45,302 nucleotides of DNA from Candidatus Caccoplasma merdipullorum (GTDB taxonomy: Bacteria > Bacteroidota > Bacteroidia > Bacteroidales > G3-4614). The notes below the pieces were generated by a model, which ran no database searches, was not told the DNA's origin, and saw only the letters and a program-made list of their open reading frames with translations. Numbering within the stretch: the stretch's first letter is position 1; each line of letters opens with the position of its first letter. The translations under genes and the position numbers were made by a program. Shown here in pieces: positions 1 through 45,302 of this stretch. Where the stretch lies: NCBI GenBank assembly GCA_017694415.1, contig JADIMW010000006.1, positions 1 to 45,302 on the forward strand. The letters run 5' to 3'.

Positions 1-281
1 GTTCGATGATTATGATAGCCAAAGGAAACCGCAGCCAGCAGGTTACCGACGCATGCAAGAAGCACGGCGGATTCTACCTCGGCAGCATTGGCGGGCCGGC
101 TGCCATTCTGGCACAAAACAACATAAAGAGCGTTGAGTGTCTGGAATATCCGGAACTCGGCATGGAGGCTATCTGGAAAATAGAAGTTGAGAACTTCCCC
201 GCATTTATTCTTGTGGACGACAAGGGTAACGACTTCTTCAAACAGATTAAGCCGTTGTGCCTCGGCAGTTGCAAGAAATAG
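1..281 (+). CDS. Class I fumarate hydratase, C-terminal end (partial)
   Basis: This is the 3' end of a gene whose start lies left of the window; the frame is open from base 3 to a TAG at 279-281. The roughly 92 visible residues match the C-terminal beta-domain of iron-sulfur class I fumarases: a GGPAA segment, then [20 protein letters not shown], then a VDDKGNDFF motif. The enzyme interconverts fumarate and malate in the cytoplasm. A strong rho-independent terminator follows 30 nt after the stop, so this gene ends its transcript. The family call is secure from these motifs; the catalytic N-terminal part with the cluster-binding cysteines is not visible here. Confidence 0.9.
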
Positions 282-310
282 TGGGATTATTCGATATTTT
301 TCCAACAGCT

Positions 311-345
311 TATCCCCGGCAGTGAAATGTCGGGGATATTTTTTT
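311..345 (+). terminator. Rho-independent terminator of the fumarase gene
   Basis: A near-perfect stem (ATCCCCGGCA with TGTCGGGGAT, one G-T pair) closes a 6-nt loop and is followed by a run of seven T. It lies just after the fumarase stop. It also overlaps the earliest possible ATG (327) of the downstream channel gene, which argues for a later start of that gene. Confidence 0.9.
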
Positions 346-422
346 ATCTGCCGATAACAGGTTATGATATATCAACGGCTTTCATGCACAACAATAACGG
401 CGGCAAATCTGTTTTATATGGC

Positions 423-1124
423 ATGAAGACTGCTCTTGACGATTTTATAATGCAACGCAGAGGTATTTACGGCGTTCTGCATGTGGCTATTCTTATCCTT
501 TCTGTTATTTTAGTTATCGCTATTTCGATAGATACGTTCAAAAGCGACACCGATGTCGTCAGCGAAACATATCTCAATATCCAGCTTTGGATTTGCTTGT
601 TTTTCCTCGCCGACTTCTTTATCGAATGGGTTTTGGCTGCGAGGAAATGGGTATATCTCGCATCGCATGCGGTTTTTTTTATTATCTCCATACCGTACCT
701 GAACATTTTCAGATATGCCGATATTGTTTTTCCGCCCGAAACGGAATATATGCTGCGCTTTATCCCTCTGATTCGCGGCGGGTATGCTCTTGTTATCGTC
801 GTCGGGCAACTGTTCTACAACCGGGCTTCGAGCCTGCTTGTAACTTATATGACGCTGCTCGGAGCTGCCGTCTATTTTTCGTCTCTTCTTTTTTACGTGT
901 TGGAGCATGATTTAAACCCGATGGTCAAAGGATACGGCGATGCGCTTTGGTGGGCTCTTATGGATGTTACTACGGTAGGATCGAACATATACGCCGTAAC
1001 TGTGGCGGGGAAAGGGATGTCGGTAGCCCTCGCAGCTGTTGGGATGATGATGTTCCCTGTTTTTACGGTATATATCACTTCGCTTGTCCAACGTGGAAAC
1101 GGAAACGGCAAACCGCAGCAATAA
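423..1124 (+). CDS. Six-helix voltage-gated-like ion channel with atypical pore filter
   Basis: A 233-residue membrane protein if started at ATG 423. The frame is open from ATG 327, but that codon lies inside the fumarase terminator; 384 and 450 are other possible starts. Counting residues from 423, hydrophobic segments near 14-34, 50-72, 76-92, 112-128, 133-158 and 186-211 resemble a six-helix cation channel. The pore loop reads WWALMDVTTVGSNIYAVT (about 172-189). Canonical K+ channels have TVGYG or TVGFG here; this one has TVGSN. The fourth segment has only two or three arginines (RFIPLIRGG), so voltage sensing is uncertain. The overall fold is well supported, ion selectivity is not. It converges on asnS, with a shared hairpin between the two genes. 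Confidence 0.75.
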   Translation: MKTALDDFIMQRRGIYGVLHVAILILSVILVIAISIDTFKSDTDVVSETYLNIQLWICLFFLADFFIEWVLAARKWVYLASHAVFFIISIPYLNIFRYADIVFPPETEYMLRFIPLIRGGYALVIVVGQLFYNRASSLLVTYMTLLGAAVYFSSLLFYVLEHDLNPMVKGYGDALWWALMDVTTVGSNIYAVTVAGKGMSVALAAVGMMMFPVFTVYITSLVQRGNGNGKPQQ

Positions 1125-1138
1125 TCCTGCGGATACGA

Positions 1139-1177
1139 AAAAGCCCCGCAGCCTTTTATATGGGCAACGGGACTTTT
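1139..1177. terminator. Bidirectional terminator between channel gene and asnS
   Basis: AAAAGCCCCG (1139-1148) pairs with CGGGACTTTT (1168-1177) with one C-A mismatch. T-runs follow on both strands: CTTTTC on plus and GGGGCTTTTTCG on minus. It lies between two convergent genes. Confidence 0.75.
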
Positions 1178-1203
1178 CTATATATATGATTGCCTTCTCG
1201 TTA

Positions 1204-2607
1204 TCAGAATTCTGCATTTCGGGGTGTTCGCGGGAACGGGATTACGTCGCGTATGTTGCTCATGCCTGTTACGAAAAGCATAAGGCGTTCGAATCCCAAA
1301 CCGAAACCTGAATGGGGAGCTGTTCCGAAACGGCGGGTATCGAGATACCACCATATGTCTTTGTGGGGTACGTGCATTTCATCTGCGCGGCGCAACAGCT
1401 TGTCGTAATCTTCTTCGCGCTGCGACCCGCCTATTATCTCGCCTATTTTCGGGAACAGTACGTCCATGGCGCGAACTGTCTTTCCGTCGTCGTTCTGTTT
1501 CATGTAGAACGATTTTATCTCTTTGGGATAGTCGGTCAGTATTACGGGACGTTTAAAGTGTTCTTCTACAAGATAGCGTTCGTGTTCGGCAGCGAGGTCG
1601 GCTCCCCAATATATAGGGAACTCGAATTTGCGGCCGTCTTTTACGGCTTTTTCGAGAATCTCTATTCCTTGCGTATATGTCAAACGGACAAAATCGACTT
1701 TTATAACGCTGTTCAGACGCTCTATCAACTCCTTGTCGAACATGTCGTTAAGGAACTTCAAGTCGTCGTAACAGTTGTCCAACGCCCACTGCACGCAGTA
1801 TTTTATAAAGTCCTCGGCAAGTTGCATGTTGTCTTCTATTTCGTTGAATGCAACTTCGGGTTCTATCATCCAGAACTCGGCGAGGTGGCGGGGGGTATTG
1901 GAATTTTCGGCTCGGAAAGTGGGGCCGAACGTATATACTGCTCCCAATGCCATTGCTGCCAGTTCGGCCTCCAACTGCCCGGATACGGTAAGGGATGCCT
2001 GTTTGCCGAAGAAATCGTCGTCGTACGATACGGCTCCGTTTTCATCGCGTTTTATATCGGCGAGGTTCATCGTGGTTACCTGAAACATCTGTCCTGCCCC
2101 TTCGCAGTCGGATGCTGTTATTATAGGGGTATGGAAATAGTAGAAGCCTCTTTCGTGAAAGAACTTGTGTATGGCTATGGCCATGTTGTGCCGCAAACGG
2201 AATACGGCACCGAACGTGTTGGTGCGGGGACGTAAATGGGCTATCTCGCGAAGGTATTCCATCGTATGCCCTTTTTTCTGCAACGGATACGTCTGCGGGT
2301 CGGCTGTTCCGTAAACGGTCAGTTCTTCGCATTGTATTTCTATTTCCTGTCCGCCTCCCTGCGATGCCACGAGCTGACCTGTTACCGTAAGGCAGGCTCC
2401 TGTCGTTACGGGTTTCAGCGTCTCTTCGCCGAGTTTGGCTATATCTACAACTACCTGCATGTTTTTTATGGTCGAACCGTCGTTAATGGCTATAAACGCT
2501 ACTTGCTTGTTGCCTCTTTTGGTTCGTACCCATCCTTTTATGTTCACCTTTTCACCTATCGGCTTGATTTTGAAAAGGTCGGATATTATGCTCCTTTTTA
2601 TCTCCAT
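1204..2607 (-). CDS. asnS: Asparagine--tRNA ligase
   Basis: A 467-residue class IIb aminoacyl-tRNA synthetase that charges tRNA-Asn with asparagine in the cytoplasm. The N-terminal OB-fold anticodon-binding domain (about 16-105) begins [12 protein letters not shown]. Motif 2 is [15 protein letters not shown] followed by [10 protein letters not shown] (227-250). Motif 3 near the C-terminus contains [15 protein letters not shown], and the protein ends [12 protein letters not shown], typical of AsnRS rather than AspRS. Length is normal for the family. The gene starts 33 nt after the stop of rluB on the same strand and is probably co-transcribed with it. Transcription ends at the bidirectional hairpin at 1139-1177. 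Confidence 0.97.
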
Positions 2608-2640
2608 ATCTTTTTCTGTTATCCTCTGTTCAATATATTT

Positions 2641-3987
2641 TTATTCGAATGCTCCCATGTGAAGCATGTTTACTTCTTCGCGGGTGAGATAACGCCAACG
2701 GCCTCTCGGGAGGTCTTTTTTGGTTAAGCCTGCGAAATAGACGCGGTCGAGTTTTTTTACTTTGTATCCGAGTGCCTCGAACATTCGCCGTATAACCCTG
2801 TTCCTGCCGGAGTGTATCTCTATTCCTACCTGATCGCGGTCGGTGTCGTTTACGTAACTTACGGCGTCGGCATGTATCGGGCCGTCGCTCAACTCTATTC
2901 CGTCGGCCATGCGCTGCATGTCTTCTTCCGTTACATCGCGGTCGGTAAAGACGTGGTATATCTTCTTCTTTACATACTGCGGATGTGTCAGTTTCGATGC
3001 CAACTCTCCGTCATTGGTCAGCAAAAGGACACCTGTAGTATTGCGGTCCAACCGCCCTACAGGGAAAATTCTTTCGCTGCAGGCACGCCTTATTATATCC
3101 ATGACCGTCAGACGTTGCTGCGGGTCCTTGGTGGTGGTTACGCAATTCTTGGGTTTGTTGAGCAATACATATACCTTGTGCTCGGGGGTTACGATTTTGT
3201 CTTTCAGCATTACTTCGTCGCCGAACAGTATCTTGGTTCCCAATTCGGTTACGACATTGCCGTTTACTTTTACTTCTCCGCGCACTATGTGTTCGTCGGC
3301 TTCGCGACGGGAGCAGACTCCTGCGGTAGAGAGGTATTTGTTGAGCCGTATGCTTTCGTCTGCTTCATACGGGGCTTTGTAAAGTATCGGCTCGGGTATG
3401 TTGTATTTTTTCTTTTTTGCTTTTTTCTGCGCCGGACGCTGTGGCTTCTGCTGGTTGTACTGCGGCCTTACATACTGTTGTTGCTGCTGGTCGCCGTACT
3501 CGCCGGGGAATGTTCTTTCTCCTTGCTGACGGTATCTTCCGTACCGCGGCTGGTATTGTCTTGACTGCTCACCTGCTCCGTAATCGTTGCGATAACGGTT
3601 TTCGCCGTTGTCGTAATTCCTGTTCTGACGGGGGGCATAGTTCTGTCTGCGTTGCTGGTTTCCGTATCCTTCGCCTTGTCTGCGCTGCTGGTACGGCCTG
3701 CGCTGATACTCGCCTCTGTCTGCCCTGTTATAATCGATGTTGCCGCTGTCGTACTGCTGCGCCCCTTCCGACTCTTGACGGTTCGTACGGTAGTACGGTC
3801 TGCGATTGGTATCGTACTGACGGTTGTTTGTGTAATAATTACCGCTTCTGCGTTCGGGGCGATAGTTATTGCCGCCTTCTTCTCTCATATAATTTCTGTT
3901 TTCTGAACGCGATGCCGCAAATGAGTCTCCCGATTCGTTGCGTCGCTCGCCTATTCTCGGGCGATGTGGTTTTTGTCCTTCTTCCAT
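2641..3987 (-). CDS. rluB: rRNA pseudouridine synthase RluB/RsuA family with long disordered N-terminus
   Basis: 448 residues. The C-terminal half is a standard RsuA/RluB enzyme that isomerises a specific uridine in rRNA: an S4 RNA-binding domain at about 212-258 (IRLNKYLSTAGVCSRREAD), then the catalytic GRLDRNTTGVLLLTNDGEL motif with the nucleophilic Asp314, then SGRNRVIRRMFEALGY. Residues 1-205 are an extra low-complexity tail rich in Arg, Gln, Asn, Tyr and Gly, ending in a lysine cluster (KKAKKKK at 188-194). Such tails are disordered and probably bind RNA; I infer this from composition alone. The gene is first in a likely rluB-asnS operon. Which uridine is modified cannot be decided from sequence, so the symbol marks the family. 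Confidence 0.9.
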   Translation of the reverse strand: MEEGQKPHRPRIGERRNESGDSFAASRSENRNYMREEGGNNYRPERRSGNYYTNNRQYDTNRRPYYRTNRQESEGAQQYDSGNIDYNRADRGEYQRRPYQQRRQGEGYGNQQRRQNYAPRQNRNYDNGENRYRNDYGAGEQSRQYQPRYGRYRQQGERTFPGEYGDQQQQQYVRPQYNQQKPQRPAQKKAKKKKYNIPEPILYKAPYEADESIRLNKYLSTAGVCSRREADEHIVRGEVKVNGNVVTELGTKILFGDEVMLKDKIVTPEHKVYVLLNKPKNCVTTTKDPQQRLTVMDIIRRACSERIFPVGRLDRNTTGVLLLTNDGELASKLTHPQYVKKKIYHVFTDRDVTEEDMQRMADGIELSDGPIHADAVSYVNDTDRDQVGIEIHSGRNRVIRRMFEALGYKVKKLDRVYFAGLTKKDLPRGRWRYLTREEVNMLHMGAFE

Positions 3988-4157
3988 ATTTTACAGTATA
4001 TACTTAAATTCGGCAAGCCTCTCGGTTTGCAATATTCTTTTCAATCACATATCGTCGCCTTCTGCACACACGCATATTGTCTTGCCGTTCAAGACGCTCA
4101 GGGTAAAGGTTCTACGCCCGAATTGCGGCCTTACCATACGCGCGGTGATTGTGAGTG

Positions 4158-4165
4158 CAAAGTTA
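4158..4165 (-). promoter_or_regulatory. Candidate -7 box of rluB-asnS
   Basis: Reads TAACTTTG on the minus strand, a full match to the Bacteroidota TAnnTTTG element. No TTTG is found at the expected 19-21 nt upstream, so support is partial. It would give a leader of about 170 nt. Confidence 0.4.
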
Positions 4166-4362
4166 TGCTTTTTTTTAAACTACGCTACTTTTTTATGCGA
4201 GGTTTCAACAAATTAACGCCATATTTCCGTATTTGTTTGTTCAATCGTTTTTTTTATGCTGTTTTTCTTTTGTCTTACCGAAGGGAGATATTGTAACGTT
4301 GCAATTTTCGGGTCGCGCTAATGCCGTTTTTTACGTCCATGCTATTTTTAAGGAGTTTTTTG

Positions 4363-4370
4363 TACCTTAG
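4363..4370 (+). promoter_or_regulatory. Candidate -7 box of slyD
   Basis: TACCTTAG, one mismatch to TAnnTTTG, 27 nt before the slyD start. No clear -33 TTTG is present, so this is a weak call. Confidence 0.35.
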
Positions 4371-4397
4371 CGCGCAAATTAAAAAATTATCGACGAA

Positions 4398-4970
4398 ATG
4401 GAATTTATTAAGAACGGCAAATATGTGGAGGCTTCTTACGTGCTTACCGTTGGCGAAGAAGATGAAGTTATGGAGAGTGTTCCAAAAGAGCGTCCTCTGG
4501 CTTTCATTTTCGGCAACGGCCAAATGTTGGAGTCTTTCGAAAAGAATATGAAGGGGTTGAAACCCGGCGACAGTTTCGATTTCAGGATTCCGTGCGAAGA
4601 GGCTTTCGGCAAATACGAGGAGAGTCGCGTACAGGAAGTGGCCAAAGAGATTTTTTTCGTAAACGGCGAATTTGATAAGGAGCATGTATTGCCCGGCAGG
4701 ACTTTTCAGATGGTAAATTCGGACGGAGACCGTTTTAACGGTTCTGTTCTTGAGGTAAAGGACGAGTGTGTCATAATGGACTTCAATCATCCTCTTGCGG
4801 GTGAAGATTTGCATTTTACAGGAGAAGTGCTGCTTGTGCGCGACGCTACTGCCGAAGAGATGAATCCGCCTCATTGCGGCGGGTGTTGCAGTGGATGCCA
4901 CGACGGCGATTGCGGCGGTTCGCATCACGAACACGAAGGCGGGTGTTGTGGCAGCGGTTGTTGTGAATAA
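4398..4970 (+). CDS. slyD: FKBP-type peptidyl-prolyl isomerase, SlyD-like, with metal-binding tail
   Basis: 190 residues. The first 150 form an FKBP fold with an inserted IF chaperone domain, as in SlyD: LTVGEEDEVMES, GNGQMLESFEKNMKGLKPGD, then the insert, then FNHPLAGEDLHFTGEVL. It catalyses cis-trans isomerisation of prolyl bonds and acts as a chaperone. The last 36 residues carry nine cysteines and five histidines (for example CGGCCSGCHDGDC and GGCCGSGCCE). Comparable tails in SlyD proteins bind nickel and other transition metals, so metal delivery or buffering is likely. No hydrogenase or urease genes are in the window to name a client. It converges with tamL. Confidence 0.93.
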   Translation: MEFIKNGKYVEASYVLTVGEEDEVMESVPKERPLAFIFGNGQMLESFEKNMKGLKPGDSFDFRIPCEEAFGKYEESRVQEVAKEIFFVNGEFDKEHVLPGRTFQMVNSDGDRFNGSVLEVKDECVIMDFNHPLAGEDLHFTGEVLLVRDATAEEMNPPHCGGCCSGCHDGDCGGSHHEHEGGCCGSGCCE

Positions 4971-4991
4971 TCTGCCTTGACGTTTTTTTTA

Positions 4992-5035
4992 CCGTTCTTG
5001 ATGCGTAACGCATATATCCGTTCGCATCAGAACGG
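4992..5035. terminator. Inverted repeat between convergent slyD and tamL
   Basis: CCGTTCTTGATGCG (4992-5005) pairs with CGCATCAGAACGG (5023-5035), with one bulged T. A shorter alternative palindrome, ATGCGTAACGCAT, lies within it at 5002-5014. The right arm overlaps the tamL stop codon. Neither strand has a T-run after the stem, so termination is inferred from position only. Confidence 0.45.
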
Positions 5036-7354
5036 ATACCCTATGGCGAGGTGCAGTCCGAGACTCTTCTTGAAACTCGTCATGTTGTAGTAACCCGACT
5101 TGCCGGTATCGTACGGTGCATGAAGTCCGATTCCCAAATCGAGGCGCACTACGATAACGGACAGGTCGTATCTTATACCGAACCCTGTTCCGAGAGCAAT
5201 ATCCTTAAAGAACGTACTCCCTTGCAGTTTTCCGCCCGGACGTGCAGGGTCGTCCTGCAACAGCCAGATATTTCCGGCATCGAGGAATACGGCACAGTGC
5301 AGATTGCCGACAAGTTTGAAACGCAGCTCCACATTGGCCTCCAGTTTAAAGTTACCTGTCTGGTCGAAATAATAGTTTGGGTTGTCGAAATCGGGTCGGT
5401 AACTCCCCGGTCCGAGCGAACGTACGGTAAATGCCCTTATGCTGTTCGCGCCTCCTATATAGAACTGCTCGCTGTAAGGTATTACGGATGAATTGCCGTA
5501 GGCATGTCCTGCCCCGACAAGAAGTCGTGATGCGAGCCAGTTGTCTCCCCACAGACACCGGAAATATTTGAATTCCAATTCCCCCTTTACAAATTGCGAG
5601 AACTGGTTGCCGAAAAAGTTATACGGTTTTTGTTTTTTAAACGGCAGCATTATGCCGTATAAAAGATTTCCGGCCTGTGTAGCCTCGACTTTGAAAGAGA
5701 TTCGGTTATAGTCGTGGCGTCCGACATATTTGTTGAAGTTATATACATACCTCATCATAGGTATAAACTGGTCGCGGAAACTGAGCGCTATCGCCGGGTT
5801 GTCCTGTAATGTAGCCTCGAACGAAGAGGTTGTATTAAGCAGCTTGTTATACAACAGTTTGAACGGGTTCAGCGTATGGGAGGAGTAGCGCGTGGTGGAA
5901 AAGTTGTACTCCATCGATGCGCTGAACGATACTATCCTGAAGTAATTTGGACGGTTCATAAGGTCTGCCCCGATTTTAAAATCGGTTGTTCGGGTAAACC
6001 GCCTCGGTTCTTTTATAAAATGCGGGATAAGCAAACGCGGGAATGTAAGGGCTATTGTTGCTCCGAACTCGTATGAATTCATCAGCGACGAACTGGATGC
6101 CCTGTTGGCACCCGTCTGCCACTCGTAGGAGCCGTTCAGTTGCAGCGAAAGTTTTTCTCCCCCGCCCAATATGTTGTTGTGCGATATTGAAAATAGCATG
6201 TTCGGCCCCAAGAAGCTGTTCGATTTTGAATTTAAATCGACTTCGAACGATGCTTCGATAGGTTTGGCCATGGCCAACTCGAAACGCATGTTCAGCACCT
6301 CAGGGTTGAGACTGTCTATTTGGGCTGTGGTATTGACATAACTGAATACCCCCGTCCGGCTGAGATTGGATTGCGACAATGTCTGTTCTTCGAGCGAATA
6401 TAACCGACCGGTTCTTACGGTTATGCTGCGGCGTATCAATGTCCACTTTACTTTTAACGGCTGCTGATATGTTACCGTAAATCCTTCTCTTGCCCTGCGA
6501 TACCTCCGCCTGCTGGTTATTTGCATGGTATCTATATCGCCTTTTCCGCCGGCACTTGCTATATATACGTTTATCTTGCCTATCTTATATTGCCTGACGG
6601 CATTGCGAGGCAAAGGGTCTTGAAGCACGACCTTTATCATCACCTTGTATGCGGCCTGCGTTGTGTCGGCCAAGAACCTTATATACTCCGGCCTGAAAAA
6701 ATAATACCCGTTGTTGCGGAGATGTGTGGCTATACGCACCCGTTCGGCTTCGAGCGTATCGGTATCGTAACGGAGACCGGGACGCAACAGCGATGCATCT
6801 TTTATCTTGTTTATCATCGATGTCAGAGTGTCGGTAACTTCAGGAAACGATATATCGCCATATACCCACGGTTTTGCCACATCCACCTGATATGATATGC
6901 GTGCTTTCTTGTCGTTGCGCTTTTTATACAGCAAATCGTACGTGGCTGTCGAATTGAAATAGCCGGCATTGCCGAGCATCGATTCTACAAGTTTCATCCG
7001 CAAATCGGGCGCAACGGATGATATAAGCACGGGTTCGCGGGAGAATTTGTTGTAGAACCAGTATTTGAATCCTTTATCCTTGGTAGGCCGGCAATAGTTA
7101 TATACAAGCAGGCCGAACGGAAACGGAGTACGCCAATAGGGTGAGTAGAGCGGATTGTTGGGCTTTACCGACAGTTCGGCTTTTACTTCGCTTTTAGTGG
7201 CGGCATCGATACCTTCTTCGTGCTGCGACTCTATATTCATGCTTTTCACGCCGACATACAGCACTTCATCTTCGCCGAGCCGCTTCGTGGTGGAGCAGCC
7301 CGCCAATATCGCCATGCAGAACAGTATCGCTATTTTAATCGACAACTTCGTCAT
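5027..7354 (-). CDS. tamL: TamL-type BamA/TamA-superfamily outer-membrane lipoprotein
   Basis: 775 residues. The N-terminus is a lipoprotein signal peptide with lipobox LAGC (Cys20). POTRA-like segments follow (roughly 60-330), then a C-terminal 16-stranded Omp85-type barrel: FYIGGANSIRAFTVRSLGPG is the conserved barrel motif, and the protein ends in aromatic IGYPF. Bacteroidota carry this lipidated TamA/BamA relative, TamL, in place of plain TamA. It is thought to work with TamB in envelope protein or lipid transport. Its ATG lies 20 nt inside the end of tamB on the same strand, so the two are translationally coupled, which fits a TamL-TamB complex. Confidence 0.9.
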   Translation of the reverse strand: MTKLSIKIAILFCMAILAGCSTTKRLGEDEVLYVGVKSMNIESQHEEGIDAATKSEVKAELSVKPNNPLYSPYWRTPFPFGLLVYNYCRPTKDKGFKYWFYNKFSREPVLISSVAPDLRMKLVESMLGNAGYFNSTATYDLLYKKRNDKKARISYQVDVAKPWVYGDISFPEVTDTLTSMINKIKDASLLRPGLRYDTDTLEAERVRIATHLRNNGYYFFRPEYIRFLADTTQAAYKVMIKVVLQDPLPRNAVRQYKIGKINVYIASAGGKGDIDTMQITSRRRYRRAREGFTVTYQQPLKVKWTLIRRSITVRTGRLYSLEEQTLSQSNLSRTGVFSYVNTTAQIDSLNPEVLNMRFELAMAKPIEASFEVDLNSKSNSFLGPNMLFSISHNNILGGGEKLSLQLNGSYEWQTGANRASSSSLMNSYEFGATIALTFPRLLIPHFIKEPRRFTRTTDFKIGADLMNRPNYFRIVSFSASMEYNFSTTRYSSHTLNPFKLLYNKLLNTTSSFEATLQDNPAIALSFRDQFIPMMRYVYNFNKYVGRHDYNRISFKVEATQAGNLLYGIMLPFKKQKPYNFFGNQFSQFVKGELEFKYFRCLWGDNWLASRLLVGAGHAYGNSSVIPYSEQFYIGGANSIRAFTVRSLGPGSYRPDFDNPNYYFDQTGNFKLEANVELRFKLVGNLHCAVFLDAGNIWLLQDDPARPGGKLQGSTFFKDIALGTGFGIRYDLSVIVVRLDLGIGLHAPYDTGKSGYYNMTSFKKSLGLHLAIGYPF

Positions 7355-10300
7355 TTTTCTTTTCTTCGGCTTTTTTCTGTTTCTTGGCTTCGATCTTTGC
7401 CTTGCGACCCGTTATATTAAACAGCTCTTTCAACTTTATAACCTGCTTCCTGACGGCAAAACCTACTCCGTACTCGGTTATGTTCCCTTCGAGTATATCG
7501 TTCTGCATGCTGCGGAATACTTTTATAAGCATATTGTCGCGTTCATCCAACTGATATTCGAGCGTTACGTCGCCTATTATGTTCTGTGCCACTTCGGTAG
7601 GGGAAATGTCGGGGTTGTACGACCCTCCAACCACAACCTTGAACCTGTCGTTGAAGAGCGACTTGGAGAGTTGGTAGGAATAGTCGGTAACATCCTCTCC
7701 ACTGGCATTTTTGTAACTGTCAACGCCGAAAGACAAATCGACATTCTTCAAACTGTTGCGCGCCCACTGGTTGAGTTCCTTTTGCAAAAAGGTATTCAAT
7801 GCAACATTGTCATTGAAACTGTTATCGGTGTTCGACCCGCCTGTATATGTATTGTACAACAACATCGACAAAGCCTGTTCGGAACGCTGTTCTTCCGTCA
7901 TGGCGGCAAGTTCGTTGGTTATCGTCATATCATCGGGTGCAGTGAGGTTGAAACTGATGGCCATCCTGTCGAGCGTATTCTTTATGCTTATTATAACGTA
8001 GAACGTTACAAGACGACTTGTTCCTCCTTCATTGACACTGGTCTTGATTTTCTGACTCGCGGTTATGTTGAACGACGGATCGGCTATGTTCCCTGTCCAA
8101 TCGACATAACTCCCCTGATTTATATCGAAATCCTTTGTAGAGATTATTGGCGGGGTATATCGCACTGTCCCGCCGGATATGTTGTACCGTCCGGAAAAAC
8201 GCGTATCGCCGAGCATATTCATTGTATATAGCAGATTTCCTCCGCCTTGCAGGTTGATTCCTGTCTTACCGTCGGGAGTGATATTTACTGCGAGTTTTAC
8301 TGCCTGACCTATTGAGACGTTTACCGTCATGTCCATTCCCCACGGCGGAGGGGGCAACGGTTTTACAAATTCGTAATTCAGAGTGTCGTTAAACGATTCG
8401 AACTGCACGAGATCCGATACATCTTTTTCTTCGCCCAACGCATTGCTTTCGCGCATGGTATATGTTATCTCTGTTCCGTTAAGCAACGACACGTCGCCGC
8501 TAACCTTCAGGAAATTTACGGGTCCCGACAAATTTACCGCCATGTTTGCATACGCTTTTCCATAAACCGTCGATTTGTTGTTTTTCTTGACGTTTACAAG
8601 TTGGAAATTGTTTGCCGATATGCTAAGGTCGGTCTTTATCAGGAACGGATTTGACAAAGCTCTCGGCATATCGTCGAACGATATTGTTCCGTCGATATTA
8701 AGAGGCGAACCGTTGGGGCCGACCATACCGAACTTGTTGAAGGTTACAAGATTGTCGGTTACCGAAACTTTCCACGGGGAGAGGGCGAATGTTGTTCCTA
8801 CCGTAGCCGATGTAAGGGTTGCCTTGTTGAACTGCATGTAGCCGTTCATTTTGAAATCGTCGGATTTTCCGGTTACCGACAGGTCGGCACTCAACCCTCC
8901 GGTTAGAGTTGCATATTCTTCGGGGATAAAGGGATTTACCGATTCGAGCGGGATTGAATCCATTACCAATGACACATTCATCGGCTTACGCCGTGTGGTG
9001 TCGAATTGTCCCGACAACGACAGACAGTTTCTTTCGTTAATGTCCATACCGAAACTTATCGTCTCCACCCCGCCGTAGAGAATGGAATAGTCCATATCCA
9101 ACGCTACATCTCCGACAAGTCGCTTGTTGTATGTAAAACCGTCGATTGAGATAGTTCCGTCGGCAAATATACGTCGTCCTCCGTAACTCAACCGCAAATC
9201 GGACGACAGCAACCCTCCCACGGGCGGAGCGAGAGGCCATATCTCCAATAACGACGAAATGTCGAGAGAGGCAAGTTTCACTCCGAGTTCATTCGACACC
9301 TCTCCGTTTTCGGTATATATGTTGAAGAGTTTCTCTCCGGAAGTGATTTTCAGATTGGCGGCAATGCTTCCGTCTTTGAAATATTCGACGTAGTTGCCGG
9401 GGTTTACGGTACATGTCGAGTACCCTATTATCGGATTCAACGGGGTTATCTCCAACCGTACAGATGCGGTATCGAGCGAAACGCGTCCGCCGAGCCTGAA
9501 GCCTGTTTCTCCTGTTTTAAGCTGTTGCCACAAGTTCAGCCCCACACTTCGGCCTGCTATATCGCCGTATATCTTTATATCACCTGTCTGTCCCGTTTCT
9601 ATCGGCGTATTGCTTATGTACATGCCGTATTTTATCTTGGCCGTATCTTGACGGAGAAATATGCCGACTGTATCTATCGACATACTGCCGGATGTAAACC
9701 CGAAAGCTCCTGCCAAAAAACCGAACGGTTTGTTTTCGCCTGTTCTGAAATCCAGATTAAATCCTTTCAGTTCCATATCGTTCCGCATCAGATATGTACG
9801 CAGAATGGGGTTTTCGCCTATCCGCGCCGACAATCGGAATGGCGGAAGCGCTGAATTTATCTGCTTGGCATCGAGATACATCGAGTCGAGTTGTGAAGTG
9901 ATACAAGTCATTGCAGAGTCTAATCCGGAAATAAAATCCATTAACGGTTCGGGCGAATTGAACTCGACAGATATTTGTTCCGCCGTTATTTTCCCTTTCA
10001 TAGATGCGGTATCGGAAACAAAATCTATATCCAGCCCCGGCAATGTCCTGTTCACGCCGAACATCTTTATCTGCGTCTGGCCGAGCCCGCCTTTTACCGA
10101 ATAATAATCGTTCCCGGCCATTATGGCACCTATATCAATCTGCGTATTTACCAAAGTGCTGTCGCGGGTTATGCCGAGAGCTCCCATGTTGAGAGTTCCG
10201 ATACTGCCGGTGAGACGTATCGACTTGATTGTATCGGACAACATTCCTATATACTCCAGATTGCAGGGTGCCGCGGCATCTTTGCTTATCAACTTTCCAT

Positions 10301-12095
10301 GACAGGCCCGGTTTACGTCGTTGAAAGTTACTTCTATATCGCGGTATGCACGTTCGAGATAATTTATTTCATCGACCCGAAGAGTTATATCGGCATAGGC
10401 ATCCGGTGAAAATATATCGAAATTCTCCCCTACGGCGGACATCCTCATCGACAAGTTGCCCAATCCGCTTCCGGGCAATATCTCGCCTAAAGGCATAGCC
10501 CGTATTCCCGTATTAAATTCGTATGTCTGGTTTTTGTAGTTGGCCATTCCCGTCATACGGATACTCCCGCCGCCTGCCGAACGGATATTGAATGTGGTTG
10601 CTATGCTGTCGTTGCGCAGGGCGAAACGGCCTGCAATCCCCAAACTGTCGGGAATCGCGACGCTATTGGTGTTTTCCCCGTTTCCTGCATCGGAAAAAAA
10701 GACCGACGGGGAAGAAACCCCTCCGCGCAATATTATGTCGCCCGACGGTCTTTTACCGGTTATGCCGTACAATTTCCCCGCCATTGCCAAGTTTGCAAAT
10801 CCCGGCATCCCTGCGCTCACCTTCCGGACATTTATATCAGAAAGGGTTCCGCTTATATCGGCTTCTGCTTCCAAACGGTTTACGGGCAGGACTCCCAACG
10901 ACGAAGAGATTGACGGGAGAATCTTCTCTGCATCGGAAAAAGCTACACCGGTCATCAGTTTTACCGAAAACGGTGCCGACGGGTTCATCGACAAAATCGA
11001 CGCATCGGCTTCGGCATCGACCTTAAGATTCGACAATCGGGTAGTCAAAATAAAATCGTGCAACGACAGGAGAAGCGAATCCATGCTGAAACGTCCGGAT
11101 GCACCGGTAAGGCCGAATCCGCAACGCTCGCGGAATGATAAATGCCGCAACGACAACCTGACTTCGGATGCCCTGTTGTAAACAGAATCGGCTTTCAGAT
11201 TCAAACCCGTAACGGATATATATTGAGGGTCGAATCCGAATTTAGGTGTATAATTCAAATAGCCGTATGTAGCCGAGGCATTGGATAAAGAGAGGGAATC
11301 GGCCTGTATTGTCCACGGCAGCGATGCAACCTGCGCGGTATCGGTTTCGGCAACCGGCGGTTCGGCCTCCGAGTCCACCTTGGAATAGAGATAACTGCAT
11401 TGTACGCCATCTATACCTACATACCCGACCGAGACTTGCTGCCGGTCTATATCGACCATAGCATCCGTTATCGCGCCTTTTTTCAATCCGCAATCGAGAG
11501 ACATAGCATCGGGGAGCATAAGCATCTTGTAGTTTATATCTTCAAGTTGCAGATTTGCCACCTTGAACGCCCACGCGAAAGTTGATGCTGTCGATGCCGT
11601 ATCGGGGGCTGACGGGGGAAGGGTCAGCGACACATCCCCGCCCCGCAGCGCAATATCGGGCAAAATTGCCGTCTCGCCTATTATATTGACAGGTCGCGCC
11701 TGAAGCCGCAATTCCTCCACATCGGCTCTAATGTCGAATTTCGAAACCGTATCGGCATAATGGAACTTCGTCCCTTCAAAACTCAACTCGCGTATTTGCA
11801 GTTCGCTTTTGAATATCTTCCTCAGCCCTATGTCCATTACGAGGGCATCGCATTTCAACAAAGTATCTTTGGTTGGAGTAACTACAAGTGCATCCCGCAG
11901 TTCCAGCGAAAGCGGGAAACGCAGGCGGATACTCTTCAACGAAACCTCCATGTCGAGCTGCTCGGATGCAAGCCGCGTAACATATCCCCTTGCACCGTCC
12001 TGCACGGCAGGGAGATACAGCAACAGCGGCACCAGAAGCAGCACGAACAGAAGTGTTGCCAATGTGGTTAATATATACCGTATTATATACACCAT
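7335..12095 (-). CDS. tamB: TamB-like translocation and assembly module protein
   Basis: 1586 residues, the largest protein here. One N-terminal membrane anchor (about 5-30) is followed by a long run of beta-rich AsmA/TamB-type repeats. The C-terminal DUF490/TamB domain includes GGTVRYTPPIISTKDFDI and GSYVDWTGNIADPSFNITA. Proteins of this class span the periplasm from the inner membrane and form a hydrophobic groove, either for phospholipid transfer or for outer-membrane protein assembly. It lies directly upstream of tamL and overlaps it by 20 nt. The C-terminus is rich in lysine (KIEAKKQKKAEEKK). The family call is firm; the exact cargo is not. Confidence 0.92.
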   Translation of the reverse strand: MVYIIRYILTTLATLLFVLLLVPLLLYLPAVQDGARGYVTRLASEQLDMEVSLKSIRLRFPLSLELRDALVVTPTKDTLLKCDALVMDIGLRKIFKSELQIRELSFEGTKFHYADTVSKFDIRADVEELRLQARPVNIIGETAILPDIALRGGDVSLTLPPSAPDTASTASTFAWAFKVANLQLEDINYKMLMLPDAMSLDCGLKKGAITDAMVDIDRQQVSVGYVGIDGVQCSYLYSKVDSEAEPPVAETDTAQVASLPWTIQADSLSLSNASATYGYLNYTPKFGFDPQYISVTGLNLKADSVYNRASEVRLSLRHLSFRERCGFGLTGASGRFSMDSLLLSLHDFILTTRLSNLKVDAEADASILSMNPSAPFSVKLMTGVAFSDAEKILPSISSSLGVLPVNRLEAEADISGTLSDINVRKVSAGMPGFANLAMAGKLYGITGKRPSGDIILRGGVSSPSVFFSDAGNGENTNSVAIPDSLGIAGRFALRNDSIATTFNIRSAGGGSIRMTGMANYKNQTYEFNTGIRAMPLGEILPGSGLGNLSMRMSAVGENFDIFSPDAYADITLRVDEINYLERAYRDIEVTFNDVNRACHGKLISKDAAAPCNLEYIGMLSDTIKSIRLTGSIGTLNMGALGITRDSTLVNTQIDIGAIMAGNDYYSVKGGLGQTQIKMFGVNRTLPGLDIDFVSDTASMKGKITAEQISVEFNSPEPLMDFISGLDSAMTCITSQLDSMYLDAKQINSALPPFRLSARIGENPILRTYLMRNDMELKGFNLDFRTGENKPFGFLAGAFGFTSGSMSIDTVGIFLRQDTAKIKYGMYISNTPIETGQTGDIKIYGDIAGRSVGLNLWQQLKTGETGFRLGGRVSLDTASVRLEITPLNPIIGYSTCTVNPGNYVEYFKDGSIAANLKITSGEKLFNIYTENGEVSNELGVKLASLDISSLLEIWPLAPPVGGLLSSDLRLSYGGRRIFADGTISIDGFTYNKRLVGDVALDMDYSILYGGVETISFGMDINERNCLSLSGQFDTTRRKPMNVSLVMDSIPLESVNPFIPEEYATLTGGLSADLSVTGKSDDFKMNGYMQFNKATLTSATVGTTFALSPWKVSVTDNLVTFNKFGMVGPNGSPLNIDGTISFDDMPRALSNPFLIKTDLSISANNFQLVNVKKNNKSTVYGKAYANMAVNLSGPVNFLKVSGDVSLLNGTEITYTMRESNALGEEKDVSDLVQFESFNDTLNYEFVKPLPPPPWGMDMTVNVSIGQAVKLAVNITPDGKTGINLQGGGNLLYTMNMLGDTRFSGRYNISGGTVRYTPPIISTKDFDINQGSYVDWTGNIADPSFNITASQKIKTSVNEGGTSRLVTFYVIISIKNTLDRMAISFNLTAPDDMTITNELAAMTEEQRSEQALSMLLYNTYTGGSNTDNSFNDNVALNTFLQKELNQWARNSLKNVDLSFGVDSYKNASGEDVTDYSYQLSKSLFNDRFKVVVGGSYNPDISPTEVAQNIIGDVTLEYQLDERDNMLIKVFRSMQNDILEGNITEYGVGFAVRKQVIKLKELFNITGRKAKIEAKKQKKAEEKKNDEVVD

Positions 12096-12186
12096 GTTAT
12101 ACGGTGTAAAAATAAGAATTAAACGGCAAAAAAGCCCGTAAAATTACCATTATGTATAAAAAATCGTATTGCAACCCGAACTGATA

Positions 12187-12215
12187 AAGAACAAACCCGG
12201 AATAATGTTGTTCTT
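12187..12215. repeat. Inverted repeat upstream of the PepSY-like gene
   Basis: AAGAACAA (12187-12194) and TTGTTCTT (12208-12215) form a perfect 8-bp inverted repeat with a 13-nt spacer, ending 24 nt before the next start codon. It could be an operator or a leader hairpin. No clear promoter is seen beside it. Confidence 0.4.
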
Positions 12216-12239
12216 ACACTAAACCAACATAATAACCAG

Positions 12240-12710
12240 ATGAAAAGATTACACGACTTCAAGTACGCAATTGTAGCGGCAATTGCATTTATGACGGCAA
12301 TAACAGCTACGGCAGCCGTATCCGGAGATAAGAAGGGAATGGAAACGGCTCTTCCCGCCAAAGCAAAGACTTTCATTACCGAATATCTCGCAGGGGAAAA
12401 AGTTGTAAAGAGCAAAAAGGACGGAGACAAATACAAAATAGAGTGTTCTTCGGGGACAAAAGTAGAGTTTGACAAAAACGGAATGTGGCACGAGATAAAA
12501 AACGGCAAACACGGTATCTCTTCTTCCGCAATAAAAGTATTGCCCAATGCCGCTGTTCTATATCTGCAAAACAACTATAACGAAGTTGCGGTAAAAAAGA
12601 TAGAAAAGGAACCTGAAGGGTACATGGTTGAACTCGACACGGCACCCGACAAATGCGAAATACTATTTGCCAAAGAGGGAAACGTAAAAAAAATAATGCA
12701 CGACAACTGA
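12240..12710 (+). CDS. Exported PepSY-like domain protein
   Basis: 156 residues with a cleavable signal peptide (about 1-26, ending TATAAVS). Two copies of a PepSY-like motif follow: LPAKAKTFITEYLAGEKVV with DGDKYKIECSSGTKVEFDKNG, then LPNAAVLYLQNNYNEVAVKK with EPEGYMVELDTAPDKCEILF. This matches the small periplasmic PepSY-like proteins common in Bacteroidales, whose function is unknown; related folds inhibit proteases or beta-lactamases, but I do not claim that here. The gene diverges from tamB. No TAnnTTTG promoter is seen; an inverted repeat precedes it. Confidence 0.8.
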   Translation: MKRLHDFKYAIVAAIAFMTAITATAAVSGDKKGMETALPAKAKTFITEYLAGEKVVKSKKDGDKYKIECSSGTKVEFDKNGMWHEIKNGKHGISSSAIKVLPNAAVLYLQNNYNEVAVKKIEKEPEGYMVELDTAPDKCEILFAKEGNVKKIMHDN

Positions 12711-12780
12711 TTTTATAGCTCTGATAAACAGGGCAAAGTAAAACAGATTAAAAAATATGGCGCATTTTTTAAGCAGCGGC

Positions 12781-12812
12781 TATTGCCATATTAAATTTTT
12801 TATCTATCTTTG
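12781..12812 (+). promoter_or_regulatory. Promoter of tRNA-Asp
   Basis: TATCTTTG (12805-12812) is a consensus -7 box. TATTG (12781-12785) stands at the -33 position with a 19-nt spacer. The tRNA begins 51 nt further on. Confidence 0.7.
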
Positions 12813-12863
12813 TCGCGCATTTGAGAAGAACAAGTGGGTTCTTCGGGCAACAAAAAAAGGTCT

Positions 12864-12937
12864 GGTGCGGTAGTTCAGCTGGTTAGAATACATGCCTGTC
12901 ACGCATGGGGTCGCGGGTTCGAGTCCCGTCCGCACCG
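12864..12937 (+). tRNA. tRNA-Asp (GTC)
   Basis: A full cloverleaf can be drawn. Acceptor GGTGCGG pairs with CCGCACC, discriminator G. The D arm contains AGCTGGTTA. The anticodon stem CATGC/GCATG encloses CTGTCAC with anticodon GTC at 12898-12900. The T arm is GCGGG TTCGAGT CCCGT (one G-T pair). The terminal CCA is not encoded, so it must be added, for example by the CCA-adding enzyme at 29340-30800. Confidence 0.97.
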
Positions 12938-12944
12938 CAAACAG

Positions 12945-12981
12945 TAAAAAGCATTGAAAATAAAATTTCAATGCTTTTTTT
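12945..12981 (+). terminator. Rho-independent terminator of tRNA-Asp
   Basis: AAAAAGCATTGAAA and TTTCAATGCTTTTT form a perfect 14-bp stem around a 6-nt loop, ending in a T-run. It starts eight nt after the mature tRNA end. Confidence 0.93.
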
Positions 12982-13308
12982 ATGCCCGGACGGAACACTT
13001 GTTATCAATCTCCGACTTCTTACCGGATTTATTGTTCGCTCTTGTTATTACAACCGACTGTACGCATTACGTCTTATGCAAAATGTCAGACTCTGCATCG
13101 AAACTGAATTGCATAAGTTGTTACCAAACTTAAAACTTCATTTTTTGTTTGCCTCTCCTCTCTTCTTTTATTATCTTTGACTATATCAAAAAAACGGATA
13201 GCGGCCCGACACAATTTTTTAAATGAAATAAATATGCCATAATGTATTATGCCGCATGTTGATATTGTTAAAGGGACAACATTCTTCTTACGAAAAACAT
13301 AAAACGAT
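12982..13308. other. Intergenic region tRNA-Asp to pncA
   Basis: No gene is supported in this 327-bp stretch. It contains the strong pncA promoter (13148-13179) and a leader of about 120 nt. I see no recognisable NAD+-sensing element in the leader. Confidence 0.5.
13148..13179 (+). promoter_or_regulatory. Promoter of pncA-pncB
   Basis: TTTG (13148-13151), a 20-nt spacer and TATCTTTG (13172-13179) make a full consensus Bacteroidota promoter. Transcription would start near 13186, leaving a leader of about 120 nt before the pncA ATG. Confidence 0.78.
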
Positions 13309-13863
13309 ATGCGACGGTTATTGTTAATCATCGACCCGCAAATGGATTTTATCGACGGCAGCCTGCCTGTCCCGGGTGCGGCGGCATGCATGGAGGCTCT
13401 GGCTGAATATATACGCAACGCGAAGGATAATTATGTTTGCAAAGCTGTTACTACCGACTGGCACCCGTATAATCATTGTTCTTTTGCGGAACAAGGAGGC
13501 GGGTGGCCGATGCATTGCGTGCAAAACAGTTCGGGTGCGGCTGTTTTTCCTGCCGTACTGGAGGCTCTTTATTCGACTCCGGGCAAAGTTATGATTCTCC
13601 GAAAGGGGGTACGGAAAAGAACGGAAGAGTATTCGATATTCAAGAACCGCCGTTCGTCTATACAATTGGACAATGTCATACGCAACATGAAAATTGAAGG
13701 GATAGATATTTGCGGTATTGCCGGAGATGTATGCTTACTGAACACGCTTAAAGACGGAATAGAATTATACGGAGCCGGCATGTTCCGCGTATTGCCTCGT
13801 TTCTCGCCTTCGCTCGACGGGGGCGTATTGTTGAATAACGCCATAAAATCCTTATCGGAATGA
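13309..13863 (+). CDS. pncA: Nicotinamidase (isochorismatase-like hydrolase)
   Basis: 184 residues of the cysteine-hydrolase isochorismatase superfamily. The catalytic triad is visible: Asp9 (IIDPQMDF), Lys99 (ILRKG) and Cys142 (AGDVCLLN). Metal ligands Asp50, His52 and His56 lie in TTDWHPYNHCSF, as in nicotinamidases. It would deamidate nicotinamide to nicotinate for NAD+ salvage. The next gene makes nicotinate mononucleotide, and the two overlap by 4 nt (ATGA), which makes nicotinamide a much better substrate guess than isochorismate. Both converge with the TIR/nSTAND operon, whose TIR domain could consume NAD+ and release nicotinamide. Confidence 0.9.
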   Translation: MRRLLLIIDPQMDFIDGSLPVPGAAACMEALAEYIRNAKDNYVCKAVTTDWHPYNHCSFAEQGGGWPMHCVQNSSGAAVFPAVLEALYSTPGKVMILRKGVRKRTEEYSIFKNRRSSIQLDNVIRNMKIEGIDICGIAGDVCLLNTLKDGIELYGAGMFRVLPRFSPSLDGGVLLNNAIKSLSE

Positions 13864-15074
13864 AACAGATAATAAATCACTTTACCGATGACGACCTGTA
13901 CAAGTTTTCGATGTGCTGCGCGGTCATTGACAATTTCCCGAGAGCTCAAGTGAAATATACTTTTACCGACCGCGACAATACTGTATATCCCGAAGGGTTC
14001 GCCCGTGAATTGACCGAACAGATAGAGAGTTTCGAATCGCTGCGGATTACCGACGACGAGATTGATTTCATGAAACGCAAATGCTATTTTATTCCGGGCT
14101 GGTTCTACAACTACCTTAAAGGATTCCGATTCAACAGGAAATGGGTAAAGGCCCGACAAGACGATGAAGGGCATTTGCATATCGATATTGAAGGGAGCTG
14201 GTCGGATACGATATTTTTGGAGGTAAAGATTTTAGCTGTCATATCGGAACTTTATTATGTCATGACGGGCAAAAGCCGTCTGTTCGATTACGATGCGTAC
14301 TACGAAAAGACATACGGCAAAGGGGCTCGCCTGTTAGATGCTGGATGCGTGTTCAGCGATTTCGGCACGAGACGCCGCGCCTCGTTCGAGGCTGAGGATA
14401 CTGTTGTAAGGGCAATGAAAGAGTGCTGCCGCGACAAGAACGGAGGGAAGGGCAAGTTTGTCGGGACGAGCAATGTTTACTTGGCAATGAAACACGACGT
14501 TCTCCCGGTAGGGACAATGGCTCACGAGTTTGTCTGTGCAATAGGTGGGATGTTCGGCCCGCAAATGGCAAACAATATAGCGATGAATTCGTGGCGCAAT
14601 ACGTTCCGCGGGGCACTGGGCACATATCTTTACGACAGTTTCGGCTGGGATATTTTCAGCATGAATTTTTCGGAGGATTTCGCAAATTTGTTCAAAGGTC
14701 TCAGAATAGACAGTGGAGACAATTACGAACAACTGTCGAACATTGTGGCTAAATACCGTTCTCTTGGTATCGACCCGAAAACGAAACAGGTAGTTTTCAG
14801 CAACGCTCTCTGTACGGATACGGCCATAGAGATAGAAAAATACGCTCGCAACCTTTGTCTCCCGTCATACGGAATAGGAACTCACTTTACCAATGATTTC
14901 GACGGTGTCAAACCGATGAATATCGTAATAAAGCTTATTGCCGCAAAAATCACCGAATCGTGGAAGTTTTACAACGATACTTGCAAAATAAGCGAAGATA
15001 AAGGGAAGCATACGGGTAACCCCGATGTTGTCCGTCGCTTTATGGAGATACTCCACATAAAGCAACAAGCATAA
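13860..15074 (+). CDS. pncB: Nicotinate phosphoribosyltransferase
   Basis: 404 residues. It condenses nicotinate with PRPP to nicotinate mononucleotide, the rate-setting Preiss-Handler step of NAD+ synthesis. Characteristic stretches are HFTDDDLYKFSM near the N-terminus, FSDFGTRRRASFEAE, a LRIDSGDNYEQLS phosphoribosyl-binding segment and GIGTHFTNDFDG. Length is standard for the bacterial PncB branch. The ATG overlaps the pncA stop by 4 nt, so the pair is translationally coupled. No convincing terminator follows; AACGG/CCGTT at 15077-15095 could form a weak hairpin. The operon ends 140 bp from the stop of a convergent accessory operon. Confidence 0.95.
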   Translation: MKQIINHFTDDDLYKFSMCCAVIDNFPRAQVKYTFTDRDNTVYPEGFARELTEQIESFESLRITDDEIDFMKRKCYFIPGWFYNYLKGFRFNRKWVKARQDDEGHLHIDIEGSWSDTIFLEVKILAVISELYYVMTGKSRLFDYDAYYEKTYGKGARLLDAGCVFSDFGTRRRASFEAEDTVVRAMKECCRDKNGGKGKFVGTSNVYLAMKHDVLPVGTMAHEFVCAIGGMFGPQMANNIAMNSWRNTFRGALGTYLYDSFGWDIFSMNFSEDFANLFKGLRIDSGDNYEQLSNIVAKYRSLGIDPKTKQVVFSNALCTDTAIEIEKYARNLCLPSYGIGTHFTNDFDGVKPMNIVIKLIAAKITESWKFYNDTCKISEDKGKHTGNPDVVRRFMEILHIKQQA

Positions 15075-15214
15075 AACGGCATATATTTCCGTTCTTCTTC
15101 CATGCGGGAATTTTGCATTCTGCCCCTTTCTAACTTCCGCAACGGTACAAATGCAAAGGGAGTGCCTAAAGTCTCTACACCTTCACTTAAAAATTGCATG
15201 TTGCCGACTGCTTC

Positions 15215-17938
15215 TTATTTGCCTGATTGCCGGTTCTGCTTGTAGGCACTCTTCGTGGCTTTCAATATTTGCCTATATACATTGCTGTTTACATAACAGT
15301 AAAACCAGTCCGTATAAAGAGGCTCTTTGCGCTGCGTAATTGTTATGATGTTGTCCATGTCGGTAGTAAAGGAATATGACGCATCGACATATACCGACGA
15401 TTTCAACTCTCTGGATGCCAATATGTCGGAGAATGCATCCAATTCCATGCCGTTGTGCCATATCAGCCCTTTGCTTTCTACGCTCGATGCCAGCAGTATT
15501 GCAGGCACGGGGATTTTTTGCTGGAATGACAGATACCGTATGTTCCTGCACATGTCGGGATAGGCTATTATTACAGGTTTGTCGCCGGCATATTTGTTCC
15601 CTTTATCGAACTCGCTCCATGACACGAGCGGTTTGTTCGACTTCACGTTTTCATCTATCGCCTTTATAATCCGCTCTTTCTGAACTTTGGTAAGATAACG
15701 GATATGTGCGATAAATCCATGTTTGTCATAAGAGCCTTTTAGTCCGGATATTTCAACCAAACGGTAATCGAGAGTAAGAGGGTCGATTCTGAAAACCACC
15801 ATCTTCTTCTCCTTTTCTGTCGTAAGGACGGAATAGAGCGACCATTTTGCCATTATCTCGTTCAATGTGGGGGTTTCTGCAAAATCGGCCGAATATTCGC
15901 CGTATATCAATACAACATCATTGTCTTTAAGCCCGAGAGAATATGCTATACTGTCGGTTACCTCTACACTCATTACCTTTGGCAATTCGTTGCGGAGCAT
16001 TTTAAAGTCTTCTATTACATCGTTGTTTTCGTCGTAATATTTGCTACGTCCGTTTGCGCCGATTCTCTGGTAATAATACAACTGTTCCGATGTTACATCG
16101 ATATAATCCTTTTCGTTAAATTCGTCCCTGCCCGTGAATGACGACAATTCGTCCTTGCACGAATAGATGGCATCGGCTCTGTGCCACCTCGCTCCGCGGT
16201 ATCCTCCCGAACGGCTCGGGATACCGTAACAGTTTATATCGTACAGGCTTTTGACTTTTGTAAATGTCGTGTCGAAAACAGTCGCGACACACTCAATCAT
16301 CGCTCCGTCCTTGTTGTATATATAGTTTTTCGATGTATATGTCAGAGAATCCGTCTCTTTTATACGTTTTGCTCCCTTGTCGCCTACATTTACCGGTTTG
16401 CCGTCCGAATCGAAATACATGCCGGTTACTACTGTTTTGCCTTGACTGTCGTTATATGAAATAATATTTTTGAACCACCCCGAGAGTTGTGTCCGCGGAC
16501 TTCCGTCTTTTTCGTAATATGCAACCGATACCGTCCGGCCTTTTGCATCGAACATGTCTATTTCGTACGTTCCGTCGCCTAACATTTCATATATGCAACT
16601 GTCGGTCTTTTCGTATTTATACACGAGTTCCTCCTGTCCTGTACACGACGAATACTCTTCCGACAACACTATTTCTCCCGCTGCGCCGTATCCGTATCGT
16701 TTCCGCGACGGATATAGCACTGTTACGCACGGATTCTCATCCTTGTCGAGGTTCAACTGTTCCGTTATCCTTCCTGCATCATCATATTCTTTTTTTATAA
16801 CGGCGATTCCGGAATGGCTGTTGTTTACAAGTTCACCGTTGCTGTCGTAAAAACGGATATCGGTAATGTCGCCATAATCGTTGTACGAATATGCAATCTT
16901 ATGTATTCCCGATGCATTGCTGTCGGGATTCAAGCCGTCGGCCGACGTAAAATACAACTCCGACTGGCGTCCGTACATGTCATACCGGCTGTTGATTCTT
17001 ACTACTCCTTCTCCACCGGCAGAAAAGGGCGAAGAAGTCATCTTCATCGGTTTCCATTCCGTATCCATGCAGGTTACCGACGTTATATCGTAACCTGTCC
17101 ATGTAAATTCCAATCCGCAGTTTCCGCGATTGTCGGCAGCAAGCCTGCCTTTTCCGTCGCGCAACTCTTTTCGCAGTATTCTTCCTTCGGCATCATAGAC
17201 AAAACACTCTGCCGAAACCCCGTAAGAGTTCGGTTTAGTTATTCCTGCGGCATCCATATACTCTATAACCCTGTCATTCCCCCACTTGTCCTCGGTTATC
17301 ATCACCAGAGTTCCGTATGTATAGCCGGGGTCTTTACGCATCTCTGCCGGCAAGCCGTAGCAATCCTTGTACGAACCTACATACTGCTCGTTACCGTAGG
17401 CATCGCGCCCTATCGGGGTTCGGGAAAACAGATATACTATATTCCCGTCTTTGTCGAGGGCGCGCTCTTGTATGAGATTTATTCCCGACGGGTCGGGTAT
17501 AAGTTCGAATATACATGTAGTTTTAAGTTTCTCCACCCACTTGGTATCGGCGGACATGTCGGATTCGGAGGTATATATGTTCAATATGTACGGACTTAAT
17601 CCTGAAGACACGAAATCGCCCCGCCCGTTTATAGATTCCATCTTGCACCACCGGCCTTTTGCGTTGCGATTGGTAAACCGATAGACTATACCATGGTGGC
17701 GCGCCGTTTCTTCCGTAATCATCTTAAGCGGGGCATACCATCCGTACTGTTTTTTTATGCTTGTACAATATACCGTATCGGGCAACGGAGCTGCATGGTG
17801 TCGGTGTTTTTCCGGTACATCTGCTTGTCCGACCCGTTCATATCCCTTTTTCATATCGACAAGCATTGACCTCCGAATCTGGGGATATACGGCCTGCGAC
17901 AGTATAAAGAGGAGTATTGCTATTGTATTTTTTTTCAT
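15215..17938 (-). CDS. Exported YD-like repeat protein with PDZ-like domain (fourth gene of the TIR/nSTAND operon)
   Basis: 907 residues from ATG 17938, chosen because it gives a clean signal peptide (MKKNTIAILLFILSQAVYPQ) and lies 7 nt after the upstream stop; an in-frame ATG at 17959 would overlap that gene. No lipobox is seen, so it is probably periplasmic or surface-exposed. The body holds at least six loosely repeated units of the form YD-x-x-GR (YDAEGRILRK, YDMYGRQSEL, YDDAGRITEQ, FDAKGRTVSV), like weak Rhs/YD repeats. Near 655-723 a PDZ-like stretch (SIAYSLGLKDNDVVLIYG) occurs. The last 180 residues are unrecognised. Residues from about 65 on align with the second half of the nSTAND protein and with the 377-residue neighbour. 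It is probably a sensor or ligand partner; this is inference. Confidence 0.7.
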   Translation of the reverse strand: MKKNTIAILLFILSQAVYPQIRRSMLVDMKKGYERVGQADVPEKHRHHAAPLPDTVYCTSIKKQYGWYAPLKMITEETARHHGIVYRFTNRNAKGRWCKMESINGRGDFVSSGLSPYILNIYTSESDMSADTKWVEKLKTTCIFELIPDPSGINLIQERALDKDGNIVYLFSRTPIGRDAYGNEQYVGSYKDCYGLPAEMRKDPGYTYGTLVMITEDKWGNDRVIEYMDAAGITKPNSYGVSAECFVYDAEGRILRKELRDGKGRLAADNRGNCGLEFTWTGYDITSVTCMDTEWKPMKMTSSPFSAGGEGVVRINSRYDMYGRQSELYFTSADGLNPDSNASGIHKIAYSYNDYGDITDIRFYDSNGELVNNSHSGIAVIKKEYDDAGRITEQLNLDKDENPCVTVLYPSRKRYGYGAAGEIVLSEEYSSCTGQEELVYKYEKTDSCIYEMLGDGTYEIDMFDAKGRTVSVAYYEKDGSPRTQLSGWFKNIISYNDSQGKTVVTGMYFDSDGKPVNVGDKGAKRIKETDSLTYTSKNYIYNKDGAMIECVATVFDTTFTKVKSLYDINCYGIPSRSGGYRGARWHRADAIYSCKDELSSFTGRDEFNEKDYIDVTSEQLYYYQRIGANGRSKYYDENNDVIEDFKMLRNELPKVMSVEVTDSIAYSLGLKDNDVVLIYGEYSADFAETPTLNEIMAKWSLYSVLTTEKEKKMVVFRIDPLTLDYRLVEISGLKGSYDKHGFIAHIRYLTKVQKERIIKAIDENVKSNKPLVSWSEFDKGNKYAGDKPVIIAYPDMCRNIRYLSFQQKIPVPAILLASSVESKGLIWHNGMELDAFSDILASRELKSSVYVDASYSFTTDMDNIITITQRKEPLYTDWFYCYVNSNVYRQILKATKSAYKQNRQSGK

Positions 17939-17945
17939 GGCAAAT

Positions 17946-19079
17946 CTATCTCGAAGCATTTTCTTCCGTCATGACGTTACCTTCAATATCGTAATAGGTC
18001 GTTTCGGTTATTACCCCGTCGGGGGCATACCGATATACTATCTTGTGCAACCCGGAAGAGGTTGTATCATTGTTCCCGAACTCGTCCATAAAAACCGATT
18101 CCACATCGCGGCCGTATTCGTCCTTTCTGGTATCGCAGCGTATGAACGTACGCAGACCGCTCGCACGCAGGGACGGCATCCGCATCGGTTCGAGGTTTTC
18201 ATCTACACGGATAACCGAGCAGATATTGTTTTCATCGTCGTATATATACAGGTTCCCGCAGTTTCCCCAATTATCTCGGATATTGTCGCCTGTAACATTA
18301 TGCGATGTTACACGTATCACCCTGTCCTTGTCGTCGTATAGATAACATTCTCTGTCCACGCCGTTGGGGTTGTATTTTCCCAATCCTTGTCCGTCGAGGT
18401 AGTTTATCACGGAATCGCGACCGCATCTATCGTATGTTATAGAAACGACGCTTCCGTATGTCGTTGTCGAATCGGAACGCATATCGGCAGGAAGCCCCCA
18501 TGCATCGTTATAACTCCCCACAATCGTATTGTCGGAAATCTTCACGGGGATAAAGCTGTAAATCAACGTCCCGTCCTTATCGTATGCCCGCTCTTCGACA
18601 ATTTCGTTTCCCGACAAATCGGATGTCATAAACCACTGCGTTATCCGGTTTACGTTTATGCGCCACTCGATATTGTCGGTTTCGGCCGCATTTTTTTTGT
18701 CTATCACATACGGGCTGATATTGTGCTTGCATGTCATTGAATCCTGATGCATAGCCTGCACATGCTGCCAGTGTCCCTGCCTGTTGCGCATCGACAGGCG
18801 GAAATAGTACGGAAGACGGTTTGCCACTTCCTGCGTAATTGTATCGCCAACCCCTTCATACCATGTGTGTTTGCGTATTATATCTCTGTACAAAGCCGTT
18901 TCTCCGCTTTCTTCTGTTTCGGCATTATGCGATGCCGTTGCCCTGTGCGATACAGGTATGGACAACCTTGTATTCCTGTTCTCGGAGGACTTGTTGATTA
19001 TCGATATTTTACGAACCTGTCCCTGAAGTGAAAGCAGCCCGATGAAAATGAACATAAATATAAAGCCTGTCTTTGTCAT
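17946..19079 (-). CDS. Short exported paralogue of the YD-like sensor module (third gene of operon)
   Basis: 377 residues with signal peptide MTKTGFIFMFIFIGLLSLQG. It is collinear with the first ~370 residues of the downstream 907-residue protein: shared blocks include ERAYDKDGTLIY / ERALDKDGNIVY, VGSYNDAWGLPADMR / VGSYKDCYGLPAEMR, NWGNCG / NRGNCG and GLHKIVYRY / GIHKIAYSY. It ends where the longer protein continues into more repeats and the PDZ-like domain, so it is either a natural single-module form or a 3'-truncated duplicate; the stop is clean and the downstream gene starts 7 nt later. Its ATG overlaps the nSTAND stop by 4 nt, indicating translational coupling. Function unknown; exported sensor component is inferred. 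Confidence 0.7.
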   Translation of the reverse strand: MTKTGFIFMFIFIGLLSLQGQVRKISIINKSSENRNTRLSIPVSHRATASHNAETEESGETALYRDIIRKHTWYEGVGDTITQEVANRLPYYFRLSMRNRQGHWQHVQAMHQDSMTCKHNISPYVIDKKNAAETDNIEWRINVNRITQWFMTSDLSGNEIVEERAYDKDGTLIYSFIPVKISDNTIVGSYNDAWGLPADMRSDSTTTYGSVVSITYDRCGRDSVINYLDGQGLGKYNPNGVDRECYLYDDKDRVIRVTSHNVTGDNIRDNWGNCGNLYIYDDENNICSVIRVDENLEPMRMPSLRASGLRTFIRCDTRKDEYGRDVESVFMDEFGNNDTTSSGLHKIVYRYAPDGVITETTYYDIEGNVMTEENASR

Positions 19080-22000
19080 GGTTCGCTGTGTTTTAATACG
19101 TAATTGAAACGGCGCAACTCTTCACGCGATAGTTTTATATAATGATATTCTTCATTTCCGGCCTTGCCGCGGCATACCTCTTTTTGTATCCGCCGGAATC
19201 TGAATCCCGACGGACGCAATACCTCCATGGCAAGAGTTGCAGTGCCGGCACGTTGCCATTCTGCAACTAAACGGGCTTCGGTATCGCCTGTTTCCCAGTT
19301 TCCCAACCGTACTATTCTGTCCCCGTCGCGAAAACCGGCCTTGTAAAGAGGACTCTCTTTATCCAGTATATGCAGGAACGGGAACTGTACGTCGGATATA
19401 TTGTCGGCCGGGACAAATGATGTCTGTCCGAGCGGTGCGGTTATCTCTATCTCTTCCTGCGTCGTTTTCAGTGTTACCACCTTGTTTTGCAGGTTCAGAT
19501 ACGACACCTTGAAATAACTGTCGGATACAGGATCGAAAAGCGTACTCGGCATATTGAATTCGTCCACTACTTTTATCCCTGCATAGTTGTTATTGTTATC
19601 CTTGTTGAAATAAAGCATGTAATACAGCAGGCCTTCCTCTTCCCAATCGGCGCATCTGACGGGTGTGCCATCGACCCCCATTACAGCACGGGCGTACCCG
19701 TTTTCATAAAAATACATCATCGATTTGAGTATCTTCATGTTTTCGTCATACAGCTTGTAATACTTTATATGCTTCTTGTCGTCGAACTGCTGTTCTTTAC
19801 AATAGTACGACGTTACTATTCCGTACTCGTTTTTTATCGTAGGGCACGGTACCGTCCCTCTCCGCTTGTTGAATGTATAATACTTTATTATCTCCTTTTC
19901 GCCCGATACGGACTTTTCCCTCTTGTGGAATATCATTGTGGAATCTTCCTCTGCGGTTTTCCAATTTACCGGGGTTTTGTCTCTTCCGTAAAATACTGTA
20001 ACATGTTTGTCTTGCCCGAACGAATCGACCCGTTCGATATAATACTGTTTTTTTACATCGTCCGTTATTATCGTCTGCCTGTTGTCTTCTATTATCTTTT
20101 CGTAATAATAGATGCGTTTTTTATCTGCCGAACTGAAATGCTCCTCACGCAACAATTCCCCTGATTCGGAATATCGCCATGCCTTTTTATAGATACTGTC
20201 GTTTTTAGAAATGAAAGGGTTTCCGTCCTTATCGAGTTTCTCAATCTGCGTCAAATACCCTTTTGCTCCGGAATACTCGTATTTAACCGTTGCAGGGTAT
20301 GACACATATAGTTTTCCCTCTATTTTTTCCTCTATTATATTGCCGTGCGCATCGCGTTTCATATATTTTACGGCAACCGGTTTTTCGTCCCTCGGGTTAT
20401 ACATGTACGCCTTATCTTTTACGGTACATATTTTATAATACCCGTCCGGCCCGTAAACTTTCATTATCGTGGTATCTTGCAGGCTGGATACTTTTCCGTA
20501 CGATACGATTGTAGTATCGCCTTTCAGTTCGGTTGTACGAACATTGTACCACGATTCCGATACGCGTCCGAACTCATCGAGCGTATATCGCGATACGCTT
20601 TTGTCGTCGGGATATTTATATGCGAAACCGCAGATATTGTCGGCAGTAATGGAACGGCAGACTCCCAGATTGTCGTAATACAATACGTCAGCTATCCGAC
20701 CTTCATCGTTTATTGTTATCCGCATGCGGTTTACGCTGTTGTCGCGTATTTCGAGGTTCTGCCCGGTCGCATCGACAAAGTGTCCCCACAAGTCGGTACT
20801 GTTCGGTATATGGAAATAATTGATTATATAGAGTATGTCGCCGCTTTCGTCAAGTGCTATTTCCCTGTCTATAACATTTCTGTCTTCGCCTGAAACAAAA
20901 TGCACCTGTTTTACTTTCGATACTAAACTTCGGAAATATCCGGCCTTGACGTCATTGTCGGTCATTTTGTTTTCATCGGCATCGAACATACGCATCTTCG
21001 ATAGATACGGCATTTGCGACGTGGCCGATATTATGTCCATGTCGGTATAGTTTTCGGTAAGGCGGCCACGTTTCGACAATTTGTAATATAATGGTGTCCG
21101 GGCTCTTTGTTCCAAAGTAAGTTTCTCGCCTATTCCTATCGGCCAGCCGTTGCGGCGGTCGAAATAAGCGTAACAGGCTTCGAATTTGCGGATATTCCAG
21201 TCCCAATAAAGCAAACTCGCGGACAGCAGTATCAATACCAAACCCGAAACCGCTATCAGCCGCGTCCTGTTGCGTTTTCGGATTTTCAACGCTTCAGCTT
21301 CCATCGAGGCCTTTTCGGCCGCAGCTTTGGCTTCCAGTTCTTTCAGTTTGCGGTCTTCTTCGGCCAGCAGTTTCCGTGTCTTTTCTCTTTGTGCGCGCTG
21401 TTCTTTCCGTTTGCTTATTACCGAGCAGAGTATGTCGTGTATGAATTCCACCCTATAATCGCCGGCATACGAGAACTTGCGCAGCAACTGACGGTCTATC
21501 AGTTTGTTGATATACTCTCCGCCCAATTCCCGGCACAATATCTTCAACGACTTGTTTTCGCGGCGGTTGTCTTCGTTCAAAAGATTGTCTTCGAGATATT
21601 CCACTACATTTTTGGGAATGTCTTTAAAACAATCGGAATAAAAGTTCTCGATAATCTCTCCGCCTTTTTCCTCTACAAGCCGCGCAGATATTATATCTTC
21701 GGTTTTTTCCTCATACAATCTGTTTAGGTATAACGATAAGACCGCCGAATCGACCTCCAATACGGGATGTCCGTCGAGTTCGAAATCCGTTCTGTTGGTA
21801 ACCTTTTCGATAATCAGTTTGGCAACGTCTTTCGAGACCAGACCGGGATGCGGGCGCAAAATTATTTCTGCTGCCTGCTCTTCGCTTATCGGGCGCAACC
21901 CGTAACGGTGATGTTTCAACGACGGTATGCAAGCGGTGTGATATTCAAATTCCGAAAGGAAATCCTCTCGCAACGTAAATACCAGATGTATCTCGTTGTC

Positions 22001-22636
22001 ATATACGTATCCTGCCGAGCCGTCGCCTATGTCGAACTCCATATCGTCCAAATCGAACAAGAATCCTGCATCTTTCTCCGCATCACGCGGCTGTTCGGGT
22101 TCTTCTTTGGGATGAGATGTTTCATTCAGGGCATTAGGCATGACGTTGTTCAAAACATCTGCCATCTCCTCGAAAAAACGGCGTCTTGCCAACGAATTCT
22201 GCTGCAGTGTAAAAATCTCTTCAAACTGGTCGAAAATTATAAGCAACTTCGCCCGTTCTCCGTTTTTGGTATAAAATTCGTTGCAGTGGAACAATTCCCA
22301 CAGGAGTTCGCGTGTTCCTTTCTTCGGGACTATATTTCTTATCTCTATTCCTTCCTCTACGAGTACATTGGAAATCTGGTTTACATAATCGCTCTCCTTT
22401 TCGTTATGTTCCAGTCGTATATATACGGGGGTAAAACCCTTTCTTCTCGCCGCAGGAATAACGCCGGCATTCAATATGGAGGATTTGCCTATTCCGGAAC
22501 GTCCGTACAATAGAGTATCGATATCGTTCAACACTCTTTGCGACAGAGCGCGGATGTCTTCATCTCGTCCATACAGAACCTCCCCTTCGCGATATGATTT
22601 TAGACCCAGCCATGGGTTTGAACCGTTACTGCTCAT
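19076..22636 (-). CDS. Transmembrane nSTAND NTPase with C-terminal YD-like sensor module and PDZ-like domain (second gene of operon)
   Basis: 1186 residues. The N-terminus is an nSTAND1-type NTPase: PWLGLKSYREGEVLYGR, Walker A GRSGIGKS (45-52), Walker B LLIIFDQFEEIF (131-142) and a FTLREDFLSEFE segment (220-231). A charged coiled coil (about 410-457) leads to one membrane helix (459-478). The rest, about 700 residues, is presumably extracytoplasmic. It resembles the exported neighbours (GW near 493, DESGDILYIINYF, DEFGRVSESWY) and ends in a PDZ-like domain (about 1077-1150, SPLYKAGFRDGDRIVRLG). STAND proteins are ligand-triggered oligomerising switches. This layout suggests sensing outside and signalling inside, probably to the SIR2/TIR protein encoded 9 nt upstream. 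The topology is unusual for the class and rests on one predicted helix. Confidence 0.8.
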   Translation of the reverse strand: MSSNGSNPWLGLKSYREGEVLYGRDEDIRALSQRVLNDIDTLLYGRSGIGKSSILNAGVIPAARRKGFTPVYIRLEHNEKESDYVNQISNVLVEEGIEIRNIVPKKGTRELLWELFHCNEFYTKNGERAKLLIIFDQFEEIFTLQQNSLARRRFFEEMADVLNNVMPNALNETSHPKEEPEQPRDAEKDAGFLFDLDDMEFDIGDGSAGYVYDNEIHLVFTLREDFLSEFEYHTACIPSLKHHRYGLRPISEEQAAEIILRPHPGLVSKDVAKLIIEKVTNRTDFELDGHPVLEVDSAVLSLYLNRLYEEKTEDIISARLVEEKGGEIIENFYSDCFKDIPKNVVEYLEDNLLNEDNRRENKSLKILCRELGGEYINKLIDRQLLRKFSYAGDYRVEFIHDILCSVISKRKEQRAQREKTRKLLAEEDRKLKELEAKAAAEKASMEAEALKIRKRNRTRLIAVSGLVLILLSASLLYWDWNIRKFEACYAYFDRRNGWPIGIGEKLTLEQRARTPLYYKLSKRGRLTENYTDMDIISATSQMPYLSKMRMFDADENKMTDNDVKAGYFRSLVSKVKQVHFVSGEDRNVIDREIALDESGDILYIINYFHIPNSTDLWGHFVDATGQNLEIRDNSVNRMRITINDEGRIADVLYYDNLGVCRSITADNICGFAYKYPDDKSVSRYTLDEFGRVSESWYNVRTTELKGDTTIVSYGKVSSLQDTTIMKVYGPDGYYKICTVKDKAYMYNPRDEKPVAVKYMKRDAHGNIIEEKIEGKLYVSYPATVKYEYSGAKGYLTQIEKLDKDGNPFISKNDSIYKKAWRYSESGELLREEHFSSADKKRIYYYEKIIEDNRQTIITDDVKKQYYIERVDSFGQDKHVTVFYGRDKTPVNWKTAEEDSTMIFHKREKSVSGEKEIIKYYTFNKRRGTVPCPTIKNEYGIVTSYYCKEQQFDDKKHIKYYKLYDENMKILKSMMYFYENGYARAVMGVDGTPVRCADWEEEGLLYYMLYFNKDNNNNYAGIKVVDEFNMPSTLFDPVSDSYFKVSYLNLQNKVVTLKTTQEEIEITAPLGQTSFVPADNISDVQFPFLHILDKESPLYKAGFRDGDRIVRLGNWETGDTEARLVAEWQRAGTATLAMEVLRPSGFRFRRIQKEVCRGKAGNEEYHYIKLSREELRRFNYVLKHSEP

Positions 22637-22645
22637 ATATGTTTC

Positions 22646-23971
22646 CTACTCTTGATTCATTATATGTAATATCTTGTCGGCAACAGATTTCATATTGTCG
22701 TTCTGATTGAAGATTATTGCGTTGTGCTGCTGCATCTTCTCCGGTATCGAGGCTTTGTAAAAATCGAACCCGTCTTCCGACACCGGTATTATATATTTAC
22801 GTCCCAAACTTATGGCAACCTGCATGGCTTCATCCCATTCGTTTCGGTAAACATGAACCTCGTTCCGTTCCTCCTCTATGTGTTTAGTGAAAATCGGGAC
22901 GAAATATCGTGCCGACCTTATTCCGCTTCTTATTTCCGACATGAAATTTCCGCCGTAACTTATATCGTTCCTGTCATACCAGACTCGCTTGCCTCTTGCC
23001 GACAATTCGTTGTATAAGGCTTCTGCTATTTTGGAATCGGAACGTGAATAGGAGATAAAAATATCGGTATTGGTATCGACTCTGTCGAACTTGGTCTTTT
23101 CATTTTTCGATATTTTATCTTCGAGCATCTTTTTTATCTTACCGACAACCTCTTCAGGGTCTTTCCGTATAAATGTATGGTGGCGTTCCAGAAAATCGGG
23201 CAGCCCGTCTTCCACCACGTCATATACATAGAGTCCCTCACCTTCATTTACTTTTCGTATGGAATACCATATGAAACGGAACAACCAGTCGGAATACGAA
23301 TTTCCCAACATGAGAAGATATTTGTTTTTCAATTCCGACACAAGATTGTTAGGCCGGAGATTCGTATCGGAGAGCCATGATGAACAGAAACTCAGCATGT
23401 CGGTATCGGTAAGAACATATCTGCGGGCATTTTCGCCAACTTTTCCAAACATGTAATAGACCGTAGGTTTACGCAAGTCGGCCTCCCCGCATATATCGTT
23501 ATTCTCGGACGGATTGTTGTTAAAACGCATCACCCTCAACTCGTCGCCCCAAACTTCACGCATCGCATCTTCCACAAGAGGCGTAAAGGAAGTTGTTATC
23601 ACAAACGGGAACTGCCTTATACTCAACAACTCTCTCAACAGTCTTGACGGTTGGAACTTCTTGGTGAATATTTGGTTCATTATCATATATATGGCATCCC
23701 GTTCGTTTCTGGTCTGACGAATAAAATCATAATTGTAAACCAGTTCGGAAAAGGATTTAGGCTTGTCGCTCAATCTGAACTTGGCCGAAATATATTCTAC
23801 CAGTTTGTCATGAAGATTAGCTCCGTCATATAATATGCCGGGACCTATCACAGGAATCACGTCGCCGCGCAGGATTCCCTCAATCAGTCTGTCCCATGCA
23901 GGTTTATCGTTATCTATAAAAATAGAGTCGCCGCTTATGTCTTTACTAAAAAAATCGTCAAATACATCCAT
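22646..23971 (-). CDS. SIR2-like/TIR-domain protein, putative NAD+-targeting effector (first gene of operon)
   Basis: 441 residues, no signal peptide or membrane helix. Residues 25-290 resemble the SIR2_2 fold: GDVIPVIGPGI (36-46) is the glycine-rich loop and LLMLGNSYSDWLFRF (219-233) the second nucleotide-side motif. The usual TTN-x-D is TTSFT (126-130), and the usual His-Gly is Phe175-Gly176, so the SIR2 part may have lost catalysis. Residues 302-441 are a TIR domain: DIFISYSRSD (303-312), VWYDRNDISYGGNF, and YRNEWDEA with a candidate catalytic glutamate at 378. Many bacterial TIR domains cleave NAD+ or make cyclic ADP-ribose signals on infection. It leads a four-gene operon with an nSTAND switch, so effector is the natural role; none of this is tested. 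Confidence 0.82.
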   Translation of the reverse strand: MDVFDDFFSKDISGDSIFIDNDKPAWDRLIEGILRGDVIPVIGPGILYDGANLHDKLVEYISAKFRLSDKPKSFSELVYNYDFIRQTRNERDAIYMIMNQIFTKKFQPSRLLRELLSIRQFPFVITTSFTPLVEDAMREVWGDELRVMRFNNNPSENNDICGEADLRKPTVYYMFGKVGENARRYVLTDTDMLSFCSSWLSDTNLRPNNLVSELKNKYLLMLGNSYSDWLFRFIWYSIRKVNEGEGLYVYDVVEDGLPDFLERHHTFIRKDPEEVVGKIKKMLEDKISKNEKTKFDRVDTNTDIFISYSRSDSKIAEALYNELSARGKRVWYDRNDISYGGNFMSEIRSGIRSARYFVPIFTKHIEEERNEVHVYRNEWDEAMQVAISLGRKYIIPVSEDGFDFYKASIPEKMQQHNAIIFNQNDNMKSVADKILHIMNQE

Positions 23972-24057
23972 ACCGAAAACAATGCATTATCTATTCAAGT
24001 CCGGCAAACAGAAAATATTATTCCCCATTAACAGAACGGTATCCAAAATATTATTTC

Positions 24058-24088
24058 CAAATGTAAAATCGCGAAACAACCTTCTAAA
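24058..24088 (-). promoter_or_regulatory. Candidate promoter of the SIR2/TIR-nSTAND operon
   Basis: On the minus strand TACATTTG (24065-24058) matches TAnnTTTG. Nineteen nt upstream lies TTTA (24088-24085), one mismatch from TTTG. Transcription would begin near 24050, giving a leader of about 80 nt before the SIR2/TIR start. The inverted repeat at 24115-24148 sits just upstream and could bind a regulator. Confidence 0.6.
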
Positions 24089-24422
24089 TCATCAGGTTTG
24101 TTCAAGTGGCCGAGAAATCGATATCGCCTCTCTCTTATGATTCGATTTTTATAAATAGACCGGTAACATTAGACACAAGCAAGATATTTTGACCGAAAAC
24201 ATTCACTAATATTATGATTCAGGTATTATATATTAACCTTGCCAGCCGCACACACAAAAGACAAAACACTACCAGTTATCCATAATATAAACAGATTCAA
24301 GCACTTATTTAATTCATGTCGCGATTTAAGACACTATTAAATTCACACGGTTAAGATACTCATTTTTATTATACGGCGCAAGTTTGCGACAAATATGTCG
24401 TTTTGCCGGTTTGATATTGCAA

Positions 24423-24452
24423 AACAGTAAAACAACTCGGCATGAGTGCCGG
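24423..24452 (-). terminator. Terminator of the RyR-domain gene
   Basis: On the minus strand CGGCA-CTCA-TGCCG forms a short stem followed by AGTTGTTTTACTGTTTT. It begins right after the RyR stop, separating that gene from the operon downstream. Confidence 0.6.
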
Positions 24453-24453
24453 A

Positions 24454-24747
24454 TTATTCCTTCACTATCTTAAAACCGAGTTTCACAATTGCCTTCAGCG
24501 TTTGAAACGCCGTTTCCCTGTCGTAGTCCTTTTCCCTCTCCGTAAGTTGTTCATAAGGGACAAGACACGGATGTTCCTTTGTAGAATCGTTACGGACAGG
24601 GCCGTACTTCCAGCCGTCGGCAATACGTCCGGCAGCCCATGTCTCATGAACGTTTTTCGAAAGGAGCTCTTGCAGTTCCGACAATTCAGGAGGCAAAAAA
24701 ACATTGTCGGTATCGATTGGGCATGGGGTATAAGAGTTGTTTTTCAT
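24454..24747 (-). CDS. Small RyR-domain protein
   Basis: 97 residues from ATG 24747; a TTG at 24771 would add eight residues and is less likely. The whole protein is one RyR domain, the short repeat first seen in ryanodine receptors: YTPCPIDTDNVFLPPELSEL, then NVHETWAAGRIADGWKYGP, then HPCLVPYEQLTEREKDYDRE and LKAIVKLGF. Free-standing RyR proteins are found in many Bacteroidota; their role is unproven, with ligand binding the usual suggestion. It is on the same strand as and 480 bp upstream of the SIR2/TIR operon, but its own terminator implies a separate transcript. No consensus promoter is visible before it. Confidence 0.85.
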   Translation of the reverse strand: MKNNSYTPCPIDTDNVFLPPELSELQELLSKNVHETWAAGRIADGWKYGPVRNDSTKEHPCLVPYEQLTEREKDYDRETAFQTLKAIVKLGFKIVKE

Positions 24748-24771
24748 ATCAGTATTTTTTTGAGGTTGCAA

Positions 24772-25180
24772 TATAGTTTATTTTTCATTAACAGACACGG
24801 TTTTTCGGATATGATTTAAACACACCTTTTCATCCCTCTGCATAATTTTTCAGATATTTTACCGCAACACGTCGGAACAATCAGGCATTATACTATTCAT
24901 CTGCGCGCCTGCATACAGGGTGTATTTACGCCGGACAAACCGCCGCACGCAGTATCCCCTGCCGACTGCCGCGACATTATCTGCCGATAATATTAATACG
25001 CTATGACATATCGATACTGCTTGTAATAATGGTTCGGACAGTAAAACATATCGTTCGCACAGCACCGCCACGAGAGAGGGGGATTTATACCCCCCTCTCT
25101 CGTACAGTCTTATTCATCTGCATCTCCTGTTGGTAGCCGAAACAAATCGCCATGCAGTGTCGGCACAGGTTCATGCGCTC
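24772..25180. other. Intergenic region between RyR gene and outer-membrane protein gene
   Basis: About 410 bp with no supported gene; small open frames here have no recognisable protein features. The one clear element is a strong GC-rich hairpin at 25071-25102. I see no consensus promoter. Confidence 0.45.
25071..25102. terminator. Strong hairpin downstream of the outer-membrane protein gene
   Basis: CGAGAGAGGGGG (25071-25082) pairs with CCCCCTCTCTCG (25091-25102) around an 8-nt loop. It lies about 80 nt past the stop of the minus-strand gene. No T-run follows on either strand, so it may act as a 3' end stabiliser or a factor-dependent terminator rather than a classic one. Confidence 0.5.
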
Positions 25181-25804
25181 TTAAAAATTATATCCGGCCG
25201 TCAGATAGAACGACACCATTCTGCTCTTGGGGTTGCCCTGCTGATAATTTTTTACCATGTTAATCATTCCGGCATCATACCCTGCCCCGAAACAAACCTT
25301 GTTTACCAAAACATTTACCGCCACCTTCATACCGAAATCGAAACGGTTCAGACCTCCGCGGTCGCCGAATATGTTCACGCTGTTGGTATGGCCTTGAAAC
25401 GACAGTTTGCTTTTACCTGCCACACCTATTGCCATGTACGGTCCGAAAAGAGGTTCTATCGCCCACTTGTCGTTTATATCCAAACGATAACCGAACGGCA
25501 TCTGAATTTCGAGGAAAGAGAGAGTCGATTTTATTTTAACACCTCCGGGCTGCGAAGTATTCCCGCCCTTGAGTTGGTAGAAAAGTCCGGGTTCGAAATA
25601 AAGAGGATGGTTTTTCGCTATTTTCAAACGATACAGACCGCCTACATGAAAACCGGCTTTTGCATTAAAGTTTGTAATGGTTACGATATTTATACCGCTA
25701 CGTACCCCAAAACCGCTGTCGCCCTTGTCCCATGCAAACGCACCCGACGAGAGGCCAAATGAGAGCATAAGAGCCAAAACCGAAACAAACAAAGTCCTTT
25801 TCAT
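25181..25804 (-). CDS. Outer-membrane beta-barrel protein, PorT-like
   Basis: 207 residues with signal peptide MKRTLFVSVLALMLSFGLSSGAFA's region (cleavage about residue 24). The mature part is a small eight-stranded-type barrel: alternating strands such as GFGVRSGINIVTI, YFEPGLFYQLKGG, FLEIQMPFGYRLDI and FYLTAGYNF, ending in the aromatic C-terminal residue typical of outer-membrane barrels. It fits the PorT/OmpW-like group abundant in Bacteroidota. A full consensus promoter stands 50 nt before the ATG, so it is probably a single-gene unit. No specific substrate or partner can be named. Confidence 0.82.
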   Translation of the reverse strand: MKRTLFVSVLALMLSFGLSSGAFAWDKGDSGFGVRSGINIVTITNFNAKAGFHVGGLYRLKIAKNHPLYFEPGLFYQLKGGNTSQPGGVKIKSTLSFLEIQMPFGYRLDINDKWAIEPLFGPYMAIGVAGKSKLSFQGHTNSVNIFGDRGGLNRFDFGMKVAVNVLVNKVCFGAGYDAGMINMVKNYQQGNPKSRMVSFYLTAGYNF

Positions 25805-25856
25805 AATAATTATATTTTTAGTTAGTAAAACCGTATTTTGGCAATAAAGTTCATTA

Positions 25857-25887
25857 CAAATTTAATAAAATATTTTTAATAATCAAA
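25857..25887 (-). promoter_or_regulatory. Promoter of the PorT-like gene
   Basis: On the minus strand TTTG (25887-25884), a 19-nt spacer and TAAATTTG (25864-25857) match the consensus fully. The predicted leader is about 45 nt. Confidence 0.78.
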
Positions 25888-26082
25888 AAAACACCATAAA
25901 ACAAACCTCAACGCAACCCGATGTTTCCGTTGGCAGCATATTAAGTGCCGTATTTTATCACCACTATAGTTTACATGATTTTTTAACGGGTTCCACATAG
26001 TCATTCTTACCACCGGCACACGATATGTACCGCAGGCAAAATAGACTAAAGTAAATCGGAACAGATAAAATACATTGCGTTT

Positions 26083-27927
26083 TTAATCGGCAACTGCAAT
26101 ACCCATTTTCTTCATCAGGAAACAGGCATTCATGTTCTGCGCCATGCCGGGGCGCAACTTGTACGAAAAAGTCAATTCGCCGTCCGTTATATCCGCTTCG
26201 AAGCAGAAATTGCGAATCTTGCCGGGAAAGAGTTCGGAAAGCGCACCGAGTGCCAAATCGTGGGTGGCAATTATGCCGTTTGTGCGCAACGACATGAATT
26301 GGGTTACAAGAGCGGCAGAACCCTTCTGCTTGTCTATCGAGTTCGTGCCTTTCAATATCTCGTCGAGAACAACAAACAGCTTTTCGCCGTGCTGCAACAT
26401 GTCGATTATCATTTTAAGGCGTTTAAGTTCGGCAAAGAAGTAAGATTCATTGTCGTTCAGAGAATCGCTCGTACGCAGGCTCGTTACAAGACGGACAGGA
26501 GTAACTTCCATTCGTGCCGCACATACCGGAGCACCGATACATGCCAACAGGTAGTTTACCCCTACCGTGCGCAGATAGGTGCTTTTTCCTGCCATGTTCG
26601 CACCTGTTATAATGATGAATGCCGGAGAACCGTTCATTTCGATATCGTTACGGACACAGCGGCTACGTTCGATAAGGGGGTGTCCAAGCCGCACGGCACT
26701 AAAGCGGAAGGGTTCAGAAGCGACGTTTCCGCACGAGCCCGACGCCTCTCCGTCCATAACAGAGGGATACACATAATCGGGATTGTTATATGCGAATGTA
26801 GCCAGCGAAAGCAACGCATCAATCTCGCCAATCGCCTCCAGCCAACGCGTAAAATCGGAAGCATGTTCCTCGCGCCACGCCTCTATGCGCATGGCCTGAC
26901 GCAATTCCCAAAAGAAAAGGGCGTTCAAGACGGCATAAACAAAAATATTGTTCCGCCAGTCGAGTTCATCCATAAGGCGGCTCAAACGACGTATCGCCAC
27001 CGAAGAGCTGTTTTTTCCCTCACGGGTCTTTGCTACCGTCCTTTTCAACAACGCGGCTTTCATATCGCGCTCTTCCACCAACGAAAGGAGTGCGGCATAC
27101 GTACTCAAAATCTTCAGTTTTCTTCCGTAAAGAGTTTGCAGTCGGGATACTTTTCCGGTAAATGCAAAACTGCACCCCATAAGGATTACAAAAACCGCAC
27201 CCCACTGAACGGGTGTAATTACCCCGATAAAAAGAAGCATGAGCAAAAGCAGATTTATACCTGCCACAATATACGGCAATATCCGCAACAGTCTGTTTTT
27301 TCGGAAAAGGCTCGGCGTTGCCGCCCACTCGCGCAATTCCGATTCGTCGGCTCTCTCGCCCTTGTGCATAAGCCCCAAAATCCGGAAACGCTGCCGGAAC
27401 TCAAAATCGCGGGAGAGTTCGGCAACAGCCTCCTGCCGCATCCGTATTTCTTCTCTGTCGAGGAGATGCGAAGAAAACCATGCCGCCAGACGTTTCACGC
27501 CGGGTTCTGTAACAGATCTGTTTACGGATTGAAACAGCGAACGGTCGCCGAAAACATCGAGGTCGAACGTATAAAGGTGTGAAGAATCGACAAATTCGAC
27601 TCCTCCGCAGAACGACGAAAAGTCGTTATCCAAAGCAGCAAGTTCCTGACGGTTTACATCTATCTTGGTTGCAAGATATTCCTTTTTGCAAAAGAGGCGG
27701 TTATGATACTTTACCAATAACAGGAACGGTATTGCCGTTACAGCCGCCACGCTTCCCCATACATACCACGCTTCGGCACGTAAAACAATAATGCCGGCCA
27801 CACAAGCGACAAACAACAGAAGCCGTGCTGTTCCGGTGCGATATATAACGGTCTGTATCCTGCTCAACTCGAGCCGTGTATCTTCCGTTATCTGCCGGTA
27901 ACGGCTCTTTATTTCGGATATATCCAT
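26083..27927 (-). CDS. Membrane-anchored MutS-family ATPase
   Basis: 614 residues. The C-terminal third is a MutS-type ABC ATPase: Walker A TGANMAGKST (441-450), signature-like NDNESYFFAELKRL (491-504), Walker B LFVVLDEILKGTNS (517-530) and switch His556 (IIATHD). The middle has MutS-like clamp and lever helices (DNDFSSF to about 430). The mismatch-binding domain of MutS is absent. Hydrophobic segments near 36-50, 55-72, 216-236 and 241-257 predict four membrane helices, which rules out ordinary mismatch repair. Proteins of this shape recur in Bacteroidota without a known function. It appears to be transcribed alone, from a -7 box just before its ATG. Confidence 0.85.
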   Translation of the reverse strand: MDISEIKSRYRQITEDTRLELSRIQTVIYRTGTARLLLFVACVAGIIVLRAEAWYVWGSVAAVTAIPFLLLVKYHNRLFCKKEYLATKIDVNRQELAALDNDFSSFCGGVEFVDSSHLYTFDLDVFGDRSLFQSVNRSVTEPGVKRLAAWFSSHLLDREEIRMRQEAVAELSRDFEFRQRFRILGLMHKGERADESELREWAATPSLFRKNRLLRILPYIVAGINLLLLMLLFIGVITPVQWGAVFVILMGCSFAFTGKVSRLQTLYGRKLKILSTYAALLSLVEERDMKAALLKRTVAKTREGKNSSSVAIRRLSRLMDELDWRNNIFVYAVLNALFFWELRQAMRIEAWREEHASDFTRWLEAIGEIDALLSLATFAYNNPDYVYPSVMDGEASGSCGNVASEPFRFSAVRLGHPLIERSRCVRNDIEMNGSPAFIIITGANMAGKSTYLRTVGVNYLLACIGAPVCAARMEVTPVRLVTSLRTSDSLNDNESYFFAELKRLKMIIDMLQHGEKLFVVLDEILKGTNSIDKQKGSAALVTQFMSLRTNGIIATHDLALGALSELFPGKIRNFCFEADITDGELTFSYKLRPGMAQNMNACFLMKKMGIAVAD

Positions 27928-27949
27928 AATCAGCGGTGTATTGAAAGGG

Positions 27950-27957
27950 CAAAAATA
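27950..27957 (-). promoter_or_regulatory. Candidate -7 box of the MutS-like gene
   Basis: TATTTTTG on the minus strand, 22 nt before the start codon. No TTTG at the proper distance upstream, so only half of the promoter is seen. Confidence 0.42.
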
Positions 27958-27998
27958 AACATTTAATCGATACAGGCGGTTTTTTCAGCCTGAACGGA

Positions 27999-28050
27999 CA
28001 AAAAAAAACACCGCTGCCTTCAGGAATCTTATTCCCTTACGACAGCGGTA
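27999..28050 (-). terminator. Terminator of the ferritin gene
   Basis: On the minus strand ACCGCTG (28049-28043) pairs with CAGCGGT (28016-28010), followed by a long T-run (GTTTTTTTTT). It begins 29 nt after the ferritin stop. A second small hairpin, CAGGC/GCCTG, lies at 27973-27992. Confidence 0.85.
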
Positions 28051-28078
28051 TTTCTATCGGTTACTGCCGTTAAAAACA

Positions 28079-28561
28079 TCAAGCGCGGCTTCCCAACTTT
28101 GAATCGAGGATAAGCAATGCACCGTCGGATGCCTTCGATATTTTTTCGGATATGGACATCGATGTTGCTTCTTCTTCAACCTGTTCGCGTACAAATCCCC
28201 ACAGGAAATCCTGAGTTGCGTTGTCGCGTTCTTCCGATGCCATACGTACGAGGTCGTTTATAAGTTTGGAAACATGGCATTCATGTTCGTAAACCTGTTT
28301 GAATACATCTTTGGGAGATGCCCACTCTACGGGAACGGCATCAATCTTGCTTACTTGCGGTTTACCTCCGCGTTTGGCAATGTAATCGGCTATCTGGCAT
28401 GCATGTTCCAACTCTTCTGCCGATTGTTTTTTCAACCAGTGTGCAAACCCGTCATAACCTGCATACTGCATGCAAAACGACATCGAAAGATATAGATTGG
28501 ACGACCACATCTCGGCAGCTACTTGTCCATTTAAAGCCGCAGTCAATTTTTCTGAAATCAT
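28079..28561 (-). CDS. ftnA: Non-haem ferritin
   Basis: 160 residues, standard for bacterial ferritin. It stores iron as a ferric mineral inside a 24-subunit shell and oxidises Fe(II) at a ferroxidase centre. The centre is intact: Glu17, Glu50 and His53 (AEELEHA), Glu94 (YEHECHV) and Gln127, with Glu126, Glu129 and Glu130 matching the third iron site of E. coli FtnA. Tyr24 is also conserved. No haem-ligand methionine typical of bacterioferritin is placed, so FtnA type fits. The gene has a strong terminator. I found no consensus promoter or Fur-like palindrome in the 82-nt gap upstream. Confidence 0.95.
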   Translation of the reverse strand: MISEKLTAALNGQVAAEMWSSNLYLSMSFCMQYAGYDGFAHWLKKQSAEELEHACQIADYIAKRGGKPQVSKIDAVPVEWASPKDVFKQVYEHECHVSKLINDLVRMASEERDNATQDFLWGFVREQVEEEATSMSISEKISKASDGALLILDSKLGSRA

Positions 28562-28643
28562 AAGTGTATTTTTTTAATTAGACGATATATTCTGTATTTT
28601 ATACGAACAATTTTCGTGCCATGATATATAAATGTCCGACATT

Positions 28644-29330
28644 TCAGTCAAACACAGGATTCCAATTGTCATTCGCAACGGCATCGAAGCAGAGTTCCAC
28701 CTGCGCCCGTGTCGTTTTGTCATTGCACAGCGGCGGCAATTCGTCCAACGAAAAATATCCGCTCGCTACCGTTTCGGAATTTTCCGAAAATTCGCCGCCT
28801 TTTAACCTGCACAATACAAACACCTTGCAAATATTATACGCATACATCGGCGTATTGTAACGGTTCCTGTCGAGAAGCGCAATTATCCGTTCGGCCTCGA
28901 CATCCAGTCCCGCCTCTTCCTTTACTTCTTTTTCGGTATTGCTGCGTATCGTCTGGTTCACGTCCATCCACCCTCCGGGCAACGACCACTCGCCGCTTTT
29001 CTCCTTTACCAGCAGTATTTTCCCGTCCCGGAATATTACTCCTCGCGTGTCGATTTTCGGTGTCTGGAATCCCGTTTCATTGCAAAACAGCCCTTTTACT
29101 TCGTCGAGCGACAGACGCGAACGGGCAGACATTATCTCGGCCGATATTTCACGAATCCTCGCAAAACGCTCCAAATCGAACATGTCGCGCGAATATGTCA
29201 GCCCAGCCTGTGCGATAAACTGAAGCTCCTTTGCCCATTCGAGCCACCGTATCTCATCCTTGCGATATTGCTGTTCCGATTTTTTCAAATATGGCAGGTC
29301 GGAGGGAGACGACCCGTTTCTTTTTTCCAT
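28644..29330 (-). CDS. NUDIX hydrolase with N-terminal helical domain, ADP-ribose pyrophosphatase-like
   Basis: 228 residues. A helical N-terminal domain (about 20-85; WLEWAKELQFIAQAGLTYSRD) precedes the NUDIX domain. The Nudix box is GGWMDVNQTIRSNTEKEVKE plus EAGL; its first Glu is Gln and its Arg is Lys, a variant normal for this subfamily, while the EVKEEAG metal-binding core is intact. Characterised relatives with this N-terminal domain hydrolyse ADP-ribose to AMP and ribose 5-phosphate; that is the best guess here. It starts 9 nt after the CCA-type gene on the same strand and likely shares its transcript. ADP-ribose is also the product of TIR NADases encoded nearby, an untested link. Confidence 0.85.
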   Translation of the reverse strand: MEKRNGSSPSDLPYLKKSEQQYRKDEIRWLEWAKELQFIAQAGLTYSRDMFDLERFARIREISAEIMSARSRLSLDEVKGLFCNETGFQTPKIDTRGVIFRDGKILLVKEKSGEWSLPGGWMDVNQTIRSNTEKEVKEEAGLDVEAERIIALLDRNRYNTPMYAYNICKVFVLCRLKGGEFSENSETVASGYFSLDELPPLCNDKTTRAQVELCFDAVANDNWNPVFD

Positions 29331-29339
29331 AATGCAGAT

Positions 29340-30800
29340 TTATTTATTATCGGAAGGTGTTTCCGTTTGGGCAGCCTCAACAGGCTTCAATCCAAGTTCT
29401 GCAGCTGAACGGAGCATATATCCGTATGCTTCGGGATAACTGTTCGGAATTATTCCGTCGAGTATCGCCTCTTTTATCGCGTCCTTGATAAGCCCTACCG
29501 GTTTCGACGGGGGCAACCCGAAAATACGCATTATCTCTTCGCCGCTAACGGGGGGCTGGAATTCCCTAATACGGTCCTTCTCTTCTATATCAACGAGTTT
29601 TTTCCGAACCAACGCAAAATTTCCCAAGAAGCGTTCGACCTTCTCTCTGTTTTTCGATGTTATGTCGGCTTCGCACAGGAGCATCAAATCGTCTATGTCT
29701 TTCCCGGCATCGAACAGCAGCCGTCTTACGGCCGAATCGGTAACTTCATCTTCTACAAGCGCTATCGGACGCATGTGCAAATCTACCATTTTGCGAACAT
29801 ATTTCATCTCATCGCCCATAGGGAGCTTAAGGCGACGGAAGAGCGAAGACACCATTTTTGCTCCTACAAAATTATGATTGTGGAACGTCCACCCCGTGCG
29901 CTTGTCGTACCGCTTTACCACGGCCTTTCCAATATCGTGCAACAGTGCGCCCCACCGCAACCAAAGGTTATTGCTCTTTTCGGCAACTTTGTCCAGTACG
30001 GCAAGCGTATGCAGGAAATTATCCTTGTGCCCGCGTCCGTCGATACTCTCCACACCTTTCAGAGCCGTAAGTTCGGGAAGTACAAGCTGCAACAGTCCCG
30101 TGCGCTCCATAAGCCGCAATCCTACGGACGGCCGGGGAGATGCCATTATCTTGTTAAGTTCGTCAATTATCCTTTCTCCCGATATTATTTTCAAACGACT
30201 TGCATTGCGGGATATGGCTGCAAGCGTTTTGCCCTCTATCTCGAACTGCAACTGCGAAGCGAACCGTACGGCACGCATCATGCGGAGCGGGTCGTCGCTG
30301 AACGTGGTATCGGGATCGAGTGGCGTACGGATTATGCCTTTTTCTATATCGGAGATTCCGCCGAAGGGGTCGGATACTTCTCCAAATCTGTCGCTGTTCA
30401 GACAGACGGCTATATCGTTTATTGTAAAGTCGCGCCGGTTCAGGTCGTCTTCGAGTGTCCCGTCCTCGACGACGGGTTTACGGGAATCGTGGCTGTACGA
30501 CTCCTTTCGAGCGCCGACGAATTCCACCTCCAGTCCGCGATATTTAACCTGCGCCGTTCCGAAATTACGGAAGACCGCCAACGAAGCTCCTTTCCCGAGA
30601 GTAGAGGCGTATCGCGAGGCGACATCTATTCCGCTTCCCACGACGAGGATGTCTATATCTTTCGACTTGCGTCCCAGTATGATGTCCCTTACGTACCCTC
30701 CCACTACATAACACGGCACGCCGACACTGTCGGCCACCTCGGAGAGGCGGCGAAACACGCTCTTGTTCAGTTCTTCCGTTATTGACTTTATATCGACCAT
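29340..30800 (-). CDS. CCA tRNA nucleotidyltransferase / poly(A) polymerase family protein with HD domain
   Basis: 486 residues from ATG 30800, two nt after the murF stop; an in-frame ATG at 30821 would overlap murF by 19 nt and is possible. The class II nucleotidyltransferase head shows VGGYVRDIILGRKSKDIDI with the catalytic DID aspartates, RRDFTIND and DPLRMMRAVRFASQL. An HD phosphohydrolase domain follows (LHTLAVLDKV, LLHDIGK, HNHNFVGA). It adds or repairs the CCA end of tRNAs; the local tRNA-Asp lacks an encoded CCA, so such an activity is needed. Clustered with murF upstream and a NUDIX gene downstream. Confidence 0.92.
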   Translation of the reverse strand: MVDIKSITEELNKSVFRRLSEVADSVGVPCYVVGGYVRDIILGRKSKDIDILVVGSGIDVASRYASTLGKGASLAVFRNFGTAQVKYRGLEVEFVGARKESYSHDSRKPVVEDGTLEDDLNRRDFTINDIAVCLNSDRFGEVSDPFGGISDIEKGIIRTPLDPDTTFSDDPLRMMRAVRFASQLQFEIEGKTLAAISRNASRLKIISGERIIDELNKIMASPRPSVGLRLMERTGLLQLVLPELTALKGVESIDGRGHKDNFLHTLAVLDKVAEKSNNLWLRWGALLHDIGKAVVKRYDKRTGWTFHNHNFVGAKMVSSLFRRLKLPMGDEMKYVRKMVDLHMRPIALVEDEVTDSAVRRLLFDAGKDIDDLMLLCEADITSKNREKVERFLGNFALVRKKLVDIEEKDRIREFQPPVSGEEIMRIFGLPPSKPVGLIKDAIKEAILDGIIPNSYPEAYGYMLRSAAELGLKPVEAAQTETPSDNK

Positions 30801-30802
30801 GT

Positions 30803-32095
30803 TTATAAAAGCGGCAGACAACTTTCAAGTTTCATTCCCCGCGACCCTTTTATCAATATCATATACCCTTCGGGCGGATTGTTCTTCAAATGTTCCAGTA
30901 ACGCCGATGTATCGGCGAATGCTTTGTAACGGCCTGCCGATGCTGAGAATTCCGCTCCTGCCAACAATACGTTATCGAAACCGAGCGATTCGAACATGGC
31001 TACAGCCTTGTCGTGTTCGCTGCGGCTTTCCGCCCCGAGTTCGAGCATGTCGCCTGCTATAAGCATCTTGCGCGGTGCGGCAATCGACGCAAAGTTCTCC
31101 GCCGCGGCTTTCATGCTCGACGGATTGGCATTGTACGCATCGAGTATTATCTCGTTACGTGCGCCTTTTATATACTGCGACCTGCTGTTGGTCGGCTTGT
31201 ATGCGGTTATTGCGGCTGCCACGTCAGCTGCCGGAACTCCGAAATAATCGCCTGCGGATGCCGCGGCAAGTATGTTGTTTATGTTGTAATCCCCTATCAG
31301 AGATGTGGGAAGATTGCCGACATGTTCTCCCGATATGTTGAGCGACACCGACAGGAACGGCGAACTTCCTGCAATGGAGCCGTTTACCTTGAGCGTCGGG
31401 GAAACGCCGTACTCTATCCGCTCTATTCCTTCCGACTTTCGGTACAATATGTCGTCTTCACGGCGTACGAACACCTTGCCTCCTTTCTGTCGGATATGGT
31501 CGTAAAGTTCGCATTTGGTACGGATAACTCCTTCGAACGAGCCGAAACCCAACAGATGTCCTTTCCCCACGTTTGTTATAAGCCCGTAATCGGGTTCGGC
31601 AATATCCACAAGCTCCTTTATATCGCCCGGGTGGCTTGCTCCCATCTCTATTACCGCCAAACTGTGTTCCGCCCGCAACTTCAACAGGGTAAGGGGAACG
31701 CCTATCTGGTTGTTCAGGTTTCCATCTGTTGCAAGAACATTGAACTTGCGGGACAATACGGCAGCGGTAAGCTCTTTAGTCGTTGTCTTGCCGTTGGTTC
31801 CGGTAATGGCGAGCATCGGGGTATTGAGCTGCCTGCGATGATGACGTGCCAACTCCTGCAAAGTTGCCAATACATTACCGACTTTTATTACTCTGTCGTC
31901 GCGATACGAATCGTCGCTGTCGGTTACGGCGTATGCACACCCTGCATCGAGTGCAGCCTTTATAAACCGGTTACCGTCGAAATGCTCCCCTTTCAGAGCA
32001 AAAAAAACAGCTCCGGGACGGCACTTGCGGGTGTCGGTCGTTACGTCGGGATTCGACAAGTATATATCATACAATTTTTCTATTTCGGTCTTCAT
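30803..32095 (-). CDS. murF: UDP-N-acetylmuramoyl-tripeptide--D-alanyl-D-alanine ligase
   Basis: 430 residues. It adds the D-Ala-D-Ala dipeptide to UDP-MurNAc-tripeptide, the last cytoplasmic step of peptidoglycan precursor synthesis. Visible features: N-terminal uridine-binding domain (TDTRKCRPGAVFFALKGEHFDGNRF), the ATP loop ITGTNGKTTTKEL (about 96-108), the NLNNQIGVPLTLL segment, EMGASHPGDIKELVDIA, and the C-terminal domain with DAYNANPSSMKAA and LIAGDMLELG. Length and order are those of MurF rather than MurE. It sits alone among amino-sugar salvage genes, away from the mur/fts cluster, with the CCA-type gene starting two nt after it. Confidence 0.95.
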   Translation of the reverse strand: MKTEIEKLYDIYLSNPDVTTDTRKCRPGAVFFALKGEHFDGNRFIKAALDAGCAYAVTDSDDSYRDDRVIKVGNVLATLQELARHHRRQLNTPMLAITGTNGKTTTKELTAAVLSRKFNVLATDGNLNNQIGVPLTLLKLRAEHSLAVIEMGASHPGDIKELVDIAEPDYGLITNVGKGHLLGFGSFEGVIRTKCELYDHIRQKGGKVFVRREDDILYRKSEGIERIEYGVSPTLKVNGSIAGSSPFLSVSLNISGEHVGNLPTSLIGDYNINNILAAASAGDYFGVPAADVAAAITAYKPTNSRSQYIKGARNEIILDAYNANPSSMKAAAENFASIAAPRKMLIAGDMLELGAESRSEHDKAVAMFESLGFDNVLLAGAEFSASAGRYKAFADTSALLEHLKNNPPEGYMILIKGSRGMKLESCLPLL

Positions 32096-32209
32096 CTTCT
32101 TTCTGTCTCTGTTCTCCTTGGAAATCGGAGAATGATGTTAAAAACGATTCCGCGAATGTAATAAATTATTCGCTGCACGGCAACAAAAGCCGAAGATACT
32201 GACAGCACG

Positions 32210-33019
32210 CTACGCCAAAGAATCCAATGCCGCGCCGACAGAGCCGTACGTAAGCGACAAACGGCGCGCGGTATCGTATTCCATGCCGGTTTCGTCGATT
32301 ATCATGCGCGTCCCGCGCTCTATCAACTTCTCGCTGATAAGTTGCATGTTTATCATCCTGTTGCCTTTTACCCGGCCTATTTTTATCATTACGGCGGTGG
32401 TTATCATGTTGAGTATCATTTTTTGTGCCGTCCCTGCCTTCATTCTCGTACTTCCGGTAACAAACTCCGGACCTGTTACGGCTTCTATGGCTATATCGGA
32501 TACTGCTGCTACGGGCGAATCGGGATTGCAACTTATCGAGGCGGTAAATATTCCGTTGGCACGACACCTTTCCAATGCTCCTGCTACATAAGGTGTTGTT
32601 CCCGATGCTGCTACTCCCACTACCGTATCGAGCGGCGACACTCGGTATCTCTGCAACTCTTCCCACCCTTTTTCCGTATCGTCTTCAGCCCCTTCGAGTG
32701 AACGGCGCAGAGCTTCGTCGCCTCCTGCTATCAAACCTACTACGCTTGTCGCCGGCATGCCGTAGGTTGGGGGAATCTCGGATGCGTCGAGTACACCCAA
32801 CCGTCCGCTGGTTCCTGCCCCGAGGTAGAATATGCGTCCTCCTCTTTTCATGTTGGGAACTATATGCTCTACCAAACGGGCTATTTGCGGTATGGCCTTT
32901 TCAACTGCATAGGCAACTTTCTTGTCTTCGTTGTTTATTCCGACAAGCAACTCCGTTTCCGACATGTCCTGAAGATTGTCGTAATACGATTGGGTTTCTG
33001 TAACCTTTTCAAATGCCAT
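32210..33019 (-). CDS. murQ: N-acetylmuramic acid 6-phosphate etherase
   Basis: 269 residues with one SIS domain. It removes the lactyl ether from MurNAc 6-phosphate to give GlcNAc 6-phosphate and D-lactate, allowing recovered cell-wall sugar to enter amino-sugar metabolism. Motifs: GRIFYLGAGTSGRLGVLDASEI (45-66 region) followed by PPTYG, GVAASGTTPYV, and GPEFVTGSTRMKAGTAQKMILN, all diagnostic of MurQ. Slightly short at the N-terminus compared with the 298-residue E. coli enzyme. Its start overlaps the end of the sugar kinase gene by 11 nt, forming a coupled MurNAc salvage pair. murF follows after 114 nt. Confidence 0.95.
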   Translation of the reverse strand: MAFEKVTETQSYYDNLQDMSETELLVGINNEDKKVAYAVEKAIPQIARLVEHIVPNMKRGGRIFYLGAGTSGRLGVLDASEIPPTYGMPATSVVGLIAGGDEALRRSLEGAEDDTEKGWEELQRYRVSPLDTVVGVAASGTTPYVAGALERCRANGIFTASISCNPDSPVAAVSDIAIEAVTGPEFVTGSTRMKAGTAQKMILNMITTAVMIKIGRVKGNRMINMQLISEKLIERGTRMIIDETGMEYDTARRLSLTYGSVGAALDSLA

Positions 33020-33857
33020 ATTTCTTCATTATATGATATTTCGCCAGTTCTTCAATTGGAGAGGCAATTACCTTCCCTACCGTTACGGAATATTTCCGAC
33101 AGGCGTTTTCCAACCATGTTCTGAAAGCGACGGATATCGAACCGACAAAGTTTACAGGATATTTGCCGACAGGATATGAATGGAGATTTCTTTTTATAAA
33201 TTCGGCGAAGCACTCTTCCGTCAATTCCTGCATGCCCGGCAGGGTTCTGTTGTCTGCGATAAACCGTACGTACGATGCCATATATCGGTTGGGGTACGGT
33301 TCGGTATAAACTCTACGGACGACTTCCTCCTCGGTAATGCCGTATGTGGCGGCAAATGCTTCGGCTGCGGGTTTCGGCATGACACCTTTGAAATAATCCG
33401 ACAGCAGTCTTCTTCCGATATATGCTCCGCCTCCTTCATCGCCCAGAACATACCCGAGAGCCGGGGTGTGCATCGTACTCTCCTGCCCGTTCCAGAAACA
33501 GGAATTGGAACCTGTCCCCAATATGGCCACTATCCCGGGAGAATCGCCGCATGTGGCTTTTGCAGCGGCTACAATATCGCTCTGCAACTCTACTTTTGCA
33601 TTCGGGAACATGGATATAAAAAGGCTTTTCAACTGCTCCGCTTTTTCGCCGTGCATTATTCCTGCCCCATAGTAATAAATTTCATCTATGGCATTTGCTT
33701 CGGCAACTCCGTTTATCCATGAAGACAATTCCCGGGTTACACCTTCTACCAGTCCGATTTGCGGATTAATCCCCGCCGTTTTCAAATGCGACGTAACGAT
33801 TCCGTCCGAAACAACCCAATCGGTTTTTGTCGAACCGCTTTCTGCTATTAGTATCAT
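33009..33857 (-). CDS. murK: BadF/BadG-type amino-sugar kinase, probable MurNAc/GlcNAc kinase
   Basis: 282 residues starting at ATG 33857. An in-frame ATG at 33887 is excluded because it lies upstream of the predicted transcription start. The fold is a ASKHA kinase of the BadF/BadG group: phosphate loop ILIAESGSTKTDW, then ILGTGSNSCFWNG, then GYVLGDEGGGAYIGRRLL. The overlap with murQ suggests it makes MurNAc 6-phosphate for the etherase; comparable murK-murQ pairs are known in Tannerella and Clostridium. GlcNAc could also be a substrate. The symbol rests on this context as much as on sequence. Confidence 0.8.
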   Translation of the reverse strand: MILIAESGSTKTDWVVSDGIVTSHLKTAGINPQIGLVEGVTRELSSWINGVAEANAIDEIYYYGAGIMHGEKAEQLKSLFISMFPNAKVELQSDIVAAAKATCGDSPGIVAILGTGSNSCFWNGQESTMHTPALGYVLGDEGGGAYIGRRLLSDYFKGVMPKPAAEAFAATYGITEEEVVRRVYTEPYPNRYMASYVRFIADNRTLPGMQELTEECFAEFIKRNLHSYPVGKYPVNFVGSISVAFRTWLENACRKYSVTVGKVIASPIEELAKYHIMKKYGI

Positions 33858-33876
33858 GCCTCGCTTTTTATTTTCA

Positions 33877-33908
33877 CAAAAATACAATATGGTATAGGGG
33901 TTTGCAAA
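33877..33908 (-). promoter_or_regulatory. Promoter of murK-murQ
   Basis: On the minus strand TTTG (33908-33905), a 20-nt spacer and TATTTTTG (33884-33877). Transcription near 33870 leaves only a short leader before ATG 33857, and so fixes that codon as the murK start. Confidence 0.75.
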
Positions 33909-34043
33909 TCATATTTCACGCACCTGTTATGTAATACAGATGTGCGACTACTAAAAAAACGCCATTTGGTTTTGGCAACAGAAAGAGTTTTTTAAAAAAG
34001 GACTTTTTCTCTATCGTGATGATTGTTTGTGGTCTTATACGGC

Positions 34044-34082
34044 AGAGGAGCCGAGCATTAAATATGCACGACTCCTCTTTTT
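34044..34082 (+). terminator. Plus-oriented hairpin with T-run, no plus-strand gene upstream
   Basis: AGAGGAG (34044-34050) pairs with CTCCTCT (34072-34078), with an inner GCAT/ATGC pairing, followed by TTTT. The T-run is on the plus strand, yet all neighbouring genes are on the minus strand. Confidence 0.6.
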
Positions 34083-34121
34083 AACAATGTATGCGTTTTA
34101 CCGCTTTTTTAAAGACGTTGC

Positions 34122-36632
34122 TTATTTTACAATGACTTTATGCGATTCTCCGGCTGCATTTACTATATATAATCCGGGTTGCAACGATACATATCCTGTA
34201 CCTGCCGTTTGAATCAGTACGCCGCCGGCGGAATAGATTGAAACCATTCCTTCTGCTCCTTCGATATTGATACCTCCTTCTACGGCATATACTTTAACTG
34301 CTCCGCCGTCGGATATGCGTTCGTCTGCTCCCGAGAGGTCTTCACCTGAGAAGGTAGCCGATATTACTACATCGCCGGATACTTCAAATTCTATATCGCC
34401 ATACATCAGGAAGTTTTCATCGTCCACATACTCCGAACCGTTAATTTCAAGACTTTGAAGTGTAGCACCTCCGACACTTACAGGGAATATGTATATGTAA
34501 TTTCCATATTCCAGAATGTCGAACATCTGATATTTAGAACCTGCGGGAGAGAGGGGTAGTTCGAGTGTTCCTTCGGATTCAGCGTCGCTGTCATAAGTGT
34601 CGCTCGACCAAACTTCTACATATCCGCTGCCTGAATATTCATATTCGAGACTGTAGCGTTCCATTCCGAACTCGGCCGAAACGGTGGTTGCCCCTGACAG
34701 GCTAAATGTATATCCTGCCGTCTCGGAATAATTGCCAAACACATCCACGCCGTTGATTTCAAGCGATACGGGTTCGCGTAATCTGTCAGGATAGAGCATA
34801 ACGGTAAGTTCCGTTCCTTCCAACACTTTGTCGCCGCTTGATATTGTGCCTGAGGGAGACGAAACCTGAATACTTCCGCCATCAGCCGTATTTATGTTTA
34901 CGGTATAATACGATACGAAGTTTGCGGTAAGGGTTACATCGCCTTCTTTGTCGTAATTATATACGGGCTCGGTACTTACAACTGCCCCCGATCCGTCCGT
35001 CCAGTTCAGGAACTCGTTATCTGTCCCGTACGGTACTGCCTCAACTTTTACTATTCCGGTGCTCGACACTGTCATTTCACCTGTTGCCGGTTCTACGATT
35101 CTGACACTTCCTTTAAGCGCGTCGGATGATACTACGGTTATCGTACGCTCCGGTACGGGTATAAAGTTGAATTCTGCACGATATGTTACGCTTTCGGTAA
35201 TCGCTCCGGTGGTATATACGGCTTCACTGCTTACAAGCTCGTCGCCCTTATACCATCCTGCAAATTCATATCCTTCCGATGCAACTGCCGTAATGGTTGC
35301 CGTTGCCGTTCCGTCTGTCCCTGCCGATACGGAAGTGGTACCCTTCTCGCCTATATATACATATCCTCTTGTTTCATCGGCTGATACTACGGATACAACA
35401 TATGCATCGAGGTATAGATAGAACTCGGCGCATGCGGCAAACGGTTCGCCGTTTGCACTTGCAAGACCTTTGAGCAGGACGTAACGGCCTTTTGCTCCGC
35501 CGGGTATCTCTACTATATGATCGACTGCGATACGTGTCGAACCGTCATACTCGAATACTCCTTCTGCTACTTTTGCCGATTCGAGATAACTCTTCACGTC
35601 CGCTTCATTATCCGACACGTATAACTCGTATCCTGTTATGTTTCCATTTCCGCTGTCGGTGGTCAGATCGTTGCGCGAAACATAATTGAAAGATGTAAAG
35701 GATTGCGATTGGCCAAGGTCGAACATTATCCAGTGGGGATATGTGGTTTCGGTAGGGTTATACTGCGAATGCCACCATGTTTCCCTGTTACTGTCCAAGG
35801 CCCACGATGCCGGACCGTCGGTAGCCGATGTTTCGCTGTGATAACTGTCGGCATACGCTGTCCAGCCGGTTCTCGACAAGGTGCTGTCCCATTTGAAGTT
35901 TGCCACCAATACTATATCTTCCGGAAGAGAATATTTGTAAACTGAGTTTACGGATAATTCTTCGCCGGTTGCCTTATTCGTCCAGTTTACGAAAACATAT
36001 TTTTCATTGGCTACAGCCGTTGCGGTAACTATTCCCGAGGTGGTTACGGTTGTTACTCCTTCGGTTTCGATATATGCTTTTCCCTTGGATGCATCGGCTG
36101 TTTCTACACTTACGGTACGTTCTACTACCACACAATCGGTCTCTACCTCTATTTCGGTAACTCTGAGCCAAGGATCACCTACGGCCGATACGAGATACAG
36201 GCGCACATACCTTGCTGCTGCGCCGCCGGCATTGCATGAATAAGCATTGTTCGTATCCGCACTACCGATATCGTTCGAGGTAAAAGTTGCAACATCGGTC
36301 CACGTCAAAGCATTCTCGGAAACTTGAATCTTTGCCGTTCCCGTAGGAGCATCCCACAGTTCGCCGGAAGTGTTGCGCTGGAAATAGACACTGATACCGC
36401 ACACCGTTGTTATGCTCCCATAATCCAATTGGATATAGTCTCCTGCTTGCTGTGCCGCATTTGACATAAACAACGTAGTATAGTTTCCATCGGTAAGGTT
36501 GCTTAATTCCCAGTTCCCATCGTACTTGTACGCTGTCATGGATGATGTTACTGTTGGTGCTGCCCCTGCTTGCCATGATATTGTTAAAAAGGCAAATAAT
36601 ACAAAGAGTAAAGATATGTTCTTCATACGCAT
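34122..36632 (-). CDS. Secreted discoidin (F5/8 type C) and InlB-repeat surface protein A
   Basis: 836 residues with signal peptide (MKNISLLFVLFAFLTISWQAGA, from the second ATG at 36626). Two F5/8 type C/discoidin-like domains occur at about 25-165 (SAVGDPWLRVTEIEVE at the end) and 250-405 (WALDSNRETWWHSQYN; IMFDLGQSQSFTSFNYVSRN), a fold that usually binds carbohydrate. Divergent InlB B-like repeats follow (AVASEGYEFAGWYKGDELV; FLNWTDGSGAVVSTEPVYNY). The last ~65 residues (VKVYAVEGGINIEGAE to VIVK) resemble the C-terminal sorting or DUF6383-like domains of type IX-secreted Bacteroidota proteins. The downstream half is closely similar to the 41307-43850 protein. It is probably glycan- or host-binding at the cell surface. 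Confidence 0.8.
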   Translation of the reverse strand: MRMKNISLLFVLFAFLTISWQAGAAPTVTSSMTAYKYDGNWELSNLTDGNYTTLFMSNAAQQAGDYIQLDYGSITTVCGISVYFQRNTSGELWDAPTGTAKIQVSENALTWTDVATFTSNDIGSADTNNAYSCNAGGAAARYVRLYLVSAVGDPWLRVTEIEVETDCVVVERTVSVETADASKGKAYIETEGVTTVTTSGIVTATAVANEKYVFVNWTNKATGEELSVNSVYKYSLPEDIVLVANFKWDSTLSRTGWTAYADSYHSETSATDGPASWALDSNRETWWHSQYNPTETTYPHWIMFDLGQSQSFTSFNYVSRNDLTTDSGNGNITGYELYVSDNEADVKSYLESAKVAEGVFEYDGSTRIAVDHIVEIPGGAKGRYVLLKGLASANGEPFAACAEFYLYLDAYVVSVVSADETRGYVYIGEKGTTSVSAGTDGTATATITAVASEGYEFAGWYKGDELVSSEAVYTTGAITESVTYRAEFNFIPVPERTITVVSSDALKGSVRIVEPATGEMTVSSTGIVKVEAVPYGTDNEFLNWTDGSGAVVSTEPVYNYDKEGDVTLTANFVSYYTVNINTADGGSIQVSSPSGTISSGDKVLEGTELTVMLYPDRLREPVSLEINGVDVFGNYSETAGYTFSLSGATTVSAEFGMERYSLEYEYSGSGYVEVWSSDTYDSDAESEGTLELPLSPAGSKYQMFDILEYGNYIYIFPVSVGGATLQSLEINGSEYVDDENFLMYGDIEFEVSGDVVISATFSGEDLSGADERISDGGAVKVYAVEGGINIEGAEGMVSIYSAGGVLIQTAGTGYVSLQPGLYIVNAAGESHKVIVK

Positions 36633-36693
36633 AATATTTTAGAGTTAAAAATTTGGTTTCCTATATTTGCTTTATCTTTTGCTTTTTCTTGTT

Positions 36694-36701
36694 CAAATCT
36701 A
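36694..36701 (-). promoter_or_regulatory. Candidate -7 box of surface protein A
   Basis: TAGATTTG on the minus strand, about 60 nt before the start. No clear TTTG at -33. Confidence 0.42.
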
Positions 36702-36753
36702 CACAATTACAACTTATTTTGTTATTATTCGGCAATTTTGTAAAAATAAATTA

Positions 36754-36802
36754 ATCCCGGCTGCTTATTTATGCCTTACGGCATAATTATCGCAACCGGG
36801 AA
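36754..36802 (-). terminator. Terminator of pgi
   Basis: TCCCGGCTGC (36755-36764) pairs with GCAACCGGGA (36792-36801) with one mismatch, and an inner ATGCC/GGCAT stem stacks on it. On the minus strand TTAATTTATTTTT follows. It lies 16 nt past the pgi stop. Confidence 0.7.
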
Positions 36803-36817
36803 TATTGCGGTATATGC

Positions 36818-38125
36818 TTATTTTGATTCGGGTTTACCCAAAAGTTTGAACATATTCTTCTTGTACGCTTCTACGCCGGGCTGGTTGAACGGATTGACGC
36901 CCAACGTGTATCCGCTTATGGCACATGCTGTCTCAAAGAAGTATATCATTGCGCCGAGATAGTTTTCTCTTACTGCCGGTATTACTATGCGGATATTGGG
37001 TACTCCGCCATCGACATGTGCCATCTGCGTTCCGAGTTCGGCCATCTTGTTTACATAATCCACACGCTTCCCTGCAAGATAGTTTAACATATCGAGGTTT
37101 TCCTTGTCGTCGGGTATTACGAGCGTGTTGTTTACATTTTCAACCGATATTACCGTTTCGAATATGGTGCGCTCGCCGTCCTGTATCCACTGTCCCATGG
37201 AATGGAGGTCGGTTGTGAAATCGACCGATGCCGGGAAAATTCCTTTTCCGTCTTTTCCTTCACTCTCTCCGAACAACTGTTTCCACCATTCGGCAAAATA
37301 ATGCAGTTTGGGATTGAAGTTGGCCAATAATTCTATTTTCTTGCCGCGGCGGTACATTACATTTCGTATCGCTGCGTATTGTGCTGCTATGTTTTTATCT
37401 ATGGACGAGTTCTTGCACTGCTGCATCATGTTTTGCGCTCCTGCCACAAGTACTCTGATGTCGAAGCCTGCAACAGCTATGGGGAGAAGCCCCACCGGAG
37501 TCAATACCGAATAGCGGCCGCCGATATTGTCGGGTATCACGAATGTTTTGTACCCTTCGTTGTCGGCCAAAGTACGCAATGCTCCTTTCTTGGCGTCGGT
37601 GATTGCAACAATACGTCTCTGTGCCTCGCCTTTGCCTACTTTGTTTTCGAGCTGTTGTTTGAGCAGACGGAATGCTATGGCCGGTTCTGTCGTGGTTCCG
37701 GATTTCGATATGTTTATCAATCCGAATTCTTTGTCTTCGAGGAACTCCTGCAAATCGGCAAGATAATCTTCACCTATGTTATGTCCGGCAAAAAGCACCG
37801 TTGTCTTGTTGTCTTTGCGATATGATGCGAAACTGTCGAGCAACGCTTCTATTACGGCTTTTGCTCCGAGGTAACTTCCTCCTATGCCTATAACTACGAC
37901 AAAACGACAACGTCTCCGCAAGTTATTGGCGGAAGACTCTATTTCCGTAAGAAAATCGTGGTTTATCTCTGCCGGAAGATTTATCCAACCGAGATTTTCA
38001 CTTCCTGCACCGCTTCCTGAATATAATGTATTTACGGCATTCTCAATCTCCGGAGCGATAGCTTTCATAGCTTCGGACGTTTCGGCGTCCAATGCTTTTT
38101 CCAACTCGAGTTTAATAGTATTCAT
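36818..38125 (-). CDS. pgi: Glucose-6-phosphate isomerase
   Basis: 435 residues from ATG 38125; a TTG at 38149 is excluded because it overlaps the promoter's -7 box. It interconverts glucose 6-phosphate and fructose 6-phosphate. Motifs of the short bacterial Pgi type: [49 protein letters not shown], the PGI signature region with [15 protein letters not shown], and [16 protein letters not shown] near the C-terminus. It has a full consensus promoter and its own terminator, so it is a single-gene unit between unrelated surface and transport genes. Confidence 0.96.
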
Positions 38126-38146
38126 ATCTATACTTTTATTTTGCTC

Positions 38147-38177
38147 CAAAATTAATTATTTTGACGAAACGGACAAA
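38147..38177 (-). promoter_or_regulatory. Promoter of pgi
   Basis: On the minus strand TTTG (38177-38174), a 19-nt spacer and TAATTTTG (38154-38147): full consensus. The leader is only about 15-20 nt. Confidence 0.78.
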
Positions 38178-38195
38178 GTTTTTTTAATATCTTCG
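38160..38195 (+). promoter_or_regulatory. Candidate promoter of the symporter gene
   Basis: TATCTTCG (38188-38195) differs by one base from TAnnTTTG. A TTTG stands at 38160-38163 but the 24-nt spacer is longer than normal. It overlaps the divergent pgi promoter, so the two may interfere. Confidence 0.4.
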
Positions 38196-38236
38196 CAAAA
38201 ATTATAATCGAACTTATTTTTCGGAGCACTTGCACA

Positions 38237-39697
38237 ATGTACCAATATACGATTCTTATCATAATGGCCGCTTATTTCCTGTTACTGATGGGCATATCGC
38301 GTCTGACGTCGAAAGGAGGCAGCAACGAGGCTTTTTTCCGTGCCAACGGGGAATCGCCGTGGTGGCTCGTGGCAATAGGGATGATAGGCACTTCTATTTC
38401 GGGGGTTACGTTCGTGTCCGTACCGGGTATGCCGCGCAGTATAGACATGACCTATATGCAAATGGTGCTGGGATTCGCCGTCGGATATATTATCGTGGCT
38501 AAACTGCTGCTGCCGCTCTATTACAGGCTGAACCTTATATCGATATACAAATATCTTGCGGAGAGATTCGGAAGGCGGAGTTACAAAACCGGTGCGGTTT
38601 TCTTCATAATATCGAAGATTACCGGGGCTGCGGCAAGACTTTATCTGGTAGTACTTATACTGCAACGCTTCGTATTCGATTACTGGGGTGTGCCGTTCTC
38701 GGTTACAGCCCTTATGGTTATAGCGCTGATATGGCTCTATTCGAAACGCAGCGGCATATATACTATTGTAAGGACTGATGCCCTGCAAACCGTCGTGTTT
38801 ATAAGCGCATTGGCAGTAATCATATATTACGCAACCGACAGAATGGGGATAGATATGGGCGGGGCTGTAAAGATGATAACCGAAGATTCCCACTCCCGTA
38901 TTTTCGTGTTCGACGACTGGATGTCGAAACAGAACTTTTTCAAACAGTTTCTGAGCGGCGTATTCATCACTATCGTAATGACGGGTCTCGACCAGGACAT
39001 GATGCAGAAGAACCTGACCATAAAGAGGCTGGACGAGGCTCAAAAGAACATGTACGTTTACGGGCTGGCCTTTATCCCGGTGAATCTGATGTTCCTTGCT
39101 CTTGGAGTGCTGCTGCTCTGCTATGCCGACATGTTCGGGATTACCCTGCCGTCAAACGGGGACGAGATTCTTCCCATACTGGCAGAGAGTCATATGGGAA
39201 GCATTGCGTTTTATCTCTTCTGTATCGGAATAACTGCCGCAGCCTTTTCAAGCGCCGACTCGGCTCTTACCGCTTTAACAACGTCGTTCTGCATAGATAT
39301 TCTCGAAACCGGGAGAATGGAAGAGAAACAGGGAATCCGCACAAGAAAAGCCGTACATATAGGAATGAGCCTCGCCTTTGTGGGAATAATGATTTTTATA
39401 GAGCAACTTAACGATTCGAGCATTATAGATGTCATTTATACTATGGCAGGATACACGTACGGACCGCTTCTCGGCCTTTTCGCATACGGTCTCTTCACGA
39501 AAAGCGTTCCCCGCGACAAACATGTTCCGTATATTGCGGTATGTTCACCCCTTATATCTGCGGCAGCAAGTTTCCTTACGCAACATCTTTGGGGTTACAA
39601 AATGGGATATGAACTGCTTATGCTGAATGCGGCAATAACATTTGCAATGCTTTACGCCAGTTCGTACAAAAGGCCGAAATATATTATAGGAGGTTGA
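38237..39697 (+). CDS. Sodium:solute symporter (SSS family)
   Basis: 486 residues, about 13 membrane helices. SSS-family hallmarks include GTSISGVTFVSVPGM near the N-terminus (the broken first helix), YKYLAERFGRRSY, GIYTIVRTDALQTVVF, TGLDQDMMQKNLTIK, and GITAAAFSSADSALTALTTS with the serines of the second sodium site. It imports a small organic solute with Na+; the substrate could be a sugar, amino sugar, sialic acid or inositol and cannot be told from sequence. Divergent from pgi, with overlapping promoters. No co-transcribed enzyme reveals the substrate. Confidence 0.9.
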   Translation: MYQYTILIIMAAYFLLLMGISRLTSKGGSNEAFFRANGESPWWLVAIGMIGTSISGVTFVSVPGMPRSIDMTYMQMVLGFAVGYIIVAKLLLPLYYRLNLISIYKYLAERFGRRSYKTGAVFFIISKITGAAARLYLVVLILQRFVFDYWGVPFSVTALMVIALIWLYSKRSGIYTIVRTDALQTVVFISALAVIIYYATDRMGIDMGGAVKMITEDSHSRIFVFDDWMSKQNFFKQFLSGVFITIVMTGLDQDMMQKNLTIKRLDEAQKNMYVYGLAFIPVNLMFLALGVLLLCYADMFGITLPSNGDEILPILAESHMGSIAFYLFCIGITAAAFSSADSALTALTTSFCIDILETGRMEEKQGIRTRKAVHIGMSLAFVGIMIFIEQLNDSSIIDVIYTMAGYTYGPLLGLFAYGLFTKSVPRDKHVPYIAVCSPLISAAASFLTQHLWGYKMGYELLMLNAAITFAMLYASSYKRPKYIIGG

Positions 39698-39769
39698 AAT
39701 ACTGCATATACCGGTAAGCGTGAGCACGCCTTGTTCCGTACGGGAAACCGCTTCGGCAGATAATATCGG

Positions 39770-39800
39770 TTTGCATGTTACGACAAATAATATATTTTTG
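39770..39800 (+). promoter_or_regulatory. Promoter of the GT90 gene
   Basis: TTTG (39770-39773), a 19-nt spacer and TATTTTTG (39793-39800): full consensus. Leader about 30 nt. Confidence 0.75.
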
Positions 39801-39835
39801 TTGAAACTTTCCTTATATATTATCACGTTGCAACA

Positions 39836-40798
39836 ATGGATAAGCTGTCATACAAACTGCGAAGCGGCAAAAACTCGAAATTCGCATATTACCTCACCAA
39901 CTACATAAGGTTGGTTACACCTAAAATATTTTTCCGTACGAGGCTTAAAAACACTCTGGAATCGTGCAATGCGAGGGACGACCGCGAATATATAACGGAA
40001 AGGGTGAACTATTATAATAAACTTACCGTCAATACGCCTTTGCCGAAATCGACGCCGAAAATAGGAGACTATAGGCCGAAAGGGCAAAAGGTTTATTTTT
40101 TCGACACATACCAATACGCCCGCTGGTTTCCGCAATCGCTTAAGTTATTGCTGCTGCCCGGCGATATAACATACGTGCCCGAATACCCGTCGATAGTAAA
40201 AAGCAGGCCTCTGACCGACAAAGACGAAAATTCCGTTATAATGAAACTGGACAAGGTTAGACATTTTATTTTCGTGAATGACACGATAAAATTCGCCGAC
40301 AAGAAGGACATGGTCATATTCAGAGGTAAGGTAAAAGGGAAAGAATCGAGACGGAGATTCATGGAACTTTATTTCGACAACAAGATGTGCGACCTCGGCG
40401 ACGTAAGCAAAAACACGACAGATCCGGCAGAATGGCAAACCGCGAAAAAGAGCATCAGAGAGCATCTGGAATATAAATTCATTATGGCTCTCGAAGGCAA
40501 CGATGTGGCAAGCAACCTGAAATGGATAATGTCGTCAAACTCGGTTGCGGTGATGCCGCGTCCCACATGCGAAACATGGTTTATGGAAGGGAGGTTGATA
40601 CCCGACTATCATTATATAGAAATAAAACCTGATTTTTCAGATTTGGAGGAAAAACTGAACTTCTATATAGCACATCCCGACAAAGCCGAAGAGATAGCAC
40701 GGAATGCGAACAATTACGTTGCGCAATTCAAGAACAAGAAGCGCGAGCGGCTTATATCACTCCTCGTGCTCGACAAATATTTCAGGATGACCTGCTGA
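39836..40798 (+). CDS. Glycosyltransferase family 90 (LpsA/CAP10-like)
   Basis: 320 residues, soluble, no signal peptide. The GT90/CAP10 pattern is clear: DITYVPEYPSIVKSRPL, VFRGKVKGKESRRRFMEL-type donor site (here VIFRGKVKGKESRRRFMEL), YKFIMALEGNDVASNLKWIM, SNSVAVMPRPTCETWFMEGR and LIPDYHYIEIKPDFSDLEEK. Related LpsA proteins transfer xylose or glucose onto lipopolysaccharide; here a role in LPS or surface glycan decoration is likely. It has its own promoter. No other glycan genes adjoin it. Confidence 0.88.
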   Translation: MDKLSYKLRSGKNSKFAYYLTNYIRLVTPKIFFRTRLKNTLESCNARDDREYITERVNYYNKLTVNTPLPKSTPKIGDYRPKGQKVYFFDTYQYARWFPQSLKLLLLPGDITYVPEYPSIVKSRPLTDKDENSVIMKLDKVRHFIFVNDTIKFADKKDMVIFRGKVKGKESRRRFMELYFDNKMCDLGDVSKNTTDPAEWQTAKKSIREHLEYKFIMALEGNDVASNLKWIMSSNSVAVMPRPTCETWFMEGRLIPDYHYIEIKPDFSDLEEKLNFYIAHPDKAEEIARNANNYVAQFKNKKRERLISLLVLDKYFRMTC

Positions 40799-41157
40799 TA
40801 CAGTATAGCTATCCGACAGGCGAAACACAAAGCTACAATCTTAAACGACAACCGACTTCTATAACGGATTATGCCTAAAACGGTTGTTGTTCCTTCACGG
40901 ATACGTCAAAGGGTGTTGTATATTGTTATTCTTCGGGAGAATGGGAAAACGGTTTCCGTCAAACTATTACACGGTGTCCCCAAAATTCGAACCGTCTTGC
41001 CTTTAGGGTTTCCTGCGTATTCGCGCAAGACGTATTTATCGGGCAGATACATTTCAATAATCGCTTATTGAAGGAATAAAAGAGTTGCAACGGAATATGG
41101 ATAATACATATTACGGATTCCGTATGGAAAGAGAAATGCAATGAAATTCTTCATCAC

Positions 41158-41254
41158 GCCCACCGGTACATAAATCACTTCCGCCGAAACACAAATTACT
41201 CCGGCAGAATTACTCCCAACGATACATAAATTTCTTCCACCGGTACATAAAAAC
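41158..41254. repeat. Degenerate tandem repeat array, ~17-22 nt period
   Basis: Five diverged units built on a core like CCGGTACATAAATYNCTTC: cores begin at 41168, 41189, 41206, 41224 and 41245, so spacings are 21, 17, 18 and 21 nt. The first and last units share CACCGGTACATAAA exactly. There is no unique spacer between units, so it is not a CRISPR array. Function unknown. Confidence 0.6.
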
Positions 41255-41290
41255 GAAAAAGGGGCGCTCCGAAAGAGTTCCCCTTTTCTT
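41252..41290. terminator. Terminator of surface protein B
   Basis: AAAAGGGG (41257-41264) pairs with CCCCTTTT (41280-41287), with an inner GCTC/GAGT stem. Minus-strand T-runs CCCCTTTTTCGTTTTTA follow, as expected for the gene ending at 41307. The structure could also stop plus-strand transcription. Confidence 0.85.
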
Positions 41291-41306
41291 ATTGTCTTTT
41301 AAGGTA

Positions 41307-43850
41307 TTATTTTACTACGACTTTGTATGTCTCGCCGTTCACTACCACAGCATAGAATCCTGTCGGGAGAGAAACGAACTCTGTTCCGCCGACTTTGGCC
41401 GAACGGACATACATTCCGTTAAGGTTGTATATATCTGCCGTTGCATTTTCTGCCACTACATTTATACCTCCTTCAACAGCATAAACTTTAATACCTTCAT
41501 TGGCCGAAGCTTCTTCTACACCCGTGATGTCGCCACCCGAGAAGTTGGCTTCGATATGTACGTCGCCTTCTACGAGGAATTCTATATCGCCATAGGTTGC
41601 CAAATCTTCAAAATCGGTATAATCGTCTCCGTTTATATACAGGCTTTGCATCGTTCCATCGCCAACACCTATAACGAATATGTATATATTCTCGCCGAAC
41701 ATCAAGTTGTCGTACATGTTGTATTTCTCGCCGGCAGGCTCAACGGGAAGATTTTCGTCAGTTCCATCATAGGTGTCTGACGACCACACCTCAACATATC
41801 CGCTACCTGTATATTCGTAAGTAAGCACACATTTTGCCATTCCGTAGGTTGCGCTAAGGGTTGTGGCCTCGGCAAGTTCAAATGTATAGCTGTCGGCTTT
41901 TTCAAATTCAGCCAATATGCTTTCGCCGTTCAAGGTTAAAGTTTCCAGACCTCTTCCGTAATTAAGGTTTACGGTAACGGTAAGTGTCGTTCCTTCGAGT
42001 ATTTTTGCCCCGGTATTTATAGAACCTGAAGCATCGCTTACGACAATAACTCCGCCTTGCTCGCTATTGTCAATCGTTACAACGTAATAGGACTTGAAGT
42101 TTGCGGTAAGGGTTATATCGCCGGCCTTATCGTAGCTGAATGTGGCTTCGGTACTTACTACATCGCCATTGGCATCGGTCCAGTTGACGAATATGTTATC
42201 TTGACCAACGGGTGTTGCCTCAACGGTTACTATTCCTGTACTCGTTATGCTCGAACCGGTAGTTTCGGGGTCGATTATCGCAACGCTACCTTTGGTTGCA
42301 TCGGACGATGCTATGGTTATCGTTCTTTCGGGAACAGGTATAAATTCGAATTTTGCCGTGTAGGTTGCAGACTCCGTTATGCTGGTTATTGTATATTCTG
42401 CATCTTCGCTGACCTTTGTATCTTCTTCGTTGAACCATCCGACAAACCGGTATCCGTTTTCGGGATTTGCCTTCAATGTAACGGAACCGCCTTCTTCAAC
42501 AGATACACCGCTCGTCTCGCCGTATTCCGAATCGTTTATCGCTACGGAACCGCCCTTTGAAGGTTCTGCGTTAGCTACAATCTGCGACATGCCTTTACCT
42601 ACATAGAATACATAGTCGCAATAGTTCAACTCGCCTATTCCGCTTGCGCAAGGATTGCCCTCAAGGGATGAACCGTGTATTATAAATCTTATGACAACTG
42701 CATCGCCGCTGTTCAATTCCTGAGGTATGCTTATCGGGAATGTTATAGTTCCGTTATTAGCATCTGCCGTAGCCAGGTCGTCGGCAGCATTGATGTTGGT
42801 GAAAAGGGTCAAAGTGGAACCGCCCGATGTCCAAGCGCCGGCGTAAGGTCCGTATATAAGTTCGTATTCCGTTGAGGAAGTCATCATATATACACTGAGG
42901 TCATCCCAACCAACGGTTCCGTAGGTAACTTTCAAATCGAAAGTCGCACCGGACTCAACATTTACCATGTCGCTACGATTGCTCCATGCCTGATTTGCTG
43001 CGCTTCCGCTCGGATAGAACACTAGTGTTGAACCGTCTATCACACCTTCGGCATTGAGGATTTCGCCTTTAGACTGTGCGCGTTTGTTTCCGCCTGTAGT
43101 AGCTACCGGAGTACAGAAATCGTCGTAAGGAGCGGGGAAGAAGTTTGCAACATAACTTTTATCGCCCTCGGTATTGTCTATCAATTCGGTATTTTTTGAA
43201 ACAACGGTGCCGTTAAGAGTCCAGCCTGTGAAAGCATATCCTGCATTGGCAGCGGCCATAATTACAATAGGGCCTTCTGCCGTTTGGGAAACCGTACCCT
43301 CTGTCCCTATATATGCAATACCCATCGACGGGTCGTTTACACTTACGCTTATAGTTCTGCTCGGAGCTTGTTCTTCGGGTATGGGAACCTGTATCTCGGT
43401 CATCTGAAACCAGCTGTTGGATGCAGCCATCAGACTGAATCGGATATACCGCGCTTCCTTGTTCAATGCGCTACACGAATATAGATATTTCGTGGCAGAG
43501 CTTCCAATCTCGCTTTGTGTAAAGCTAACCAGTTCTTCGTACTGCGAAGCATTATTTGAAATCTCTATTTTCGCACTTGTGGGTTGGTCGCCCGAAGCGA
43601 AATAAAGGTTTATTTCCTGCAAAGGGCGCACGTCACCCAAATCGACAAGTATATAGTCGCCTGAGGCCTGGTTTTTACTTGACCAGAATTTGGTCGAAAA
43701 ATCGTTGTCTTTCAGTTTATCCAACGTATTCGATTCATAAACCGACATGTTGGACGTAATGGTCGCTATCTGATAATTCTCTGCCGACGCTGATTGCGAC
43801 AGGCACAATGCAGCGCACAGGACCATAAAGGGTAAAATAAATTTTTTCAT
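41307..43850 (-). CDS. Secreted discoidin and InlB-repeat surface protein B
   Basis: 847 residues from ATG 43850 (signal peptide MKKFILPFMVLCAALCLSQS and ASA; an ATG at 43856 adds two residues). One discoidin-like domain (about 25-160, YILVDLGDVRPLQEINLYF) is followed by a unique central region (about 245-425, with GTVGWDDLSVYMMTSS) not present in paralogue A. Then come InlB-like repeats (ANPENGYRFVGWFNEEDTKV; FVNWTDANGDVVSTEATFSY) and a sorting-type C-terminus (IKVYAVEGGINVVAENAT to YKVVVK). From about residue 430 on it is collinear with protein A. Surface display by a type IX-like route and glycan binding are inferred. Confidence 0.8.
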   Translation of the reverse strand: MKKFILPFMVLCAALCLSQSASAENYQIATITSNMSVYESNTLDKLKDNDFSTKFWSSKNQASGDYILVDLGDVRPLQEINLYFASGDQPTSAKIEISNNASQYEELVSFTQSEIGSSATKYLYSCSALNKEARYIRFSLMAASNSWFQMTEIQVPIPEEQAPSRTISVSVNDPSMGIAYIGTEGTVSQTAEGPIVIMAAANAGYAFTGWTLNGTVVSKNTELIDNTEGDKSYVANFFPAPYDDFCTPVATTGGNKRAQSKGEILNAEGVIDGSTLVFYPSGSAANQAWSNRSDMVNVESGATFDLKVTYGTVGWDDLSVYMMTSSTEYELIYGPYAGAWTSGGSTLTLFTNINAADDLATADANNGTITFPISIPQELNSGDAVVIRFIIHGSSLEGNPCASGIGELNYCDYVFYVGKGMSQIVANAEPSKGGSVAINDSEYGETSGVSVEEGGSVTLKANPENGYRFVGWFNEEDTKVSEDAEYTITSITESATYTAKFEFIPVPERTITIASSDATKGSVAIIDPETTGSSITSTGIVTVEATPVGQDNIFVNWTDANGDVVSTEATFSYDKAGDITLTANFKSYYVVTIDNSEQGGVIVVSDASGSINTGAKILEGTTLTVTVNLNYGRGLETLTLNGESILAEFEKADSYTFELAEATTLSATYGMAKCVLTYEYTGSGYVEVWSSDTYDGTDENLPVEPAGEKYNMYDNLMFGENIYIFVIGVGDGTMQSLYINGDDYTDFEDLATYGDIEFLVEGDVHIEANFSGGDITGVEEASANEGIKVYAVEGGINVVAENATADIYNLNGMYVRSAKVGGTEFVSLPTGFYAVVVNGETYKVVVK

Positions 43851-43946
43851 AAGCACTAATTATTTTTGATAATAAATTACTGTCCTACTTTTTCTCTTAC
43901 TTTGGTATTCCTTTTCGTAAAAACATTCCGGATAAACACCAATAAG

Positions 43947-43977
43947 CAAATTTACGGATTTGATATTATTCTGCAAC
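43947..43977 (-). promoter_or_regulatory. Promoter of surface protein B
   Basis: On the minus strand GTTG (43977-43974; one mismatch to TTTG), a 19-nt spacer and TAAATTTG (43954-43947). The leader would be about 90 nt. Confidence 0.6.
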
Positions 43978-44040
43978 AGTTTCGTGTTCTTTTTTACAGA
44001 TATTTAACGGTATGGATGTCGCTCTTTATCATCAGATATG

Positions 44041-44090
44041 CGAAACCCTATCCGTCGCATGTGATAATAATTTGACGGATAGGGTTTTCG
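44041..44090 (-). terminator. Terminator of secA
   Basis: AACCCTATCCGTC (44044-44056) and GACGGATAGGGTT (44074-44086) form a perfect 13-bp stem with a 17-nt loop, beginning 18 nt past the secA stop. The T-run on the minus strand is short (GGGTTTCG); the plus side has GGGTTTTCG. Confidence 0.75.
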
Positions 44091-44107
44091 AGGTGTTTTT
44101 ATTGCAA

Positions 44108-45302
44108 TTATGCCTGTTCGTTTTTTCCGTGGCAGTTTTTATACTTCTTTCCGCTGCCGCACGGACACGGGTCGTTACGACCGATCTTCGGTCCGGCCTT
44201 GACCGGTGTTCTGTTCTGCGAAGATGTTTCCGAACCGCCGGATGCAGTAGCTCCTTCCCGCTGCTCGGACAATGTATCTTTCTGCGTTTTGTAACGGCTG
44301 AAGTCCTGACGTTTTTCGGGAACAGCTTCTCTTACCTGCTGCGGCTCACGTACGGGTATTCTTCCACGCATAAGTATTGCAATGCTCTTGCGGTTTGTGG
44401 TATCGAGCATATCGCGGAAAAGTCCGAACGACTCTATCTTGAATATCAACAGAGGGTCTTTCTGCTCGTAACTTGCAGCCTGCACCGACTGGCGTAACTG
44501 GTCGAGGTCGCGCAGATGCTCTTTCCATGCTTCATCAATGGTATAAAGCAGAACTGTTTTCTGGAATGCCTTGTTTATCGACTTTGCATGACTTTCATAT
44601 GCTTCCTTGAGGTTGCAGGTTATATTGTAGAAACGTTTTCCGTCGGTAACAGGCACGAGAATATTGTCGTAACGGTCGCCTTGTTCTTCATATACCTGTT
44701 TTATAACAGGGTATGCAGTTGCGGCCAGTGCTTCCGACTTTCGGTTGAACGCTTCGGTTACGGCCTCATAGAGTTTGTCTGCCAACGCCTGACGCTTTTC
44801 GTTGCGGAGGGAATCTTCTCCGAACGGCATTTCCACGGAGAATGTGCGCATAACATCCTCTTTTAAACCTTCGTAATCGTACTCGGGGGCATAAGTTTCC
44901 ACCATCGACGATACGCAGTCGAACATCATATCCATTATGTCTATGCCTATTCGCTCGCCCATAAGCGCATGATGCCGTTTGGAATATATCAGCTCGCGCT
45001 GCGAATTCATTACGTCGTCGTATTCGAGCAGTCTTTTTCGTATTCCGAAGTTGTTCTCTTCTACTTTGCGCTGAGCTTTTTCTATCGAACGGGATACCAT
45101 GCTGTGCTCTATCATTTCTCCCTCCTTGAAGCCAAGCCTGTCCATCACCTTTGCTATGCGCTCGGAGCTGAAAAGACGCATCAGGTTGTCTTCGAGCGAT
45201 ACGAAGAACACCGACGAACCGGGATCGCCCTGACGACCCGAACGTCCGCGCAACTGTCTGTCCACGCGGCGCGACTCGTGGCGTTCGGTTCCGATTATCG
45301 CC
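44108..45302 (-). CDS. secA: Preprotein translocase ATPase SecA, C-terminal part (partial)
   Basis: The gene runs off the right edge; about 398 C-terminal residues are present. SecA drives preproteins through the SecYEG channel by ATP hydrolysis. Visible are the helicase motif region ([20 protein letters not shown] then QGDPGSS), the helical scaffold and wing domains ([36 protein letters not shown]) and, after a variable linker rich in Gln, Thr and Ser, the zinc-binding SEC-C tail [16 protein letters not shown]. The codons at 45266-45302 stay in frame ([11 protein letters not shown]), so no start lies inside the window. A strong hairpin ends the gene. Confidence 0.97.

Follow-up and report, generated by a model that had tools for sequence, protein, structure and literature searches.

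What would a cell gain from encoding, side by side, a protein with SIR2-like and TIR domains, a STAND NTPase with a membrane helix, and two exported proteins? The question is raised by four genes of the gut-type bacterium Candidatus Caccoplasma merdipullorum, located in the 45,302-nucleotide stretch of DNA that we analysed (the window). For most of the bacterial STAND and TIR immune proteins studied, the phage products that they recognise are intracellular. A sensor outside the cytoplasm coupled to an NAD-acting TIR domain inside it would, if true, mean that a bacterium can sound an alarm from its envelope by the logic of a Toll-like receptor.

Gene order and recurrence of the A-B pair

We found the four ORFs on the minus strand where they had first been noted: A (22646-23971, 441 aa), B (19076-22636, 1186 aa), C (17946-19079, 377 aa) and D (15215-17938, 907 aa from an internal ATG; the longest D ORF is 15215-17959, 914 aa). 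The junctions in the preliminary description were also borne out by the ORF coordinates. A and B are separated by 9 nt, B and C overlap by 4 nt, and C and D are 7 nt apart if D starts at the internal ATG. The single candidate promoter proposed in front of A was not confirmed. The strict Bacteroidota promoter pattern, TTTG-N17..23-TAnnTTTG, had no match in front of A. Sigma-70-like sites between positions 15000 and 26200 numbered 32, near expectation from shuffled sequence (mean 24.4, sd 5.5). A sister genome (G007) has the same four genes in the same order, with identities of 84, 75, 73 and 66%, which argues that the layout did not arise by chance. This gene set was fetched twice, as L032 and L118, and both copies are in one set of 30 entries (29 distinct).

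We also asked how often the genes occur together, using loci fetched via A alone. Before counting, the following were dropped from the 48 A proteins: L040 (a near-copy of L039), L047, L085 (split), L087, L156 and L130 (without a complete A ORF). B followed A in all 39 loci, with gaps of -20 to 43 nt in the 37 that had a called A ORF. A C/D-type gene followed B in 21 of the 39 (gap -17 to 37 nt), and two secreted paralogues were present in 5. C/D genes were missing in 18 loci, some of which end at a contig edge, so the A-B core can do without them. The earlier proposal that the four genes travel together holds for A and B and in part for C and D, but loci with all four genes are a subset of a wider group that shares the A-B core.

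The pair is not confined to Bacteroidota. It is also found, with a 4-nt overlap, on a plasmid of Paraburkholderia (Pseudomonadota), and plasmid records contained five matches to B and three to A, all below 60% identity. Within the genus, A and B were present in two of eight genomes, and a single peptidase-type gene occupied the site in all four non-carriers in which it was readable. A is 59-66% identical to A proteins of other families, comparable to the identity of a core protein between this genome and non-carrier congeners (57-59%). The A-B pair is accessory, patchy and island-like in its distribution.

Domains of the four proteins

A has a SIR2_2 domain (PF13289; residues 123-244, positions 23240-23605; E 7.4e-10, 39.5 bits against a Pfam cut-off of 24.5) and a C-terminal TIR_2 domain (PF13676; residues 304-424, positions 22700-23062; E 8.4e-21, 75.2 bits against a cut-off of 28). 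Among the VIA matches listed, the TIR fold reached a Z of up to 16.3 over 133 residues (rmsd 2.9) with the SPARTA TIR domain; the 50 matches listed for A cover residues from about 297 on, outside the SIR2 part. When 48 A proteins were aligned, 47 kept the putative catalytic Glu378 of the TIR domain, and the single exception, with a Glu two columns away, resembles an alignment slip. The SIR2 catalytic His (H146 of KomC) was found in none of the 48. Its position, set by an alignment with KomC that included the H146N entry, was Phe in 43 (F175 in A), Leu in four and Tyr in one. The position of the catalytic Asn (in TTNYD) is Ser in A (S128). Asn was kept there in 3 of 48 relatives, a count that may be biased by the scan that supplied 37 of the 48, in which one of two patterns contained Ser at this position; it was kept in 4 of the 11 A proteins of alignment A1, which were not found via the Ser-containing pattern. 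Because the His is absent throughout and the TIR Glu is nearly always kept, the TIR domain is likely the enzyme and the SIR2 part likely a pseudo-enzyme that serves as an adaptor. Thus, both domains first assigned to A stand above the Pfam cut-offs, but the SIR2 part is probably no NADase. An active SIR2 NADase in A was considered and rejected because the catalytic residues are replaced.

B carries an nSTAND1 NTPase domain (PF20703; E 7.4e-25, 88.8 bits against a Pfam cut-off of 27.1). All 27 B relatives matched this model, a Walker A-type motif was present in 39 of 40 B proteins, and a DQFEE-type motif in all 40. A single hydrophobic helix follows at residues 460-478 (21203-21259), essentially as predicted before (459-478), with seven Lys or Arg in the preceding 20 residues and four after it. 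Of 39 B proteins, 37 have a helix at this location, and it is weaker in the other two. In all 37 loci with a helix over threshold, 5-11 Lys or Arg precede it and 0-4 follow.

The approximately 700 residues of B beyond the helix (479-1186; 19079-21202) form its predicted ectodomain. Its predicted structure was of low confidence (pLDDT 58.1, pTM 0.35). Matches to RHS/YD repeats scored well by E-value, yet their TM-scores did not exceed 0.14, and a firm fold was rejected; because of these scores and the poor model, we describe the ectodomain solely as beta-hairpin and YD-like, with a weak PDZ-like tail (residues 1092-1118, 19283-19363; PDZ_6, E 0.038, below the Pfam cut-off).

C and D both begin with hydrophobic, signal-peptide-like stretches, and a hydrophobic stretch opens 25 of 26 C/D-type genes across the loci. 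The two had been described simply as exported proteins, and the signal-peptide-like starts agree with this, but they are not unrelated to B. The B ectodomain aligned with D over 621 columns (hhalign, 99.5%, E 3.4e-23). Judged by such comparisons, D (long) and C (shortened to the first half) are soluble paralogues of the B ectodomain. Together, the positive-inside charges around the helix and the homology to proteins with signal-peptide-like starts support an extracytoplasmic location for the ectodomain. The C-terminus of B is therefore still predicted to lie outside the cytoplasm, as first proposed.

An RyR-domain gene and other neighbours

A gene absent from the first account of this locus lies 482 nt upstream of A on the same (minus) strand (24454-24771) and encodes a 105-aa RyR-domain protein. 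The protein matches PF02026 with 119.5 bits (Pfam cut-off 27.4), and the spacing of its H42, W45, H67 and D84 matches that of H75, W78, H100 and D117 in RyDEP. Phage relatives of RyR proteins bind or cleave TIR-made cADPR signals and are anti-Thoeris factors, and other homologues with conserved sequence are reported to bind without cleaving (PMC13232231). The RyR gene is probably an accessory partner of the operon and is likely on its own transcript.

RyR-domain genes were present in 6 of 39 A-B loci, and about 0.03 were expected. This expectation, based on the mean size of 53 listed genomes of 374, and the Poisson figure drawn from it are rough because the detectors differed (the Pfam model for genomes, our own four-sequence model for loci), because a listed-genome mean was used, and because islands might collect such genes for other reasons. 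The forms found in or near A-B operons were small RyR proteins, RyR-peptidase fusions, and two-helix RCK-RyR channel-like proteins. RyR was absent from 33 of the 39 loci and is therefore no obligate part of the system. Starting from RyR, a TIR gene was found in 5 of 17 regions and in none of 6 control loci, a comparison between a small control and a hand-picked, non-random sample (the stronger of 45 matches plus those known earlier).

The other neighbours are not shared widely. MutS-like and ferritin genes recur in the sister locus L118 alone. With that exception, blastp (E 1e-8) found no MutS-like, ferritin, outer-membrane-protein (OMP), Nudix, pncA or pncB counterpart in the other 38 loci. 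pncB is in one of eight genomes of the genus, and thus the neighbouring NAD-salvage pair does not count as a conserved component of the operon. In L033/L146, TIR-TM-LRR and TIR-TM-FGE genes flank the operon.

PADLOC identified no named defence system next to the operon among the proteins scanned from part of the window. For B and D, PADLOC had no family at E <= 1; NCBIfam had none for B at E <= 0.01, and no curated Avs model in either library matched B. Seven window proteins scanned with Pfam had no SLOG or macro match. Across Pfam, PADLOC and NCBIfam, the domains of the operon are named and the system is not.

A proposed envelope-facing module and its alternatives

The reading that we favour, with moderate confidence, is that the operon encodes a STAND-TIR module that faces the envelope and serves in immunity or abortive cell death. 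For this module we infer an A-B complex, a ligand, NADase activity, an anti-phage role and a role for RyR. B would sit in the inner membrane, with the nSTAND ATPase in the cytoplasm and the YD/PDZ-like ectodomain in the periplasm, and secreted C and D could be soluble co-receptors or decoys. B would be brought together in clusters by an envelope ligand, perhaps a structural protein of an incoming phage or an abnormal envelope protein. Driven by ATP, the STAND domains would then assemble and recruit A via the catalytically dead SIR2 domain, which, if true, would give this pseudo-enzyme a job. Once lined up, the TIR domains would act on NAD+ and either deplete it or make a cADPR-type signal, which the accessory RyR protein might bind or degrade.

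A more specific version is doubtful. It is a transmembrane TIR-to-RyR pathway, in which the ectodomain would cluster the STAND ATPase, the pseudo-SIR2 domain would gather TIR domains, and a cADPR-type messenger would be read by RyR-domain proteins. If true, prokaryotes would have an equivalent of Toll-like signalling combined with the animal cADPR-ryanodine-receptor axis. The favoured envelope-facing receptor itself would, if true, open to test whether bacterial RyR proteins act as partners of TIR signals and not solely as phage antagonists.

It is possible, although we consider it unlikely, that the operon is instead a sensor of envelope stress or contact killing. The ectodomain and PDZ-like tail would watch for misfolded OMPs or damage by rivals, and A would lower NAD+, leading to growth arrest or altruistic death. 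PDZ domains of DegS/DegQ-type proteases read the tails of outer-membrane proteins. At E <= 0.05, PDZ_6 was matched by 6 of the 27 B proteins, and the low-confidence ectodomain model had a DegQ-type PDZ match (E 0.02), but the PDZ match in B is under the Pfam cut-off and only 1 of 22 D proteins had one. Similarly, an OMP beta-barrel gene (Pfam) lies close by at 25181-25804, but it has no counterpart in L118 or elsewhere among the other 38 loci. This explanation would also fit with the failure to find a phage link: a peptide-pattern search of viral contigs found no close relative of B, and phage records contained no relative of A. A pattern search of genome contigs likewise found no close relative of B. 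The absence of A relatives from phage records, like the lack of a named defence system among the neighbouring proteins scanned, also weighs against the favoured module. The scattered, island-like distribution of the pair and the high identity between families suit a conflict system better than housekeeping stress control.

Less probable still, B could be wholly cytoplasmic or peripheral, with the helix an anchor or buried, a C-terminal sensor as in Avs, and C and D serving another use. Single helices after an NTPase are open to mis-prediction. In addition, WD40 propellers, a fold that is usually cytoplasmic, follow the same helix in 8 of 15 looser relatives of B, and for this reason the topology stays a prediction. 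The difference in charge across the helix, present in each of the 37 loci where one was called, and the homology of this region to proteins with signal-peptide-like starts, argue against a cytoplasmic B. Very improbable, and close to refuted, is the idea that a TIR protein, a STAND protein and a pair of exported repeat proteins are chance chromosomal neighbours: each domain alone is common in Bacteroidota and C/D are often absent, but A and B are adjacent, overlapping or nearly so, in every locus fetched through A and again in Pseudomonadota.

The envelope-facing STAND-TIR module resembles several known systems. Thoeris (ThsB TIR with a ThsA SIR2-SLOG or TM-macro effector) likewise combines TIR and SIR2 modules in one system, and a best Foldseek match of A was ThsA (7uxt, E 2.9e-7). 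In contrast to Thoeris, TIR and SIR2 are fused here, the SIR2 part lacks catalytic residues, and the partner that is always present is a membrane STAND ATPase. The Thoeris model NF058526 (NCBIfam) matched only the TIR part of A, with 40.6 bits against a cut-off of 220. Avs sensors act in the cytoplasm. Avs5/SIR2-STAND and other Avs proteins also couple a SIR2-like domain to a STAND NTPase (Foldseek match 9jap, E 2.4e-5), but they do so in one protein rather than two, and here TIR is the probable effector and the sensor is behind a transmembrane helix. The closest solved sequence relative of the SIR2 part of A is KomC, the Kongming SIR2 NADase (E 3e-7), which has TTNYD and the catalytic His where A has TTSFT and Phe.

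The predicted nSTAND1/NACHT conflict systems (Kaur et al. 2021, PMC8195603), including those with DGR-diversified sensors (PMC10907252), use the same NTPase clade as B. They are predicted counter-invader systems with TIR or SIR2 effectors, and some of their sensors are predicted to be periplasmic or joined to TM segments. In passages of these two papers we found no description of a SIR2-TIR and nSTAND1-TM pair with secreted ectodomain copies. Animal Toll-like receptors and bacterial TIR-TM proteins have the same logic of ectodomain, membrane helix and TIR; here, the ectodomain and TIR belong to two separate proteins, and a STAND ATPase links them.

The operon and its putative receptor

We found the same four minus-strand open reading frames, with the same junctions, that the preliminary description had given; the candidate promoter that it placed ahead of them was not confirmed. 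Gene A (22646-23971) matched SIR2_2 and TIR_2, and gene B (19076-22636) matched nSTAND1, all above the Pfam cut-offs. No Pfam family scored above cut-off for C (17946-19079), and D (15215-17938) had only a sub-threshold RHS_repeat match. Among NCBIfam models, YD_repeat_2x matched D (18.8 bits; cut-off 15.8), and Thoeris and retron-TIR matches to A were sub-threshold only. With PADLOC, A was matched through its TIR part and weakly through its SIR2 part, B and D had no match, and C had only chance-level Cas5 scores (E at least 0.007).

B, an nSTAND1 ATPase, has a membrane helix at residues 460-478, and C and D are paralogues of its ectodomain. An hhalign comparison matched D to the ectodomain along 621 columns (99.5%, E 3.4e-23), and C aligned with the first half of the ectodomain. 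The signal-peptide-like starts of C and D make an extracytoplasmic position the simplest prediction for the homologous region of B, and the charge pattern around the helix fits this placement. The ectodomain was modeled poorly (pLDDT 58.1), with beta hairpins predominating. A PDZ-like tail was weak: at E <= 0.05, PDZ_6 matched 6 of 27 B proteins and 1 of 22 D proteins.

The nearest sequence relative of the SIR2 part of A was KomC (E 3e-7). KomC has the motif TTNYD and a catalytic histidine (H146, mutated in entry 9xvc), whereas A has TTSFT and a phenylalanine at the aligned positions. The SIR2 histidine was missing from all 48 A proteins of a wider set. The asparagine was present in 3 of the 48, a count that is biased, as one of the two scan patterns (FVITTSFT) includes the serine found there in A. 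Among 11 A proteins from outside the pattern scan, four kept the asparagine and none the histidine. In contrast to these losses, the TIR glutamate, E378, was invariant in an alignment of 11 A relatives adjoining B relatives and present in 47/48 of the wider set; in the remaining one, L082, a glutamate is offset by two columns. In addition, the AlphaFold model of A (pLDDT 70.3) resembled ThsA, the SIR2-STAND protein Avs5, KomC and TIR domains. Based on the residues lost, the glutamate retained and the likeness of the model, A is a candidate TIR enzyme with a SIR2-like pseudo-enzyme.

Recurrence and genomic site

B relatives were matched in 63 of 393 genomes of the order, mostly through the NTPase part. 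A clear A relative lay beside the B relative in 10 of 16 fetched regions, and a weak one in another (L047). An A profile matched 19 of 395 genomes of the phylum, several through the TIR part only; in phylum genomes a B relative followed or abutted A at L078, L079, L080, L082, L085 (split) and L087. The C/D profile matched seven of the 393 order genomes, three strongly and each beside A-B (G000, G007, G249) and four weakly.

When genome contigs were scanned with four A proteins, 39 loci were found, three of them seen before (L118 = G007, the sister genome; L127 = G112; L146 = G249). All were titled as Bacteroidales lineages except one 'uncultured bacterium'. B was present in 39/39, and in 34 of them its ectodomain belongs to the same family; L127 and L128 encode a B with additional membrane helices, and the C-terminus of B is shorter or different in L130, L143 and L145. 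A C/D-type gene directly followed B in 21 loci, and two did so in L118, L119, L121, L144 and L152. Of the 18 loci in which no such gene was seen, five end less than 2.4 kb from B or were covered no further. The pair also occurs beyond the Bacteroidota: on a plasmid of Paraburkholderia caribensis, A and B overlap by 4 nt (L174:4286-7905; membrane helix of B at 433-451), and the SIR2 histidine is likewise lost. In Haliscomenobacter, the genes after a SIR2-annotated gene encode an nSTAND protein and two WD40 proteins.

The window is one of 88 contigs of a 2.1-Mb genome. B was found in two of eight genomes of the genus, the window's and G007, as was the MutS-like gene upstream; pncB was confined to the window's genome (1/8). 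We examined the site in four of the six non-carriers (G001, G003, G004, G006; the G005 contig ends there and G002 was left out). In each, a single gene of 522-523 aa fills the site next to tRNA-Asp, with a homologue of the 493-aa gene of the window (29340-30821) on one side and homologues of the 156-aa and TamB genes on the other; the one such gene scanned encodes a C25 peptidase. Since these four non-carriers have one gene here, the part of the window between tRNA-Asp (12864-12938) and about 29.3 kb behaves like an island of accessory genes.

The island has other genes. The MutS-like protein (26083-27927, minus strand) has domains III and V, and the sister copy has hydrophobic N-terminal helices; none of the other 38 A-B loci has this gene. 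Convergent with the operon, and adjoining a putative NAD-consuming system, is an NAD-salvage pair (13309-15074, plus strand): a nicotinamidase-like gene, under the NCBIfam cut-off, and a gene for nicotinate phosphoribosyltransferase (NF003704, above cut-off). Neither the nicotinamidase-like gene nor pncB recurred in the 39 loci.

RyR-domain genes

Upstream of A, 482 nt away and in the same orientation, is a 105-aa RyR gene (24454-24771) missing from the preliminary description. By spacing, its H42, W45, H67 and D84 correspond to H75, W78, H100 and D117, given as ligand residues of phage RyDEP in PMC13232231. These residues are no proof of cleavage, since other homologues described there bind without cleaving. 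Among longer RyR rows, H, W and D were present in 30/30 and the second H in 24/30.

RyR genes occurred in 6 of the 39 loci (L118, L128, L143, L144, L145, L151), and besides in L037 and L041. The 39 loci span 765 kb, for which the 45 matches in 374 order genomes would predict roughly 0.03 genes. A RyR gene shares 4 nt with the start of A in L144 and overlaps A by 11 nt in L145; an RCK-RyR gene ends 53 nt ahead of A in L128. The 33 loci without RyR count against a necessary role.

In some proteins of 670-740 aa, two membrane helices at the N-terminus are combined with a RyR-like stretch at the C-terminus (L128:7917-9929, L145:6454-8517, L163:803-2878, L164:6689-8869, L165:6653-8875, L166:6064-8250). 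All except that of L145 had a Slo-like RCK match. The proteins resemble RyR-gated channels and may have a CASTOR/POLLUX-like motif. Each of the two-helix genes in L164-L166 shares 4 nt with a small RyR gene. RyR domains also lie behind C39-peptidase-like regions (L037:5035-6036, L145:9019-9993, L160:3924-4910; above cut-off in L037 only), possibly RyR-regulated peptidases. Among 17 RyR regions chosen by hand, five have TIR or TIR-TM genes near RyR genes that lie away from A-B (L158, L160, L163, L167, L168), and in L158 the two overlap by 4 nt.

Proposed function and known systems

With layout, domains, topology signals, paralogy, lost and retained residues and recurrence read directly from sequence, the best-supported proposal is that B would be an inner-membrane receptor, aided by C and D, that switches the cytoplasmic TIR protein A. 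The ligand, the assembly, the use of NAD+, an anti-phage effect and a role for RyR are inferred. The main rival is that the same parts serve as an envelope-stress or contact-killing sensor.

We found no description of a SIR2-TIR plus nSTAND1-TM system in the open-licence literature. An extracytoplasmic STAND sensor had already been suggested, since in PMC10907252 the targets of some STAND sensors are predicted to lie in the periplasm. At L033 (the same locus as L146), the A-B-D operon is flanked by genes encoding TIR - membrane helix - FGE-sulfatase (3986-5233) and TIR - membrane helix - LRR_5 (16608-17942). Each has a Toll-receptor-like layout within one bacterial protein.

Follow-up and report, generated by a model that had tools for sequence, protein, structure and literature searches.

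A transmembrane STAND protein and its secreted paralogues: a possible Toll-like sensing system of Bacteroidales

Introduction

Why would one module occur in three adjacent bacterial proteins, fused in one of them to a STAND switch and free in the other two? This question is raised by a 45,302-nucleotide stretch of DNA from Candidatus Caccoplasma merdipullorum, which we refer to as the window. An earlier note on the window had proposed that the free copies are exported and that all three co-assemble, perhaps as decoys, co-receptors or a heteromeric sensor. Here, we consider the homology, predicted folds, distribution and history of these proteins, and we ask which of those readings they favor.

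Organization of the operon

Four minus-strand genes, overlapping or almost touching, encode a SIR2-like+TIR protein, an nSTAND1 protein with one transmembrane (TM) helix and an ectodomain, and secreted proteins of 377 and 914 aa. The coordinates given in the earlier note are correct. The features are as follows.

22646..23971, minus strand: SIR2-like+TIR protein, 441 aa, first gene, predicted effector (Pfam TIR_2, 8.4e-21; SIR2_2, 7.4e-10)
19076..22636, minus strand: nSTAND protein (P0002), 1186 aa, the switch: nSTAND1 NTPase, one TM helix, ectodomain (Pfam nSTAND1, 7.4e-25)
21347..22615, minus strand: nSTAND1 NTPase region, aa ~8-430, cytosolic (Pfam nSTAND1)
21203..21259, minus strand: single TM helix of nSTAND, aa ~460-478 (hydropathy peak 2.24 at 460)
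20642..21190, minus strand: N-terminal sensor module of the nSTAND ectodomain, aa ~483-665 (profiles A4, A9)
19436..20641, minus strand: YD/Rhs-like beta-hairpin sheet of nSTAND, aa ~666-1067 (AlphaFold2 model, pLDDT 83; Foldseek matches to Rhs, teneurin, Tc)
19157..19429, minus strand: PDZ-like domain of nSTAND, aa ~1070-1160 (VIA-align Z 6-7 to HtrA/DegQ PDZ; profile matches)
17946..19079, minus strand: P0003, short secreted paralogue, 377 aa, with signal peptide, N-module and first hairpins, without PDZ (sequence and profile alignments)
15215..17959, minus strand: P0004, long secreted paralogue, 914 aa, or 907 aa if it starts at Met8 (sequence/profile alignment, AlphaFold2 model)
17072..17782, minus strand: N-terminal sensor module of P0004, aa 60-296 (profile matches)
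15671..15985, minus strand: PDZ-like domain of P0004, aa ~659-763 (GRASP55 domain match; profile alignment to the nSTAND PDZ-like domain)

The switch is assigned with confidence by Pfam (PF20703, 88.8 bits vs a cut-off of 27.1) and carries a Walker A motif, GRSGIGKS, at 45 and a Walker B motif, LIIFDQFEE, at 132; the TM helix near 460 is present in nearly all of its relatives. The P0003 gene overlaps the nSTAND gene by 4 bases, and P0004, whose likely start is Met8 at 17938, consists of a signal peptide, N-module, YD-like sheet, PDZ-like domain and an additional C-terminal domain. Both free proteins are essentially without annotation in family-model searches. The single TM helix and the signal peptides predict that the ectodomain and the secreted proteins are periplasmic.

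Convergent to the operon, at 13309-15074 on the plus strand, lie genes for an isochorismatase-family (nicotinamidase-like) protein and a nicotinate phosphoribosyltransferase; that NAD salvage genes adjoin a predicted NADase may be chance. In a sibling genome, the position directly downstream of the operon is taken by a different, unassigned ORF, not by this pair.

The TIR part of the first protein matches SARM1 and AbTIR, as well as the PADLOC candidate family PDC-S66 (1.8e-14). Its Glu378 is conserved in 46 of 46 aligned rows and, as we read the alignment, is presumed to be the catalytic Glu. The SIR2 part is degenerate, as judged from the same kind of alignment. At the Asn site, TTSF (once TTCF) stands for TTNYD, with Asn replaced by Ser, once by Cys, wherever the site is covered; at the His site, MFG, MLG or MMG stands for HG, with Phe, Leu or Met in all covered SIR2-TIR rows. 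In other words, the catalytic Asn and His of a sirtuin-type NADase (as in ThsA and DSR2) are absent from these rows where covered, and although FVITTSFT served as a search pattern and biases the Asn site, the His site is unbiased. Since the SIR2 Asn and His are lost and the TIR Glu378 is invariant, the TIR domain would be expected to be the active one, with a structural or ligand-binding role left to SIR2. By analogy with its family, the TIR domain is a predicted NADase effector that would cleave NAD+.

One module in three adjacent proteins

The module is homologous in all three proteins. P0003 and P0004 align at 32% over 379 aa (BLASTP E 1e-53), nSTAND residues 487-681 match P0003 at E 6e-8, and nSTAND matches P0004 weakly in pairwise comparison (E 7e-5). 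Two-sequence profiles compared with the nSTAND ectodomain gave E 1.5e-6 for P0003 and 0.0011 for P0004, with low hhalign probabilities (20% for A1 vs A3) that became decisive once relatives were added. With profiles built from 30 fused and 23 free relatives, the fused family matches the long free family at Prob 100 and E 3.2e-56 over 613 columns, the C-terminal PDZ-like domain included, and matches the short free family at E 3.5e-16. The HMM-HMM comparison proposed in the earlier note has thus been made, and it finds profile similarity over several hundred residues. The nSTAND ectodomain is a full-length paralogue of P0004 and a partial paralogue of P0003, which matches only the N-terminal ~45% of P0004 and lacks the PDZ part. 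Homology and signal peptides together bear out the picture of a single switch-fused copy accompanied by two exported ones.

The common order and wording that had been noticed by eye also hold among relatives, in which GW...G[IV]G, D-x-x-G-x-[IL]-x-Y and the YD repeats are conserved. By family models, the YD assignment is formally weak in the window proteins: P0004 reaches 18.7 bits for TIGR01643 (cut-off 15.8) and 18.4 for RHS_repeat, below the cut-off of 22, and P0002 and P0003 have no RHS_repeat or YD_repeat model (Pfam, TIGR01643) above cut-off.

Predicted folds

Single-chain AlphaFold2 models of the ectodomain (pLDDT 83, pTM 0.67) and of P0004 (pLDDT 86, pTM 0.63) predict a common architecture, a run of beta-hairpins followed by a PDZ-like domain, with the C-terminal domain extra in P0004. 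The top Foldseek ranks for the ectodomain and P0004 models are T6SS Rhs proteins, teneurins and Tc toxins (E 2e-10 and 4e-15); these matches speak for the hairpin-sheet type alone, because whole-chain TM-scores are low (0.1-0.2). Like those YD/Rhs proteins, the present ones are predicted to have a YD-like beta-hairpin sheet; unlike them, they have ~400 residues of sheet and no recognised toxin domain, and the sheet appears to serve as a receptor ectodomain or partner protein.

The PDZ-like stretch claimed for nSTAND and P0004 is weak by sequence (PDZ_6 E 0.038 in the window nSTAND, under the Pfam cut-off) and gains backing from profiles and models. A profile of the domain matches ~40 PDZ chains (best E 0.005), the nSTAND model resembles HtrA/DegQ at Z 6-7 over 69-76 residues, and P0004 659-763 resembles the GRASP55 domain at Z 7.4, values that, being under 8, are only suggestive by the tool's own guidance. 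The C-terminal domain of P0004 matched no Pfam family; this domain is variable among the free proteins (16% mean identity), and Pfam searches of 23 free proteins found no toxin families.

Distribution and locus make-up

The sibling genome (L069) has all four genes and, on their upstream side, the same MutS-like gene as the window; six of the eight genomes of the genus are without the operon. A SIR2-TIR profile scan of ~85,000 prokaryote genomes yielded 39 loci, including one of four-gene form (L103) in the isolate Bacteroides ilei Marseille-P3208, all from Bacteroidales as far as record titles tell, and the same profile found no match among viral contigs. Most relatives are metagenome-assembled genomes. 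Gene overlap and order are conserved in Bacteroidales. An order-wide A4/A9 search, from which weak A4 matches with partial profile coverage (G055, G228, G370) were left out, found relatives to be rare, in G145 and G249 besides the genus of the window; thus, the family is patchy.

Of the 34 non-redundant loci whose nSTAND has this ectodomain, 23 also carry free paralogues alongside it: one long copy at 16, a short plus a long copy at six, and two long copies at one. A short free gene is present at L070, for example. As the other 11 loci have none, a free copy is not always needed. Most of these 11 have, next to nSTAND, a gene with an FGE-sulfatase domain instead (assigned by Pfam in L084 and L107, and by a C-terminal motif elsewhere); L074 has neither. 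A Prevotella clade (L082, L084, L085, L088-L091, L107) is without free paralogue and has the FGE-sulfatase-domain gene after nSTAND. In 21 whole genomes, picked for carrying the system, every full-length free copy adjoins a fused copy, and unbiased order-wide scans found no orphan free copies.

The same SIR2-TIR protein is also paired with nSTAND proteins of quite different ectodomain, at L048/L078 and L079; the one at L048:6226-10692 has LRR_5 and WD40 matches and extra TM helices, and the one at L079:11334-15731 has extra TM helices as well.

History and exchange of the sensor set

Two old groups, free copies (support 99/95) and fused copies (97/85), emerge from a tree built on 68 modules, with the kinase and TIR forms described below standing apart from both. 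Fused and free forms split once, long ago, and paired loci have been retained since. The short free copies, six in all, fall into a single clade whose sister consists of the long copies from those same loci, so they go back to one duplication, and P0003 is a later duplicate within one subgroup. The nSTAND ectodomains of L086 and L102 nest among the free copies; in other words, a free-type sensor is there fused to the switch.

Which parts have evolved together? In a distance-correlation (mirror-tree) test on 21 loci, SIR2-TIR and NTPase correlate at r 0.89 and ectodomain and free protein at 0.72, whereas cross pairs reach 0.25-0.37; the partial correlation of ectodomain and free protein is 0.71 (0 of 2000 permutations). 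In tree tests, with groups defined after viewing the other tree, the grouping of four-gene loci in the ectodomain tree is rejected by the NTPase data (delta lnL 172, p-AU 2e-111), as is the NTPase grouping by the ectodomain data (delta lnL 716, p-AU 1e-69). Additionally, identity profiles show that the relative most similar to L103, L073 or L072 changes near residue 420-480, in the membrane region. Covariation, tree tests and identity crossover lead us to conclude that the ectodomain travels with the product of another gene rather than with its own NTPase. The sensor parts, ectodomain plus free partners, pass between lineages as one cassette, and the switch and effector half stays paired. Low cross-correlation could stem from saturation, but the tree tests and the crossover argue against saturation as the sole cause. 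Since ectodomain and free gene are neighbors, their joint exchange may partly reflect linkage; linkage, however, fails to explain either the cut at the membrane boundary or the continued match between the cytosolic half and the SIR2-TIR gene.

Two Prevotella genomes present a further contrast. Between L083 and L092, the nSTAND proteins are 99% identical and the free proteins 45%, the latter better conserved in the N-module part than at the C-terminus; the flanks share ~86-90% DNA identity, and identity drops at the borders of the free gene. Replacement of the free gene or recent homogenisation of the nSTAND gene would account for this; an assembly artefact is a further possibility. One ectodomain may thus be able to function with widely differing free proteins.

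The same module on other receptors

The ectodomain module also occurs directly after the TM helix of Ser/Thr kinases (L016, L073, L144) and on TIR-TM proteins, as would be expected of an outside sensor. In L148 the TIR-TM match covers the whole module; L145 and L146 were assigned from the juxtamembrane WDYNR...YxDYxxxxGxPxG motif, by eye, plus the repeats.

L145:3957-7439, TIR-TM protein capped by the module
L146:726-4445, TIR-TM protein capped by the module
L148:3186-6389, TIR-TM protein capped by the module
L144:3559-7299, kinase-TM protein capped by the module
L073:3994-7803, kinase-TM protein capped by the module

The kinase-TM genes adjoin FHA genes and sometimes PP2C genes, and in L073 the module-bearing kinase lies 2 kb from a SIR2-TIR/nSTAND operon. 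Free paralogues were observed solely with the nSTAND form. A 494-aa ORF at L016 was considered as a free partner of the kinase and rejected: it has no signal peptide, it follows an in-frame stop of the kinase frame, and the intact kinases of L073 and L144 contain the corresponding region. The L016 kinase (L016:8049-11723, G145), whose frame is broken by one in-frame TAG, is possibly a pseudogene or an assembly error.

Comparison with known systems

The four genes share with nSTAND1 conflict systems (PMC8195603) and nSTAND1 antigen sensors (PMC10907252), in the excerpts of those papers on which we draw, an nSTAND1 NTPase switch, TIR/SIR2-type effectors and modular C-terminal sensors. The sensors in these excerpts are mostly cytoplasmic, with one predicted to be periplasmic and no secreted twin, whereas the sensor considered here is predicted to lie on the far side of the membrane and is accompanied by secreted paralogues. 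The path proposed here, from sensor to NTPase oligomerisation to effector, is that of AVAST/Avs and of STAND defence proteins more generally. Those Avs proteins that have been characterised detect phage proteins intracellularly; our nSTAND protein matches no PADLOC family, Avs included, at E<=0.1. As in Thoeris, there are TIR and SIR2-type domains, of kinds that act on NAD, but here they are joined in one protein, the SIR2 domain is without catalytic residues, and a STAND receptor serves as the partner. Thoeris models fit poorly (ThcB4 40.6 bits vs a cut-off of 220; PADLOC ThsB matches limited to the TIR part), and no PADLOC or NCBIfam system model fits the operon. Animal Toll-like receptors sense outside the cell and have secreted co-receptors. 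By analogy only, the present system resembles them in its outside sensor, single TM helix, TIR output and secreted partner protein; it differs in that its cytosolic part is a STAND NTPase that would need to recruit a TIR protein, and sensor homology is not claimed. The system belongs to the broad STAND/TIR conflict kind and matches no named system; its novelty is provisional, the arrangement not having been found described in a literature search of partial coverage.

Proposed mechanism and alternatives

We propose that the four genes may form one alarm from envelope to cytosol. The ectodomain would join its free twin or twins in a periplasmic heteromer, which would be altered by an envelope signal: an arriving phage or toxin part, or exposed C-terminal peptides bound by the PDZ-like domains. 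The change would be relayed through the single TM helix to NTPase oligomerisation, the usual STAND way; the oligomer would cluster the SIR2-TIR protein, and the clustered TIR domains would destroy NAD+ or make an NAD-derived signal, so that the cell stops. Exchange of the sensor cassette would retarget one output to new signals. We lean, by a modest margin of belief, towards such an envelope sensor, heteromeric and in control of a cell-arrest switch that runs from STAND to TIR, in which assembly and TIR activity are predicted; by analogy, its role is probably defensive. The co-assembly suggested in the earlier note, as heteromeric sensor or co-receptor, is favored indirectly by ancient paired retention, ectodomain-free covariation, joint exchange at the membrane boundary and the free-type ectodomains in L086 and L102; a physical complex is what we infer from these.

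Could the free paralogues instead be negative regulators or decoys, which occupy the ectodomain or compete for its ligand and keep the switch off until they are removed? They do share module and fold and have no membrane anchor, and the short form is a truncated copy. We nevertheless consider this unlikely, and disfavor the decoys of the earlier note, as the free copies group in a separate, ancient clade and are not recently truncated versions of the fused gene, mostly exceed the ectodomain in length, with an extra C-terminal domain, and always stand beside a fused copy in the genomes scanned; 11 loci, moreover, do without one. About equally improbable is an envelope-stress sensor, in which the PDZ-like domains would, in the manner of DegS, recognise C-termini that misfolded outer-membrane proteins expose, and the TIR domain would adjust metabolism without killing. 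The HtrA/DegQ-like PDZ matches, the FHA and PP2C genes beside the kinase versions, which are typical of regulation, and the NAD salvage genes adjoining the operon in the window fit this reading; patchy occurrence (two of eight genomes of the genus) and cassette exchange are, however, more typical of conflict systems, and outputs that combine TIR with STAND are familiar chiefly from immunity.

It would be surprising if the free proteins functioned independently of nSTAND, as surface adhesins or Rhs-like antibacterial proteins sharing just an old domain with it. Rhs/Tc/teneurin YD sheets are indeed the top fold matches and the C-terminal domain is variable, but operon coupling is tight, the genomes scanned hold no orphan free copies, the free protein covaries with the ectodomain, and its C-terminus has no known toxin family.

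Outlook

Our widest reading, a Bacteroidales transmembrane NLR/Toll-like system in which a heteromeric periplasmic sensor gates a STAND-TIR death switch, with an exchangeable cassette common to kinase and TIR receptors and combinatorial outside sensing, is a tentative one, which we hold with somewhat less than even confidence. The bacterial STAND defence proteins that have been studied well detect invaders in the cytoplasm. If our reading is true, a STAND protein that spans the membrane and has a secreted paralogue as its partner would move detection to the envelope, as in animal Toll receptors. Because the evolutionary data mark out the sensor pair as an exchangeable unit, sensor and output should be separable and could be re-paired in the laboratory. 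One module on STAND, kinase and TIR outputs points to a possible, as yet unnamed, class of Bacteroidales receptors.
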